Source: Aristolochia californica (Eukaryota > Streptophyta > Magnoliopsida > Piperales > Aristolochiaceae). Taken from it: 64,000 nucleotides of DNA. Below the pieces are notes generated by a model, which had not been told where the DNA came from, searched no databases, and worked only from the letters and a program-made list of their open reading frames with translations. This document shows, piece after piece, positions 1 through 64,000 of the stretch; position 1 is the first letter of the stretch, and every line of letters begins with the position of its first letter. A program made the position numbers and the translations under genes. The DNA lies in NCBI GenBank assembly GCA_029961685.1, contig JARWKL010000015.1, forward strand, positions 9,794,801-9,858,800. Reading direction: 5' to 3'.

Positions 1-3000
1 GAAAAATGAGATTGAAAACTGAAGTTTGGATTTGGAAAAAAACTGAACATCCAAAATGGAAATACACAAATGCAGAGAGAGATAATTCCCCAAAGTATTT
101 ACGATTTTTAAGGATTGTAAACTCTTTTAGTTTTTTATATATTAGGTTTTGCAATCATCTGAAAAGGGGGGGCGAGGCATTTTTAATCGAGTGTTAACTC
201 CCAAACCATAAGTCATTTCTAACAAAAATTATAGCCTTTACACATCATTAATCAATCGAAACATTTACGATGATCTATGATTGTTTGGTCGGCTTTTGTA
301 AATAGGCAAAAAGTCAGTTGTTTGGCTCTGATAAATATCCCATCGCACGTTAACTTGAGAATTTATTTTTTTCTTCTCCTTGAAATTTTTGGATCATTAG
401 GTCATTTGCATTCTTCAACATGTTTAAGGCATGCATATCCATATTTAAAACATGTTATCAATTATAAATCTATTTCTTATAAAATTGCACCAAGCTATTA
501 GGGGTTGTACAAGTAGAGTTTCCAAAAAATGGATAACAAAACTTTGGTGTTCCTTTTTAGTGCGTGAAATAATTTTATTCACTTACATTTACTGTAGTTT
601 TTGATTATTTGCATACATAAACTCTAAAATTTTCATTTTGTTGTAATTTTTTTGTCTTATTTTTTTGTTTACGAGAAAAATGGGAGAGTTAAATTTCAAG
701 TTTGGATTTTAAAAAAAAATTGAACATCCAAAATTGTAATGCACAAATGCTGTGAGAGATAATTTGAAAAAGCATCAGTGATTTTTAAGGATTTAAACTC
801 ATTTAGTTTTATATATATTAAGTTTTGCAATCATTGGAAAAAAGGGTGGGGGGGGGGGGGGAGGCATTTTTGACTGAGTGTTGACTCCCAAACCATAAGT
901 CATTTCTAAAACAATTTGTAGGTGGTACACATCATTAATCGATCAAAACATTTATGATGATCTATGATTGTTAGGTCCACTTTTTGTAAATAGACAAAAA
1001 GTGGGTTGTATGGCTCTGGTAAATATCCCACCCCAAGTTAACTTGAGAATTTAATTTTTTCTACTCCTGTAAATTTTTGGATCATTAGGTCATTTGCATC
1101 TTCAACATGTTTCAGGCATGCATATCCATATTTATAACATGTTAGGACCAATTAGAAATCTCTTTCATATAAAATTCTAGTAAGCTATTAGGGGTCGTAC
1201 TAGTGGAATTTCCAAAAAATGGATAACAAAATTTTGGTGATCATTTTTAGTGTGTGAAATAATTTTTTTCACTTACATTTATTATAGTTTTCAATTTTTT
1301 GCCTACATAGACTCAAAAATTTTCTTTTTGTTATATTCTATTTGCCTTATCTTGTTGTTTACAACAAAAATGGGAGAGTGAAAACGCATCTTAGGATTTG
1401 AAAAAAAATTGAACATCCAAAATGGAAATGCAGAAATTCTTAGAGAGATAATCTCAAAAAGTATCTATGAATTTTAAGGATTTTAAACTCTTTTTTATTA
1501 TATATATTTGGTTTTGCAATCATCGAAAAAGGGGGGGGGGGGGGGGGGATGAGGCATTTTTAACCGAGTGTTGACTCCCAAACCATAAGTCAATTTTAAC
1601 AAAATATTATAGCCGTTACACATCATTAATCGATCAAAACATTTATGATGATCTATTATTATTAGGTTCGTTGTTTGTAAATAATAAAAAAGTGGATTGT
1701 TTGGCACTGGTAAATATCTGACCGCATGTTCACTTGAAAATTTAATTTTTTCCACTCGAAATTTTTTTATTATTAGGTCATTTGCATCTTCAACATGTTT
1801 CAGGCATGCATATCCATATTTAAAACATGTTAGGATAAATTCAAAATCTCTTTCTTATAAAATTCCACCAAGCTATTAGGGATTGTACTAGTGGAGTTCA
1901 CCAAACTTGGATAACAAAACTTTGGTGTTCATTTATAGTGCGTGAGATAATTTTCTTCACTTACATTTGTTATAGTTTTAAATTATTTGCATACATAAAC
2001 TCTAAAATTTTCATTTTTTTGTGATATATTTGCCTTATCTTTTGATTTGCGAGAAATTTGGTGAGAGAAAACTCATGTTTGGATTTGAAAAAAAATTGAA
2101 CATCCAAAATGGAAATGCAAAAATGCTGAGAGTGATAACTCCAAAAAGTATATGTGATTTTTAAGGACTGTAAACTCTTTTAGTTTTTTATATATTAAGT
2201 TTTGTAATCATCGGAAAAAGGGGGGGCGAGGCATTTTTAACTGAGTGTTGACTCCCAATCCTTAAGTAACTTATAACAAAAATTATAGCGGTTACATATC
2301 ATTAATCACTCAAAACATTTAAGATGATCTATGATTGTTAGGTCTGCTTTTTCTAAAGAGGCAAAAAATGAATTGTTCGGCTCTGGTAAATATCCTACCG
2401 CATGTTTACTTGATAATTTAATTTTTTCTACACCTTTAAATTTTTGGATCATTTGGTCATTTGCGTCTTCAACATGTTGCAGTCATGCATATCCATTTTT
2501 AAAACATCTTATCAATTAGAAATCTATTTCTTATAAAATCCCACCAAGCTACTAGGGGTTGTTCAAGTGGAATTTCCCAAACATGGATAACAAAACTTTG
2601 GTGTTCATTTTTAGTGCATGAAATAATTTTATTCACTTACATTTATCATAGTTTTCTATTTTTTTCATATGTAAACTCTACAATTTTTATTTTGTTGTGA
2701 TTTATTTACCTTATCTTTTTGTTTTCGAGAAAAAATGGGAGAATGAAAACTCAAGTTTGGATTTTAAAAAAATTGAACATGCAAAATGGAAATATACAAA
2801 TGCTGAGAGAGAAAATTCCAAAAAGTATTTTGGATTTTTAAGAATTGTAAACTCTTTTAGTTTTTTATATATTAGGTTTAGCAATCATCGGAACAGAGGG
2901 GGGCAAGGTATTTTTAACTGAGTATTGACTCCCAAACCATAAGTCATTTCTAACAAAAATTATAGCCGTTACACATCATTAATCTATCAAAACATTTACG

Positions 3001-3859
3001 ATGATCTATGATTGTTAGGTCCGCTTTTTATAAATAGGCAAAAAGTGGGTAGTTTGGCATTGGTAAATATCCCACCGCACGTTAACTTGAGAATTTAATT
3101 TTTTCTACTCGAAATTTTTGGATCAATAGGTCATTTGCATCTTCAACAAGTTTCAGGCAAGCATATCCATATTTAAAACATGTTAGGATAAATTAGAAAT
3201 TTCTTTCTTATAAAATTCCACCAAGCTATTAGGGGTTGTACTAGTGGAATTACCCAAACATGGATAAGAAAACTTTGGTGTTCATTTATAGTGCGTGACA
3301 TAATTTTATTCACTTACATTTGTTATAGGTTTCAATTTTTTGCATACATAAACTCTAAAATTATCATTTTGTTGTGATCTATTTGCCTTATCTTTTGATT
3401 TACGAAAAAAATGGGAGAGTGAAAACTCTTGTTTGGATTTGAAAAAAAATTGAACATCCAAAATGGAAATGAACAAATACTGAGAGTGATAACTCCAAAA
3501 AGTATCTGTGATTTTTAAGGACTATAAACTCTATTAGTTTTTTATATATTAGGTTTTACAATCATCGGAAAAGGGGGAGGGGGGGAGGGTGGCATTTTTA
3601 ACTTAGTGTTGACTCCCAAACCATAAGTCATTTCTAACAAAAATTATAGCGGTTACACATCATTATTCAATCAAAACATTCAAGATGATCTGTGATTGTT
3701 AAGTCCACTTTTTGTAAATAGGCAAAAAGCAAATTGTTTGGCTCTGGTAATTATCCCAATGCACATTAACTTGAAAATTTAATTTTTTCTGCTCGAAATT
3801 TTTGGATCATTTGGTCATTTGCATCTTCGCCATGTTGTAGTCACGCATATCCATTTTTA
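1..3859 (+). repeat. Satellite array, divergent monomers, direct orientation
   Basis: Tandem copies of the roughly 680-bp AT-rich monomer. The clearest landmark is the G-tract, preceded by a segment like AATCATCGGAAAAG and followed by CGAGGCATTTTTAACTGAG. Tracts begin near 166, 844, 1531, 2220, 2898 and 3573, giving spacings of 675-689 bp. Each monomer also holds a CTTTTTG/CAAAAAG dyad, a TCCCAAACCATAAGTC segment, a GCATGCAT-containing segment and a GGAATTTCCCAAACATGG segment. Copies differ from each other by many scattered substitutions and small indels, so this stretch is old relative to the block at 7253-12557. No gene is supported. Short open frames here recur at the same monomer position and carry no recognisable domain. 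Confidence 0.97.
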
Positions 3860-5288
3860 AAACATGTTAGGATCAATTAGAAATCCCTTTCTTATAAAAT
3901 TCCACCAAGCTATTAGGGGTTGTACTAGTGGAATTTCCCAAACATCGATAACAAATCTTTGGTGTTCATTTTTAGTTCGTGAAATAAGTTTTTTCACTTA
4001 GATTTAATATAGTTTTCAATTTTTTGCTTACATAAACTCTAAAATTTTTCATTTTGTTGTGATCTATTTGCCTTATCTTTTTGTTTACGAGAAAAATGGG
4101 AGTGTGACAACTCAAGTTTGGATTTGAAAAACAATTGAACATCCAAAATGGAAAAGCACAAATACTGAGAGAGATAATTCCAAAAAGTATCGTTGATTTT
4201 TAAGGATTGTAAACACTTCTTGTTTTTTATATATTAAGTTTTTCAATCATAGGAAAAGGGGGGGGGGGGGGGGGGGGGGGGGGTAGGCATTTTTAACTGA
4301 GTGTTGACTGTTCAAACAAAAATCATAGCGGTTACACATCATTAATCAATCAAAACATTTATGATGATCTATGATTTTTAGGTCCGCTTTGTGTCAATAA
4401 GCAAACAGTGGGTTGTTTGGCTCATGTAAATATCCCACCCTAGGTTAATTTGAAAATTTAATTTTTTTCTAGTCGAAATTTTTGGATCATTAGGTCATTT
4501 GCATCTTCAACAAGTTTCAAGCATAGATATCCATTTTTAAAACATGTTAGGATCAATTAGAAATCACTTTCTTATAAAATTCCACCAAGCTATTAGGGGT
4601 TGTACTAGTGGAATTTCCCAAACATCGATAACAAATCTTCGGTGTTCATTTTTAGTGCATGAAATAATTTTTTTCACTTACATTTAATATAGTTTTCAAT
4701 TTTTTGCTTACATAAACTCTAAAATTATTTTTCATTTTGTTGTGATCTATTTGCCTTATCTTTTTGTTTACGAGAAAAATGGGAGTGTGAAAACTCAAGT
4801 TTGGATTTGAAAAACAATTGAACATCCAAAATGGAAAAGCACAAAGAGAGATAATTCCAAAAAGTATCGTTGATTTTTAAGGATTGTAAACACTTCTTGT
4901 TTTTTATATATTAAGTTTTTCAATCATAGGCAAAGGGGGGGGGGGGGGGGGGGGGGGGGGGGCGGGCATTTTTAACTGAGTGTTGACTCTTCTAACAAAA
5001 ATCATAGCGGTTACACATCATTAATCAATCAAAACATTTATGATGATCTATGATTTTTAGGTCCGCTTTGTGTTAATAAGCAAACAGTGGGTTGTTTGGC
5101 TCATGTAAATATCCCACCCCAGGTTAATTTGAAAATTTAATTTTTTTCTAGTCGAAATTTTTGGATCATTAGGTCATTTGCATCTTCAACAAGTTTCAAG
5201 CATAGATATCCATTTTTAAAACATGTTAGGTTCAATTAGAAATCTCTTTCTTATAAAATTCCACCAAGCTATTAGGGGTTGTACTAGT
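3860..5288 (+). repeat. Local near-duplicate monomer pair
   Basis: Two adjacent monomers are much more alike than their neighbours. Shared private variants include AACATCGATAACAAATCTT at 3941 and 4621, AAACACTTCTTG before the G-tract, a shortened GAGTGTTGACT segment lacking the usual CCCAAACCATAAGTC, and CTTTGTGT in place of CTTTTTGT. G-tracts lie at 4258-4283 (26 G) and 4935-4962 (28 G), 677 bp apart. The second copy has a small deletion (GCACAAAGAGAG instead of GCACAAATACTGAGAGAG). The pair ends abruptly near 5289, where the sequence jumps from GTACTAGT to a segment of the monomer just upstream of the next G-tract. This indicates an unequal exchange or deletion. Confidence 0.85.
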
Positions 5289-7252
5289 CAAATTTCTTAT
5301 AAACTCTTTTAGTTTTTTATATATTAGGTCTGATAATCATCATAAAAGCGAGAGAGGAGGGGGGGGGGGGGGGGGGGGGGGGGGGAACGAGGCATTTTTA
5401 ATTGAGTGTTGACTCCCAAACCATAAGTCATTTCTGTGAAAAATTATAGTTGTTACACATCATTAATCAATCAAAACATTTTCGATGATCTATGATTGTG
5501 AAGTCTGCTTTTTGTAAATAGGCAAAAAGTGGGTTGTTTGGCTCAGGTAAATATCCTACCGCACGTAAACTTGAGAATTTAATTTTTTCTACTCTTTGGA
5601 ATTTTGGGATAGTTAGGTCATTTGCATCTTCAATTATTTTCAGGCATGCTTATCCATTTTTAAAACATGTTAGGATCAATTAGAAATCTCTTTCTTATAA
5701 AATTCCACCAAGCGATTAGGGGTTGTACTAGTGGAATTTCCAAAACATGGATAACAAAACTTTGGTGTTCTTTTTTAGTGCGTCAAATAATTTTTCTCTC
5801 TAAAATTTATTCTAGTTTTCATTTTTTGCATACATAAACTCTAAAATTTTCATTTTGTTGTAATCTTTTTGCCTAATCTTTTTGTTTACGAGAAAGATGG
5901 GAGAGAGAAAACTCAAGTTTGGATTTGAAAAAAAGTTGAACATCCAAAATGGAAATGCACAAATGAAGAGAGAGATCATTCAAAAAAGTATCTGTAATTG
6001 TTAAGGATTGTAAAATCTTTTAGTTTTTTATATATTATATTTTGCAATCATCGAAAAAAGGGGGGCGAGGCATTTACGATGATCTATGATTGTTAGGTCC
6101 GCTTTTTGAAAATAAGCAAAAAGAGGATTATTTGGCTCTAGTAAATATCCCACCGCACACGTTAACTTGAATATTTAATTTTTTCTACTCCTTGAAATTT
6201 TGGGATCATTAGGTTATTTGCATCTTTAATAAGTTTCAGGCCTTCTAATCTATTTTTAAAACATGTTAGGATCAATTAGAAATCTCTTAATTATAAAATT
6301 TCACATAGCTATTAGGGGTATTACTAGTGGAATTCCCCAAATATAGATAACAAAACTTTGGTGGTCATTTTTAGTGCATGAGATAATTTTCTTCACTTAC
6401 ATTTGTTTTAGTTTTCAAATTTTTTCATACATAAACTCTAAAATTTTCATTTTGGTGTGATCTATTTGCCTTGTCTTTTTGTTTACGAGAAAAATGGGAG
6501 AGTGAAAACTCCAGTTTGGATTTGAAAAAAAATTGAACATCCAAAATGAAAATGGACAAATGCTGAGAGAGATAATTCCAAAAAGTATATGTGATTTTTT
6601 ACGATTTTAAACTCTTTTAGTTTTTTATATATTAGGTTATGCAATCATCAAAATAGGGGGGGCGACGCATTTTTAACTAAGTGTCGACTCCCAAACCATA
6701 AGTCATTTCTAAAAAATATTGTTGGCTTTACACATCATTAATCGATCAAAACATCTACAATGATCTATGATTGTTTGGTCTACTTTTTGTAAATAGGCAA
6801 AAAGTGGGTTGTTTGGCTCTGGTAAATATCCCACTGCAAGTTAACTTGAGAATTTAATTTTTCCTCTCCTTGAAATTTGTGGATCATTAGGTCATTTGCA
6901 ACTTCAACATGTTTCAGGCATGCATATCCATATTTAAAACATGTTAGGATCAATTAGAAATCTCTTCCTTATTAAATTCCACCAAGCTATTAGGGGTAGT
7001 ACAAGTGGAATTTGCCAAACATGGAAAACAAAACTGATTTAATTTTTAGTGCGTGAAATAATTTTCTTCACTTAATTTTATTATAGTTTTCAATTTTTTG
7101 CATACATAAACTATAAAATTTTCATTTTGTTGTGATTTATTTGCCTTATGTTTTTGTTTACGAGAAAAAAGGGAGAGTGAAAACTCAAGTTTGGTTTTGA
7201 AAAAAAATCGAACAACCAAAATGGAGATGCACAAATACAGAGAAAGATAATT
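5289..7252 (+). repeat. Satellite array, rearranged monomers, direct orientation
   Basis: Monomers with G-tracts at 5359-5385, 6060-6065 and 6656-6662. The first monomer is truncated at 5289. The second has a deletion immediately after its G-tract: GGGGGCGAGGCATTT at 6061 passes directly into ACGATGATC, which normally lies more than 100 bp downstream. The join lies at a shared CATTT. The last part, 7216-7252, supplies the intact 37-bp segment that is missing at every internal junction of the following block. No gene is supported. Confidence 0.95.
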
Positions 7253-7334
7253 CCAAAAAGTATCTGTAATTTTTTAGGATTGTACACATTTGTAGTTTTT
7301 TATATATAAGGTTTTGTAATCATCGGAAAAGGGA

Positions 7335-7370
7335 GGGGGGGGGGGGGGGGGGGGGGGGCGGGGGTGGGGG
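7335..7370 (+). other. G-quadruplex-type motif, unit 1 (same site in units 2-8)
   Basis: In every amplified unit the G-tract is organised as GGG, A, a run of 11-24 G, C, GGGGG, T, GGGGG: at least four G-runs separated by single bases. That fits the usual definition of an intramolecular quadruplex with one-base loops. Ordinary monomers usually have a single run of 5-8 G followed by CGAGG, so the extra C-GGGGG-T-GGGGG part is a private feature of this unit. Folding is inferred from the motif and not shown. Confidence 0.75.
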
Positions 7371-7485
7371 TTGCGTTTTAAAATGAGTATTGACTCCAAA
7401 ACCATAAGTCATTTATAAAAAAACTTATAGCGGTTACATATCATTAATAAGTCAAAACATTTACGATGATCTATGATTTTTAGGT

Positions 7486-7513
7486 CCACTTTTTGTAAAT
7501 AGGCAAAAAGTGG
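7486..7513. repeat. Conserved 10-bp dyad (hairpin) of the monomer, representative copy
   Basis: CCACTTTTTG and CAAAAAGTGG form a perfect 10-bp inverted repeat around the 8-base loop TAAATAGG. The same element is present in nearly every monomer of the window. Many have CCGC instead of CCAC in the left arm, which leaves one G-T type mismatch but keeps the inner 6-bp stem. It is also the insertion site of all three LTR copies in the window (46729/46730, 53505/53506, 57209/57210). Its function is unknown. Confidence 0.85.
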
Positions 7514-7922
7514 TTTGTTTGGCTCCGGTAAATATCCCATCGCACGTCAACCTGAGAATTTAATTTTTTCTACTTCTTGAAATTATTGGATCAATAGGCC
7601 ATTTGCATCTTCAACATTTTTAAGGCATCTCTATCCATATTTAAAACATGTTATCAATTAGAAATCTCTTTCTTATAAAATTCCACCAAGCTATTAGGGG
7701 TTTTACTAGTGGAATTTCCCAAACATGGATAACAAAAATTTGATGTTCATTTTTGGTGCGTGAAATAATTTTCTTTACTTACATTTATTATAGTTTTCAA
7801 TTTTTTGCATGCATAAACTTCAAAATTTTCACTTTTGTTATGATCTATTTGCCTTGTCTTTTTGTTTACGAGAAAAATGGGAGAGTGAAAACGTGTGGTT
7901 GGATTTTAAAAAAAATGAACAT

Positions 7923-8587
7923 CCAAAAAGTATCTGTAATTTTTAGGATTGTACACATTTGTAGTTTTTTATATATAAGGTTTTGTAATCATCGGAAAAG
8001 GGAGGGGGGGGGGGGGGGGGGGGCGGGGGTGGGGGTTGCGTTTTAAAATGAGTATTGACTCCAAAACCATAAGTCATTTATAAAAAAACTTATAGCGGTT
8101 ACATATCATTAATAAGTCAAAACATTTACGATGATCTATGATTTTTAGGTCCACTTTTTGTAAATAGGCAAAAAGTGGTTTGTTTGGCTCCGGTAAATAT
8201 CCCATCGCACGTCAACCTGAGAATTTAATTTTTTCTACTTCTTGAAATTATTGGATCAATAGGCCATTTGCATCTTCAACATTTTTAAGGCATCTCTATC
8301 CATATTTAAAACATGTTATCAATTAGAAATCTCTTTCTTATAAAATTCCACCAAGCTATTAGGGGTTTTACTAGTGGAATTTCCCAAACATGGATAACAA
8401 AAATTTGATGTTCATTTTTGGTGCGTGAAATAATTTTCTTTACTTACATTTATTATAGTTTTCAATTTTTTGCATGCATAAACTTCAAAATTTTCACTTT
8501 TGTTATGATCTATTTGCCTTGTCTTTTTGTTTACGAGAAAAATGGGAGAGTGAAAACGTGTGGTTGGATTTTAAAAAAAATGAACAT
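7923..8587 (+). repeat. Amplified unit 2 (665 bp)
   Basis: G-run 8004-8023 (20 G). This is the only unit with five rather than six T in the GTAATTTTT run just after the junction, the single non-G-tract difference I noticed in the block. That missing T puts the end of the open frame beginning at 7753 in a different phase, so it runs on through the G-tract for 97 residues. This is a good illustration that these frames are not under coding constraint. Confidence 0.95.
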
Positions 8588-9244
8588 CCAAAAAGTATCT
8601 GTAATTTTTTAGGATTGTACACATTTGTAGTTTTTTATATATAAGGTTTTGTAATCATCGGAAAAGGGAGGGGGGGGGGGCGGGGGTGGGGGTTGCGTTT
8701 TAAAATGAGTATTGACTCCAAAACCATAAGTCATTTATAAAAAAACTTATAGCGGTTACATATCATTAATAAGTCAAAACATTTACGATGATCTATGATT
8801 TTTAGGTCCACTTTTTGTAAATAGGCAAAAAGTGGTTTGTTTGGCTCCGGTAAATATCCCATCGCACGTCAACCTGAGAATTTAATTTTTTCTACTTCTT
8901 GAAATTATTGGATCAATAGGCCATTTGCATCTTCAACATTTTTAAGGCATCTCTATCCATATTTAAAACATGTTATCAATTAGAAATCTCTTTCTTATAA
9001 AATTCCACCAAGCTATTAGGGGTTTTACTAGTGGAATTTCCCAAACATGGATAACAAAAATTTGATGTTCATTTTTGGTGCGTGAAATAATTTTCTTTAC
9101 TTACATTTATTATAGTTTTCAATTTTTTGCATGCATAAACTTCAAAATTTTCACTTTTGTTATGATCTATTTGCCTTGTCTTTTTGTTTACGAGAAAAAT
9201 GGGAGAGTGAAAACGTGTGGTTGGATTTTAAAAAAAATGAACAT
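8588..9244 (+). repeat. Amplified unit 3 (657 bp)
   Basis: G-run 8670-8680 (11 G), one of the two shortest. Otherwise the same as units 1, 2 and 4-8 by eye. With unit 6 it defines the minimum unit length of 657 bp. Confidence 0.95.
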
Positions 9245-9912
9245 CCAAAAAGTATCTGTAATTTTTTAGGATTGTACACATTTGTAGTTTTTTATATATA
9301 AGGTTTTGTAATCATCGGAAAAGGGAGGGGGGGGGGGGGGGGGGGTGGCGGGGGTGGGGGTTGCGTTTTAAAATGAGTATTGACTCCAAAACCATAAGTC
9401 ATTTATAAAAAAACTTATAGCGGTTACATATCATTAATAAGTCAAAACATTTACGATGATCTATGATTTTTAGGTCCACTTTTTGTAAATAGGCAAAAAG
9501 TGGTTTGTTTGGCTCCGGTAAATATCCCATCGCACGTCAACCTGAGAATTTAATTTTTTCTACTTCTTGAAATTATTGGATCAATAGGCCATTTGCATCT
9601 TCAACATTTTTAAGGCATCTCTATCCATATTTAAAACATGTTATCAATTAGAAATCTCTTTCTTATAAAATTCCACCAAGCTATTAGGGGTTTTACTAGT
9701 GGAATTTCCCAAACATGGATAACAAAAATTTGATGTTCATTTTTGGTGCGTGAAATAATTTTCTTTACTTACATTTATTATAGTTTTCAATTTTTTGCAT
9801 GCATAAACTTCAAAATTTTCACTTTTGTTATGATCTATTTGCCTTGTCTTTTTGTTTACGAGAAAAATGGGAGAGTGAAAACGTGTGGTTGGATTTTAAA
9901 AAAAATGAACAT
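9245..9912 (+). repeat. Amplified unit 4 (668 bp)
   Basis: G-run 9327-9345 (19 G) followed by TGGC, a T interruption not present in the other units. The 11 extra bases relative to unit 3 are all in this tract. Confidence 0.95.
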
Positions 9913-10575
9913 CCAAAAAGTATCTGTAATTTTTTAGGATTGTACACATTTGTAGTTTTTTATATATAAGGTTTTGTAATCATCGGAAAAGGGAGGGGGG
10001 GGGGGGGGGGGCGGGGGTGGGGGTTGCGTTTTAAAATGAGTATTGACTCCAAAACCATAAGTCATTTATAAAAAAACTTATAGCGGTTACATATCATTAA
10101 TAAGTCAAAACATTTACGATGATCTATGATTTTTAGGTCCACTTTTTGTAAATAGGCAAAAAGTGGTTTGTTTGGCTCCGGTAAATATCCCATCGCACGT
10201 CAACCTGAGAATTTAATTTTTTCTACTTCTTGAAATTATTGGATCAATAGGCCATTTGCATCTTCAACATTTTTAAGGCATCTCTATCCATATTTAAAAC
10301 ATGTTATCAATTAGAAATCTCTTTCTTATAAAATTCCACCAAGCTATTAGGGGTTTTACTAGTGGAATTTCCCAAACATGGATAACAAAAATTTGATGTT
10401 CATTTTTGGTGCGTGAAATAATTTTCTTTACTTACATTTATTATAGTTTTCAATTTTTTGCATGCATAAACTTCAAAATTTTCACTTTTGTTATGATCTA
10501 TTTGCCTTGTCTTTTTGTTTACGAGAAAAATGGGAGAGTGAAAACGTGTGGTTGGATTTTAAAAAAAATGAACAT
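9913..10575 (+). repeat. Amplified unit 5 (663 bp)
   Basis: G-run 9995-10011 (17 G), the same tract length as unit 8. The rest is indistinguishable from its neighbours by eye. Confidence 0.95.
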
Positions 10576-11232
10576 CCAAAAAGTATCTGTAATTTTTTAG
10601 GATTGTACACATTTGTAGTTTTTTATATATAAGGTTTTGTAATCATCGGAAAAGGGAGGGGGGGGGGGCGGGGGTGGGGGTTGCGTTTTAAAATGAGTAT
10701 TGACTCCAAAACCATAAGTCATTTATAAAAAAACTTATAGCGGTTACATATCATTAATAAGTCAAAACATTTACGATGATCTATGATTTTTAGGTCCACT
10801 TTTTGTAAATAGGCAAAAAGTGGTTTGTTTGGCTCCGGTAAATATCCCATCGCACGTCAACCTGAGAATTTAATTTTTTCTACTTCTTGAAATTATTGGA
10901 TCAATAGGCCATTTGCATCTTCAACATTTTTAAGGCATCTCTATCCATATTTAAAACATGTTATCAATTAGAAATCTCTTTCTTATAAAATTCCACCAAG
11001 CTATTAGGGGTTTTACTAGTGGAATTTCCCAAACATGGATAACAAAAATTTGATGTTCATTTTTGGTGCGTGAAATAATTTTCTTTACTTACATTTATTA
11101 TAGTTTTCAATTTTTTGCATGCATAAACTTCAAAATTTTCACTTTTGTTATGATCTATTTGCCTTGTCTTTTTGTTTACGAGAAAAATGGGAGAGTGAAA
11201 ACGTGTGGTTGGATTTTAAAAAAAATGAACAT
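10576..11232 (+). repeat. Amplified unit 6 (657 bp)
   Basis: G-run 10658-10668 (11 G), the same as unit 3. Two 11-G units separated by longer ones could reflect independent contraction or amplification in blocks of three (units 3-5 and 6-8). Confidence 0.95.
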
Positions 11233-11894
11233 CCAAAAAGTATCTGTAATTTTTTAGGATTGTACACATTTGTAGTTTTTTATATATAAGGTTTTGTAAT
11301 CATCGGAAAAGGGAGGGGGGGGGGGGGGGGCGGGGGTGGGGGTTGCGTTTTAAAATGAGTATTGACTCCAAAACCATAAGTCATTTATAAAAAAACTTAT
11401 AGCGGTTACATATCATTAATAAGTCAAAACATTTACGATGATCTATGATTTTTAGGTCCACTTTTTGTAAATAGGCAAAAAGTGGTTTGTTTGGCTCCGG
11501 TAAATATCCCATCGCACGTCAACCTGAGAATTTAATTTTTTCTACTTCTTGAAATTATTGGATCAATAGGCCATTTGCATCTTCAACATTTTTAAGGCAT
11601 CTCTATCCATATTTAAAACATGTTATCAATTAGAAATCTCTTTCTTATAAAATTCCACCAAGCTATTAGGGGTTTTACTAGTGGAATTTCCCAAACATGG
11701 ATAACAAAAATTTGATGTTCATTTTTGGTGCGTGAAATAATTTTCTTTACTTACATTTATTATAGTTTTCAATTTTTTGCATGCATAAACTTCAAAATTT
11801 TCACTTTTGTTATGATCTATTTGCCTTGTCTTTTTGTTTACGAGAAAAATGGGAGAGTGAAAACGTGTGGTTGGATTTTAAAAAAAATGAACAT
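11233..11894 (+). repeat. Amplified unit 7 (662 bp)
   Basis: G-run 11315-11330 (16 G). No other difference noticed. Confidence 0.95.
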
Positions 11895-12557
11895 CCAAAA
11901 AGTATCTGTAATTTTTTAGGATTGTACACATTTGTAGTTTTTTATATATAAGGTTTTGTAATCATCGGAAAAGGGAGGGGGGGGGGGGGGGGGCGGGGGT
12001 GGGGGTTGCGTTTTAAAATGAGTATTGACTCCAAAACCATAAGTCATTTATAAAAAAACTTATAGCGGTTACATATCATTAATAAGTCAAAACATTTACG
12101 ATGATCTATGATTTTTAGGTCCACTTTTTGTAAATAGGCAAAAAGTGGTTTGTTTGGCTCCGGTAAATATCCCATCGCACGTCAACCTGAGAATTTAATT
12201 TTTTCTACTTCTTGAAATTATTGGATCAATAGGCCATTTGCATCTTCAACATTTTTAAGGCATCTCTATCCATATTTAAAACATGTTATCAATTAGAAAT
12301 CTCTTTCTTATAAAATTCCACCAAGCTATTAGGGGTTTTACTAGTGGAATTTCCCAAACATGGATAACAAAAATTTGATGTTCATTTTTGGTGCGTGAAA
12401 TAATTTTCTTTACTTACATTTATTATAGTTTTCAATTTTTTGCATGCATAAACTTCAAAATTTTCACTTTTGTTATGATCTATTTGCCTTGTCTTTTTGT
12501 TTACGAGAAAAATGGGAGAGTGAAAACGTGTGGTTGGATTTTAAAAAAAATGAACAT
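11895..12557 (+). repeat. Amplified unit 8 (663 bp), right edge of block
   Basis: G-run 11977-11993 (17 G). Its right end at the CCAAAA motif (12558) continues into TGGAAAAGCACAAATTTTGAGAG, i.e. into an ordinary monomer with the 37-bp segment intact, so the block ends in register. Confidence 0.95.
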
Positions 12558-13949
12558 CCAAAATGGAAAAGCACAAATTTTGAGAGAGATAATCCCAAAA
12601 AGTATATGTGATTTTTTAGGTTTGTAAACTCTTTTAGTTTTTTACATATTAGGTTTTACAATCATCGGAAAAGGGGGGGAGAGGCATTTTTAACTGAGTG
12701 TTGACTCCCAAACCATAAGTCCTTTCTAATAAAATTTTTAGGTGTTACACATCTTTAATCGATCAAAGCATTTATGATGATCTATAATTGTTAGGTCGGC
12801 TTTTTGTAAATAGGAAAAAATTCTGTTGTTTGGCTCTCGTAAATATCCCACCGCACGTTAACTTGAGAATTTAATTTTTTCTACTCATTGAAATTATTCG
12901 ATCATTAGGTCATTTGCATCTTCAAGATGTTTAAGGCATGCATATCAATATTTTAAACGTGTTATCAATTAGAAATCTCTTTCTTATAAAATTCCACCAA
13001 GCTATTAACGGTTGTACTAGTGGAATTTCCCAAACATGGATAATAATACTTTGGTGTTTATTTTTAGTGCATGAAATAATTTTCTTCACTTACATTTATT
13101 ATAGTTTTCAATTTTTTGCATAAAGAAACTTTTCATATTTCATTTTGTTGTAATCTATTTGCCTTTTATTTTTGTTTACGAGAAAAATGAGAGAGTGAAT
13201 GCTGAGAGAGATAATCCCAAAAAGTATATGTGATTTTAAGGATTGTAAAATATTTTAGTTTTTTATATATTAGGTTTTACAATCATTGGAAAAGGGGGGA
13301 GAGGCATTTTTAACTGAGTGTTGACTCCCAAACCATAAGTCATTTCTAATAAAAATTGTAGGTGTTACACGTCATTAATCGATCAAAACATTTATGATGA
13401 TCTATGATTGTTAGGTCGGGTTTTTGTTAATAGGGAAAAAGTTGGTTGTTGAGCTCTTGTAAATATCCCACCACATGTTAACTTGAGAATTTAATTTTTT
13501 CTACTCCTTGAAATTATTGGTTCATTAGGTCATTTGCATCTTCAAGATGTTTACGACATGCATATCAATATTTTAAACATGTTATCAATCAGAAATCTCT
13601 TAATTATAAAATTCCACCAAGCTATTAGGGTTTGTACGAGTGGAATTCCCCAAACATGGATAACAAAACTTTGGTTTCCATTTTTAGTGCGTGAGATAAT
13701 TTTCTTTACTTACATTTGTTATAGTTTTCAATTTTTTTCAAACATTAACTCTAAAATTTTCATTTTGGAATATTCTATTTACCTTATCTTTTTGTTTTCG
13801 AGAAAAATGAGTGAGTAAAAACTCAAGTTTGGATTTTAAAAAAAATTGAACATCCAAAATGGCAATGCACAACTGCTGAGAGAGATAATTCCAAAAAGTA
13901 TATGTGATTTCTATGGACTGTAAACTCATCTAATTTTTTATATTTAGTG
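12558..13949 (+). repeat. Satellite array, direct, with internal deletions
   Basis: Two monomers with short G-tracts at 12673-12679 and 13294-13299. Around 13197 a deletion joins GAGAGTGA directly to ATGCTGAGAGAG, removing about 65 bp of the usual sequence. Around 13943 the monomer is truncated: TTTTTTATATTTAGTGGAATTTCCC skips the G-tract and several hundred bases. No gene is supported. Confidence 0.93.
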
Positions 13950-16900
13950 GAATTTCCCAAACATGGATAACTAAACTTATGTCTTCGTTTTTAGTGCATG
14001 AAATAATTTTCTTCACATACCTTTATTATAGTTTTAATTTTTTTATACTAAACAACTAAAATTTTCATTTGATCTATTTGCCTTATCTTTTTGTTCACGA
14101 GAAAAATGGGTGAATGATAACTCATGTTTGGATTTGAAAAATAATTGAACATCGAAAATAGAAATGCACAAATTCTGAGAGAGATAATTCCAACAAGTAT
14201 CTATGATTTTTAAGGATTGTAAACTCTTTTCATTTTTAATATATTAGGTTTTGCAAACAACGGAAAAGGGGGGGCGAGGCATTTTTTACTGAGTGTCGAC
14301 ACCCAAACCATATGTGATTTCTAACAAAAATTATAGCCGTTACCCATCATTAATCGATCAAAGCATTTACGATGATCTATGATTATTAGGGCTGCTATTT
14401 GTAAATAGGCAAAAAGTGGGTTGTTTGGCTCTTGTAAATATCCCACCACACGTTAACCTGAAAATTTAATTTTTTCTTCTAGAAATTTTTGGTTCATGTG
14501 GTCATTTTCATCTTCAACATGTTTCAGACATGCATCTCCACATTTAAAACATGTTAGGATCAATTAGAAATCTCTTTCTTATAAAATTCCACCAAGGTAA
14601 TAGGTGTTGTACTTGTGGAATTTCCCAAACATACATAACAAAACTTTGGTGTTCATTTTTAGTGAGTGAAATAATTTTATTCACTAACATTAATTATATT
14701 TTTCAATTTTTTGCATATATAAACTCTAAAATTTTCATTTTGTTGTGATTTATTTGCCTCATCTTTTTGTTGACAAGAAAAATGGGTGAGTGAAAACTCA
14801 AGTTTTGTTTTGAAAAAAAATTGAACATCCAAAATTGAAATGCACAAATGCTGAGAAAGATAATCCCAAAAAGTATCTGTGATTTTTAAGGATTTTAAAC
14901 TCTTTTGTTTTTTTATATATAAGGTTTTGCAATCATCGGAAAAGGGGGGTGGGGGGGGGGAGGCTTTTTTAACTGAGTGTTGACTCCAAACCATAAGCCA
15001 TTTCTAACAAAAAATAGCTATTACGATGATCTATGATAGTTAGGACCACTTTTTGTAAATAGGCAAAAAGTGGGTTGTTTGGCTCTGTTAAATATCCCAC
15101 CGCACGTTAACTTGAGAATTTAATTTTTTCTACTCCATGAAATTTTTAGATCATTAGGTCATTTGCAACTTCAACATGTTTTAGGCATGCATATTCATAT
15201 TTAAAACATGTTATGACCAATTAGAAATCTCATTCTTATAAAATTCCACCAAGTTATTAGAAGTGGTATTAGTGGAATTTCCCAAACATGGATAACTAAA
15301 CTTTGGTGTTCATTTTTAGTGCCTGAAATAATTTTCTTCATGTACATTTTTTATAGTTTTCAATTTTTTGCATACATAAACTCTAAATTTTTTATTTTGT
15401 TGAGATCTATTGGCCTTATCTTTTTGGTTACGAGAAAAATGGGAGAGTGAAAACTCAAGTTTGGATTTGAAAAAAAATTGAACATCCAAAATTGAAATGC
15501 ACAAATGCTGAGAGAGATAATTCCAACAAGTATCTGTGATTTTTAAGGATTGTAAACTCTTTTCATTTTTTATTTATTTGGTTTTGCAATCATCGAAAAA
15601 GGGGGCTCGAGGCATTTTTAACTAAGTGCTGACTCCCAAACCATAAGGCATTTCTAACAAAAATTATTGCTATTACACATCATTAATCGATCAAAAAATT
15701 TACGATGATCTATGATGGTTAGGTCCGCTTATTGTAAATAGGCAAAAAGTGGGTTGTTTGGCTCTGGTAAATACCCCACCGCACTTTAACTTGAAAATTT
15801 AATTTTTTCTTCTCCTTGAAACTTTTGGTTTATTAGGTCATTTGCATCTTCAACATGTTTTAGACATGGATATCCATATTTAAAACATGTTAGGATCACT
15901 TAGAAATCTCTTTTTTATAAAATTCCACCAAGCTAATAGGGGTTGTACTAGTGGAATTTCCCAAACATGGATTACAAAACTTTCGTGTTCCTTTTTAGTG
16001 TGTGAAATAATTTTCTTCACTAACATTTATTATAGTTTTCAATTTTTTGCATACATAAACTCTAAAATTTTAATTCTTTGGTGATCTATTTGCCTTATAT
16101 TTTTGTTTACCAGAAAAATGGGTGAGTGATAACCCAAGTTTAGATTTGAAAAAAAAATTAACATCCAAAATGGAAACGCACAAAGCTGAGAGAGATATTT
16201 CCAAAACGTGTTTGTGATTTTTAAGGATTCTAAACTCTTTCAGTTTTTTTTTATGTTATGTTTTGAGATCATTGGAAAAGAGGGGGAGGGGTGGAGGCAT
16301 TTATAACTGAGTGTTGACTCCCAAACCATAAGTCATTTCTAAAAAAAATTATAGCTGTTACACATCATTAGTTGATCAAAACATTTATGTTGAACAACGA
16401 TTGTTAGGTCCGCTTTTTGTAAATAGGCAGAAAATGGGGTGTTTAGCTCTGGTAAATATCCCACCGCATGTTAACTTGAGAATTTAATTTTTTCTACTCG
16501 AAATTTTTTGATCATTAGGTCATTTACATCTTCAACAGGTTTCAGGAATGCTTATCCATATTTAAAACATGTTAGGATCAAATAGAAATCTCTTTCTTAT
16601 AATATTCCAATAAGCTATTAGGGGTTGTACTAGTGAACTTTCCCAAATATGGATAACAAAACTTTGGTGTTCATTTTTAGTGCATTAAAAATTTTTCTTC
16701 ACTTACATTTATTATAGTTTTTAATTTGTTGCATTCATAAACTCTAAATTTTTTGTTTTGTTGCGATCTATTTGCCTTATCTTTTTTTTTACAAGAAAAA
16801 TGGGAGAGTGAAAACTCAAGTTTGGATATGAAAGAAAATTGAACATCTAAAATTGAAATGCACAAAAGCTGAAAGAGATAATTCCAAGAAGTATCTGTGA

Positions 16901-16965
16901 TTTTTAAGGATGGTAAACTCTTTTATTTTTTTATATATTAGGTTTTGCAATCATCGAAAAAGGGT
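13950..16965 (+). repeat. Higher-order module, copy A (four monomer types)
   Basis: Ordered set of monomers with private variants. Type a has GTTCACGAG, AAAATAGAAATGC and GCAAACAACGG near 13950-14270. Type b has AGTGAGTGAAATAAT, GTTGACAAGAAAAATGGGTGAGTG and the G-tract at 14944. Type c has AAATTGAAATGC, CCAACAAG, GGGGGCTCGAGG at 15601 and GATGGTTAGGTCCGCTTATTG. Type d has TGTGTGAAATAAT, GGGTGAGTGATAACCC and GAGATCATTGGAAAAGAGGGGG near 16265. The same series recurs in shortened form from about 17640 and 27600. The segment ends where a monomer is broken at its G-tract (16966). Confidence 0.75.
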
Positions 16966-17639
16966 TGAATTTCCCAAACACGGATAACAAAACTTTGGTG
17001 TTCATTTTTAGTGCGTGAAATAATTTTCTTCACTTAAATTTATTATTTTTTTCAATTTTTTACATACTTAAACTCTAAAATTTTCATTTTGTGTTGATCT
17101 ATTTGCCTTATCTTTTTGTTTACGAGAAAAATGGGATAGTGGAATCTCAAGTTTGGATTTGAAAAACAATTGAACATCCAAAATGGAAATGCACAAATTC
17201 TGAGAGAGATAATTCTAAAAAATATCTATGATTTTTAAGGATTGTAAACTCTTTTGCTTATTTAAATATTAGGTTTTGCAATCATCAAAAAGGGGGGGTG
17301 AGGCTTTTTTAACTTCGTGTTGATTTCAAAACAATATGTCATTTCTAACAAAAATTATAGCCGTTACACATCATTAATCGATCAAAACATTTACGATGAT
17401 CAATGATTGTAAGGTCCGCTTTTGGTAAATAGGCAAAAAATGGGTGGTTTGGCTCTAGTAAATATCCCACCACACGTTAACTTGAGAATTTAATTTTTTC
17501 TACTCGAAATTTTTGGATGATTAGGTCATTTGCATCTTCAACATGTTTCAGGCATGCTTATCCATATTTAAAACATGTTAGGATCAATCCGAAATCTCTT
17601 TCTTATAAAATTCCACCAAGCTCTGCGGGGTGGTATTAG
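16966..17639 (+). repeat. Satellite monomer following a G-tract break
   Basis: At 16966 the sequence CATCGAAAAAGGG passes directly into TTGAATTTCCCAAACACGG, skipping about 300 bp of monomer, so the break lies inside the G-tract. The following monomer has the private variants TGTGTTGATC, GGGATAGTGGAATC, CTTTTGGTAAATAGG and TTGGATGATTAGG. These reappear at about 25860-26384, showing that this monomer type was copied about 8.9 kb downstream. Confidence 0.85.
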
Positions 17640-19352
17640 TGGAATTTCCCCAACATGGATAAATAAACTTTTGTGTTCATTTTTTAGTGCAAGAAATAAT
17701 TTTCTTCACTTACCTTTATTATAGTTTTTAATTTTTTCCATTCATAAACTCTAAAATTTTCATTTTGTTATGATCTATTTGCCTTATCTTTTTGTTCACG
17801 AGAAAAAGATGAGAATGAAAACTCATGTTTGGATTTGAAAAAAAATTGAACATCCAAAATAGAAATGCACAAATGCTGAGAGAGATCATTCCAACAAGTA
17901 TCTATGATTTTTAAGGATTGTAAACTTTTTCTGTTTTTAATATATTAGGTTTTGCAAACATCGGAAAAGGTGGGGGGGAGGGGGGGGGAGGCGTTTATAA
18001 CTGAGTGTTGACACCCAACCCAGAAGTCATTTCTAAAAAAAATTATAGCCATTAGACATCATTAATCGATCAAAACATTTACGATGATCTATGATTATTA
18101 GGTCCCCTTTTTGTAAATAGGCAAAAAGTGGTCTGTTTGGCTCTGTAAATATCCTGCCGCACGTTAACTTGAGAATTTAACTTTTCTTATAAAATTTTTT
18201 GGTTCATTAGGTGATTTTCATCTTCAACATGTTTCAGACATGCATCTCCATGTTTAAAACATGTTACGATCAGTTAGAAATCTTTCTTATAAAATTCCAC
18301 CAAGCTAGTAGGTGTTGAACAAGTGGAATTTCTCAAACTTAGATAACAAAACCTTGGTGTTCATTTTTAGTGAGTGAAATAATTTTCTTCACTAACATTT
18401 ATTATAGTTTTCAATTTTTTGCATATATAAACTCTAAAATTTTCATTTTGTTGTGATCTATTTGCCTCATCCTTTTTTTTACAAGGAAAATGGGTGAGTG
18501 AAAACTCAAGTTTGGATTTGAAAAAAAATTGAACATCCAAAATTGAAATGTGCAAATGCTGAGAGAGATAATTCCAACAAGTATCTGTGATTTTTAAGGA
18601 TTGCAAACTCTTTTCGTTTTTTATATATTAGGTTTTGCAGTCATCGACAAAGGGAGCGCGAGGCATTTTTAAGTAAGTGTTGACTCCCAAACCATAAGTC
18701 ATTTCTAAAAAAAATTATAGCCGTTACTCATCATTATTCGATCAAAACATTTACGATGATCCATGATGGTTAGGTCCACTTATTGTAAATAGGCAAAAAG
18801 TGGGTTGTTTGGCTCTAGTAAATACCCCACCGCACGTTAACTTGAGAATTTAATTTTTTTCTTCTCCTTTAAATTTTTGGTTTATTAGGTCATTTGCATC
18901 TTCAACATGTTTCAAAAATGGATATCCATATTTAAAACATGATAGGATCAGTTAGAAATCTCTTTTTTATAAAATTCCACCAAGCTAATAGGGTTTGTAC
19001 TAGTGGAATTTCCCAAACATGAATTACAAAACTTTGGTGTTCATTTTTAGTGTGTGAAATAATTTTCTTCACTAACATTTATTATAGTTATCAATTTTTT
19101 GCATACATAAACTCTAAAATTTTAATTTTTTTTTTGTGTTCTATTTGCCTTATCTTTACAAGAAAAAAGGGTGAGTGATAACTCAAGTTTGGATTTGAAA
19201 AAAAATTGCACATCCAAAATGGAATTGCACAAATGCTGAGAGAGATATTTTCAAAAAGAATCTGTGATTTTAAGGATTGTAAACTCTTTCTGTTTTTTAC
19301 ATATTACATTTTGAAATCTTCGGAAAAGAAGGGGGGGGGGGGGGGGGGGGGG
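17640..19352 (+). repeat. Higher-order module, copy B (three monomer types)
   Basis: Same series as copy A but one monomer shorter. Type a is at 17640-17990 (GTTCACGAG, AAAATAGAAATGC, CCAACAAG, GCAAACATCGG). It is followed by a hybrid whose first half is type b (AGTGAGTGAAATAAT, ACAAGGAAAATGGGTGAGTG) and whose second half is type c (AAATTGAAATG, CCAACAAG, AGGGAGCGCGAGG at 18650, GATGGTTAGGTCCACTTATTG). Type d follows at about 19040-19352. The switch from b to c lies near the AAATTGAAATG segment at about 18540, as expected for an unequal exchange in register. Confidence 0.72.
19331..19352 (+). repeat. Long G-tract (22 G)
   Basis: Expanded G-tract in a type d monomer. The related copies at about 16282 and 28634 have GAGGGGGAGGGG-type interrupted tracts instead, so tract expansion postdates the duplication of the module. 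Confidence 0.95.
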
Positions 19353-22300
19353 TGGTGCGGGAAGCATTTTTTAGTAAGTGTTGACTCCCAAACCAGAAGT
19401 CATTTCTAAAATAAATTATATCCGTTACACATCATTAATTGATCAAAACATTTACGTTGATCTACGATTGTTAGGTCCGGTTTTTGTTAATAGGCTGAAA
19501 ATGGAGTGTTTGGCTCTGGTAAATATCCTACCGCACTTTAACTTGAGAATTTAATTTTTTCTACTTCATGAAATTTTTGGATCATTAGGTCATTTGCGTC
19601 TTCAATATGTTTGAGGAATGCTTATCCATATTTAAAACATGTCAGGATCAATTAGAAATCTCTTTCTTCTAAATTTCCACCAAGCTATTAGGGTTTGTAC
19701 TAGTGGAAATTCCCAAACATGGATAACAAAATTTTGGTGTTCATTTTTAGTGCGTGAAATAATTTTCTTCACTTACATTTGTTATAGTATTAAATTTTTT
19801 GCATACGTAAACTCTTAAATTTTCATTTTCTTGTGATCTATTTGCAATATCTTTTTGTTTACGAGAAAAAAAGGGTGAATGAAAACTCAAGTTTGGATTT
19901 GAAAAAAATTGAACATCCAAAATGGAAATGCACAATTGCTAAGAGAGATAATTCTAAAAAATATTTGTGATTTTTAAGGATTTTAAACTCTTTTAATTTT
20001 TTATATATTAGGTTTTACAATCATCTGAAACTGGGGGGGGGGGGGGGGGAGGGGGAAGTATTTTCAACTATGTGTTGACTCCCAAACCATAACTCATTTC
20101 TAAAAAACATTATAGCTGTTACACATCATTAATGGATCAAAAAATTTATGATGATCTATGACTGTTAGGTCGGCATTTTTTAAATAGGAAAAAAGTGGGT
20201 TGTTTGGGCCTGGTAAATATCCCACCGCACTTTAACTTTAGAATTTAATTGTTTCTACTTCTTGAAATTTTTGGATCATTAGTTTATTTGCATCTTCAAC
20301 ACGTTTAAGACATGTGTATCCATATTTAAAACATGTTTGGATTAACTAGAAATCTGTTTCTTATAAAATTCCGCCAAGCTATTAGGGGTTGTACTAGTGG
20401 AATTTCACAAACATGGATAACAAAACTTTGGTGTTCATTTTTAGTGAGTGAAATAATTTTCTTCACTTACATTTATTATATTTTTCAATTTTTTGAACAC
20501 ATAAACTCTAAATTTTTCATTTTGTTGTGATCTATTTTAGTATCTTTTCGTTTACGAGAAAAATGGGAAAGTGAAAAAAATTGAACATCCAAAACGGAAA
20601 TGCACAAATGCCGAGAGAGATAATTCCAAAAACTACCTGTGCTTTTTAAGGATTTTAAAATCTTTTTGTTTTTTATATATTAGGTTTCACATTCAACGAA
20701 AAAGGAGGGGCGAAGCATTTTTAACAGAGGGTTGACTCCCAAACCATAAGTCATTTTGAACAAAAATTATAGCCGTTACGCATCATTAATCGATCAAAAC
20801 ATTTAAGATGATCTATGATTGTTAGGTCCGCTTATTGTAAATAGGAAAAAACTCAGTTGTTTGGATCTGGTAAATATCCACCGCACGTTAACTTGAGAAT
20901 TTAATTTTTTATACTCCTTGAAATTTTTTAATCATTAAGTCATTTGCATCTTCAACATGTTTCAGGCATGCATGTCCATATTTAAAACATGTTAGGATCA
21001 ATTAGAAATATCTTTCCTATAAAATTCCACCAAGCTATTAGGGGTTGTACTAGTGGAGTTTCCAAAACATGGATAAGAAAACTTTGGTTTTCGTTTTTTG
21101 TGCGAGAAATAATTTTCTTCACATTCAGTTGTTATTTTTTTTAATATTTTTCACATATAAACTCTAAAATTTTCATTTTGTTGTGATCCATTTGCCTTAT
21201 CTTTTCGTTTACGAGAAAAATGAGAGAGTGAAAACTCATGTTTGGATTTGAAAACAATTTGAACATCTAAAATGGAAATGCACAAATGCAAGAGAGATAA
21301 TTCCAAAAAGTGTATGTGATTTTTATGGAATGTAAACTCTTTTAGTTTTTTATATATTAGCTTTTGCAATCATCGAAAAAGGGGGGGCGAGGCATTATTA
21401 ATTGTGTGTTAACAACCAAACCATAAGTCATTTCTAACAAAAATTATTGCCGTTACACATCATTAATCGATCAAAATATTTACGATTATCTATGATTGTT
21501 AAGTCCACTTATTGTAAATAGGCAAAAACTGGTTTGTTTGGATCAAGTACATATCGCACTGCACGTTAACTTGAGAATTTAATTTTTTCTACTCGAAATT
21601 TTTTTTATCATTAAGTCATTTGCATCTTCAACATACTTCAGGCATGCATATCATATTTAAAAGATGTTAGGATCAATTAGAAATCTCTTTCTTATAAAAT
21701 TCCACCTAAATATTAGGGGTTGTACAAGTGGAATTTAGATAACATGAATAAGAAAACTTTCGTGTTCATTTTTAGTGCGTGAAATAATTTTCTTCACTTG
21801 CATTTATAATAGTTTTTAATTTTTTGCATACATAAACTCTAAAATTTTCATTTTTTTGTGATATATTTGCCTTATCTTTTTGTTTACGAGAAAAATGGGA
21901 GAGTGAAAACTCAAGTTTGGATTTGAAAACAAATTGATCATCCAAAATGGAAAGGCACAAATGCTGAGAGAGATAATTCCAAAAAGTATCTGTGATTTTT
22001 AAGGATTGTAAACTCTTTTAGGTTTTTATATATTAGGTTTTGCCATCATCGGAAAAGGGGGGGCGAGGCATTTTTAACTGAGTGTTGACTCCCAAACCAT
22101 AAGTCATTTCTAACAAACATTATAGCCGTTACACATCATTAATCGTTCAAAACATTTATGATGATCTACGATTGTTAGGTCCACTTTTTGTACATAGGCA
22201 AAAATTGGGTTGCTTAGCTGTTGTAAATATCCCACTGCACGTTAACTTGAGAATTTATCTTTTTCTACGCCTTGAAATTTTTGGATCATGAGGTCATTTG

Positions 22301-25300
22301 CATCTTCAACATGTTTCAGGCATGCATATCCTTATTTAAAACATGTTAGGATCAATTATAAATCTTTCTTATAAAATTCCACCAAGTTATTTGGGGTTAT
22401 ACGAGTGGAATTTCCCAAACACGGATAACAAAACTTTAGTGTTATTTTTTAGTGCGTGAAATAATTTTCTTCACTTACATTTATTATAGTTTTCATTTTT
22501 TTTCTTACATAAACTCTAAAACTTTCATTTTGTTGTGATCTATTTGCCTTATCTTTATATTTAAGAGAAAAAAGGGATAGTGAAAACTCAAGTTTGGATT
22601 TGAAAAACAATTGAACATCCAAAATGGAAATGCACAAAATTTGAGAGAGATAATTCCAAAAAGTATCTGTGATTTTTAAGGATTGTAAACTCTTTTGGGT
22701 TTTTTTATATAAGGTTTTGAAATTATCAGAAAAGGGGGGCGATACATTTTTAATTGAGTGATGACACCCAAACCATAAGTCCATTCTAACAAAAATTAAA
22801 GCCGTTACACATCATTAATCAATCAAAACATTTATGATGATCTATGATTGTTAGGTCTGCTTTTTGTAAATAGGCAAAAAGTGGGTGGTTTGGCTGTAGT
22901 AAATATCCCACCGCACGTTAACTAGAGAACTTAATTTTTCCTACTCCTTGAAATTTTTGGATCATTAGGTCATTTGCATCTTCAACATGTTTCAGGCTTG
23001 CATATCCATAATTCTAACAAGTTAGGATCAATTAAAAATCTCTTGTTATAAAATTCCACCAAGCTAGAAGGGGTTGAACTAGTTGAATTTCCCAAACATA
23101 GATAACAAAACTTATGTGTTCATTTTTAGTGCATAAAATAATTTTCTTTATTTAAAATTATTATAGATTTCAATTTTTTGCATACGTAAACTCTAAAAAT
23201 TTTATTTTGTTGTTATCTATTCGCCTTATCTTTTTGTTTACGAGAGAAATGGGATAGTGAAAACTCAAGTTTGGATTTGAAAGACAATTGAGAATCCAAA
23301 ATGGAAATGCAAAAATTTGGAGAGAGATAATTTCAAAAAGTATCTGTGATTTTTAAGGATTGTAAACTCTTTTGGATTTTTATATATTAGGTTTTGCAAT
23401 CTTCGGAAAAGGGGGGCGACGAATTCTTAACTGAGTGTTGACTCCCAAACCATAAGTCATTTCAAATAAAAAATATAGCCTTTACACATCATCAATTGAA
23501 CAAAACATATATAATGATCTACGAATGTTAGGTCCGCTTTTTGTAAATAGGCAAAAAGCGGGTTGTTTGGCTCTGGTAAATATCCCACCGCACGTTAACT
23601 TGAGAATTTATATTTTTCTACTCCTTGAAATTTTTTATCATTAGATCATTTGCATCTTCAACATGTTTCAGGCATGCATATCCATATTTAAAACTTTTTA
23701 GGATCAATTAGAAATCTAATTCTTTTAAAATTCCACCAAGCTATTAGGGGTTGTACTATTGGAATTTTCCAAACATGGATAACAAAACTTTTTTAGTGCG
23801 AGAAATAATTTTCTTCACTGACATTTATTTTAGTTTTCAATTTTTTTCATACATATACTCAAAAATTTTCTTTTTGTTGTGATCTATTTGCCTTATCTTT
23901 TTCTTCAAGAGAAAAATGTGAGTGTGAAAACTGAATTTTGGATTTGAAAAAAAATTGAACATCCATAATGGAAATGCACAAATGCTGAGAGAGATAATTC
24001 AAAAAAGTTTCTGTGATTTTTAAGGATTGTAAACTCTTTTGGTTATTTATATATTAGGTTTTCCAATCATCATAAAAGGTGGGGCTAGGCCTTTTTAACT
24101 GAGTGTTGACTCCCAAACCATAAGTCATTTCTAACAAAAATTATTGCCGTTACACATCATTAATCAATCAAAACATTTATGATGATCTATGATTGTTAGG
24201 TCCACTTTTTGTAAGTAGGCAAAGAGTGGGTTGTTTGGGCCTGAAAAATATCCCACCGCACGTTAACTTGAGAATTTAGTTTTTTCTACTCCTTGAATTT
24301 TTTGGATCATTATGTCATTTGCATCTTCAACATGTTTCAGGCATGCATATCCATATTTAAAACAATTTAGGATCAATTAAAAATCTCTTGTTATAAAATT
24401 CCACCAAGCTATTAAGGGTTGAACTAGTTGAATTTCCCAAACATGGATCACAAAACTTATGTGTTCATTTTTAGTGCATAAAATAATTTTATTTATTTAC
24501 AATTATTATATTTTAAAATTTTTTGCATATGTAAACTCTAAAAATTTCATTTTTTTTGTGATCTATTTGCCTTATCTTTTAGTTTACGAGAGAAATGGGA
24601 CAGTGTAAACTCAAGTTTGGATTTGAAAAACAATTGAGCATCCAAAATGGAAATGCACAAATGCTTAGAGGGATAATTCCAGAAAGTATCTGTGATTTTT
24701 GAGGATTGTAAATTCTTTTGGAATTTTATATATTAGGTTTTGCAATCATCATAAAAGGGGTTTTGCAAACCATAAGTCATTTCTAACAAAAATTATAGCC
24801 GTTACACATCATTAATCGATCAAAACATTTACAACGATATATGATTGTTAGGTCCGCTTTTTTTAAATAGGTAAAAAGTGGGTTCTTTGGCTCTGGTAAA
24901 TATCCCACCGCACGTTAACTTGAGAATTTAATTTTTTCTACTCCTCAAATTTTTTTGATCATTAGGTCATTTGCATCTTCAACATGTTTTAGGCGTGCAT
25001 ATCCATATTTAAAACATGTAAGGATCAATTACAACTCTCTTTGTTATAAAATTCCACTAAGTTATTAGGGGTTTTAATAATTGAATTACCCAAACATTGA
25101 TAACAACCCTTTTGGTGTTCATTTTTGGTGCGTGAAATAATTTTCTTCAGTTACATTTATTATAGCTTTCAATTTTTTGTATACATAAAGTCTAAAATTT
25201 TCATTTTGTTGTGATCTATTTGCCTTATCGTTTTGTTTACAAGAAAAATGGGAGAGTGAAAACTCAAGTTTGGATTTGAAAAACAATTGAACATCCAAAA

Positions 25301-25400
25301 TGGAAATTTACAAATGTTGAGAGAGATAATTCCAAAAAGTATTTGTGATTTTTAAGGATTGTAAACTCTTTTGGTTATTTAGATATTAGGCTTTAAAATC
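19353..25400 (+). repeat. Satellite array, regular direct monomers
   Basis: A fairly regular run of monomers with G-tracts near 20033, 20704, 21381, 22057, 22734, 23411, 24079 and 24757, spaced 671-678 bp apart. This is the best region in the window for deriving a consensus. At 24757-24767 the G-tract region is collapsed: CATAAAAGGGGTTTTGCAAACCATAAG lacks the usual CGAGGCATTTTTAACTGAGTG segment. No gene is supported. Confidence 0.96.
22305..22349. repeat. Cluster of three short palindromes in the monomer, representative copy
   Basis: In most monomers two copies of the 8-bp palindrome AACATGTT lie about 33 bp apart with the palindrome GCATGC (within GCATGCAT) between them. The centre contains the CATGCA core known as the RY motif, bound by plant B3-domain proteins. 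The cluster is visible in both orientations of the array (for example also 45183-45230 inverted). The amplified units at 7253-12557 have lost the first AACATGTT and the GCATGC. Protein binding is inference. Confidence 0.65.
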
Positions 25401-25408
25401 ATCAAAAG

Positions 25409-25479
25409 AAGAGGAGGAGAGGAGGGTGGGGCGGGGGGGGCGGGGGGGGGGGGGGGGTGTGGGAGAGGGAGGGTGGAGG
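25409..25479 (+). repeat. Complex G-rich tract
   Basis: A 70-bp purine-rich stretch (GAAGAGGAGGAGAGGAGGG, then G-runs broken by T, C and A) at the G-tract position of one monomer. It is the most degenerate and longest interrupted tract on the direct strand. The mixture of GA and G-runs suggests repeated slippage with substitutions, and it also contains four or more G-runs with short loops. Confidence 0.9.
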
Positions 25480-26384
25480 CTTGTTTAATTGAGTGTTGAC
25501 TCCTAAACCATAAGTCATTTCTAACAAAAATTATAGCCATTACATATAATTAATCGAACAAAATATTTATGAAGATCTATGATTGTTAGTCCGCGTTTTA
25601 AAAATAAGCAAAAAATGGGTTGTTTGGCTCTGGTAAATATCCCACATGACATTAACTTGAGAATTTAATTTTTTTCTACTCAAATTTTTTGGATAATTAG
25701 GTCATTTGCATCTTCAGGATGTTTTAGGCATGCATATCTATATTTAAAACATGTTAAGCTCAATTAGAAATCTCTTTGTTATAAAATTCCACCAAGCTAT
25801 TCGGGGTTGTAGTAGTGGAATTTCCCAAACACGGATAACAAAACTTTGGTGTTCTTTTTTAGTGTGTGAAATAATTTTCTTCAATTACATTTATTATTAT
25901 TTTCAATTTTTTGTATATATAAACTCTAAAATTTTCACTTTGTGTTGATCTATTAGCCTTATATTTTTGTTTACGAGAAAAATGGGATAGCGAAATCTCA
26001 AGTTTGGATTTGAAAAACAATTGAACATCCAAAATGGAAATGCACAAATTCTGAGAGAGATAATTCCAAAAAGTATCTGTGATTTTTAAGGATTGTAAAC
26101 TCTTTTGGTTATTTATATATTAGGTTTTGCAATCATAAGAAAAGGGTTGGGGGGGGGGGGGGGGGGGGGGGGCGGTGGGGGTGAGGTGAGAGGCATTTTT
26201 AACTTAGAGTTGACTCTCAAACCATAAGTCATTTCTAACAAAAATTAATGATGATCTATGATTGTTAGGTCCGCTTTTGGTAAATAGGCAAAAAATGGGT
26301 GATTTGGCTCTAGTAAATATCCAACCACACGTTAACTTGAGAATTTAATTTTTTCTACTTGAAATTTTTGGATGATTAGGTCAT
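25480..26384 (+). repeat. Satellite monomers related to 16990-17530, ending in a deletion
   Basis: From about 25860 the sequence shares private variants with 16990-17530 (TGTGTTGATC, GGGATAG, CTTTTGGTAAATAGG, TTGGATGATTAGG). A deletion near 26244 joins ACAAAAATTA to ATGATGATC. At 26384 the monomer stops after TTAGGTCATT and jumps to a poly-T plus GTGATATATTTGCC segment, losing more than 200 bp. The tract at 26149-26172 is 24 G. Confidence 0.85.
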
Positions 26385-27430
26385 TTTTTTGTGATATATT
26401 TGCCTTATTTTTTTGTTTACGAGAAAAATGGGAGAGTGAAAACTCAAGTTTGGATTTGAAAACAAATTGATCATCCAAAATGGAAATGCACAAATGCTGA
26501 GAGAGATAATTCCAAAAAGTATATGTGATTTTTAAGGATTGTAAACTCTTTTAGTTTTTTATGTATTAGGTTTTGCCATCATCGGAAAAGGGGGGGCGAG
26601 GCATTTTTAACTGAGTGTTGACTCCCAAACTATAAGTCATTTCTAACAAAAATTATAGCCGTTACACATCATTAATCGTTCAAAACATTTATGATGATCT
26701 ACGATTGTTAGGTCCACTTTTTATACATAGGCAAAAACTGGGTTGCTTAGCTCTTGTAAATATCCCACCACGTTAACTTGAGAATTTATCTTTTTCTATG
26801 CCTTGAAATTTTCGGATCATGAGGTCATTTGCATCTTCAAAATGTTTCAAGCATGCATATCCTTATTTAAAACATGTTAGGATCAATTATAAATCTCCTT
26901 TTTATAAAATTCCACCAAGCTATTGGGGGTTACATGAATGGAATTTCCCAAACACGGATAACAAAACTTTAGTGTTCTTTTTTAGTGCGTGAAATAATTT
27001 TCTTCAATTAAATTTATTATTGTTTTCAATTTTTTGTATACATAAACTCTAAAATTTTCACTTTGTGTTGATCTATTAGCCTTATATTTTTGTTTACGAG
27101 AAAAATGGGATAGTGAAATCTCAAGTTTGGATTTGAAAAACAATTGAACATCCAAAATGGAAATGCACAAAATCTGAGAGAGATAATTCCAAAAAGTATC
27201 TGTGATTTTTAAGGATTGTAAACTCTTTTGGGTTTTTTTATATAAGGTTTTGAAATTATCAGAAAAGGGGGGTGATACATTTTTAATTGAGTGATGACAC
27301 CCAAACCATAAGTCCATTCTAACAAAAATTATAGCCGTTACACATAATTAATCAATCAAAACATTTACGATGATCTATGATTGTTAGGTCCGCTTTTTGT
27401 AAATAGGCAAAAAGTGGGTGGTTTGGCTGT
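26385..27430 (+). repeat. Mosaic satellite segment
   Basis: Three blocks have different closest relatives within the window. 26385 to about 26980 matches 21858-22450 (GTGATATATTTGCC, AAACAAATTGATCATCC, GCCATCATCGG, GTTGCTTAGCT). About 26985-27150 matches 25865-26030 (CTTCAATTA, TATTATTGTTTTC-like, TGTGTTGATCTATTAGCC, GGGATAGTGAAATC). About 27170-27430 matches 22630-22900 (AAGGTTTTGAAATTATCAG, GATACATTTTTAATTGAGTGATGACACCC, AAGTCCATTC). The outer blocks are offset by about 4533 bp from their relatives. This fits a duplication overwritten by a gene-conversion tract. Confidence 0.75.
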
Positions 27431-27599
27431 AGTAAATATCCCACCGCACGTTAACTTGAGAACTTAATTTTTTCTACTCCTTGAAATTTTTGGATCATTA
27501 GGTCATTTGCATCTTAAATATGTTTCAGGCATGCATATTCATATTTAAAACATGTTAGGATCAATTAGAAGTCTCTTTCTTATAAAATTTTACCAAGCT

Positions 27600-28660
27600 A
27601 TTAGGGGTGGTATTAGTGGAATTTCCAAAACATGGATAACTAAACTTATGTGTTCATTTTTAGTGCATGAAATAATTTTCTTCACATACCTTTTTTAAAG
27701 TTTTTAATTTTTTCTATACTAAAACTCTAAAATTTTCATTTTATTTTGATATATTTGCCTTATCTTTTTTTTTTCACGAGAAAAATGGGAGAATGAAAAC
27801 TCATGTTTGGATTTGAAAAAAAATTGAACATCCAAAATAGAAATGCACAACTGCTGTGAGAGATAATTCCAACAAGTATCTATGATTTTTAAGGATTGTA
27901 AACTCTTTTCATTTTTAATATATTAGGTTTTGCAAACATCGGAAAAGGGGGGGCGAGGCATTTTTAACTGAGTGTTGACACCCAAAACATAGGTCATTTC
28001 TAACAAAAATTATAGTCGTTTCACATCATTAATCGATCAAAACATTTATGATGATCTATGATGGTTAGGTCTGCTTAATGTAAATAGGCAAAAAGTGGGT
28101 AGTTTGGCTCTGGTAAATATCCCACCGCACGTTAACTTGATAATTTAATTTTTTCTTCTCCTTGAAATTTTTGGATTATTAGGTCATTTGCATCTTAAAC
28201 ATGTTTTAAATATGGATATATCTTAAACATGTTTGAGACATGGATATCCATATTTAAAACATGTTAAGATCAGTTAGAAATCTCTTTTTTATAAAATTCC
28301 ACCAAGCTAATAGGTGTTGTACTAATGGAATTTCCCAAACATGGATTACAAAACTTTGGTGTTCATTTTTAGTGTGTGAAATAATTTTCTTCACTAACTT
28401 TTATTAGAGTTTTCAATTTTTTGCATACATAAACTCTAAAATTTTATTTTTTTTGTTATCTATTTACCTTATCTTTTTGTTTACTAGAAAAAAGGGTGAG
28501 TGATAACTCAAGTTTGGATTTGAAAAAATATTGAACATCCGAAATGGAAATGCACCAATGCTGAGAGTATTTCCAAAAAGTATCTGGCTCTTTCAGATTT
28601 TTTATATACTACGTTTTGAGATCATTGGAAAAGAGGGGGAGGGGAGGAGGCATTTTTAAC
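27600..28660 (+). repeat. Higher-order module, copy C (two monomer types)
   Basis: Shortest version of the module. Type a is at about 27600-27960 (CACATACCTT, TTTCACGAG, AAAATAGAAATGC, CCAACAAG, GCAAACATCGG). It is joined to the second half of type c (GATGGTTAGGTCTGCTTAATG, CTTCTCCTTG, GACATGGATATCC) and then type d (TGTGTGAAATAAT, AGGGTGAGTGATAACTC, GAGATCATTGGAAAAGAGGGGG at about 28620). A 28-bp tandem duplication of the ATCTTAAACATGTTT segment lies at 28192-28247. Confidence 0.7.
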
Positions 28661-30754
28661 TGAGTGTTGACTCCCAAACCATAAGTAATTTCTAAAAATA
28701 ATTATAGCCATTACACATCATTAGTTGATCAAAACACTTACGTTGATCAACGATTGTTAGGTCCGCTTTTTGTAAATAGGCAGAAAATGGGGTGTTTGGC
28801 TCTGGTAAATATCCCACCGCACGTTAACTTGAGAATTTAATTTTTTCTACTCCTTGAAATTTTTGGATCATTAGGTCATTTACATCTTCAACATGTTTCA
28901 GAAATGCTTATCGATATTTATTAGGTCCACTTTATTTGCCTTATCTTTTTGTTTACGAGAAAATTGGGAGAGTGAAAACTCAAGTTTGGATATGAAAGAA
29001 AATTAAACATCTAAAATGGAAATGCACAAAAGCTGAAAAAAATAATTCCTAAAAGTATCTGTGATTTTTAAGGATAGTAAACTCTTTTAGTTTTTTATAT
29101 ATTAGGTTTTGCAATCATCGGAAAAGTGTGGGCGAGGCATTTATAACTGAGTGTTGACTCCCAAACCATAAGTCATTTCTAAAAAAAAATAAAGCTGTTA
29201 CACAACATTAATCGATGAAAACATTTATGATCATCTATTTTTTTAGGGCCGCTTTTTGTAAATAGGCAAAAAGTGGGTTGTCTGGCACTGGTAAATATCC
29301 CACCGTATGTTAACTTGAGAATTTAATTTTTTCTACTCGAAATTTTTGGATCATTAGGTCATTTTTATCTTCAACATGTTTCAAGCATGTATATCCATAT
29401 TTAAAACATGTTATGATCAATGAGAAATCTCTTTGTTATAAAATTCCACCAAGCTATTAGGGGTTGTACTAGTGGAATTTCCCAAACACGGATAACAAAA
29501 CTTTGGTGTTCATTTTTAGTGCGTGAAATAATTTTCTTCACTTAAATTTATTATAGTTTTCAATTTTTTGCATACATAAACTCTAAAATTTTTATTTTGG
29601 TGTGATCTATTGGCCATATCTTTTTGTTTACGATAAAAAACGGGTGAGAGAAAACTCAAGTTTGAATTTGAAAAAAAAATTGAGCATCCAAAATGGAAAT
29701 GCCCAAATTCAAAGAGAGATAATTCCAAAAAGTATCAGTGACTTTGAAAGATTGTAAACTCTTTTAGTTTTTTATATATTAGATTCTCCAGTCATCGGAA
29801 AAGAGGGGGCGAGGCATTTTTAATTGAGTGTTGACTCCCAAACCATAAGTCACTTCTAAAAAAAAAGTATTGGCGTTGCACATCATTAATCGATCAAAAC
29901 ATTTATGATGATCTATGATTATTAGGTCTGCTTTTTGCAAAATAGGCAAAAAGTGTTTTGTTTGGCTCTGGTAAATATCCCCCTGCACGTTAACTTGAGA
30001 ATTTAATTTTTCCTACTCCTTGAAATTCTTGGATCATTAGGTTATTTGCATGTTCAACATGTTTTGGGCATGCATATCCATATTTCAAACATATTAGGAT
30101 CAATTAGAAATCTCTTTGTTATAAAATTCCACCAAGCTATTAGGGGTTTTAGTAGTGGAATTTCCCTAACATAGACAACAAAAATTTGGTGTTAATTTTT
30201 AGTGCGTGAAATAATTTTCTTCACTTACATTTATTATAATTTTATTTTTTTTGCATACATAACCTCTAAAATTTTCATTAGCCTTTTCTTTTTGTTTACG
30301 AGAAAATTGGGAGAGTGAAAACACAAGTTTGGGTTTGAAAAAAAATTGAACATCCAAAATGGAAATGTACCAATGCTGAGAGAGATAATCCAAAAAACAA
30401 TCATTGGAAAAGGGGGGGGGAGGCATTTTTAACTAAGTGTTGACTCCCAAACCATAAGTCATTTGTAACAAAAATTATAGCCGTTACACATTATTAATCG
30501 ATCAAAACATTTAGGATGATCTATGATGGTTTGGTCCACTTTTTGTAAATAGGCAAAAAGTGGGTTGTATGGCTCTACTAAATATCCCACCGCACATTAA
30601 CTTGAGAATTTAATTTTTTATTCTCCTTGAAATAGTTGGTTCATTAGGTCATTTGCATCTTCAACATGTTTCAGATATGCATATCCATATTTAATACATG
30701 TTAGGATCAATTAGAAATCTCTTTCTTATAAAATTCCACCAAGCTATTAGGGGT
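28661..30754 (+). repeat. Satellite array, direct, several truncated monomers
   Basis: G-tracts near 29126, 29803 and 30411. At about 28919 a large internal deletion joins GATATTTATTAGGTCCACTTT to ATTTGCCTTATC. At about 30393 a smaller deletion joins GATAATCCAAAAAAC to AATCATTGG. At 30751 the monomer jumps from AGCTATTAGGGG to TAAACTCTTTTCATTT, skipping roughly half a monomer, and so founds the duplication that follows. Confidence 0.92.
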
Positions 30755-31300
30755 AAACTCTTTTCATTTTTTATATATTAGGTTTTGCAATCATCAGAAA
30801 AGTAGGGTCGAGGCATTTTTAATCGAATGTTGACTCCCAAACCATAAGTCATTTCTGACAAAAAATTATAGCCGTTACACATCATTAATCAATCAAAACA
30901 TTTACGATGATCTATGATTGTTAGGTCCGCTTTTTGTAAAGAGGAAAAAAGTGTGTTGTTTGGCTCTGTTAAATATCCCACTCTATGTTAACTTCGGAAT
31001 TGAGTTTTTTATGATCATTAGGTCATTTGCATCTTCAACATGTTTCAGGCATGCATATCCGTATTTAAATCATGTTAGGATCAATTATAAATCTTTTTCT
31101 TATAAATTTCCACCTAGCTATAAGTAGTGGTATTAGTGGAATTTCCCAAACATGGATAAATAAACTTTGGTGTTCATTTTTAGTGCATGAAATAATTTTC
31201 TTCACTTACATTTATTATAGTTTTCAATTTTTTGCATACATAAAATCTAAAATTTTCATTTTGTTGAGATCTATTTGCATTATCTTTTTTTTATAGGGGT
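30755..31300 (+). repeat. 546-bp tandem duplication, copy 1
   Basis: Truncated monomer that begins at TAAACTCTTTTC after AGGGG and ends at a T-run followed by ATAGGGG. It is repeated immediately at 31301-31846 with only a few substitutions seen (for example ATAAATAAAC/ATAACTAAAC and TTCATTTTTAG/TTCAATTTTAG). The tract at its G-position is short and interrupted (AGTAGGGTCGAGG). Confidence 0.92.
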
Positions 31301-31846
31301 AAACTCTTTTCATTTTTTATATATTAGGTTTTGCAATCACCAGAAAAGTAGGGTCGAGGCATTTTTAATCGAATGTTGACTCCCAAACCATAAGTCATTT
31401 CTGACAAAAAATTATAGCCGTTACACATCATTAATCAATCAAAACATTTACGATGATCTATGATTGTTAGGTCCGCTTTTTGTAAAGAGGAAAAAAGTGT
31501 GTTGTTTGGCTCTGTTAAATATCCCACTCTATGTTAACTTCGGAATTGAGTTTTTTATGATCATTAGGTCATTTGCATCTTCAACATGTTTCAGGCATGC
31601 ATATCCGTATTTAAATCATGTTAGGATCAATTATAAATCTTTTTCTTATAAATTTCCACCTAGCTATAAGTAGTGGTATTAGTGGAATTTCCCAAACATG
31701 GATAACTAAACTTTGGTGTTCAATTTTAGTGCATGAAATAATTTTCTTCACTTACATTTATTATAGTTTTCAATTTTTTGCATACATAAAATCTAAAATT
31801 TTCATTTTGTTGAGATCTATTTGCATTATCTTTTTTTTATAAGAAA
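31301..31846 (+). repeat. 546-bp tandem duplication, copy 2
   Basis: Second copy of the 546-bp segment. After the T-run it continues into AAGAAAAATGATAG, the usual monomer sequence, where copy 1 instead re-entered the duplicated segment through AGGGGTAAACTC. The crossover therefore lies in the short TA(T/G)-rich stretch at 31290-31300. Confidence 0.92.
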
Positions 31847-31983
31847 AATGATAGAGTGAAACCTCAAGTATGGATTTGAAAAAAAATTGAACATCCAAAA
31901 TAGAAATGCACAAATGCTGAGAGAGATAATTCCAAAAAGTATGTGTGATTTTTACATATTTAGGTTTTCCAATCATCGGAAAA

Positions 31984-32010
31984 GGGGGGGGGGGGGGGGG
32001 GGGGGGGGGG
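31984..32010 (+). repeat. Long G-tract (27 G)
   Basis: Uninterrupted G-run at the usual monomer position, followed by TGCGCGAGG rather than CGAGG. The monomer lacks part of the usual stretch upstream (ATTTTTACATATTTAGG). Confidence 0.95.
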
Positions 32011-35000
32011 TGCGCGAGGCACTTTTTACAGAGTGTTGCCTCCCAAACCATAAGTCATTTCTAACAAAAATTATAGCCATTACACTTCATTAATAGATCA
32101 TAACATTTACGATGATCTATGATTGTTAGGTCCGCTTTTTGTAAAAAGGCAACAAGTGGTTGTTTGGCTCAGGTAAATATCCCACCGCACGTTAACTTGA
32201 GAATTTAATTTTTTCTTCTCCTTGAAATTTTTGGTTCATTAGGGCATTTGCTTGTTCAACATGTTTTAGACATAATATCCATGTTTAAAACATGTTAAGA
32301 TCAGTTATAAATCTCTTTCTTATAAAATTCCACCAAGCTAATAGGTGTTGTACTAGTGGAATTTCCCAAACACGGATAACAAAACTTTGGTGTTCATTTT
32401 TAGTGTGTGAAATAATTTTTTTCTCTAACATTTATTTTAGTTTTCAATTTTTTGCATACATAAACTCCAAAATTTTCATTTTGTTGTGATCTTTTTGCCT
32501 TATCTTTTTGTTTACAAGAGAAATGGGAGAGTGAAAACTCAAGTTTGGATTTGAAAAAAAATTGAACATCCAAAATGAAAAACCACAAATGCTGAGAGAG
32601 ATAATTCCAAAAAATATCTCTGATTTTTGAGGACTGTCAACCCTTTTAGTTTTTTTTATATATTAGGGTTTCCAATCATCGGAAAAGGGGAGGGGGTTTG
32701 TGGAATTTTTAAAAGAGTGTTGATTCCAAAACCATAAGTCATTTCTAACAAAAATTATAGCCGTTACGAAGATCTATGATTGTTAGGTCCACTTTTTGTA
32801 AATAGGCAAAAAGTAGGTTGTTTGGCTCTGGTAAATATCCCACCACACATTAACTTGAGAATTTAATTTTTTTCTTCTCCTTGAAATTTTTGGTTCATTA
32901 GGTCATTTGCATCTACAACGTGTATCAGGCATGCATATCCATATTTAAAACATGTTAGGATCAATTAGAAATCTCTTTCTTTTAAATAGGAAATGAAAGT
33001 GGGTTGTTTGGCTCTAGTAAAAATCCCGCCGCACGTTAACTTGAGAATTTAATTTTTTGTACTTCTTGAAATTTTGGATCATTAGGTCATTTGCATCTTA
33101 ACCATGTTTTAGGCATGCATATCCTTATTTAAACCATGTTAGGATCAATTAGAAATCTTTTTTATTAAATTCCACCAAGCTATTAGGGTTTGTACTGGTG
33201 GAATTTCCCAAACATGGATAACAAAACTTTGGTGTTCATTTATGTGAGCGAAATAATTTTCTTCACTTACATTTATTATTGTTTTCAATTTTTTGCATAC
33301 ATAAAGTTAAAAAATTTCATTTTGTTTTTATCTATTTTCCTACTCTTTTTGTTTACGAGAAAATGGGAGAGTGAAAACTGAAGTTTAGATTTGAAAGAAA
33401 ATTGAACATTCAAAAGGGAAATGAACAAATGCTGAGAGAGAAAATTCCAAATAGTATCTTTGATTTTTAACGAGTGCAAACTGTTTTAGTTTTTTATATT
33501 TTAGGTTTTCCAATCTTCTAAAAAGGGGAGGGGAGGCATTTTCAACCGAGTGTTGACTCCCAAACCATAAGTCATTTCTAACTGAAATTATAGCCGTTAC
33601 ACATCATTAACCGATCAAAACATTTACGATGATCTATGATTGTTAGGTACGCTTTTGGTAAATAGGCAAAAAGTGGGTTGTTTGGCTCTTGTAAATATCC
33701 CACCCCACATTAACTTCAGAATTTAATTTTTCCTTCTCCTTGAAATTTTTGGATCATTAGATCATTCTCATCTTCAACATGTTTCAGGCATGCATATCCA
33801 TATTTAAAACATGTTAGGATCAATAAATAATCTCTTTCTTATAAAATTCCACCAAGCTATTAGGGGTTGTACTGGTGGAATTTCTCACACATAGATAACA
33901 AAACTTTGGTGTACATTTTTAGTGCGTGAAATAATTTTCTTCACTTACATTTGTTATAGTTTTCAATTTTTTTCATACTTAAACTTTAAAATTTTCATAT
34001 TGCTGTGATCTATTTGCATTATCTTTTAAATTACGAGAAAAATGGGTGAGTGAAAATTCAAGTTTGTATTTGAAAAAGAATTGAACAACAAAATGGAAAT
34101 GCAAAAATGATGAGAGAGATAATTCCAAAAAGTATATATGATTTTTAAGAATTGTAAACTCTTATAGTTTTTTATATATTAGGTTTTGTAATACTCGGAA
34201 AAGGGGGTCGAGGAATTTTTAACTGAGTGTTGACTCCCAAACCATAAGTAATTTCAAACAAAAATTATAACCATTACACTTCATTAATTGATCAAAACAT
34301 TTACGATGATCAACGATTGTTTGGTCCGTTTTTTGTAAATAGGCAAAAAGTGGGTTGTTTGGCACTTGTAAATATCCCACCGCACGTTAACTTGAGAATT
34401 TAATTTTTCTACTCCTTCAAGTTTTTGGATCATTACGTCATTTGCATCTTCAACATGTGTCAGGCATGCATATCCTTATTTAAAACATGTTGGGATCAAT
34501 TAGAAATCTCTTTCTTATAAAATTCCACCAAACTATTAGGGGTTGTACTGGTGGAATTTCCCAAACATGGATAACAAAACTTTGGTGTTCATATTTTTTC
34601 CATACATAAACTCTAAAATTTTCATTTTGTTGTGACCTATTTGCCTCATATTTTTGTTTACGAAAAAAATGGGAGAGTGAAAAGTCAAGTTTGGATTTGA
34701 AAAAAATTGAATCTCACAATTAGAAATGCAAAAATGCAGAGAGAGATAATTCCAAAAAGTATCTATTATTTTTAAGGATTGTAAACTCTTTTAGTTTCTT
34801 ATATATTAGGTTTTGCAATCATCGGAAAACGGGGGACGAGGATTTTTTAACTGAGTGTTGACTCCCAAACCATAAGTCATTTCTAAAAACAATTATTGCC
34901 GTTACACATCATTAATCGATAAAAATTTTAAGATGATCTATGATTATTAGGTCGGCTTTTTGTAAAAAAGGAAAAAAATGGGTTGTTTGGCTCTGATAAA

Positions 35001-37699
35001 TATCCCACCACACATTAACTTGAGAATTTAATTTTTCCTACTCCTTGAAATTTTTGGATCATTAGGTCATTTGCTTCTTCAACATGTATCAGGCATGCAT
35101 ATCCATATTTAAAACATATATAATAAATTAGAAATCTCTTTCTTATAAAATTCCACCAATTTATTAGGGATTGTACTGGTGGAATTTCCCAAACATGGAT
35201 AACAAAACTTTGGTGTTCATTTTTTGTACGAAAAATAATTTTCATTAGGTCATTTGCATCTTCAACATGTTTCAGGCATTCATATCGATATTTAAAACAT
35301 GTTAGGATCAATGAGAAATATCTTTCTTATAAATTCCACCAAGCTATTAGGTGTTGTACTGGTGGAATTTCACAAATATGGATAACAAAACTTTGGTGTT
35401 CATTTTTTGTGAGCGAAATAATTTTCTTCACTTACATTTATTATAGTTTTCAGTTTTTTCCATACATAAACTCTAAAATTTTTACTTTGTTGTGACCTAT
35501 TTGCCTTATCTTTTTGTCTACGAGAAAAAATGGGAGAGTGAAAACTCAAGTTTGGATTTGAAAAAAAATTGAACATCTAAAATGAATATGCACAAATTCT
35601 AGGAGAGATAATTCCAAAATATATCTGAGATTTTTAAGGATTGTAAACTCTTTTAATTTAATATATATTAGGTTTTGAAATCATCGAAAAAGGGGGGGCG
35701 AGGCGTTTTTAACAGTGTTGACTCTCAAACCATAAGTCATTTCAAACTTAAATTATAGCCGTTATGCATCATTAATCGATCAAAACATTTACAATGATCT
35801 ATGATTGATAGGTCCGCTTTTTGTAACTAGGCAAAAAGTGAGTTGTATGGCTCTCGTAAATATCCCACCGCACTTTAACATGAGAATTTAATTTTTCCTA
35901 CTCCTTGAAATTTTCTCATCATTAGGTCATTTGCATCTTCAACATGTTTCTGGCATGCATATCCATAGTTTTCTTATAAAATTCCACCAAGCTATTAGGG
36001 GTTGTACTGGTGGAATTTCCCAAACATGGATAACAAAACTTTGGTGTTCATTTTTGGTTCGCAAAATAATTTTCTTCACTTACATTGATTATAGTTTTCA
36101 ACTTTTTGCAAATATAAACTCTAAATTTTTCATTTTTTTGTGATCTATTTGCCTTCTCTTTTTGTTTACGAGAAAAAAGGTGAGTGAAAACTCAAGTTTA
36201 GATTTGAAAAAAAATTGAACATTCAAAACTAAAATGGCCAAATGCTGAGATAGATAATTCCAAATAGTATCTATGATTTTTATGGATTCTAAACTCTTTT
36301 AGTTTTTTTTATATTAGGATTTCCAATCATCGGAAAAGGGGGGTGCGAGGCATTTTTAATCAAGTGTTGACTCTCAAACCATATGTTAATTCTAACTTAA
36401 ATTATAATTGTTACACATCATTAATCGATCAAAACATTTATGATGATCTATGATTGTTAGGTACGCTTTTTGTAAATAGGCAAAAAGAGGGTTGTTTGGC
36501 TCTGGTAAATATCCCACCGCACGTTAACTTCAGAATTTACTTTTTCCTACTCCTTGAAATTTTTGAATCATTAGATCATTAGCATCTTCAACATGTTTCA
36601 GGCATGCATATCCACCACATTTAAAACATGATAGGATCAATTAGAAATCTCTTTCTTATAAAATTCCACCAAGCTTAAAGTGGTTGTACTAGTGGAATTC
36701 CCAGAGAAGGATAACAAAACTTTGGTGTTCATTTTTAGTGCATGAAATATTTTTATTCACTTACATTTATTACAGTTTTCAATATTTAGAGTACAAAAAC
36801 TCTAAAATTTTCATTTTGTTGTGATCTATTTGCCTTATCATTTTGTTTACGTGAAACATGGGAGTGAGAAAACTCAAGTTTGGATTTGAAAAAAAATTGA
36901 ACATCCAAAATGGAAATGCACAAATGCTGAGAGAGATAATTCGGAAAAGTATCTGTGATTTTTAAGGATTGTAAACTCTTTTAGTTTTTTATATATTTGA
37001 TTTTGCAATCATCAGAAGAGGGGGGACAAGGCCTTTTTATCTAAGTGTTGACTCCCTAACCATAAGTCATTTCTCACAAAAATTATAGCCGTTACACATC
37101 ATTAATTGATCAAAACATTTACGATGATCAATGATTATTAGGTCCCCTTTTTGTATAATACGCAAAAAGTGGGTTGTTAGGCTCTGGTAAATATCCCCCT
37201 ACACGTTAACTTGAGAATTTAATTTTTCCTACTCCTTTAAAATTTTGGATCATTAGGTCATTTGCTTCTTCAACATGTGTCAGGCATGCATGTCCATATT
37301 TAAAACATGTTAGGATCAATTAGAAATCTCTTTGTTATAAAATTCCCCCAAGCTATTTGGGGTTGTACTGGTGGAATTTCCAAAACAAGGATAACAAAAC
37401 TTAATTGTTCATTTTTTGTGAGCGAAATAATTTTCTTCAGTTACATTTATTATAGTTTTTAATTTTTTCCATACATAAACTCTAAAATTTTCATTTTGTT
37501 GTGACCTATTTGCGTTATCTTTTAGTTTATGAGAAAAATAGGAATGTGAAAACTCAAATTTGGATTTGAAAAAAATTGAACATCCAAAATGGAAATGCAC
37601 AAATGGTAAGAGTGATAATTTCAAAACGTATCTGTAATTTTTTAGGACTGTAAACTCTTTTAGTTTATTATATATTCGGTTTTACAATCATTAGAAAAA

Positions 37700-37735
37700 G
37701 GGGGGGGGGGGGGGGGGGGGGGGGGGGCGGGGCGA
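37700..37735 (+). repeat. Long G-tract (28 G) with flanking G-rich sequence
   Basis: A 28-G run followed by CGGGGCGAGGCGAGAC, a short duplication of the GGCGAG segment that normally follows the tract. It shows that slippage has extended into the 3' flank. Confidence 0.93.
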
Positions 37736-40697
37736 GGCGAGACATTTTTAATTGAGTGTCAACCAGAAGTCATTTCTAACTAAAATTATAGCCGTTACAC
37801 ATCATTAATCGATCAAAACATTTTCAATGATCTTTGATTGTTAAGTCTGCTTTTTGTAAATGGGCAAAAAGTGGGTTGTTTGGCTCTGGTAAATATCCGA
37901 CCTCACGTTAACTTGAGAAGTTAATTTTTCTTTCTCCTTGAAATTTTCTGATCATTAGGTCATTTGCATCTTCAACATGTTTCAGGCATGGATATCCATA
38001 TTTTAAACATGTTAGGATCAGTTAGAAATCTCTCTCTCATAAAATTCCTCCAAGCCATTAGGGGTTGTACTGGTGGAATTTCCAAAATATGGATAACAAA
38101 ACTTAGGTGTTTATTTTTCGTGAGCGAAATAATTTTCTTCACTTAAATTTATTATAGTTTTCAATTTTTTCCATAGAAAAACTCTAAAATTTGTATTTTG
38201 ATGTGACCTGTTTGCCTAATATTTTTGTTTACGAGAAAAATGCAACAGTGAAAACTCAAGTTTGGATTTGAACTAAAAATTGAACTTCCAAAATGGAAAT
38301 GCACAAATTCTGAGAGAGATAATTCCAAACATTATTTGTGATTTTTAAGGATTTTAAACTCTTTTAGTTTATTATATTATAGGTTTTGCAATCAACAGAA
38401 AATGGGGTGCGAGCATTTTTTACTGAATTTTTACTCCCAAACCAAAAGTCATTTCTAATGAAAATTATAGCCTTTACACATCATTAATCAATCAAAAAAT
38501 TTACGATGATCTATGATTGTTAGGTCCGCTTTTTGTAAATAGGCCAAAAGTGGGTTGTTTTGCTCTAGTAAATATCCCACCATACGTTAACTTGAGAATT
38601 TAATTTTTCCTTCTCCTTGAAATTTTTGGATCATTAGGTCATTTGCATCTTCAACATGTTTCAGGCATTCATATTCATATTTAAAACATGTTAGGATCAA
38701 TTAGAAATCACTTTCTTATATAATTCCACCAAGCTATTAGGGGTTGTACTATTGGAATTTCCCAAATATGGATAACACACCTTTGGTGTTCATTTTTTGT
38801 GGGCGAAATAATTTTCTTCACTTACATTTATTATAGTTTTCAATTTTTTCTATACATAAACTAAAAAAATTTCATTTTTTTGTGACCTATTTTCCTTATC
38901 TTTTAGTTTACGAGAAAAATGGGAGAGTGAAAAGTGAAGTTTGGATTTAAAAAAAAATTGAAAGGAAATACACAAATACTGAGAGAGATAATTCCAAAAA
39001 GTATTTGTGCTTTTTAAGGTTTGTAAACTCTTTTAGTTTATTATATATTAGGTTTTCTAATCATCGGAAAAGGGGGGGCGAGGGATTTTAAACTAAGTGT
39101 TGACTCCCAAACCATAAGTCATTCCTAATAAAAATTATAGCCGTTACACATCATTAATCGATCAGAACATTTACAATGATCCATGATTGTTAGGTCCCCT
39201 TTTTCTAAATGGGAAAAAAGTGGCTTGTTTGGCTCTGGTAAATATCCCACCGCACGTTAACCTCAGAATTTAATTTTTCCTGCTCCTTGAAGTTTTTGGA
39301 TCATTAAGTCATTTGGATCTTCAACATGTTTCATGCATGCGTATCCATATTTAAAACATGTTAGGATCAATTAGAAATCTTTTTCTTATAAAATTCCATC
39401 AAGCTATTAGGGGTTGTACTGGTGGAATTTCCCAAACATGGACAACAAAACTTTGGTGTTCAGTTTTAGTGCGTGAAATAATTTTCTTCACTTACATTTA
39501 TTATAGTTTTCAATTTTTTCATACATAAACTCTAAAATTTTCATTTTGTTGTGATCTATTTGCCTTATCTTTTTTTTTTTACGAGAAAAATGGGAGAGAG
39601 AAAACACAAGTTTAGATTTTAAAAAAAATTGAACATTCAAAATGGAAATGGACAGATGCTGAGAGAGATAATTCCAAATAAGTTTCGATGATTTTTAAGG
39701 ATTGTAAACTTTTTAGGTTTTTTATATATTAGTTTTCAAATCATCGGAAAAAGGGGGGCGAGGCATTTTTAACCAAGTATTGACTCCCAAACCATAAGAC
39801 ATTTCTAAAAAAAATTGTAGCCATTACACAGATCGATCAAAACATTTACGATGATCTATGATTGTTAGGTCCGCTTTTTGTAAAAAGGAAAAAAGTGGGT
39901 TGTTTGGATTTTCTTCACTAACATTTATTATAGTTTTCAATTTTTTCCATACATAAATTCTAAAATTTTCATTTTGTTGTTACCTATTTACCTTATCATT
40001 TTGTTTACAAGAAAAATGGAAGAGAGAAAACTCAAGTTTGGATTTGAAAAAAATTGAACATCCAAAATGGAAATGTACAAATGCTAAGAGAGATATTTTC
40101 ACAAAGTATATGTGATTTATTAAGGTCTGTAAACTCTTTTAGTTTATAATATATTTGCGGGGGGGGGGGAGGGAGGGGCGATGCAGTTTTAAGTGAGTGT
40201 TAACCATAAGTCATTTTTAACAAAAATTATAGCCATTACACATCATTAATCGATCAAAACATTTACGATGATCTATGATTGTTAGGTTCACTTTTTGTAA
40301 ATAGGCGAAAAGTAGGTTGTTTGGCTCTGGTAAATTTCCCACTGCACGTTAACTTGAGAATTTAATTTTTCCTACTCCTTGAAATTTATGGATCATTAGG
40401 TCATTTACATCTTCAACATGTGTCAGGCAGGCATATCCATATTTAAAACATGTTAGGATCAATTAAAAATCTCTTTCTTATAAAATTCCACCAAGCTATT
40501 AGGGGTTGTACTAGTAGAATTTCCCAAACATGGTTAACAAAACTTTGGTGTTCATTTTTTGTGAACGAAATAATTTTATTCCCTTACATTTATTTTAGCT
40601 TTCTTTTTTTTCCATACATAAACTCTAAAATTTTCATTTTCTTGTGACAAATTTGCCTTATCTTTATGTTTACGAGAAAAATGGGAGAGAGAAAAAA

Positions 40698-40739
<42 letters not shown>
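40698..40739 (+). repeat. Longest G-tract in the window (42 G)
   Basis: An uninterrupted run of 42 G. It is joined on its left to GGGAGAGAGAAAAAA, a segment that normally lies about 150 bp upstream of the tract, so the region between has been lost. The longest tract in the window therefore coincides with a deletion breakpoint. Confidence 0.95.
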
Positions 40740-43423
40740 CGAGGCTTTTTCAACTGAGTGTTGACTCCCAAACCATAAGTCATTTCTAACAAAAGTTATA
40801 GCCGTTACACATCATTAATCGATCAAAATATTTATGATGATCTTTGATTGTTAGGTCCGCTTTTCGTAAATAGGAAAGAAGTGGGTTGTTTATCTCTACA
40901 AAATATCCCACCGCACATTAACATGAGAATATAATTTTCTTACTCGAAATTTTTTGATCATTAGGTCATTTGCATCGTTAACATGTTTTAAGTATGCATA
41001 TCCATATTTAAAACATTTTAGGATCAATTTGAAATCTCTCTCTTATAAAATTCCACCAAGCTATTAGGGGTTGTACTGGTGGAATTTCCCAAACATGGAT
41101 AACAAAACTTTGGTGTTCATTTTTAGTGTGTGAAATAATTTTTTTGACTTACATTGATTATAGTTTTCAATTTTTCTCTTACATAAACTCTAAAATTTTC
41201 ATTTTGTTGTGATCTATTTGCCTTCTCTTTTTGTTTACGAGAAAATGGGAGAGAGAAAACTCATGTTTAGTTTTGAAAATAAATTGAACATTCAAAATGG
41301 AAACGCTAAAATGCTGAGAGAGATAGTTCCAACAAGTATCGATGATTTTATGGATTGTAAAATCTTTTAGTTTTTTATATATTAGGTTTTCCAATTATCT
41401 GAAAAGGGGGGCGAGGCATTTTTAACCGAGTGTTGACTCCCAAACCATAAGTCAATTCTTACAAAAATTATAGCCGTTACTCATCATTAATCGATCAAAA
41501 CATTTATGATGATCTATGATTGTTACGAACGCTTTTTGTAAATATGCAAAAAGTGGGTTGTTTGGTTTTGGTAAATATCCCACCGCAAGTTAACTTCATA
41601 GTTTAATTTTTCCTACTGTTTGAAATTTTTAGGTCATTGGGTCATTCACATCTTCAACATGTTTTAGGCATGCATATCCACCACATTTAAAACATGTTAG
41701 GATTAATTAGAAATCTCTTTCTTATAAAATCCCACCAAGCTATTAGAGTATGTACTAGTGGAATTTCCCAAACATGGATTACAAAACTTTGGTGTTCAGT
41801 TTTAGTGCGTGAAATAATTTTCTTAATAAACATTTTTTATAGTTTTCAACTTTTTGCATACATAAACCCTAAAATTTTCATTTTGTGGTGATCTATTTGC
41901 CTCATTTTTTTGTTTGCGAGAAAAATGGGAGTGTGAAAACTCAAGTTTGGATTTGAAAACAATTGAACATCCAAAATAGAAATGCACAAATGCTGAGAGA
42001 GATAATTCCAAAAAGTATCTGTGATTTTTAAGGATTTTAAACTCTTTTAGTTTTTTATATATTGTGTTTTGCAATCATCGGAAGACGGGAGGGGGGGCAA
42101 GGCATTTTTAACTGAGTGTTGACTCCCAAACCATAAGTCATTTCTAACAAAAATTATAGCCGTTACACATCATTAATCAATCAAAATATTTACGATGATC
42201 TATGATTGTTAGGTCCGATTTTTTAAAAATAGGCAAAAAGTGGGTTGTTTGGCTCTGGTAAATATCCCTCAGCACGTCAACTTGAGAATTTAGTTTTTCT
42301 ACTCCTTGAAATTTTTGTATCATTAGGTCATTTGCATCTTCAACATGTTTCATGCATACATATCCACCTCATTTAAAACATGTTAGGATCAATTAGAAAT
42401 CTCTTTCTTATAAAATTCCACCAAGCTATTAGGGGTTGTACTAGTGGAATTTCCTAAACATGGATAACAAAACTTTGGTGTTCATTTTTAGTGCGTGAAA
42501 TAATTTTCTTCACTTACATTTATTTTAGTTTTTGATTTTTTGCATACATTAACTCTAAAATTTTCATTCTGTTGTAATCTATTTGGCTTATCTTTTTGTT
42601 TACGAGAAAAGTGGGAGAGTGATAACTCAAGTTTGGATTTGAAAAAAAATTGAACATTCAAAATGGAAATGCACAAATGCTAAGAGAGATAATTCCAAAA
42701 AATATATGTGATTTTTGTGGATTGTAAACTCTTTTAGTGTTTTTTATAATGGGTTTTGCAATCATCATAAGAGGGGGGACCGAGGCATTTTTAACTGAGT
42801 GTAGACTTCCAAAGCATAAGTTATTTCTAACAAAAATTATAGCCATTACCCATCATTAATCGATCAAAAAATTTACGATGATCAATGATTTTTAGGTTCG
42901 CTTTTTTTAAAATAGGCAAAAAGTGGGTTGTTTGGTTCTGGTAAATATCCCACCGCACGTTAATTTGAGAATTTAATTTTTTCTACTCCATGAAATTTTT
43001 GGATCATTAGGTCATTTGCATCTTCAACATGTTTCATGCATGCATATCCCTATTTCAATTATGTTAGGATCAATTAGAAATCACTTTCTTCTAAAATTCC
43101 ACCAGGCTATTAGGGGTTGTACTTGTGAAATTTCCTAAACATGGATAGCAAAACTTTGGTGTTCATTTTTTGTGAGCGAAATAATTTTCTTCACCTACAT
43201 TTATTATAGTTTGCAAATTTTTCCATACCTTAACTCTAAAATTTTCATTTTTTTGTGACTATTTGGCTTATCTTTTTGTTTACAAGAAAAATAGGAGAGT
43301 GAATACTCAAGTTTGGATTTGAAAAATAATTGAACATCAAAAATTGAAATGCACAAATCCTAAGAGAGATAATTCCAAAAAGTATCTGTTATTTTTAAGG
43401 ATTTTTAACTCTTTTAATTTAAT

Positions 43424-43500
43424 TTATATTAGGTTTTTGCAATCATCAGTTAAAAATGCCTCGCCCACCCTTTTCCGAAGATTGCAAAACCTAATATATA
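43424..43500. other. Inversion junction of the satellite array
   Basis: The direct array ends with TATATTAGGTTTTTGCAATCATC (to about 43447), the sequence that always precedes the G-tract. It is followed at once by AGTTAAAAATGCCTCGCCCACCC, the reverse complement of what normally follows the G-tract. From here to the end of the window all monomers are inverted. The two sides form an imperfect inverted repeat (about 43424-43447 with 43477-43500) around a spacer of some 30 bases, so the junction could extrude as a hairpin. The left monomer has lost its G-tract at the join, and the right one retains a short C-tract. A two- to three-base overlap (TCA) is the only homology seen. Confidence 0.9.
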
Positions 43501-46500
43501 AAAAAATAAAAGAGTTTACAATCTTAAAAAATATAGATATTTTTTGGAATTATCTCTCTCAACTTTTTTGCATTTCCTTTTTGGATTTTCATTTGTTTTT
43601 TCAAATCTAAACTTGAGTTTTCACTCTCCCTTTTTTTTTGGAAAAAAACAAAGATAAGGCAAATAGATCACAACAAAATGAAAAATTAAGAGTTTATCTA
43701 TGCAAAAAAATGAAAACTTTAATAAATGTAAGTGAAGAAAATTATATCACGCACATAAAATGAACACCGAAGTTTTGTTATCCTTGTTGGGGAAATTCCA
43801 CTAATACAACCCCTAATAGCTTGGTGGAAGTTTTTAAGAAAGAGATTTCTAATTGATCCTAAAATGTTTTAAATATGGATATGCATGCCTGAAAAATGTT
43901 GCAGATGCAAATGACCTAATGATCCAAATTTTTCTAGGAGTAGAAAAAATTAAATTCTGAAGTTAACGTGCAGTGGGATATTTACCAAAGCCAAACAAAC
44001 CAGTTTTTTTCTATTTAAAAAAAGCGGTCCTAACAATCATAGATCATCGAAAATGTTTTGATCGATTAATGATGTGTAACAACTGTAATTTTTGTTAGAA
44101 ATGACTTATGGTTTGGGAGTCAACACTCAGTTAAAAAAGCCTCAACCCCCCTTTTCTGATGATTGCAAAACCTAATATATTAAAACTAAAAGAGTTTGCA
44201 ATCTATAAAAATCACAGATACTTTTTGGAATTATTTATCTCAGCATTTCGGCATTTGCATTTTGGATGATCAATTTTATGTTCAAATCCAAACTTAAGTT
44301 TTCACTTTGGCATTTTTCTTGTAAACAATAAGATAAGGCAAATAGATCACAACAAAATGAAAATTTTAGAGTTTATGTATGCAAAAAATGGAAAACTATA
44401 ATAAATGTAGGTGAAGAAAATTATTTCACTCACTAAAAATGAACACCAAAGTTTTGTTATCCATGTTCGGGAAATTCCACCGGTACAACCCCTAATTGAT
44501 CCTAACATGTTTTAAATATGGATATGCATGCTGGAAACATGTTGAAGATTTAAATTACCTATTGATCCAAAAATTTCAAGGAGTAAAAAAAATTAAACTC
44601 TCAAGTTAACGTGCAGTGGGATATTTACCAGAGCCAAACAAACTACTATTTAGCTCTTTCCAAAAAGCAGACCTAACAATCATAGATCATCATAAATGTT
44701 TTTATTGATTAATGATGTGTAACGGCTATAATTTTTGTCAGAAATGCCTTATGGTTTAGGAGTCACTCAGTTAATAATGCCTTGCCCCCCCTTTTTGATG
44801 ATTGCAAAACCTACTATAAAAAAAACTAAAATTTTTTACAAGCCTTAAAAATCATAGATACTTTTTTTAATTATCTCTCTCAAGATTTTTCCATTTCCAT
44901 TTTTTATAGTCAATTTTTTTTTCGAAACCAAACTTGAGTTTTCACTCACCCATTTTTCTCCTAAACAAAAGGATAAAGCAAATAGATCACAACAAAATAA
45001 TAATTTTAGAGTTTATGTATGCAAAAAATTTTAAACTATAATAAATGTAAGTGAAGAAAAATATTTCACGCACTAAAAATGAACACCAAAGTTTTGTTAT
45101 CAACGTTTGGGAAATTCCACTAGTACAATCCCTAATAGCTTGGTGGAATTTTTTAAGAAAGAGATTTGTAATTGATCCTAACATGTTTTAAATATGGATA
45201 TGCATGCCTAAAACATGTTGAAGATGCAAATGACCTAATGATCCAAAAATTTCAAGAAGTTGAAAAAATTAAATTCTCAAATTAACGTGCGGTGGGATAT
45301 TCACGAGAGCCAAACAACCCACTTTTTGCCTATTTACAAAAAGTGGACCTAACAATCATAGATCATTGTGAATTTTTTGATCGATTAATGATGTGTAATG
45401 GCTATAATTTTTGTTAGAAATGACTTATGGTTTTGGAGTCAACACTCAGTTAAAAATTCCTCGCCTCCCCTTTTACGATGATTGCAAAACCTAATATATA
45501 AAAAACTAAAAGATTTTACAATCCTTAAAAATCACAGATACATTTTGGAATTATCTCTCTCATCATTTGTGCTTTTCCATTTTGGATCTTCAATTTTTTT
45601 CAAATCCAAACTTGTGTTTGCACTCTCTCATTTTTCGCGAAAACAAAAAGATAAGACAAATAGGTCACAACAAAATGAAAATTTCAGAGTTTATGTATGC
45701 CAAAAATTAAAATCTATAATAAATTTAAGTGAAGAAAATTATTTCACGCACTAAAAATGAACACCAAAGTATTTTTATCCATGTTTGCGAAATTCCTCTA
45801 ATACAACCCCTAATAGCTTGGTGGAATTTTATAAGAAACAGATTTCTAATTGATCCTAACATGTTTTAAATATTGATATGCATGCCTACAACATGTTGAA
45901 GACGCAAATGACCTAATGATCCAAAAATTTCAAAGTGCAAAAAAAATTAAATTCTCAAGTTAAAGTGCGGTGGGATATTTACTGGAGCCAAACCACCCAC
46001 TTTTTGCCTATTTGCAAAACGCGGACCTAACAATCATAGATCATCATAAAAGTTTTGATCGATTAATGATGTGTAACGGCTATAATTTTTCTAAGAAATG
46101 ACTTATTGTTTGGGCATCAACACTCAGTTAAAAATGCCTTCCCCCCACTCCCCCCCCCCCCCCCCCCCCCCGCCCCCCCCCCCTCCCTTCCCCGGCTTTT
46201 TCGATGATTGGAAAACCTAATATATAAAAAAAAAGTTTACATTCTTTAAAAATCACAGATACTTTTTGGAATTATCTCTCTCAGCATTTGTACATTTCCA
46301 TTTTGGATGTTAAATTTGTTTCAAACCCAAACTTGAGTTTTCACTCTCCCATTTTTCTCGTAATAAAAAAGATAAGGCAAATATATCACAACAAAATGAA
46401 ATTTTAAAGTTTATGGATGCAAAAAATTGAAAACTATAGTAAATGTAGGTGAAGAAAATTTTTTCACGCACTAAAAATGAACGCCAAAGTTTTGTTATCC

Positions 46501-46724
46501 ATGTTTGGTAAATTCCGCTAGTACAACCCCTAATAGCTAGGTGGAATTTTATAAGAAAGAGATTTCTAGTTGATCCTAACATGTTTTAAATATGGATATG
46601 CATGCCTGAAACATGTTGAAGATGCAAATGACCTAATGATCCAAAATTTTCATGGAGTAGAAAAAATTAATTCTCAAGTTAACGTAAGGGGGGATATTTA
46701 GCAGAGCCAAACAACCCACTTTTT
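43448..46724 (-). repeat. Satellite array, inverted orientation
   Basis: Monomers on the minus strand with C-tracts near 43463, 44146, 44786, 45463 and 46141. A deletion near 44494 joins ACAACCCCTAA to TTGATCCTAAC, removing the GCTTGGTGG segment. The segment ends at the left target duplication of the LTR element. No gene is supported. Confidence 0.96.
46141..46195 (-). repeat. Long interrupted C-tract
   Basis: C-runs of 22 (46150-46171) and 11 (46173-46183) broken by A, T and G, ending in CTCCCTTCCCCGG. Read on the minus strand it contains more than four G-runs with short loops. It lies about 535 bp left of the LTR element. Confidence 0.93.
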
Positions 46725-46729
46725 GCCTA
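46725..46729. mobile_element. Left target-site duplication GCCTA
   Basis: GCCTA immediately precedes the TGTTGG start of the element and recurs at 49468-49472 right after its end. In an uninterrupted inverted monomer the sequence reads CTTTTTGCCTATTTACAAAAAG, so these five bases are the last stem base and half of the loop of the conserved dyad. Confidence 0.93.
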
Positions 46730-47106
46730 TGTTGGAAGATAAGCTCAAGCCGACATGACCAAGAAAGGCCCACATATTTAAGATTATTATAAGATGAGTC
46801 ACATGACCAAGGAAGGCCCACAAGATGGACCCAAGCCCATAAGAAGTAGGACCCACAATGATTACCATGAGCTGGCATCGTTATAACATCAGTTGGAAGA
46901 TCAAGGACTCCTAGTTCTACTCACGTTAGTCTTCTAGTTGTTTAAATAGACTTACTTAAATTGAAGAGTTAGAGTTGTAATGTAATCAGGATTGAATGAT
47001 AAGTTGTATAAGGGCTCTACATCCTCCTCTAATAGAGGTTCATGTAGTCTGATTGCAATAAGTTATTGATGTCAATGAAGTGTTTCACTTTTCCATAAAT
47101 TCGACA
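46730..47106 (+). mobile_element. 5' LTR (377 bp)
   Basis: Begins TGTTGGAAGATAAGC and ends ATTCGACA, giving TG...CA termini. It contains an internal direct repeat of CACATGACCAAG(G/A)AAGGCCCACA about 49 bp apart. Where the 3' LTR has CTACTATAAATAGAGG, this LTR reads CTAATAGAGG: the TATA-box-like segment has been deleted. Since the 5' LTR drives transcription of the element, this copy is probably silent. Confidence 0.92.
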
Positions 47107-47120
47107 TGGTATCAGAATAG
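47107..47120 (+). other. Primer-binding site (initiator Met tRNA)
   Basis: TGGTATCAGA lies directly after the 5' LTR and matches the first ten bases of the usual plant PBS complementary to the 3' end of initiator-Met tRNA. The following bases (ATAGG) diverge from the common GC. Confidence 0.9.
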
Positions 47121-47300
47121 GTTCTATTAGTTGACTTGGTCCACTCACGGAGGTAATGTGATCCATTTCTCTAAACCTTAAACCCTAGGTCTAGGTTCAT
47201 AGTTATTTTTTTCAGTCCCTACACCTGTAGATTTCTTTGCTTTGTTTTCCTCTATACATATTTTTTCATATTTAAATTATATATTTAAGGAAATATATTT

Positions 47301-47965
47301 GAGTCTACTTTCCAAAGAAGAATTATTTGTTCCAATCGAAGTTATATACAGAGACTTATCGATTTTTGAATTAGCGAAGGTCAGATTGCAAAAAGGTTCG
47401 AGGTATTTTTTGCTATCAAGAACTAGACTTTAGACTTTATAAGCGGAAATATATATCAAAATAAATATCTTTAAGGCTATTCTTTTACCTATTCAACCAA
47501 TTTTTTATCTGAGTTATGTACAAAGATAAATCGATATTTGAAGCAGCAAAGGTCGGATTGAAAAAGAGGTTCAAGCGGCAGCAGAAAGCCTCAACTTCCA
47601 AGGTATTTTAAGCTATCAAGAAAGAGACTTTATATGGATATTTATATATCAAGAGAAAGGTATGTAACTCTATTTTTTGACCTACTCAACCAATTCTCAG
47701 TGTGATTTTTTTATAAGGAGATATTCATCTTGGAAGAGTCAATGGTCATTCTGGAAAAACAGGAGAAACAAAACTTAGTTCGGCCAAATGATAGAGACCG
47801 AAACCTTTCAGATTATTTATCTTCTGATAATTATATTTTAAGAAGAGATGTTATACTTGGATGAAATTTATTAAAGTCTACTTTTAGAAGGAAAACATTT
47901 CATGTCAATTTGATCTATATTGAAAGATATATTCGAATTGGAAGAATCAAAGGTCATGCTGGTAT
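47301..47965 (+). repeat. Diverged internal repeats of the LTR element
   Basis: A motif of roughly 100-170 bp recurs about four times at around 190-bp spacing (starting near 47301, 47481, 47674 and 47873). Shared elements are a GTTATATACAGAGA-like start, ATCGATTTTTGAA / TTCGAATTGGAAGA, a core (G)CAAAGGTCA/GGATTG, and in the first two copies AGGTATTTT..GCTATCAAGAA..AGACTTTA. The copies are heavily diverged, and the alignment is by eye. They have no open frame in common, so they may be structural or regulatory rather than coding. Confidence 0.6.
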
Positions 47966-48118
47966 CCTGTTGTATTGAAAAATCCGAATTTATGCTGATT
48001 GTTTTGTGTCACTGTTTGAGTTGATATATTAGGAAAATATCTAAATTCTCCCTGGTTTGAGGGATTATTTAAAATTCTCTGTTAGTTTGGATTATTGCTA
48101 CTTCTATGATATTTGGTT

Positions 48119-48160
48119 CAAGCTGGGATCACTGCCATTACCTCCCAGCTTGAGGGGAAG
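48119..48160 (+). other. Internal hairpin plus polypurine-like tract
   Basis: CAAGCTGGGA (48119-48128) and TCCCAGCTTG (48143-48152) form a perfect 10-bp inverted repeat with a 14-base loop, followed by AGGGGAAG. The same arrangement occurs at 49034-49080 just before the 3' LTR. This internal copy could be a second plus-strand priming site or the remnant of an internal rearrangement. Confidence 0.75.
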
Positions 48161-48448
48161 AAGTTAAAGAAGAACAAGAAAGAGGTATTTTATTCCTTAT
48201 GTTGTGGATAAGTTTATGTGACCAAAATATTCAAGAAAGGGGGAGCACAAAAGATGAAGCTTGTGCATCAAAGAAGAAATTTTTATATCGGATTATTTCA
48301 TGGGTTCTTTGACAAAGTTTACTATTTGGTTCGTGTTATATGTGTTGGAAGATGGTCGTGTTATATTCATCTGCAACTATTATGTCTCTTTGGGGACATT
48401 ATTATTGAATAAGAGATGGCCTCATGTCATCATTTATCTTACCCCATG

Positions 48449-48674
48449 AAAAAGATCAAAATATTTTGTGGTTGGGAGTCCATGACGGAGGAATTTCATC
48501 ATCATCAAAAAGATGAAAATTATTTTTGGTTGGAAGTCCATGACGTAGGAACTTCATCCACTTCAAAAAGATGAAAATTATTTGTGGTTGGGAGTCCACG
48601 ACGGAGGAACTTCATCCCTGTCAAAAAGATGAAAATTATTTGTGTTTGGAAGTCCACGATGGAGGAACTTATGA
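48449..48674 (+). repeat. 58-bp tandem repeat, four copies
   Basis: Copies start at 48449, 48507, 48565 and 48623, exactly 58 bp apart, each with AAAAAGATGAAAATTATTT, then GGTTGG(G/A)AGTCCA(T/C)GACG, then GAGGAACTTCATC. The last copy is partial and decays after GGAGGAACTTA. A period of 58 is not a multiple of three, so the array is not a protein repeat in one frame. It is confined to the internal region of the element. Confidence 0.93.
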
Positions 48675-48695
48675 CTACATCTATGTTATAACCTA

Positions 48696-48728
48696 CCCCC
48701 CACCCCCCCCCCACCCCCCCCTTGCCCC
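48696..48728 (+). repeat. C-rich tract inside the LTR element
   Basis: C-runs broken by single A bases, followed by TTGCCCCC. It lies directly after the 58-bp repeats and is unrelated by flank to the satellite C-tracts. Apparent proline-rich peptides here come from this tract. Confidence 0.9.
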
Positions 48729-49033
48729 CTTCTGTAATGGCTTTTATGTCTACTACCACTTGAGAGTGTTGTCCTATGGAGGGACACGGTGGTGGACACT
48801 TCAGAGTAATGCAGATAGACACACTACCGATAGCAGTGAAGTGTGTCCTACATCCAGCATTAAGACAGGAGTATGAATCAATGGCTTACCGGCTAGGTGT
48901 GATTTTTACTCTGAGTTATAATGCCGCAGGGCCTCATGGAAGGACGCAACAACGTGAGGGGGAATGAAGGAAGATGAAGGCATATTGGAAGATGAGCCAT
49001 TTTATACAAAAAAAATTTATACATCATTTAGAG
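48729..49033 (+). other. Unique 3' part of the element interior
   Basis: About 300 bp with more balanced composition than the surrounding satellite, including GGGACACGGTGGTGGACAC and CACACTACCGATAGCAG. Overlapping open frames of 60-100 residues exist in several phases, but none has a recognisable domain and they overlap one another. I see no gene. Confidence 0.6.
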
Positions 49034-49080
49034 CAAGCTGGGAGTTCAAGATGTTCTCTCACTCCCAGCTTGAGGGGAAG
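49034..49080 (+). other. Hairpin and polypurine tract before the 3' LTR
   Basis: CAAGCTGGGAG (49034-49044) and CTCCCAGCTTG (49062-49072) form a perfect 11-bp inverted repeat whose right arm runs into the polypurine tract TGAGGGGAAG (49071-49080). The tract abuts the TGTCGG start of the 3' LTR and is where plus-strand synthesis would begin. A hairpin at this place is unusual enough to note, and its role is unknown. Confidence 0.85.
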
Positions 49081-49467
49081 TGTCGGAAGATAAGCTCAAG
49101 CCCACATGACCAAGGAAGGCCCACATATATAAAGATTATTATAAGATGGGCCACATGACCAAGGAAGGTCCACAAGATGGGCCCAAGCCCATAAGAAGTA
49201 GGACCCATAATGATTACCTTGAACAGTCATCCTTCTCACATCAGCTAGAAGATCAAGAAGGACTCCTAGTTCTACCCAAGTTAGTCTTCTAGTTGTTTAG
49301 ATAGACTTACTTAAATTGAAGAGTTAGAGTTGTAATGTAATTAGGATTGAATGATAAGTTGTATAAGGACTCTACATCCTCCTCTACTATAAATAGAGGT
49401 TCATGTACTATGATTACAACAAGTTATTGATGTCAATGAAGTATTTCACTTTTCCATAAATTCAATA
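49081..49467 (+). mobile_element. 3' LTR (387 bp)
   Basis: Begins TGTCGGAAGATAAGC and ends ATTCAATA, so the terminal CA has mutated to TA. It keeps the TATA-like segment lost in the 5' LTR. The direct repeat CACATGACCAAGGAAGG(C/T)CCACA is at 49103 and 49152. Many differences from the 5' LTR are C/T or G/A transitions, as expected for methylated, silent DNA. Confidence 0.92.
49388..49395 (+). promoter_or_regulatory. TATA-box-like element in the 3' LTR
   Basis: TATAAATA about 73-80 bp before the LTR end, in a CCTCCTCTACTATAAATAGAGG context. It is deleted in the 5' LTR and altered to TATGAATA in both solo LTRs. Promoter function is inferred. Confidence 0.6.
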
Positions 49468-49472
49468 GCCTA
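49468..49472. mobile_element. Right target-site duplication GCCTA
   Basis: Identical to 46725-46729. The satellite resumes in register here (GCCTATTTACAAAAAGCGG), showing a simple insertion with no loss of satellite sequence. Confidence 0.93.
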
Positions 49473-50180
49473 TTTACAAAAAGCGGACCTAACAATCATA
49501 GATCATCGTAAATGTTTTGATCGATTAATGATGTGTAACGACAATACTTTTTGTTAGAAATGACTTATGGTTGGGGAGCCAACACTCAGTTAAAAATGCC
49601 TCGCCCCCCCTTTTCCAATGATTGCAAAATATAATATATAAAAAATTAAAGGAGTTTACAATCCTTAAAAATCACAGATACTTTTTGGAATTATCTCTCT
49701 CAGAATTTGTGCATTTCCATTTTGGATGTTCAATTTTTTTTCAAATCCAAACTTGAGTTTTCACTCTCCCATTTTTCTCATAAACAAAAAAATAAGGCAA
49801 ATAGATCACAACAAAGTGAAAATTTTAGAATTTATGTATGCAAAAAATTGAAAACTATAATAAATGTAAGTGAAGAAAATCTTTTCACTCACCAAAAATG
49901 AACACCAAAGTTTTGTTATCCATGTTTGGGAAATTCCACAAGTACAACCCCTAATAGCTTTGTGGAATTTTATAAGAAAGAGATTTCTAATTGGATCTTA
50001 ACATGTTTTAAATATGGATATGTATGCCTAAAACATGTTGAAGATGCAAATGACCTAATGATCCAAAAATTTCAGGGAGTAGAAAAAATTAAATTCTCAA
50101 GTTAACGTGAGGTGGGATATTTACCAGAGCCAAACAACACACTTTTTGCCTATTTACAAAAACCGGACCTAGCAACCATC
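49473..50180 (-). repeat. Satellite array, inverted orientation
   Basis: Completes the interrupted monomer and continues with one regular monomer (C-tract near 49602). It ends where the 3.7-kb duplicated segment begins, at GATCATTGTAAATG (50181). No gene is supported. Confidence 0.95.
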
Positions 50181-53100
50181 GATCATTGTAAATGTTTTGA
50201 TCAATTAATGATCTGTAATGGGTATAATTTTTTTTAGAAATGATTTATGGTTTGCGAGTCAACACTCAGTTAAAAATTCCTCGCCCCCCCTTTTTCGATG
50301 ATTGCAAAACCTAATATATAAAAAACAAAAAGAGTTTACAATCCCTAAAAAACATAGATATTTTTTGCAATTATCTCTCTCAGTATTTTTGCATATCCAT
50401 TTTGGATGTTCAATTTTTTTTCAAATCCAAACATGCGTTTTCACTCACCCAAATTTCGTGTAAACAAAAAGATAAGGCAATTAGATCACCAAAAAAATGA
50501 AAATTTAAGAGTTTATGTATTCCAAAAATAAAAAACTATAATAAATGTAATTGAAGAAAATCATTTCACGCACTAAAAATGAACACCAAAGTTTTGTTAT
50601 CCATGTTCGGGAAATTCCACTAGTACAACCCATAATACCTTGGTGGAATTTTATCAGGAAGAGATTTCTAATTGATCCTAACATGTTTTAAATATGGATA
50701 TGCATGCCTGAAACATGTTGAAGATGCCAATGAACTAATGATCCAAAAATTTCAAGGTGTAGATAAAATTAATATCTCAAGTTAACGTGAGGTGGGATAT
50801 TTACCAGAGCCAAAAATCCACTTTTTATCTATTTACAAAAAGCGGGCCTACCAATCATAGATCATCGTAAATGTTTTTATCAATTAATGATGTGTAACGG
50901 CTACAATTTTTGTTAGAAATGACTTATGGTTTGGTTGTCAATACTCAGTTAAAAATACCTCACCCCCCCTTTTTCGATTATTGCAAAACCTAATATATAA
51001 AAAACTAAAAGAGTTTACAATCCTTAAAAATCACAGGTATTTTTTGGAATTATCTCTCTCAGCATTTGTGCATTTCCAACTTGGATGTTCAATTTTTTTC
51101 AAATCCAAACTTGAGTTTTCTCTCTCCCATTTTTCTCGTCAACAAAAAGATATGGCAAACAGATCGCCACAAAATGAAAGTTTTAGAGTTCATGTATGCA
51201 AAAAAATATAAAACTATAATAAATGTAAGTGAAGAAAATTATTTGACGCACAAAAAATGAACACCAAAGTTTTGTTATCCATGTGTGGGAAATTCTACTA
51301 GTACAACCCCTAATAACTTGGTGGAATTTTATAAGAAAGAGATTTCTAATTGATCCTAACATGTTTTAAATATGGATATACATGCCTGAAGAAAGTTGCA
51401 TATGCAAATGACCTAATGATCCAAAATTTTCAAGGAGTAGAAAAAATTAAGTTCTCACATGAACATGCGGTGGGATATTTTTCAGAGGCAAACAACCCTC
51501 TTTTTGCCTATTTACAAGAGCAGACCTAACAATCATAGATCATCGTATATGTTTGATCAATTAATGATGTGCAACGGTTATAAGTTTTGGAAGAATTGAC
51601 TTATGGTTTGGGAGTCAACACTCAATTACAAATGCCTCGTGCCCCTTTTCCGATAATTGAAAAACCTAATATATAAAAAACTAAAATATTTTACAATCCT
51701 TAAAAATCACAGATAATTTTTGGTATTATCTCTCTCTGTATTTTTGCATTTCCATTTTGGATGTTCAATTTTTTTTCAAATCCAAACTTGAGTTTTCACT
51801 CTCCCATTTTTCTCGCAGAGAAAAAGATAAGGTTATTATATCACAACAAAATGAAAATTTTAAAGTTATGTATGCAAAAAATCGAAAACTATAATAAATG
51901 TAAGTGAAGAAAATTATTTTTCTCACTAAAAATGAACACCAAAGTTTTGTTTTCCATGTTCGGGAAATTCAACTAGTACAACCCCTAATACCATGGTGGA
52001 ATTTTATAAGGATGAGATTTCTAATTGATCCTAACATGTTTTAAATAGGGATATGTATGACTGAAACTTGTTGAAGATGCAAATGACCTAATGATCCATT
52101 CTCAAGTTAACGTGCGGTGGGATATTTACAAGAGCCAAACAACCCACTTTTTGCCTATTAACAAAAAGCGGACCTAACAATCATAGATCATCGTAAATGT
52201 TTTGATCAATTATTGATGTGTAACCGCTATAATTTTTTGTAAGAAATGACTTATGGTTTGGGAGTCAACACTCAGTTAAGAATGCTTGCCCCCTTTTTCG
52301 ATGTTTGCAAAACAAAATATATAAAAAATTAAAAGAGTTTACAATCCTTAAAAATCATAGATACTTTTTGGAATTGTCTCTCGTAGCATTTGTGCATTTC
52401 CAATTTGGATGTTCAATTTTTTTTCAAATCCAAACTTGAGTTTTCACTCTCAGTTTTTTCTCGTAAACAAAAAGATAGCGCAAATGGATCACAACAAAAT
52501 GAAAAAATTAAAGTTTATTTATGCAAAAAATAGAAAATTACAATAAATGTAAGCGAAAAAAATTATTTCACGAACTAAAAATGAACTCCAACATTTTTTT
52601 ATCCATGTTTGGGGAAATCCACTAGTACAACCCCAAATAGCTTGGTAAAATTTTATAAGAACGAGATTTCTAATTGATCCTATCATGTTTTACATATGGA
52701 AAAGCATGCCTGAAACATGTTGAAGAAGCAAATGACCTAATGATCCAAAAATTACAAGGAGTAGAAAAAATTAAATTCACAATTTAACATGCGGTGGGAT
52801 ATTTACCAGAGCCAAACAACCCAATTTTTGACTACTTACAAAAAGTGGACCTAACAATCATAGATCATCGTAAATGTTTTGATCGATTAATGATGTGTAA
52901 CGGCTATAAGTTTTTTTAGAAATAACTTATTATTTGGGAGTCAACACTCAGTTAAAAATACCTCACCCCCAATGATTGCAAAACCTAATATATAAAAAAC
53001 TAAAAGAGTTTACAATCATTTAAAATCACAGATACTTTTCGGAATTATCTCTCTCAGCATTTGTGCAGTTCCATTTTGGATGTTCAATTTTTTTCAAAAT

Positions 53101-53876
53101 CCAAACTTGAGTATTCACACTCCCATTTTTCTCGTAAGCAAAAAGAAAAGGCAAATAGATCACATCAAAATGAAAATTTTAGAGTTTATGTATGCAAAAA
53201 ATTGAAAACTATAATAAATGCAAGTGAAGAAAATTATTTCACGCACTAAAAATGAACACCATAGTTTTGTTATCCATGTTTGGGAAATTCCACTAGTACA
53301 ACCCCAAATAGCTTCGTGGAATTTTATAAGAAAGAGATTTCTAATTGATCCTAACATGTTTTAAATATGGATATGCATGCCTGAAACATGTTGAAGATGC
53401 AAATGACCTAATGATCCAAAATTTTCAAGGAGAAGAAAAAAATACATTTTCAGGTTAAGGTGAGGTGGGATATTTACCAAACCCAAACAACCCACTTTTG
53501 GCCTATGTTGGAAGATAAGCTCAAGCCCACATGACCAAGGAAGGCCCACAAGATGGGTGAAGCCCATAAGAAGTAGGACCCAGAATGATTACCATGAGCT
53601 AGCATCCTTATCACACCCGTTGGAAGATCAGGAAGGACTCCTAGTTCTACTCAAGTTTAGTCTTCTAGTTGTTTAGATAGACTTACTTAAATTGAAGAGT
53701 TAGAGTTGTAATGTAATTAGGATTGAATGATAAGTTGTATATGGACTCTACATCCTCCTCTATTATGAATAGAGCTTCATGTACTCTAATTACAACAAGT
53801 TATTGATTTCAATGATGTATTTCACTTTTCCATAAATTCAGCAGCCTATTTAAAAAAAGTGGACCTAACAATTATA
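50181..53876 (-). repeat. 3.7-kb segmental duplication, copy 1
   Basis: 3696-bp unit of five inverted monomers (C-tracts near 50282, 50965, 51641, 52290, 52966) plus solo LTR 53506-53843. It is repeated directly at 53877-57581 with few differences. Differences seen include GCATATCC/GCATTTCC, GACTACTTAC/GCCTATTTAC near 52829 and CTCACCCCCAATG near 52966, where copy 2 has several more C and TTTTCC. The breakpoints share GATCATTGTAAATGTTTTGATC (50181, 53877, 57582), so the duplication arose by unequal exchange between monomers at matching positions. Confidence 0.93.
53506..53843 (+). mobile_element. Solo LTR, copy 1 (338 bp)
   Basis: Same family as 46730-47106: begins TGTTGGAAGATAAGC, ends ATTCAGCA, flanked by GCCTA at 53501-53505 and 53844-53848. 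It lacks one 49-bp period between the direct repeats CACATGACCAAGGAAGGCCCACA that both LTRs of the full element keep, and its TATA-like segment is mutated to TATGAATA. A solo LTR with intact target duplications is the usual product of LTR-LTR recombination that removes the interior. Confidence 0.93.
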
Positions 53877-56800
53877 GATCATTGTAAATGTTTTGATCAA
53901 TTAATGATCTGTAACGGGTATAATTTTTTTTAGAAATGATTTATGGTTTGCGAGTCAACACTCAGTTAAAAATTCCTCGCCCCCCTTTTTCGATGATTGC
54001 AAAACCTAATATATAAAAAACAAAAAGAGTTTACAATCCCTAAAAAACATAGATATTTTTTGCAATTATCTCTCTCAGTATTTTTGCATTTCCATTTTGG
54101 ATGTTCAATTTTTTTTCAAATCCAAACATGCGTTTTCACTCACCCAAATTTCGTGTAAACAAAAAGATAAGGCAATTAGATCACCAAAAAAATGAAAATT
54201 TAAGAGTTTATGTATTCCAAAAATAAAAAACTATAATAAATGTAATTGAAGAAAATCATTTCACGCACTAAAAATGAACACCAAAGTTTTGTTATCCATG
54301 TTCGGGAAATTCCACTAGTACAACCCCTAATACCTTGGTGGAATTTTATCAGGAAGAGATTTCTAATTGATCCTAACATGTTTTAAATATGGATATGCAT
54401 GCCTGAAACATGTTGAAGATGCCAATGAACTAATGATCCAAAAATTTCAAGGTGTAGATAAAATTAATATCTCAAGTTAACGTGAGGTGGGATATTTACC
54501 AGAGCCAAAAATCCACTTTTTATCTATTTACAAAAAGCGGGCCTACCAATCATAGATCATCGTAAATGTTTTTATCAATTAATGATGTGTAACGGCTACA
54601 ATTTTTGTTAGAAATGACTTATGGTTTGGTTGTCAATACTCAGTTAAAAATACCTCACCCCCCCTTTTTCGATTATTGCAAAACCTAATATATAAAAAAC
54701 TAAAAGAGTTTACAATCCTTAAAAATCACAGGTATTTTTTGGAATTATCTCTCTCAGCATTTGTGCATTTCCAACTTGGATGTTCAATTTTTTTCAAATC
54801 CAAACTTGAGTTTTCTCTCTCCCATTTTTCTCGTCAACAAAAAGATATGGCAAACAGATCGCCACAAAATGAAAATTTTAGAGTTCATGTATGCAAAAAA
54901 ATATAAAACTATAATAAATGTAAGTGAAGAAAATTATTTGACGCACAAAAAATGAACACCAAAGTTTTGTTATCCATGTTTGGGAAATTCTACTAGTACA
55001 ACCCCTAATAACTTGGTGGAATTTTATAAGAAAGAGATTTCTAATTGATCCTAACATGTTTTAAATATGGATATACATGCCTGAAGAAAGTTGCATATGC
55101 AAATGACCTAATGATCCAAAATTTTCAAGGAGTAGAAAAAATTAAGTTCTCACATGAACATGCGGTGGGATATTTTTCAGAGGCAAACAACCCTCTTTTT
55201 GCCTATTTACAAGAGCAGACCTAACAATCATAGATCATCGTATATGTTTGATCAATTAATGATGTGCAACGGTTATAAGTTTTGGAAGAATTGACTTATG
55301 GTTTGGGAGTCAACACTCAATTACAAATGCCTCGTGCCCCTTTTCCGATAATTGAAAAACCTAATATATAAAAAACTAAAATATTTTACAATCCTTAAAA
55401 ATCACAGATAATTTTTGGTATTATCTCTCTCTGTATTTTTGCATTTCCATTTTGGATGTTCAATTTTTTTTCAAATCCAAACTTGAGTTTTCACTCTCCC
55501 ATTTTTCTCGCAGAGAAAAAGATAAGGTTATTATATCACAACAAAATGAAAATTTTAAAGTTATGTATGCAAAAAATCGAAAACTATAATAAATGTAAGT
55601 GAAGAAAATTATTTTTCTCACTAAAAATGAACACCAAAGTTTTGTTTTCCATGTTCGGGAAATTCAACTAGTACAACCCCTAATACCATGGTGGAATTTT
55701 ATAAGGATGAGATTTCTAATTGATCCTAACATGTTTTAAATAGGGATATGTATGACTGAAACTTGTTGAAGATGCAAATGACCTAATGATCCATTCTCAA
55801 GTTAACGTGCGGTGGGATATTTACAAGAGCCAAACAACCCACTTTTTGCCTATTAACAAAAAGCGGACCTAACAATCATAGATCATCGTAAATGTTTTGA
55901 TCAATTATTGATGTGTAACCGCTATAATTTTTTGTAAGAAATGACTTATGGTTTGGGAGTCAACACTCAGTTAAGAATGCTTGCCCCCTTTTTCGATGTT
56001 TGCAAAACAAAATATATAAAAAATTAAAAGAGTTTACAATCCTTAAAAATCATAGATACTTTTTGGAATTGTCTCTCGTAGCATTTGTGCATTTCCAATT
56101 TGGATGTTCAATTTTTTTTCAAATCCAAACTTGAGTTTTCACTCTCAGTTTTTTCTCGTAAACAAAAAGATAGCGCAAATAGATCACAACAAAATGAAAA
56201 AATTAAAGTTTATTTATGCAAAAAATAGAAAATTACAATAAATGTAAGCGAAAAAAATTATTTCACGAACTAAAAATGAACTCCAACATTTTTTTATCCA
56301 TGTTTGGGGAAATCCACTAGTACAACCCCAAATAGCTTGGTAAAATTTTATAACAACGAGATTTCTAATTGATCCTATCATGTTTTACATATGGAAAAGC
56401 ATGCCTGAAACATGTTGAAGAAGCAAATGACCTAATGATCCAAAAATTACAAGGAGTAGAAAAAATTAAATTCACAATTTAACATGCGGTGGGATATTTA
56501 CCAGAGCCAAACAACCCAATTTTTGCCTATTTACAAAAAGCAGACCTAACAATCATAGATCATCGTAAATGTTTTGATCGATTAATGATGTGTAACGGCT
56601 ATAAGTTTTTTTAGAAATAACTTATTATTTGGGAGTCAACACTCAGTTAAAAATACCTCACCCCCCCCTTTTCCAATGATTGCAAAACCTAATATATAAA
56701 AAACTAAAAGAGTTTACAATCGTTTAAAATCACAGATACTTTTCGGAATTATCTCTCTCAGCATTTGTGTAGTTCCATTTTGGATGTTCAATTTTTTTCA

Positions 56801-57581
56801 AAATCCAAACTTGAGTATTCACACTCCCATTTTTCTCGTAAGCAAAAAGAAAAGGCAAATAGATCACATCAAAATGAAAATTTTAGAGTTTATGTATGCA
56901 AAAAATTGAAAACTATAATAAATGCAAGTGAAGAAAATTATTTCACGCACTAAAAATGAACACCATAGTTTTGTTATCCATGTTTGGGAAATTCCACTAG
57001 TACAACCCCAAATAGCTTCGTGGAATTTTATAAGAAAGAGATTTCTAATTGATCCTAACATGTTTTAAATATGGATATGCATGCCTGAAACATGTTGAAG
57101 ATGCAAATGACCTAATGATCCAAAATTTTCAAGGAGAAGAAAAAAATACATTTTCAGGTTAAGGTGAGGTGGGATATTTACCAAACCCAAACAACCCACT
57201 TTTGGCCTATGTTGGAAGATAAGCTCAAGCCCACATGACCAAGGAAGGCCCACAAGATGGGTCGAAGCCCATAAGAAGTAGGACCCAGAATGATTACCAT
57301 GAGCTAGCATCCTTATCACATCCGTTGGAAGATCAGGAAGGACTCCTAGTTCTACTCAAGTTTAGTCTTCTAGTTGTTTAGATAAACTTACTTAAATTGA
57401 AGAGTTAGAGTTGTAATGTAATTAGGATTGAATGATAAGTTGTATATGGACTCTACATCCTCCTCTATTATGAATAGAGCTTCATGTACTCTAATTACAA
57501 CAAGTTATTGATTTCAATGATGTATTTCACTTTTCCATAAATTCAGCAGCCTATTTAAAAAAAGTGGACCTAACAATTATA
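53877..57581 (-). repeat. 3.7-kb segmental duplication, copy 2
   Basis: 3705-bp second copy, again five inverted monomers (C-tracts near 53976, 54658, 55336, 55984, 56660) and a solo LTR (57210-57548). Almost all variants of copy 1 are shared, so the duplication is recent compared with monomer divergence. It forms a two-copy higher-order repeat with a retroelement fragment built in. Confidence 0.93.
57210..57548 (+). mobile_element. Solo LTR, copy 2 (339 bp)
   Basis: Copy of 53506-53843 made by the segmental duplication. It is flanked by GCCTA at 57205-57209 and 57549-57553 and shares the 49-bp deletion. Differences noted are CACATCC/CACACCC, GGGTCGAAG/GGGTGAAG and GATAAACTT/GATAGACTT. Confidence 0.93.
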
Positions 57582-57682
57582 GATCATTGTAAATGTTTTG
57601 ATCGATTAATGATGTGTAACGACTATATTTTTTTTTTTAAATGACTTATGCTTTTGGAGTCAAAACTCAATAAAAAATGCCT

Positions 57683-57702
57683 CCCCCCCCCCCCCCCCCC
57701 CC
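57683..57702 (-). repeat. C-tract (20 C)
   Basis: Uninterrupted run at the normal monomer position, about 135 bp right of solo LTR copy 2. The equivalent monomer after solo LTR copy 1 has only a short tract (near 53976), which places the end of the duplicated segment before this tract. Confidence 0.93.
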
Positions 57703-60700
57703 TTCCCTTTTCTAATGATTGCAAAACCTAATATATAAAAAATTAAAAGAGTTTACAATCCTTAAATATCACAGATACTTTTTGAAATTATCTCACTGGG
57801 CATTTGTGCATTTCCATTTAAGATGTTCATTTTTTTTTCTAATCCTAACCTAAGTTTTCACTCTCCCATTTTTCTCATCAACAAAAAGATAAGGCAAATA
57901 GATCACAACAAAATGAAAATTTTAGAATTTATATGCAAAAAATTCCAAAAAATAAAAATGTAAGTGAAGATAATCATTTCGTGCACTAAAAATAAACCCC
58001 AAAGTTTTGTTATCCATGTTTGGGAAATTCCACTAGTACAACCCCTAATAGCCTGGTGGAATTTTATAAGAAAGAGATTTCTAATTGGATCCTAACAGGT
58101 TTTAAATATGGATATGCTTGCCTGAAACATGTTGAGGATGCAAATGAACTAATGATAAAAAAATTTAGAGTAGAAAAAATTAAATTCACAAGTTAACGTT
58201 TGGTGGGATATTTACCAGAGCCAAACAAACCACTTTTGTCCTTTTTACAAAAAGCGAACCTAACATTCATAGCTCATCGTAAATGTTTTGATCGATTAAT
58301 GATGTGTAATGGTTATAATTTTTAGTAGAATTGACTTATGGATTGGGAGTCAACACACAGTTAAAAATGTCGTGCCCCCCTTTTTCTGAAGATTGCTAAA
58401 CCTAATATATAAAAAACTAAAAGAGTTTACAATCCTTAAAAATCACAGATACTTATTGGAATTATCTCTCTCAGTATTTTTGCATTTCAATTTTGGATGT
58501 TCAATATTTTTTCAAATCCAAACTTGAGGTTTCACTCTCCCATTTTTCTCGTTAACAAAAAGAGAAGGCAATTAGATCACATCAAAATGAAAATTTTAGA
58601 GTTTATGTATGCCAAAAATCTAAAAATATAATAAATTTAATTGAAGAAAATCATTTCACTCACTAAAAATGAACACTAAAGTTTTGTTATCCGTGTTCAG
58701 AAAATTCCACTAGTACAACCCCTAATACATTGGTGGAATTTTATACGGAACAGATTTCTAATTGATTTTAACATGTTTTAAATATGGATATGCATGCCTG
58801 AAACATGTTGAAGTTGCAAATGACCTAAAGATCCAAAAATTTAGAGTAGAAAAAATTAATTTCTCAAGTTAACGTACGGTGGGATATTTACCAGAGCCAA
58901 ACAACCAACTTTTTGCCTATTTACAAAAAGCAGACCTAACAATCATTGATCATCGCAAATGGTTTTATCGATTAATGATGTGTAATGACTATAAGTTTTG
59001 TTAGAAATGACATATGGTTTGGGAGACAACACTCAGTTAAAAATGCTTCGCTCCCCCTTTTCCGATGATTTCAAAACCTAATATAGAAAAAGTAAAAGAG
59101 TTTACAATCCTTAAAAATCATAGGTACTTTTTGGAATTATCTCTCTCAGCATTGTGCATTTCCAAATAGGATGTTCAATTTTTTTCAAATCCAAACTTCA
59201 GTTTTCACTCTCCCATTTTTCTCTTAAACAAAAAGATGAGGCAAATAGATCGCAACAAAATAAAAACTTTAGAGTTTATGTATGCAAAAAAATATAAAAC
59301 TATAATAAATGTAAGTGAAAATTATTTGACGAACAAAAAATGAACACCAAAGTTTTGTTATCCAAGTTTGGGAAATTCTAATTGTACAACCCCTAATAGC
59401 TTGGTGAAATTTTATGAGAAAGAGATTTCTAATTTATCCAAACATGTTTTAATTATGGATATCTGTGCCTGAAACATGTTGAAGATGCAAATGACCTAAT
59501 GATCCAAAATTTTCAAGGAGTAGAAAAATTTAAATTCTCACGTGAACATGTTGTGGATATACCAGAGCCAAACAACCCACTTTTGATCGCAAATGTTTTG
59601 GTCGATTAATGATGTGTAACAGTTATAATTTTTGGTAGAAATGACTTATGGTTCGGGACCCAATACTCAATTAAAAATGCCTCACCCCTCATTTTCCAAT
59701 GATTGCAAAACCTAATATATAAAAAAATAAAAGAGTTTAAAATCCTTAAAAATCACAGATACTTTTTGGTATTATATCTCTCTATATTTTTGCATTTTCA
59801 TTTTGGATGTTCAATTTTTTTCAAATCCAAAATTGAGTTTTCACTCTCCCATTTTTCTCATAAACAAAAAGAAAAGGCAATTGGTTCACAAAAAAATTAA
59901 AATTTTAGAGCTTAGGTATGCAAAAAATCAAAAACTACAATAAATGTAAGTGAAGAAAATTATTTCACTCACCAAAAATGAACACCAAAGTTTTGTTATC
60001 TATGTCCGGGAAATTCAACTAGTACAACCCTTAATACCTTTGTGGAATTTAATAAGGAAGAGATTTCTAATTGATACTAACATGTTTTAAATATGGATAT
60101 GCATGCCTGAAACATGTTGAAGATGCAAATGACCTAATGATCCAAAAATTTGAAGGAGTAGAAAAATTAAACTCTCATGTTAACGTGCGGTGGTTTATTT
60201 ACCAGAGCCAAACAACCCACTTTTTAGCTATTTACAAAAAGTGGACCCAAAAATCATAGATTATCATAAATGTTTCTATCGTTTAATGATGTGTAATGGC
60301 AATAATTTTTGTTAGAAATGACTTATGGTTTGGGAGTCAACACTCAGTTAAAAATGCCTCGCCCTCCCTTTTCCGATGATTGCAAAACCTAATATATAAA
60401 AAACTAAAAGAGTTTACAATCCTTAAAAAACACAGATACTTTTTGGAATTATCTCTCTCAGTATTTTTGCATTTCCAATTGTTTTTCAAATCCAAACTTG
60501 AGGTTTCTCAACAAAAGGCAAATAGATCACAACAAAATAAAAAATTTAGAGTTTATGTATGCAAAAAATATAAAACTATAATAAATGTTAGTGAAGAAGA
60601 TTACTTGATGCACAAAAAATGAACAACAAAGTTTTGTTATCCATGTTTGGGAAATTCCACTAGTACAACCGCTAATAGCTTGGTGGAATTTTATAAGAAA

Positions 60701-61006
60701 GAGATTTCTAATGGACCCAGCATGTTTTAAATATGGATATTCATGCCTGAAACATGTTTAAGATGAAAATGACCTAATAATCTAAAAATTTCAAGGAGTA
60801 GAAAAAATTAAATTCTCAAGTTAATGTGCGGTAGGATATTTACATGAGCCAAACAACCCAGTTTTTGCCTATTTACAAAAAGTGGATCTAACAATCATAG
60901 ATCATCGTAAATTTTTTGATCGATTAATGATGTGTAACGGCTATATTTTTTTATTAAAAATGACTTAAGGTTTGGGAGTCAACACTCTGTTAAAAATACC
61001 TCACCA

Positions 61007-61037
<31 letters not shown>

Positions 61038-61051
61038 CCCCTCTCCCTCCC
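61007..61051 (-). repeat. Long C-tract (28 C plus CT-rich extension)
   Basis: A 28-C run followed by TCCCCCCTCTCCCTCCC. This is the longest uninterrupted C-run in the inverted half. Confidence 0.93.
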
Positions 61052-64000
61052 TTTTCCGATAATTGCAAAACCTATTATATTAAAAACTAAAAGAGTTTAC
61101 AATCCTTAAAAATTAAAGATACATTTTAGAATTATATGACTCAGCATTTGTGCTTTCTCATTTTGGATGTTCAATTTTTTTTTGAAATCCAAACTTGAGT
61201 TTTCACTCTCCCATTTTTCTCACATGAAAATGAAAATTTTAGAGTTTATGTATGCCAAATATTGAAAATTATAATAAATTTAAGTGAAGAAAATTATTTA
61301 ACGCACTAAAAATGAACAACAAAGTTTTGTTATCCATGTTTGGGAATTTCCACTAATACAACCCCTAATAGCTTCCTCGAATTTTATAATAAAAGATTTC
61401 TAATTTATCCTAACATGTTTTAAATATATCAATGCATGCTTGAAACATGTTGATGATGCAAATTACCTAATGATCCAAAAATTTCAAGGAGTAGAAAAAA
61501 TTAAATTCACAAGTTAACGTGCGTGGGGATATTTACCAAAGCCAATCAACGCACTTTTTGCCTATTTACAAAAAGCGGACCTAACAATCATAGATCATTG
61601 TAAATTTTTTGATTGATTACAGACGTGTAAGGCTATAATTTTTATTAGAAATGACTTATGGTTTGGGAGTCAACACGCAGTTAAAAATGCCTCTCCCCCC
61701 TTTTTCAATGATAGCAAAACCAAATATATAAAAAACTAAAAGAGTTTACAATCCTAAAAAATTGGATTTGTGCATTTCCATTTTATATGTTGAATTTTTC
61801 CTAATATCCAAACTTGATTTTTCACTCTCCCATTTTTCTCGTAAACAAAAAGATAAGGCAAATTGATCACAACAAAATAAAAATTTTAGAGTTTATGTAT
61901 GCAAAAAATATAAAAATATAATAAAATATAAGTGTACAAATTATTTCACGCACTAAAAATGAACACCAAAGCTTTGTTATCCATGTTTGGGAAATTCCAC
62001 TAGTACAACCCCTAATAGCTTGGTGGAATTTTATCAGAAAGAGATTTCTAATTGATCCTAACATGTTTAAAATATGCATATTCATGTCTGAAACATGTTC
62101 AAGATGCAAATGACCTAATGATTCAAAATTTTCAAACAGTAGAAAAAATTTAATTCTCAACTTAACATGCGGTGGGATATTTACAAGAGCCAAACAACCC
62201 AGTTTTTGCCTATTTAAAAAAAGCGGACCTAACAATCATAGATCATCATAAATGTTTTGATCGATTAATGATGTTTAACGGCTACAATTTTTCTTAGAAA
62301 TGACTTATAGTTTGGCAGTAAACACTTAGTTAAAAATGCCTCGCCCCCCCCACTATCCGATTATTGCAAAACCTAATATATAAAAAACTAAAAGAGTTGA
62401 CAATCCATAAAAATCACAGATACTTTGTGGCAATATCTCTCTCAGGATTTTTGCATTTCCATTTTTTGAAGTTCAATTTTTTTAATATCCAAACTAGATT
62501 TTTCTCTCTCCCATTTTTTTTGTAAACAAAAAAAATAAGGTAAAAAGATTACAAGAAAATGAAAATTTTAGAGTTTATGTATGCAAAAAATTGAAAACTA
62601 TAATAAATGTAAGTGTAAAAAATATTTCCCGCAGTAAAAATGAACACCAAAGTTTTGTTATCCATGTTTGGGTATTTCCACTAGTACAACCCCTAATCGC
62701 TAGGTTGAATTTTATAAGAAAGAAATTTCTAATTGATCCTAACATATTTTTAATATGGATATGCATACCTGAAACATGATGAAGATCCAAAACACCTAAT
62801 GATCCAAAAATTTCAAGGAGTAGAAAAAATTAAATTCTCAAGACAACATGCGGTCGAATATTTACCAGAGCCAAACAACCCAGTTTTTGCCTATTTACCA
62901 AAAGCAGACTTAACAATGATAGATCATCGTAAATCATTTGATCGATTAATGACGTGTAATGGCTATAATTTTTTTTAGAAATGACTTATGGTTTGTTAGT
63001 CAACACTCAGCTAAAAATGCCTCGCCCCCATTTTCCGATGATTGCAAAACCTAATATATAAAAATTTAAAAGGGTTTACAATCCTTAAAAATCTAAGATA
63101 CTTTTTGGAATTATCTCTCTCAGCATTTGTGTATTTCCATTTTGTATGTTCAATTTTTTTTCAAATCCAAAATTGAGTTTTCACTCCCCCATTTTTCTTG
63201 TAAATCAAAAGATAGGGCAAAGAGATCACAAAAAAATGAAAATTTTAGAGTTTATGTATGCAAAAAATTGAAAACAATAATAAAAGTAAGTGAAGAAAAT
63301 TATTTCACGCACTAAACATGAACTCCAAAGTTTTGGTGAAATTTAGTCAGAAAGATATTTCAAATTAATCCTAACATGTTTTAAATATGGATATGCATGC
63401 CTGAAACATGTTAAAGATGGAAATGACCTAATGATCCAAAAATTTCAAGGAGTAGAAAAAATTAAATTCTCGATTTAACGTGCGGTGGGATATTTACCAA
63501 AGTAAAATAACCCACTTTTTGCCTATTTACAAAAGAGAACCTAACAATCATAGATCATCGTAAATGTTTTGATCGAATAATGATGTGTAACCGCTATAAT
63601 TTTTGTTAGAAATGACTAATGGTTTGGGAGTCAACACTCAGTTAAAAATATCACGCCCCCATTTTTTCAATGGTTGGAAAACTTAATATATAAAAAACTA
63701 AAAGAGTTTACAATCCTTAAAAATCACATATACTTTTTGCAACTGTCTCTCTCAGCATTTGTACATTTCCATTTTGGATGTTCAATTTTTTCTCAAATCC
63801 AAACCTAAGTTTTCACTCTTCCATTATTCTCGTAAACAAAAAGATAAGACAAATAGATCACAACAAAATGAAAATTTAAGATTTTATGTATCCAAAAAAT
63901 TAAAAACTATAATAAATGTAAGTGACGAAAATTATATCACGGACTAAAAATGAACACCAAAGTTTTGTTATCCATGGTTGGGAAATTCCTCTAGTACAAC

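Follow-up and report, generated by a model that had tools for sequence, protein, structure and literature searches.

How did eight virtually identical units come to lie side by side within a satellite array whose other monomers have diverged? In the window, by which we mean the whole 64,000-nucleotide stretch of DNA analysed, these units (657-670 bp each) are arranged head to tail at 7252-12563 on the plus strand inside a diverged 679-bp satellite array. We consider it likely that one monomer underwent tandem duplication at its own site through a 7-bp microhomology and was then expanded, and that this took place after a segmental duplication of about 115 kb.

Structure of the eight-unit block

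The earlier note on this DNA had described eight consecutive near-identical units at 7253-12557, and this was confirmed with slightly wider limits. The repeat periods from unit 1 to unit 8 are 670, 665, 657, 668, 663, 657, 662 and 663 bp. Seven of the eight units are letter-for-letter identical over the 641 bp outside the G-tract, and no substitution was observed in the non-tract bases of the block. The units were said to differ only in the G-tract and one T, and this also holds, the single T indel being a T6 run that is short by one T (T5) in unit 2. The first G-run measures 24, 20, 11, 19 (followed by TGG in unit 4), 17, 11, 16 and 17 bases from unit 1 to unit 8, and CGGGGGTGGGGG comes next in every unit. 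The T5 run of unit 2 and an extra T inside the G-tract of unit 4 are private marks of these units.

7252..12563, plus strand: amplified block of eight units, spanning the left TCCAAAA through the right TCCAAAA; no substitution in 8 x 641 non-tract bp, one T indel, variable tracts
7335..7370, plus strand: variable poly-G tract of unit 1, as an example of the between-unit difference

The description of the surrounding array as old and diverged is borne out by the 60 other full-length monomers of the window, which average 86.4% mutual identity. A block unit is 82.8-87.5% identical to these monomers, and the eight identical adjacent copies are thus set apart from their neighbours, as in a local expansion. 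Exact 100-mers of the block reach nine copies (eight in the block and one in the paralog described below), which is the maximum in the 241 kb scanned; other 100-mers in this region reach at most six. The block is not a higher-order repeat array with a multi-monomer repeated unit, since what repeats in it is one monomer without its spacer. Among 97 genome matches to the unit (40 of 14,145 candidates scored), those at least 600 bp long that lie beyond the local region and the paralog are at most 83% identical. A search for the satellite in phages, viral contigs and bacterial and archaeal genome contigs gave no match, Rfam gave 0 matches at gathering thresholds, and literature searches for a 679-bp satellite repeat and for local monomer duplication in Arabidopsis found none.

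Joins, spacers and the junction word

The positions of the joins and of the edges of the block are as follows.

7222..7258, plus strand: 37-bp spacer kept intact at the left edge; differs from the paralog at one position inside (7237), with another difference just before it (7215)
7252..7258, plus strand: left TCCAAAA, the 7-bp microhomology at the left spacer's end (consensus monomer position 671)
7922..7928, plus strand: internal join 1, units 1/2 (TCCAAAA without spacer)
8587..8593, plus strand: internal join 2, units 2/3 (TCCAAAA without spacer)
9244..9250, plus strand: internal join 3, units 3/4 (TCCAAAA without spacer)
9912..9918, plus strand: internal join 4, units 4/5 (TCCAAAA without spacer)
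10575..10581, plus strand: internal join 5, units 5/6 (TCCAAAA without spacer)
11232..11238, plus strand: internal join 6, units 6/7 (TCCAAAA without spacer)
11894..11900, plus strand: internal join 7, units 7/8 (TCCAAAA without spacer)
12557..12563, plus strand: right TCCAAAA, at the end of unit 8 (consensus monomer position 634)
12564..12600, plus strand: 37-bp spacer kept intact at the right edge; paralog identical over the 55 bp compared

All internal joins cross TCCAAAA and lack the 37 bp. The earlier note had all eight units sharing a CCAAAA join; the joins are indeed identical, but eight units have seven of them, and the word is 7 bp rather than 6. Its observation that both edges of the block keep the 37 bp was correct, and the left and right spacers are different at 7 of their 37 positions. 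Identity between the units starts and stops exactly at TCCAAAA on both sides, and the two ends, which carry this word at 7252 and 12557, share nothing longer. Eight independent 37-bp deletions were also considered and ruled out, since the units are otherwise identical. The consensus monomer contains TCCAAAA twice, 37 bp apart, and both words are exact in 21 of the 69 spacers found in the window. The block units hold a third, internal TCCAAAA.

A 20-base join search of the window with up to 3 mismatches returned ten sites, against a chance expectation of 0.02. Seven are the joins themselves, all exact; of the three sites with 3 mismatches, two continue into the spacer, and one (28567) falls in a stretch which the consensus path traverses without a jump. 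It is this search and a genome-wide search for the junction word that carry the question of spacer loss, and not the count of spacers along the consensus path (49 of 50 at full length, 1 of 33), where the rule admits only gaps of 31-49 bp and an absence of spacer loss is not demonstrable.

Genome-wide, the exact junction word was found 25 times, 7 times in the block and 18 times at scattered sites, and its sites form a block only at the present locus; intact counterparts number 43,295. Ten of the 18 scattered junctions were inspected and were 82.7-88.5% identical to the block unit over stretches of at least 314 bp. Because the identity is only of this order, these ten look independent of the block, and the local origin does not appear to be undermined. 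They show that the TCCAAAA join is a recurrent rather than a unique event. The earlier note had held that a deleted junction that was common and diverged elsewhere would speak against its reading, and had proposed a comparison with the other monomers. The recurrence at 18 other loci goes weakly in that direction, being rare beside the intact words, whereas in the window the comparison leaves the block unit distinct.

Microhomology was not supported as a general rule at the irregular joins of the window. Among 31 joins hand-picked from the consensus path, with the seven of the block entered once, microhomology of at least 3 bp was present in 5 and of 7 bp in 1, the block join. Its mean was about 0 (-0.33 without the block join) versus 0.8 for random pairs, a comparison which is blurred by old joins and by the use of the consensus as a proxy. 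G-tract joins with inserted G, LTR edges, an orientation flip, joins repeated by duplication and several small jumps were excluded from this set. Join ends at consensus positions 60-85, around the G-tract, numbered 4 of 62 against 2.4 expected, with no clear excess.

The single-unit counterpart and the origin of the block

A segmental duplication of about 115 kb, with its two copies arranged head to tail, holds the block in one of them; the copies differ by 378 mismatches in 79,224 aligned columns (0.48% substitutions).

1..43447, plus strand: copy 1 of the segmental duplication (right part), carrying the block; its two aligned segments here match copy 2 at 98.8 and 99.1% identity
43447..43448, no strand: junction from copy 1 to copy 2, placed within a few bases; the array orientation also changes there
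7389..7389, plus strand: A common to all eight units; the paralog and the consensus of the 60 other monomers have G

The corresponding locus in copy 2 (G000:C57:9917737-9918416) contains a single unit whose two spacers are intact, and together with its flanks it provides a single-copy locus with matching edges. On joining the two TCCAAAA words of this unit, the 45-base junction is predicted exactly in six of the seven joins, and the seventh is off only by the missing T of unit 2 downstream. The paralog thus supports the earlier proposal of a recent local amplification of one founder through a microhomology join, and it gives no support to the part of that proposal in which the founder arose by a 37-bp deletion. 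What looks like a deletion is more readily understood as a tandem duplication, with the 37 bp lying outside the copied stretch. We infer that the one unit of the paralog is the earlier state and not a collapse. Since A occupies 7389 in all eight units while the paralog and the consensus have G, the founder probably diverged from the paralog before copying, and the A was probably derived in the block copy before amplification.

In the mechanism that we favour, the TCCAAAA that closes the left spacer would be joined to the TCCAAAA that ends the core of one and the same monomer. The resulting structure is present in the assembly, and it may have formed as in microhomology-mediated end joining, with polymerase theta as a candidate enzyme, or by template switching between sister chromatids. 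The stretch between the words would be duplicated in tandem, with the 37-bp spacers left outside at both edges. The two perfect copies of about 660 bp, differing by about 15% on average from the other monomers, would then exchange almost only with each other, and unequal sister exchange or break-induced replication could have led to the eight copies seen in perhaps three further steps. The differences in poly-G length and the one T indel would have been acquired afterwards. Amplification would be later than the segmental duplication, the other copy of which is still single-unit. Amplification of this kind is already known; what is unusual is that a single-copy counterpart has been preserved.

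An unlikely variant, which partly overlaps with this mechanism, begins with in-register unequal exchange giving two monomers with a spacer, followed by a 37-bp deletion at TCCAAAA and expansion by exchange. An in-register duplication with deletion of the middle spacer gives an equal product, in-register homologous duplication also occurs in the window (a duplication of about 3.7 kb), and the 18 scattered spacer-less words indicate that spacer loss at this direct repeat recurs. Such losses are nevertheless rare against the intact words, and the variant needs two events before expansion where one is enough. We find it scarcely credible that the block is old, was large in both duplication copies, collapsed to one unit in the paralog and was re-homogenised by gene conversion in the window. 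Perfect tandem units are prone to collapse, a collapse from eight units to one would leave an identical paralog structure, and the lack of substitutions is also compatible with recent homogenisation. This requires two extra processes, however, and neither the probably derived A, present in every unit and absent from the paralog, nor the absence of any surviving substitution, even in the two edge units, fits it well.

The earlier note had named, as one example, an excised circle of about 660 bp formed via the CCAAAA join and amplified by rolling-circle copying or repeated unequal exchange. In the circle model weighed here, the circle is copied as a rolling circle and the concatemer returns to the array. 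One-step copying would account for the identity of the units, and in the part of a plant survey cited here (PMC2543021), satellite-derived circles were found in all satellites examined from ten plant species; such circles would yield identical head-to-tail copies of a monomer-sized unit. In the same part of that source, though, the circles are multiples of a monomer or higher-order unit and long homology is argued for them, whereas here the join is a 7-bp word, the unit lacks 37 bp of a full monomer, and the block occupies precisely its locus of origin. Had a circle been inserted into some other monomer, unit 1 or unit 8 would be chimeric or one edge would have lost its spacer; both end units are complete and non-chimeric and both spacers are kept, and on this ground a circle reintegrated into a different monomer was rejected. 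Positive evidence for the circle was not obtained, a circle acting at the home locus may have taken part but is not needed to explain the block, and we regard circle-based origins as highly improbable. It also appears improbable that the assembly is at fault, either in the number of units or in a false segmental duplication made of two haplotypes set in tandem. Identical repeats with poly-G tracts are difficult to assemble, and a divergence of 0.48% is also plausible as heterozygosity. On the other hand, there is no N in the 241 kb examined, the units bear private marks and varying tracts, and a 546-bp duplication occurs in both copies, the block in only one. If the copies were haplotypes, eight versus one units would still hold, as alleles.

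Age, related systems and poly-G variation

On a star tree as deep as the segmental duplication, the eight units are expected to carry about 12.1 substitutions, and 0 were observed (P about 6e-6), a result that assumes eight independent lineages. With only two old lineages, the lack of substitutions fails to separate the block from the segmental duplication, and the upper bound on block age becomes 0.99 of the depth of that duplication.

The joining and expansion that we propose have parallels in known systems. In the part of the maize centromere 10 study cited here (PMC4806543), a 22.7-kb adjacent segmental duplication is microhomology-mediated and is explained by its authors by alternative end joining. 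There, as here, a short exact word marks the junction and the two outer edges in a repeat-rich region (5 nt there, 7 bp here). The maize segment, in contrast, is present in two copies, whereas here one satellite monomer has given eight and the single-unit counterpart has been kept. Satellite expansion by unequal sister exchange or break-induced replication is among the models in the sections cited of a review (PMC8997354), where a low-homology first tandem duplication is likewise followed by out-of-register exchange among perfect copies. Those sections deal with centromeric arrays and higher-order units, whereas the present locus shows both the founding join and the single-copy state within one assembly.

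How a new round of growth begins in satellite arrays is usually deduced from finished arrays. At this locus one assembly offers three things for base-by-base comparison, namely a counterpart with one copy, the 7-bp join that founded the block and the product with eight copies, and the segmental duplication serves as a clock. This makes it a clean test case for end joining and unequal exchange against circle-based models. Since the consensus monomer of this abundant satellite has the 7-bp word pair built in, many monomers would be ready substrates for spacer-less tandem duplication. Rather speculatively, such duplications may seed new spacer-less subfamilies, and the block could be a new array seen at the first step of its amplification, while the state that preceded it is still present 111 kb away.

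The locus also suits the measurement of poly-G instability among otherwise identical copies. The pairwise mean square of poly-G length was 44 within the block versus 103 between the duplication copies. The variation in poly-G length is larger than the substitutions would lead one to expect, which we count against the favoured mechanism, though homopolymer calls are error-prone. G-tract lengths are weakly alike at a spacing of three units, with permutation p values of 0.012 at lag 3 and 0.044 over lags 1-4 when unit 4 is entered as 22, and of 0.009 and 0.040 respectively when its uninterrupted run of 19 is used.

The eight-unit block and its joins

The window, contig positions 9794801-9858800, is a satellite array interrupted by an LTR element as well as a pair of solo LTRs, in an assembly of 659.6 Mb and 521 contigs. 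In the frame used here, the standard monomer consensus is 679 bp (a 640-bp core and a 39-bp spacer). Our analysis centred on one feature:

7252-12563, + strand: amplified block of eight units with periods of 670, 665, 657, 668, 663, 657, 662 and 663 bp

The earlier note had described eight units differing merely in the G-tract and one T, and this was confirmed. The non-tract sequence (641 bp) is identical in seven of the eight units, unit 2 lacks one T, and no substitution was observed in 5071 non-tract sites; the first G-run is 11 to 24 long, with a T inside the tract of unit 4. Full-length monomers outside the block (n=60) have a mean pairwise identity of 86.4%, and the block unit matches these 60 window monomers at 82.8-87.5%. 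The comparison with all monomers, which the note had called for, was made for 40 scored candidates out of 14,145 from a first pass, giving 97 genome matches; those of at least 600 bp that lie neither in the local region nor in a single-unit paralog reached at most 83%. In 241 kb around the block, only block words among exact 100-base words have nine copies (eight in the block, one in the paralog), other words having at most six.

The word TCCAAAA lies at consensus monomer positions 634 and 671. At the left block edge the sequence is GATAATTCCAAAAAGTATC, at the right edge GAACATCCAAAATGG and at all internal joins GAACATCCAAAAAGTATC; in the edge units, identity to the other units begins and ends precisely at TCCAAAA. 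This geometry corresponds to a tandem duplication running from one 7-bp word to the other, with the 37-bp spacer outside the copied stretch. The identical spacer-less joins and spacer-bearing edges of the earlier proposal stand; the 37 bp need not have been deleted. Only 0.15% of random position pairs in the consensus share at least 7 bp. Among 69 spacers in the window (up to 6 substitutions allowed), the first word is exact in 51, the second in 31 and both in 21, and hence the pair is common among window monomers, not universal.

A single-unit counterpart and the age of the block

A genome search revealed that the block locus recurs 111 kb downstream. Detailed alignment gave two matches:

window 1-7928: matches 9910465-9918416, 98.7% identity
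window 11894-19936: matches 9917737-9925800 (end of the sequence compared), 99.1% identity

The paralog locus at 9917737-9918416, covered by both matches, holds one unit with spacers on both sides. It belongs to a head-to-tail segmental duplication, of which six aligned segments, taken from a list restricted to at least 97% identity and at least 500 bp, contain 378 mismatches in 79,224 columns (0.48%).

9723158-9838247: copy 1, about 115.1 kb, holding the block and ending at window 43447; left end inferred, 9725409-9744800 being outside the comparison
9838248-9949295: copy 2, about 111.0 kb, beginning at window 43448

These lengths follow from the recurrence of the sequence after 43448 (a 2253-base query) at the left end of copy 1, 9723158-9725408, with 99% identity. 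The array orientation flips at 43445/43446, which is the duplication junction (43447/43448) to within a few bases.

Besides tract length, three substitutions separate the paralog unit from units 1 and 3. Since A at 7389 is common to all eight block units, with G in the paralog and the consensus, this founder mutation probably preceded the multiplication. At 7807 the changed base is on the paralog side (consensus G), and the third difference sits in the tract, where it cannot be polarised. Were the block as old as the segmental duplication, a star tree would predict 12.1 substitutions (10.9-13.3), and zero would occur with a probability of about 6e-6. The 95% upper bound on block depth relative to the segmental duplication is 0.25 for eight lineages, 0.50 for four and 0.99 for two. 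Because of this last value, substitutions alone give no date for a block of few old lineages; in that case the shared base at 7389 and the single-unit paralog carry the age argument. At substitution rates of 6.5e-9 to 1.3e-8 per site per year, the bound for eight lineages corresponds to about 91,000-46,000 years, to an order of magnitude only. The pairwise mean square of poly-G length is 44 in the block vs 103 between the duplication copies (from 17 tracts, of which two belong to block units), which points to a smaller age gap than the substitutions give and is no argument for extreme youth; it was given little weight because tract calls are error-prone.

Several other features of these copies were observed. 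Poly-G tracts (runs of at least 9) of the + strand array reach 42, as at 40698-40739, and differ between copies by a median of 9 bases (17 pairs); they are either highly unstable or poorly called. A 546-bp tandem duplication at 30748-31841 (3 mismatches in 548; its join overlaps by 2 bp) is older than the segmental duplication, since both copies carry it. Copy 1 also has a stretch of about 9.4 kb, lying upstream of the window (9784190-9793616), that copy 2 lacks; it largely repeats itself at 82-91%, and the join shows a short G-rich match. At 9892290-9900591 and 9914473-9915143, one set of 100-base words has 2 copies in copy 1 vs 4 in copy 2 and another has 1 vs 2, 670 bp apart, which may reflect further local gains or conversions after the segmental duplication.

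Spacer loss elsewhere and the mode of amplification

GAACATCCAAAAAGTAT, the exact junction word, has 25 genomic occurrences, 7 of them in the block and 18 elsewhere. Its being common and diverged elsewhere had been named as evidence against a local founder: it is indeed present at 18 other sites, yet rare against 43,295 occurrences of the intact counterpart GAACATCCAAAATGGA. Ten of the 18 were inspected, among 13 loci examined, and match the block unit at 82.7-88.5% over stretches of at least 314 bp, L035 having one 51-bp stretch at 92.2%. Six of the ten (L034, L036, L037, L039, L042, L043) belong to arrays in which spacer-to-spacer distances are mostly 458-502 bp, a shorter monomer; the G-tract part seems to be missing, since consensus matches begin near position 200-227. 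At L034, L036, L037, L039, L040 and L043 the flanking spacers are separated by roughly two monomers less one spacer; at L038, L042 and L044 their separation is irregular, and L035 has no spacer to the right within the 1.5 kb examined. The closest two of the 18 are 8.4 kb apart, and several copies lie close together at only one of the 19 exact-word places, the block. Spacer loss at TCCAAAA is rare but has happened repeatedly. When the search was relaxed to 27 bases with up to 3 mismatches, 290 sites matched; of the roughly 100 listed, many resemble ordinary spacer ends.

The single paralog unit, the eight block units, the exact edges and the identical joins are observed directly, and we infer that the single unit is the earlier state. 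We consider it likely that the block was amplified in place from a founding event at the TCCAAAA pair, with a probability that overlaps those of its rivals. The first duplication would have occurred by end joining or template switching at the 7 bp, after which the perfect copies would have exchanged with one another; by unequal sister exchange, two units could become eight in three steps, making four events altogether. Tract lengths tend to resemble each other every three units (p 0.044 across four lags), a weak hint of such stepwise growth. A start in two steps, in-register duplication and then spacer loss, is possible and would yield the same product, and a circle may also have inserted at the home locus. 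An excised circle, suggested earlier as the unit source, does not fit if reinserted into another monomer, as the end units are intact.

The process behind the block is already known in kind. The report on maize centromere 10 describes an adjacent duplication of 22.7 kb whose two outer edges and junction carry one identical five-nucleotide word, and explains it by alternative end joining (PMC4806543); the block likewise has a short word at both outer edges and junction, there five nucleotides and here 7 bp. Unequal exchange and break-induced replication are among the satellite models reviewed in PMC8997354, and a circle survey ascribes satellite circles to long homology (PMC2543021).

LTR elements and a 3.7-kb duplication

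The interruptions of the array and a further duplication are:

46731-49467: LTR element, flanked on both sides by GCCTA
53507-53843 and 57211-57548: solo LTRs, similar to those of the full element and located at the corresponding monomer position
50181 to about 57580: tandem duplication, in register, of about 3.7 kb; its 3669 aligned bases contain 15 mismatches

The LTR pair of the full element aligns with 344 identities, 30 mismatches and 11 gaps, and TGGTATCAGA after the first LTR is presumably a typical plant primer-binding site, which makes a plant host likely. The element has no stop-to-stop frame above 121 aa and holds about four copies of a 58-bp repeat (48445-48670). The solo LTRs were probably one before the 3.7-kb duplication, since both lie within it. 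Their flanks are 88-92% identical to those of the full element, and all three may stem from one shared insertion. The edges of the 3.7-kb duplication lie within a homology stretch, not at a short word.
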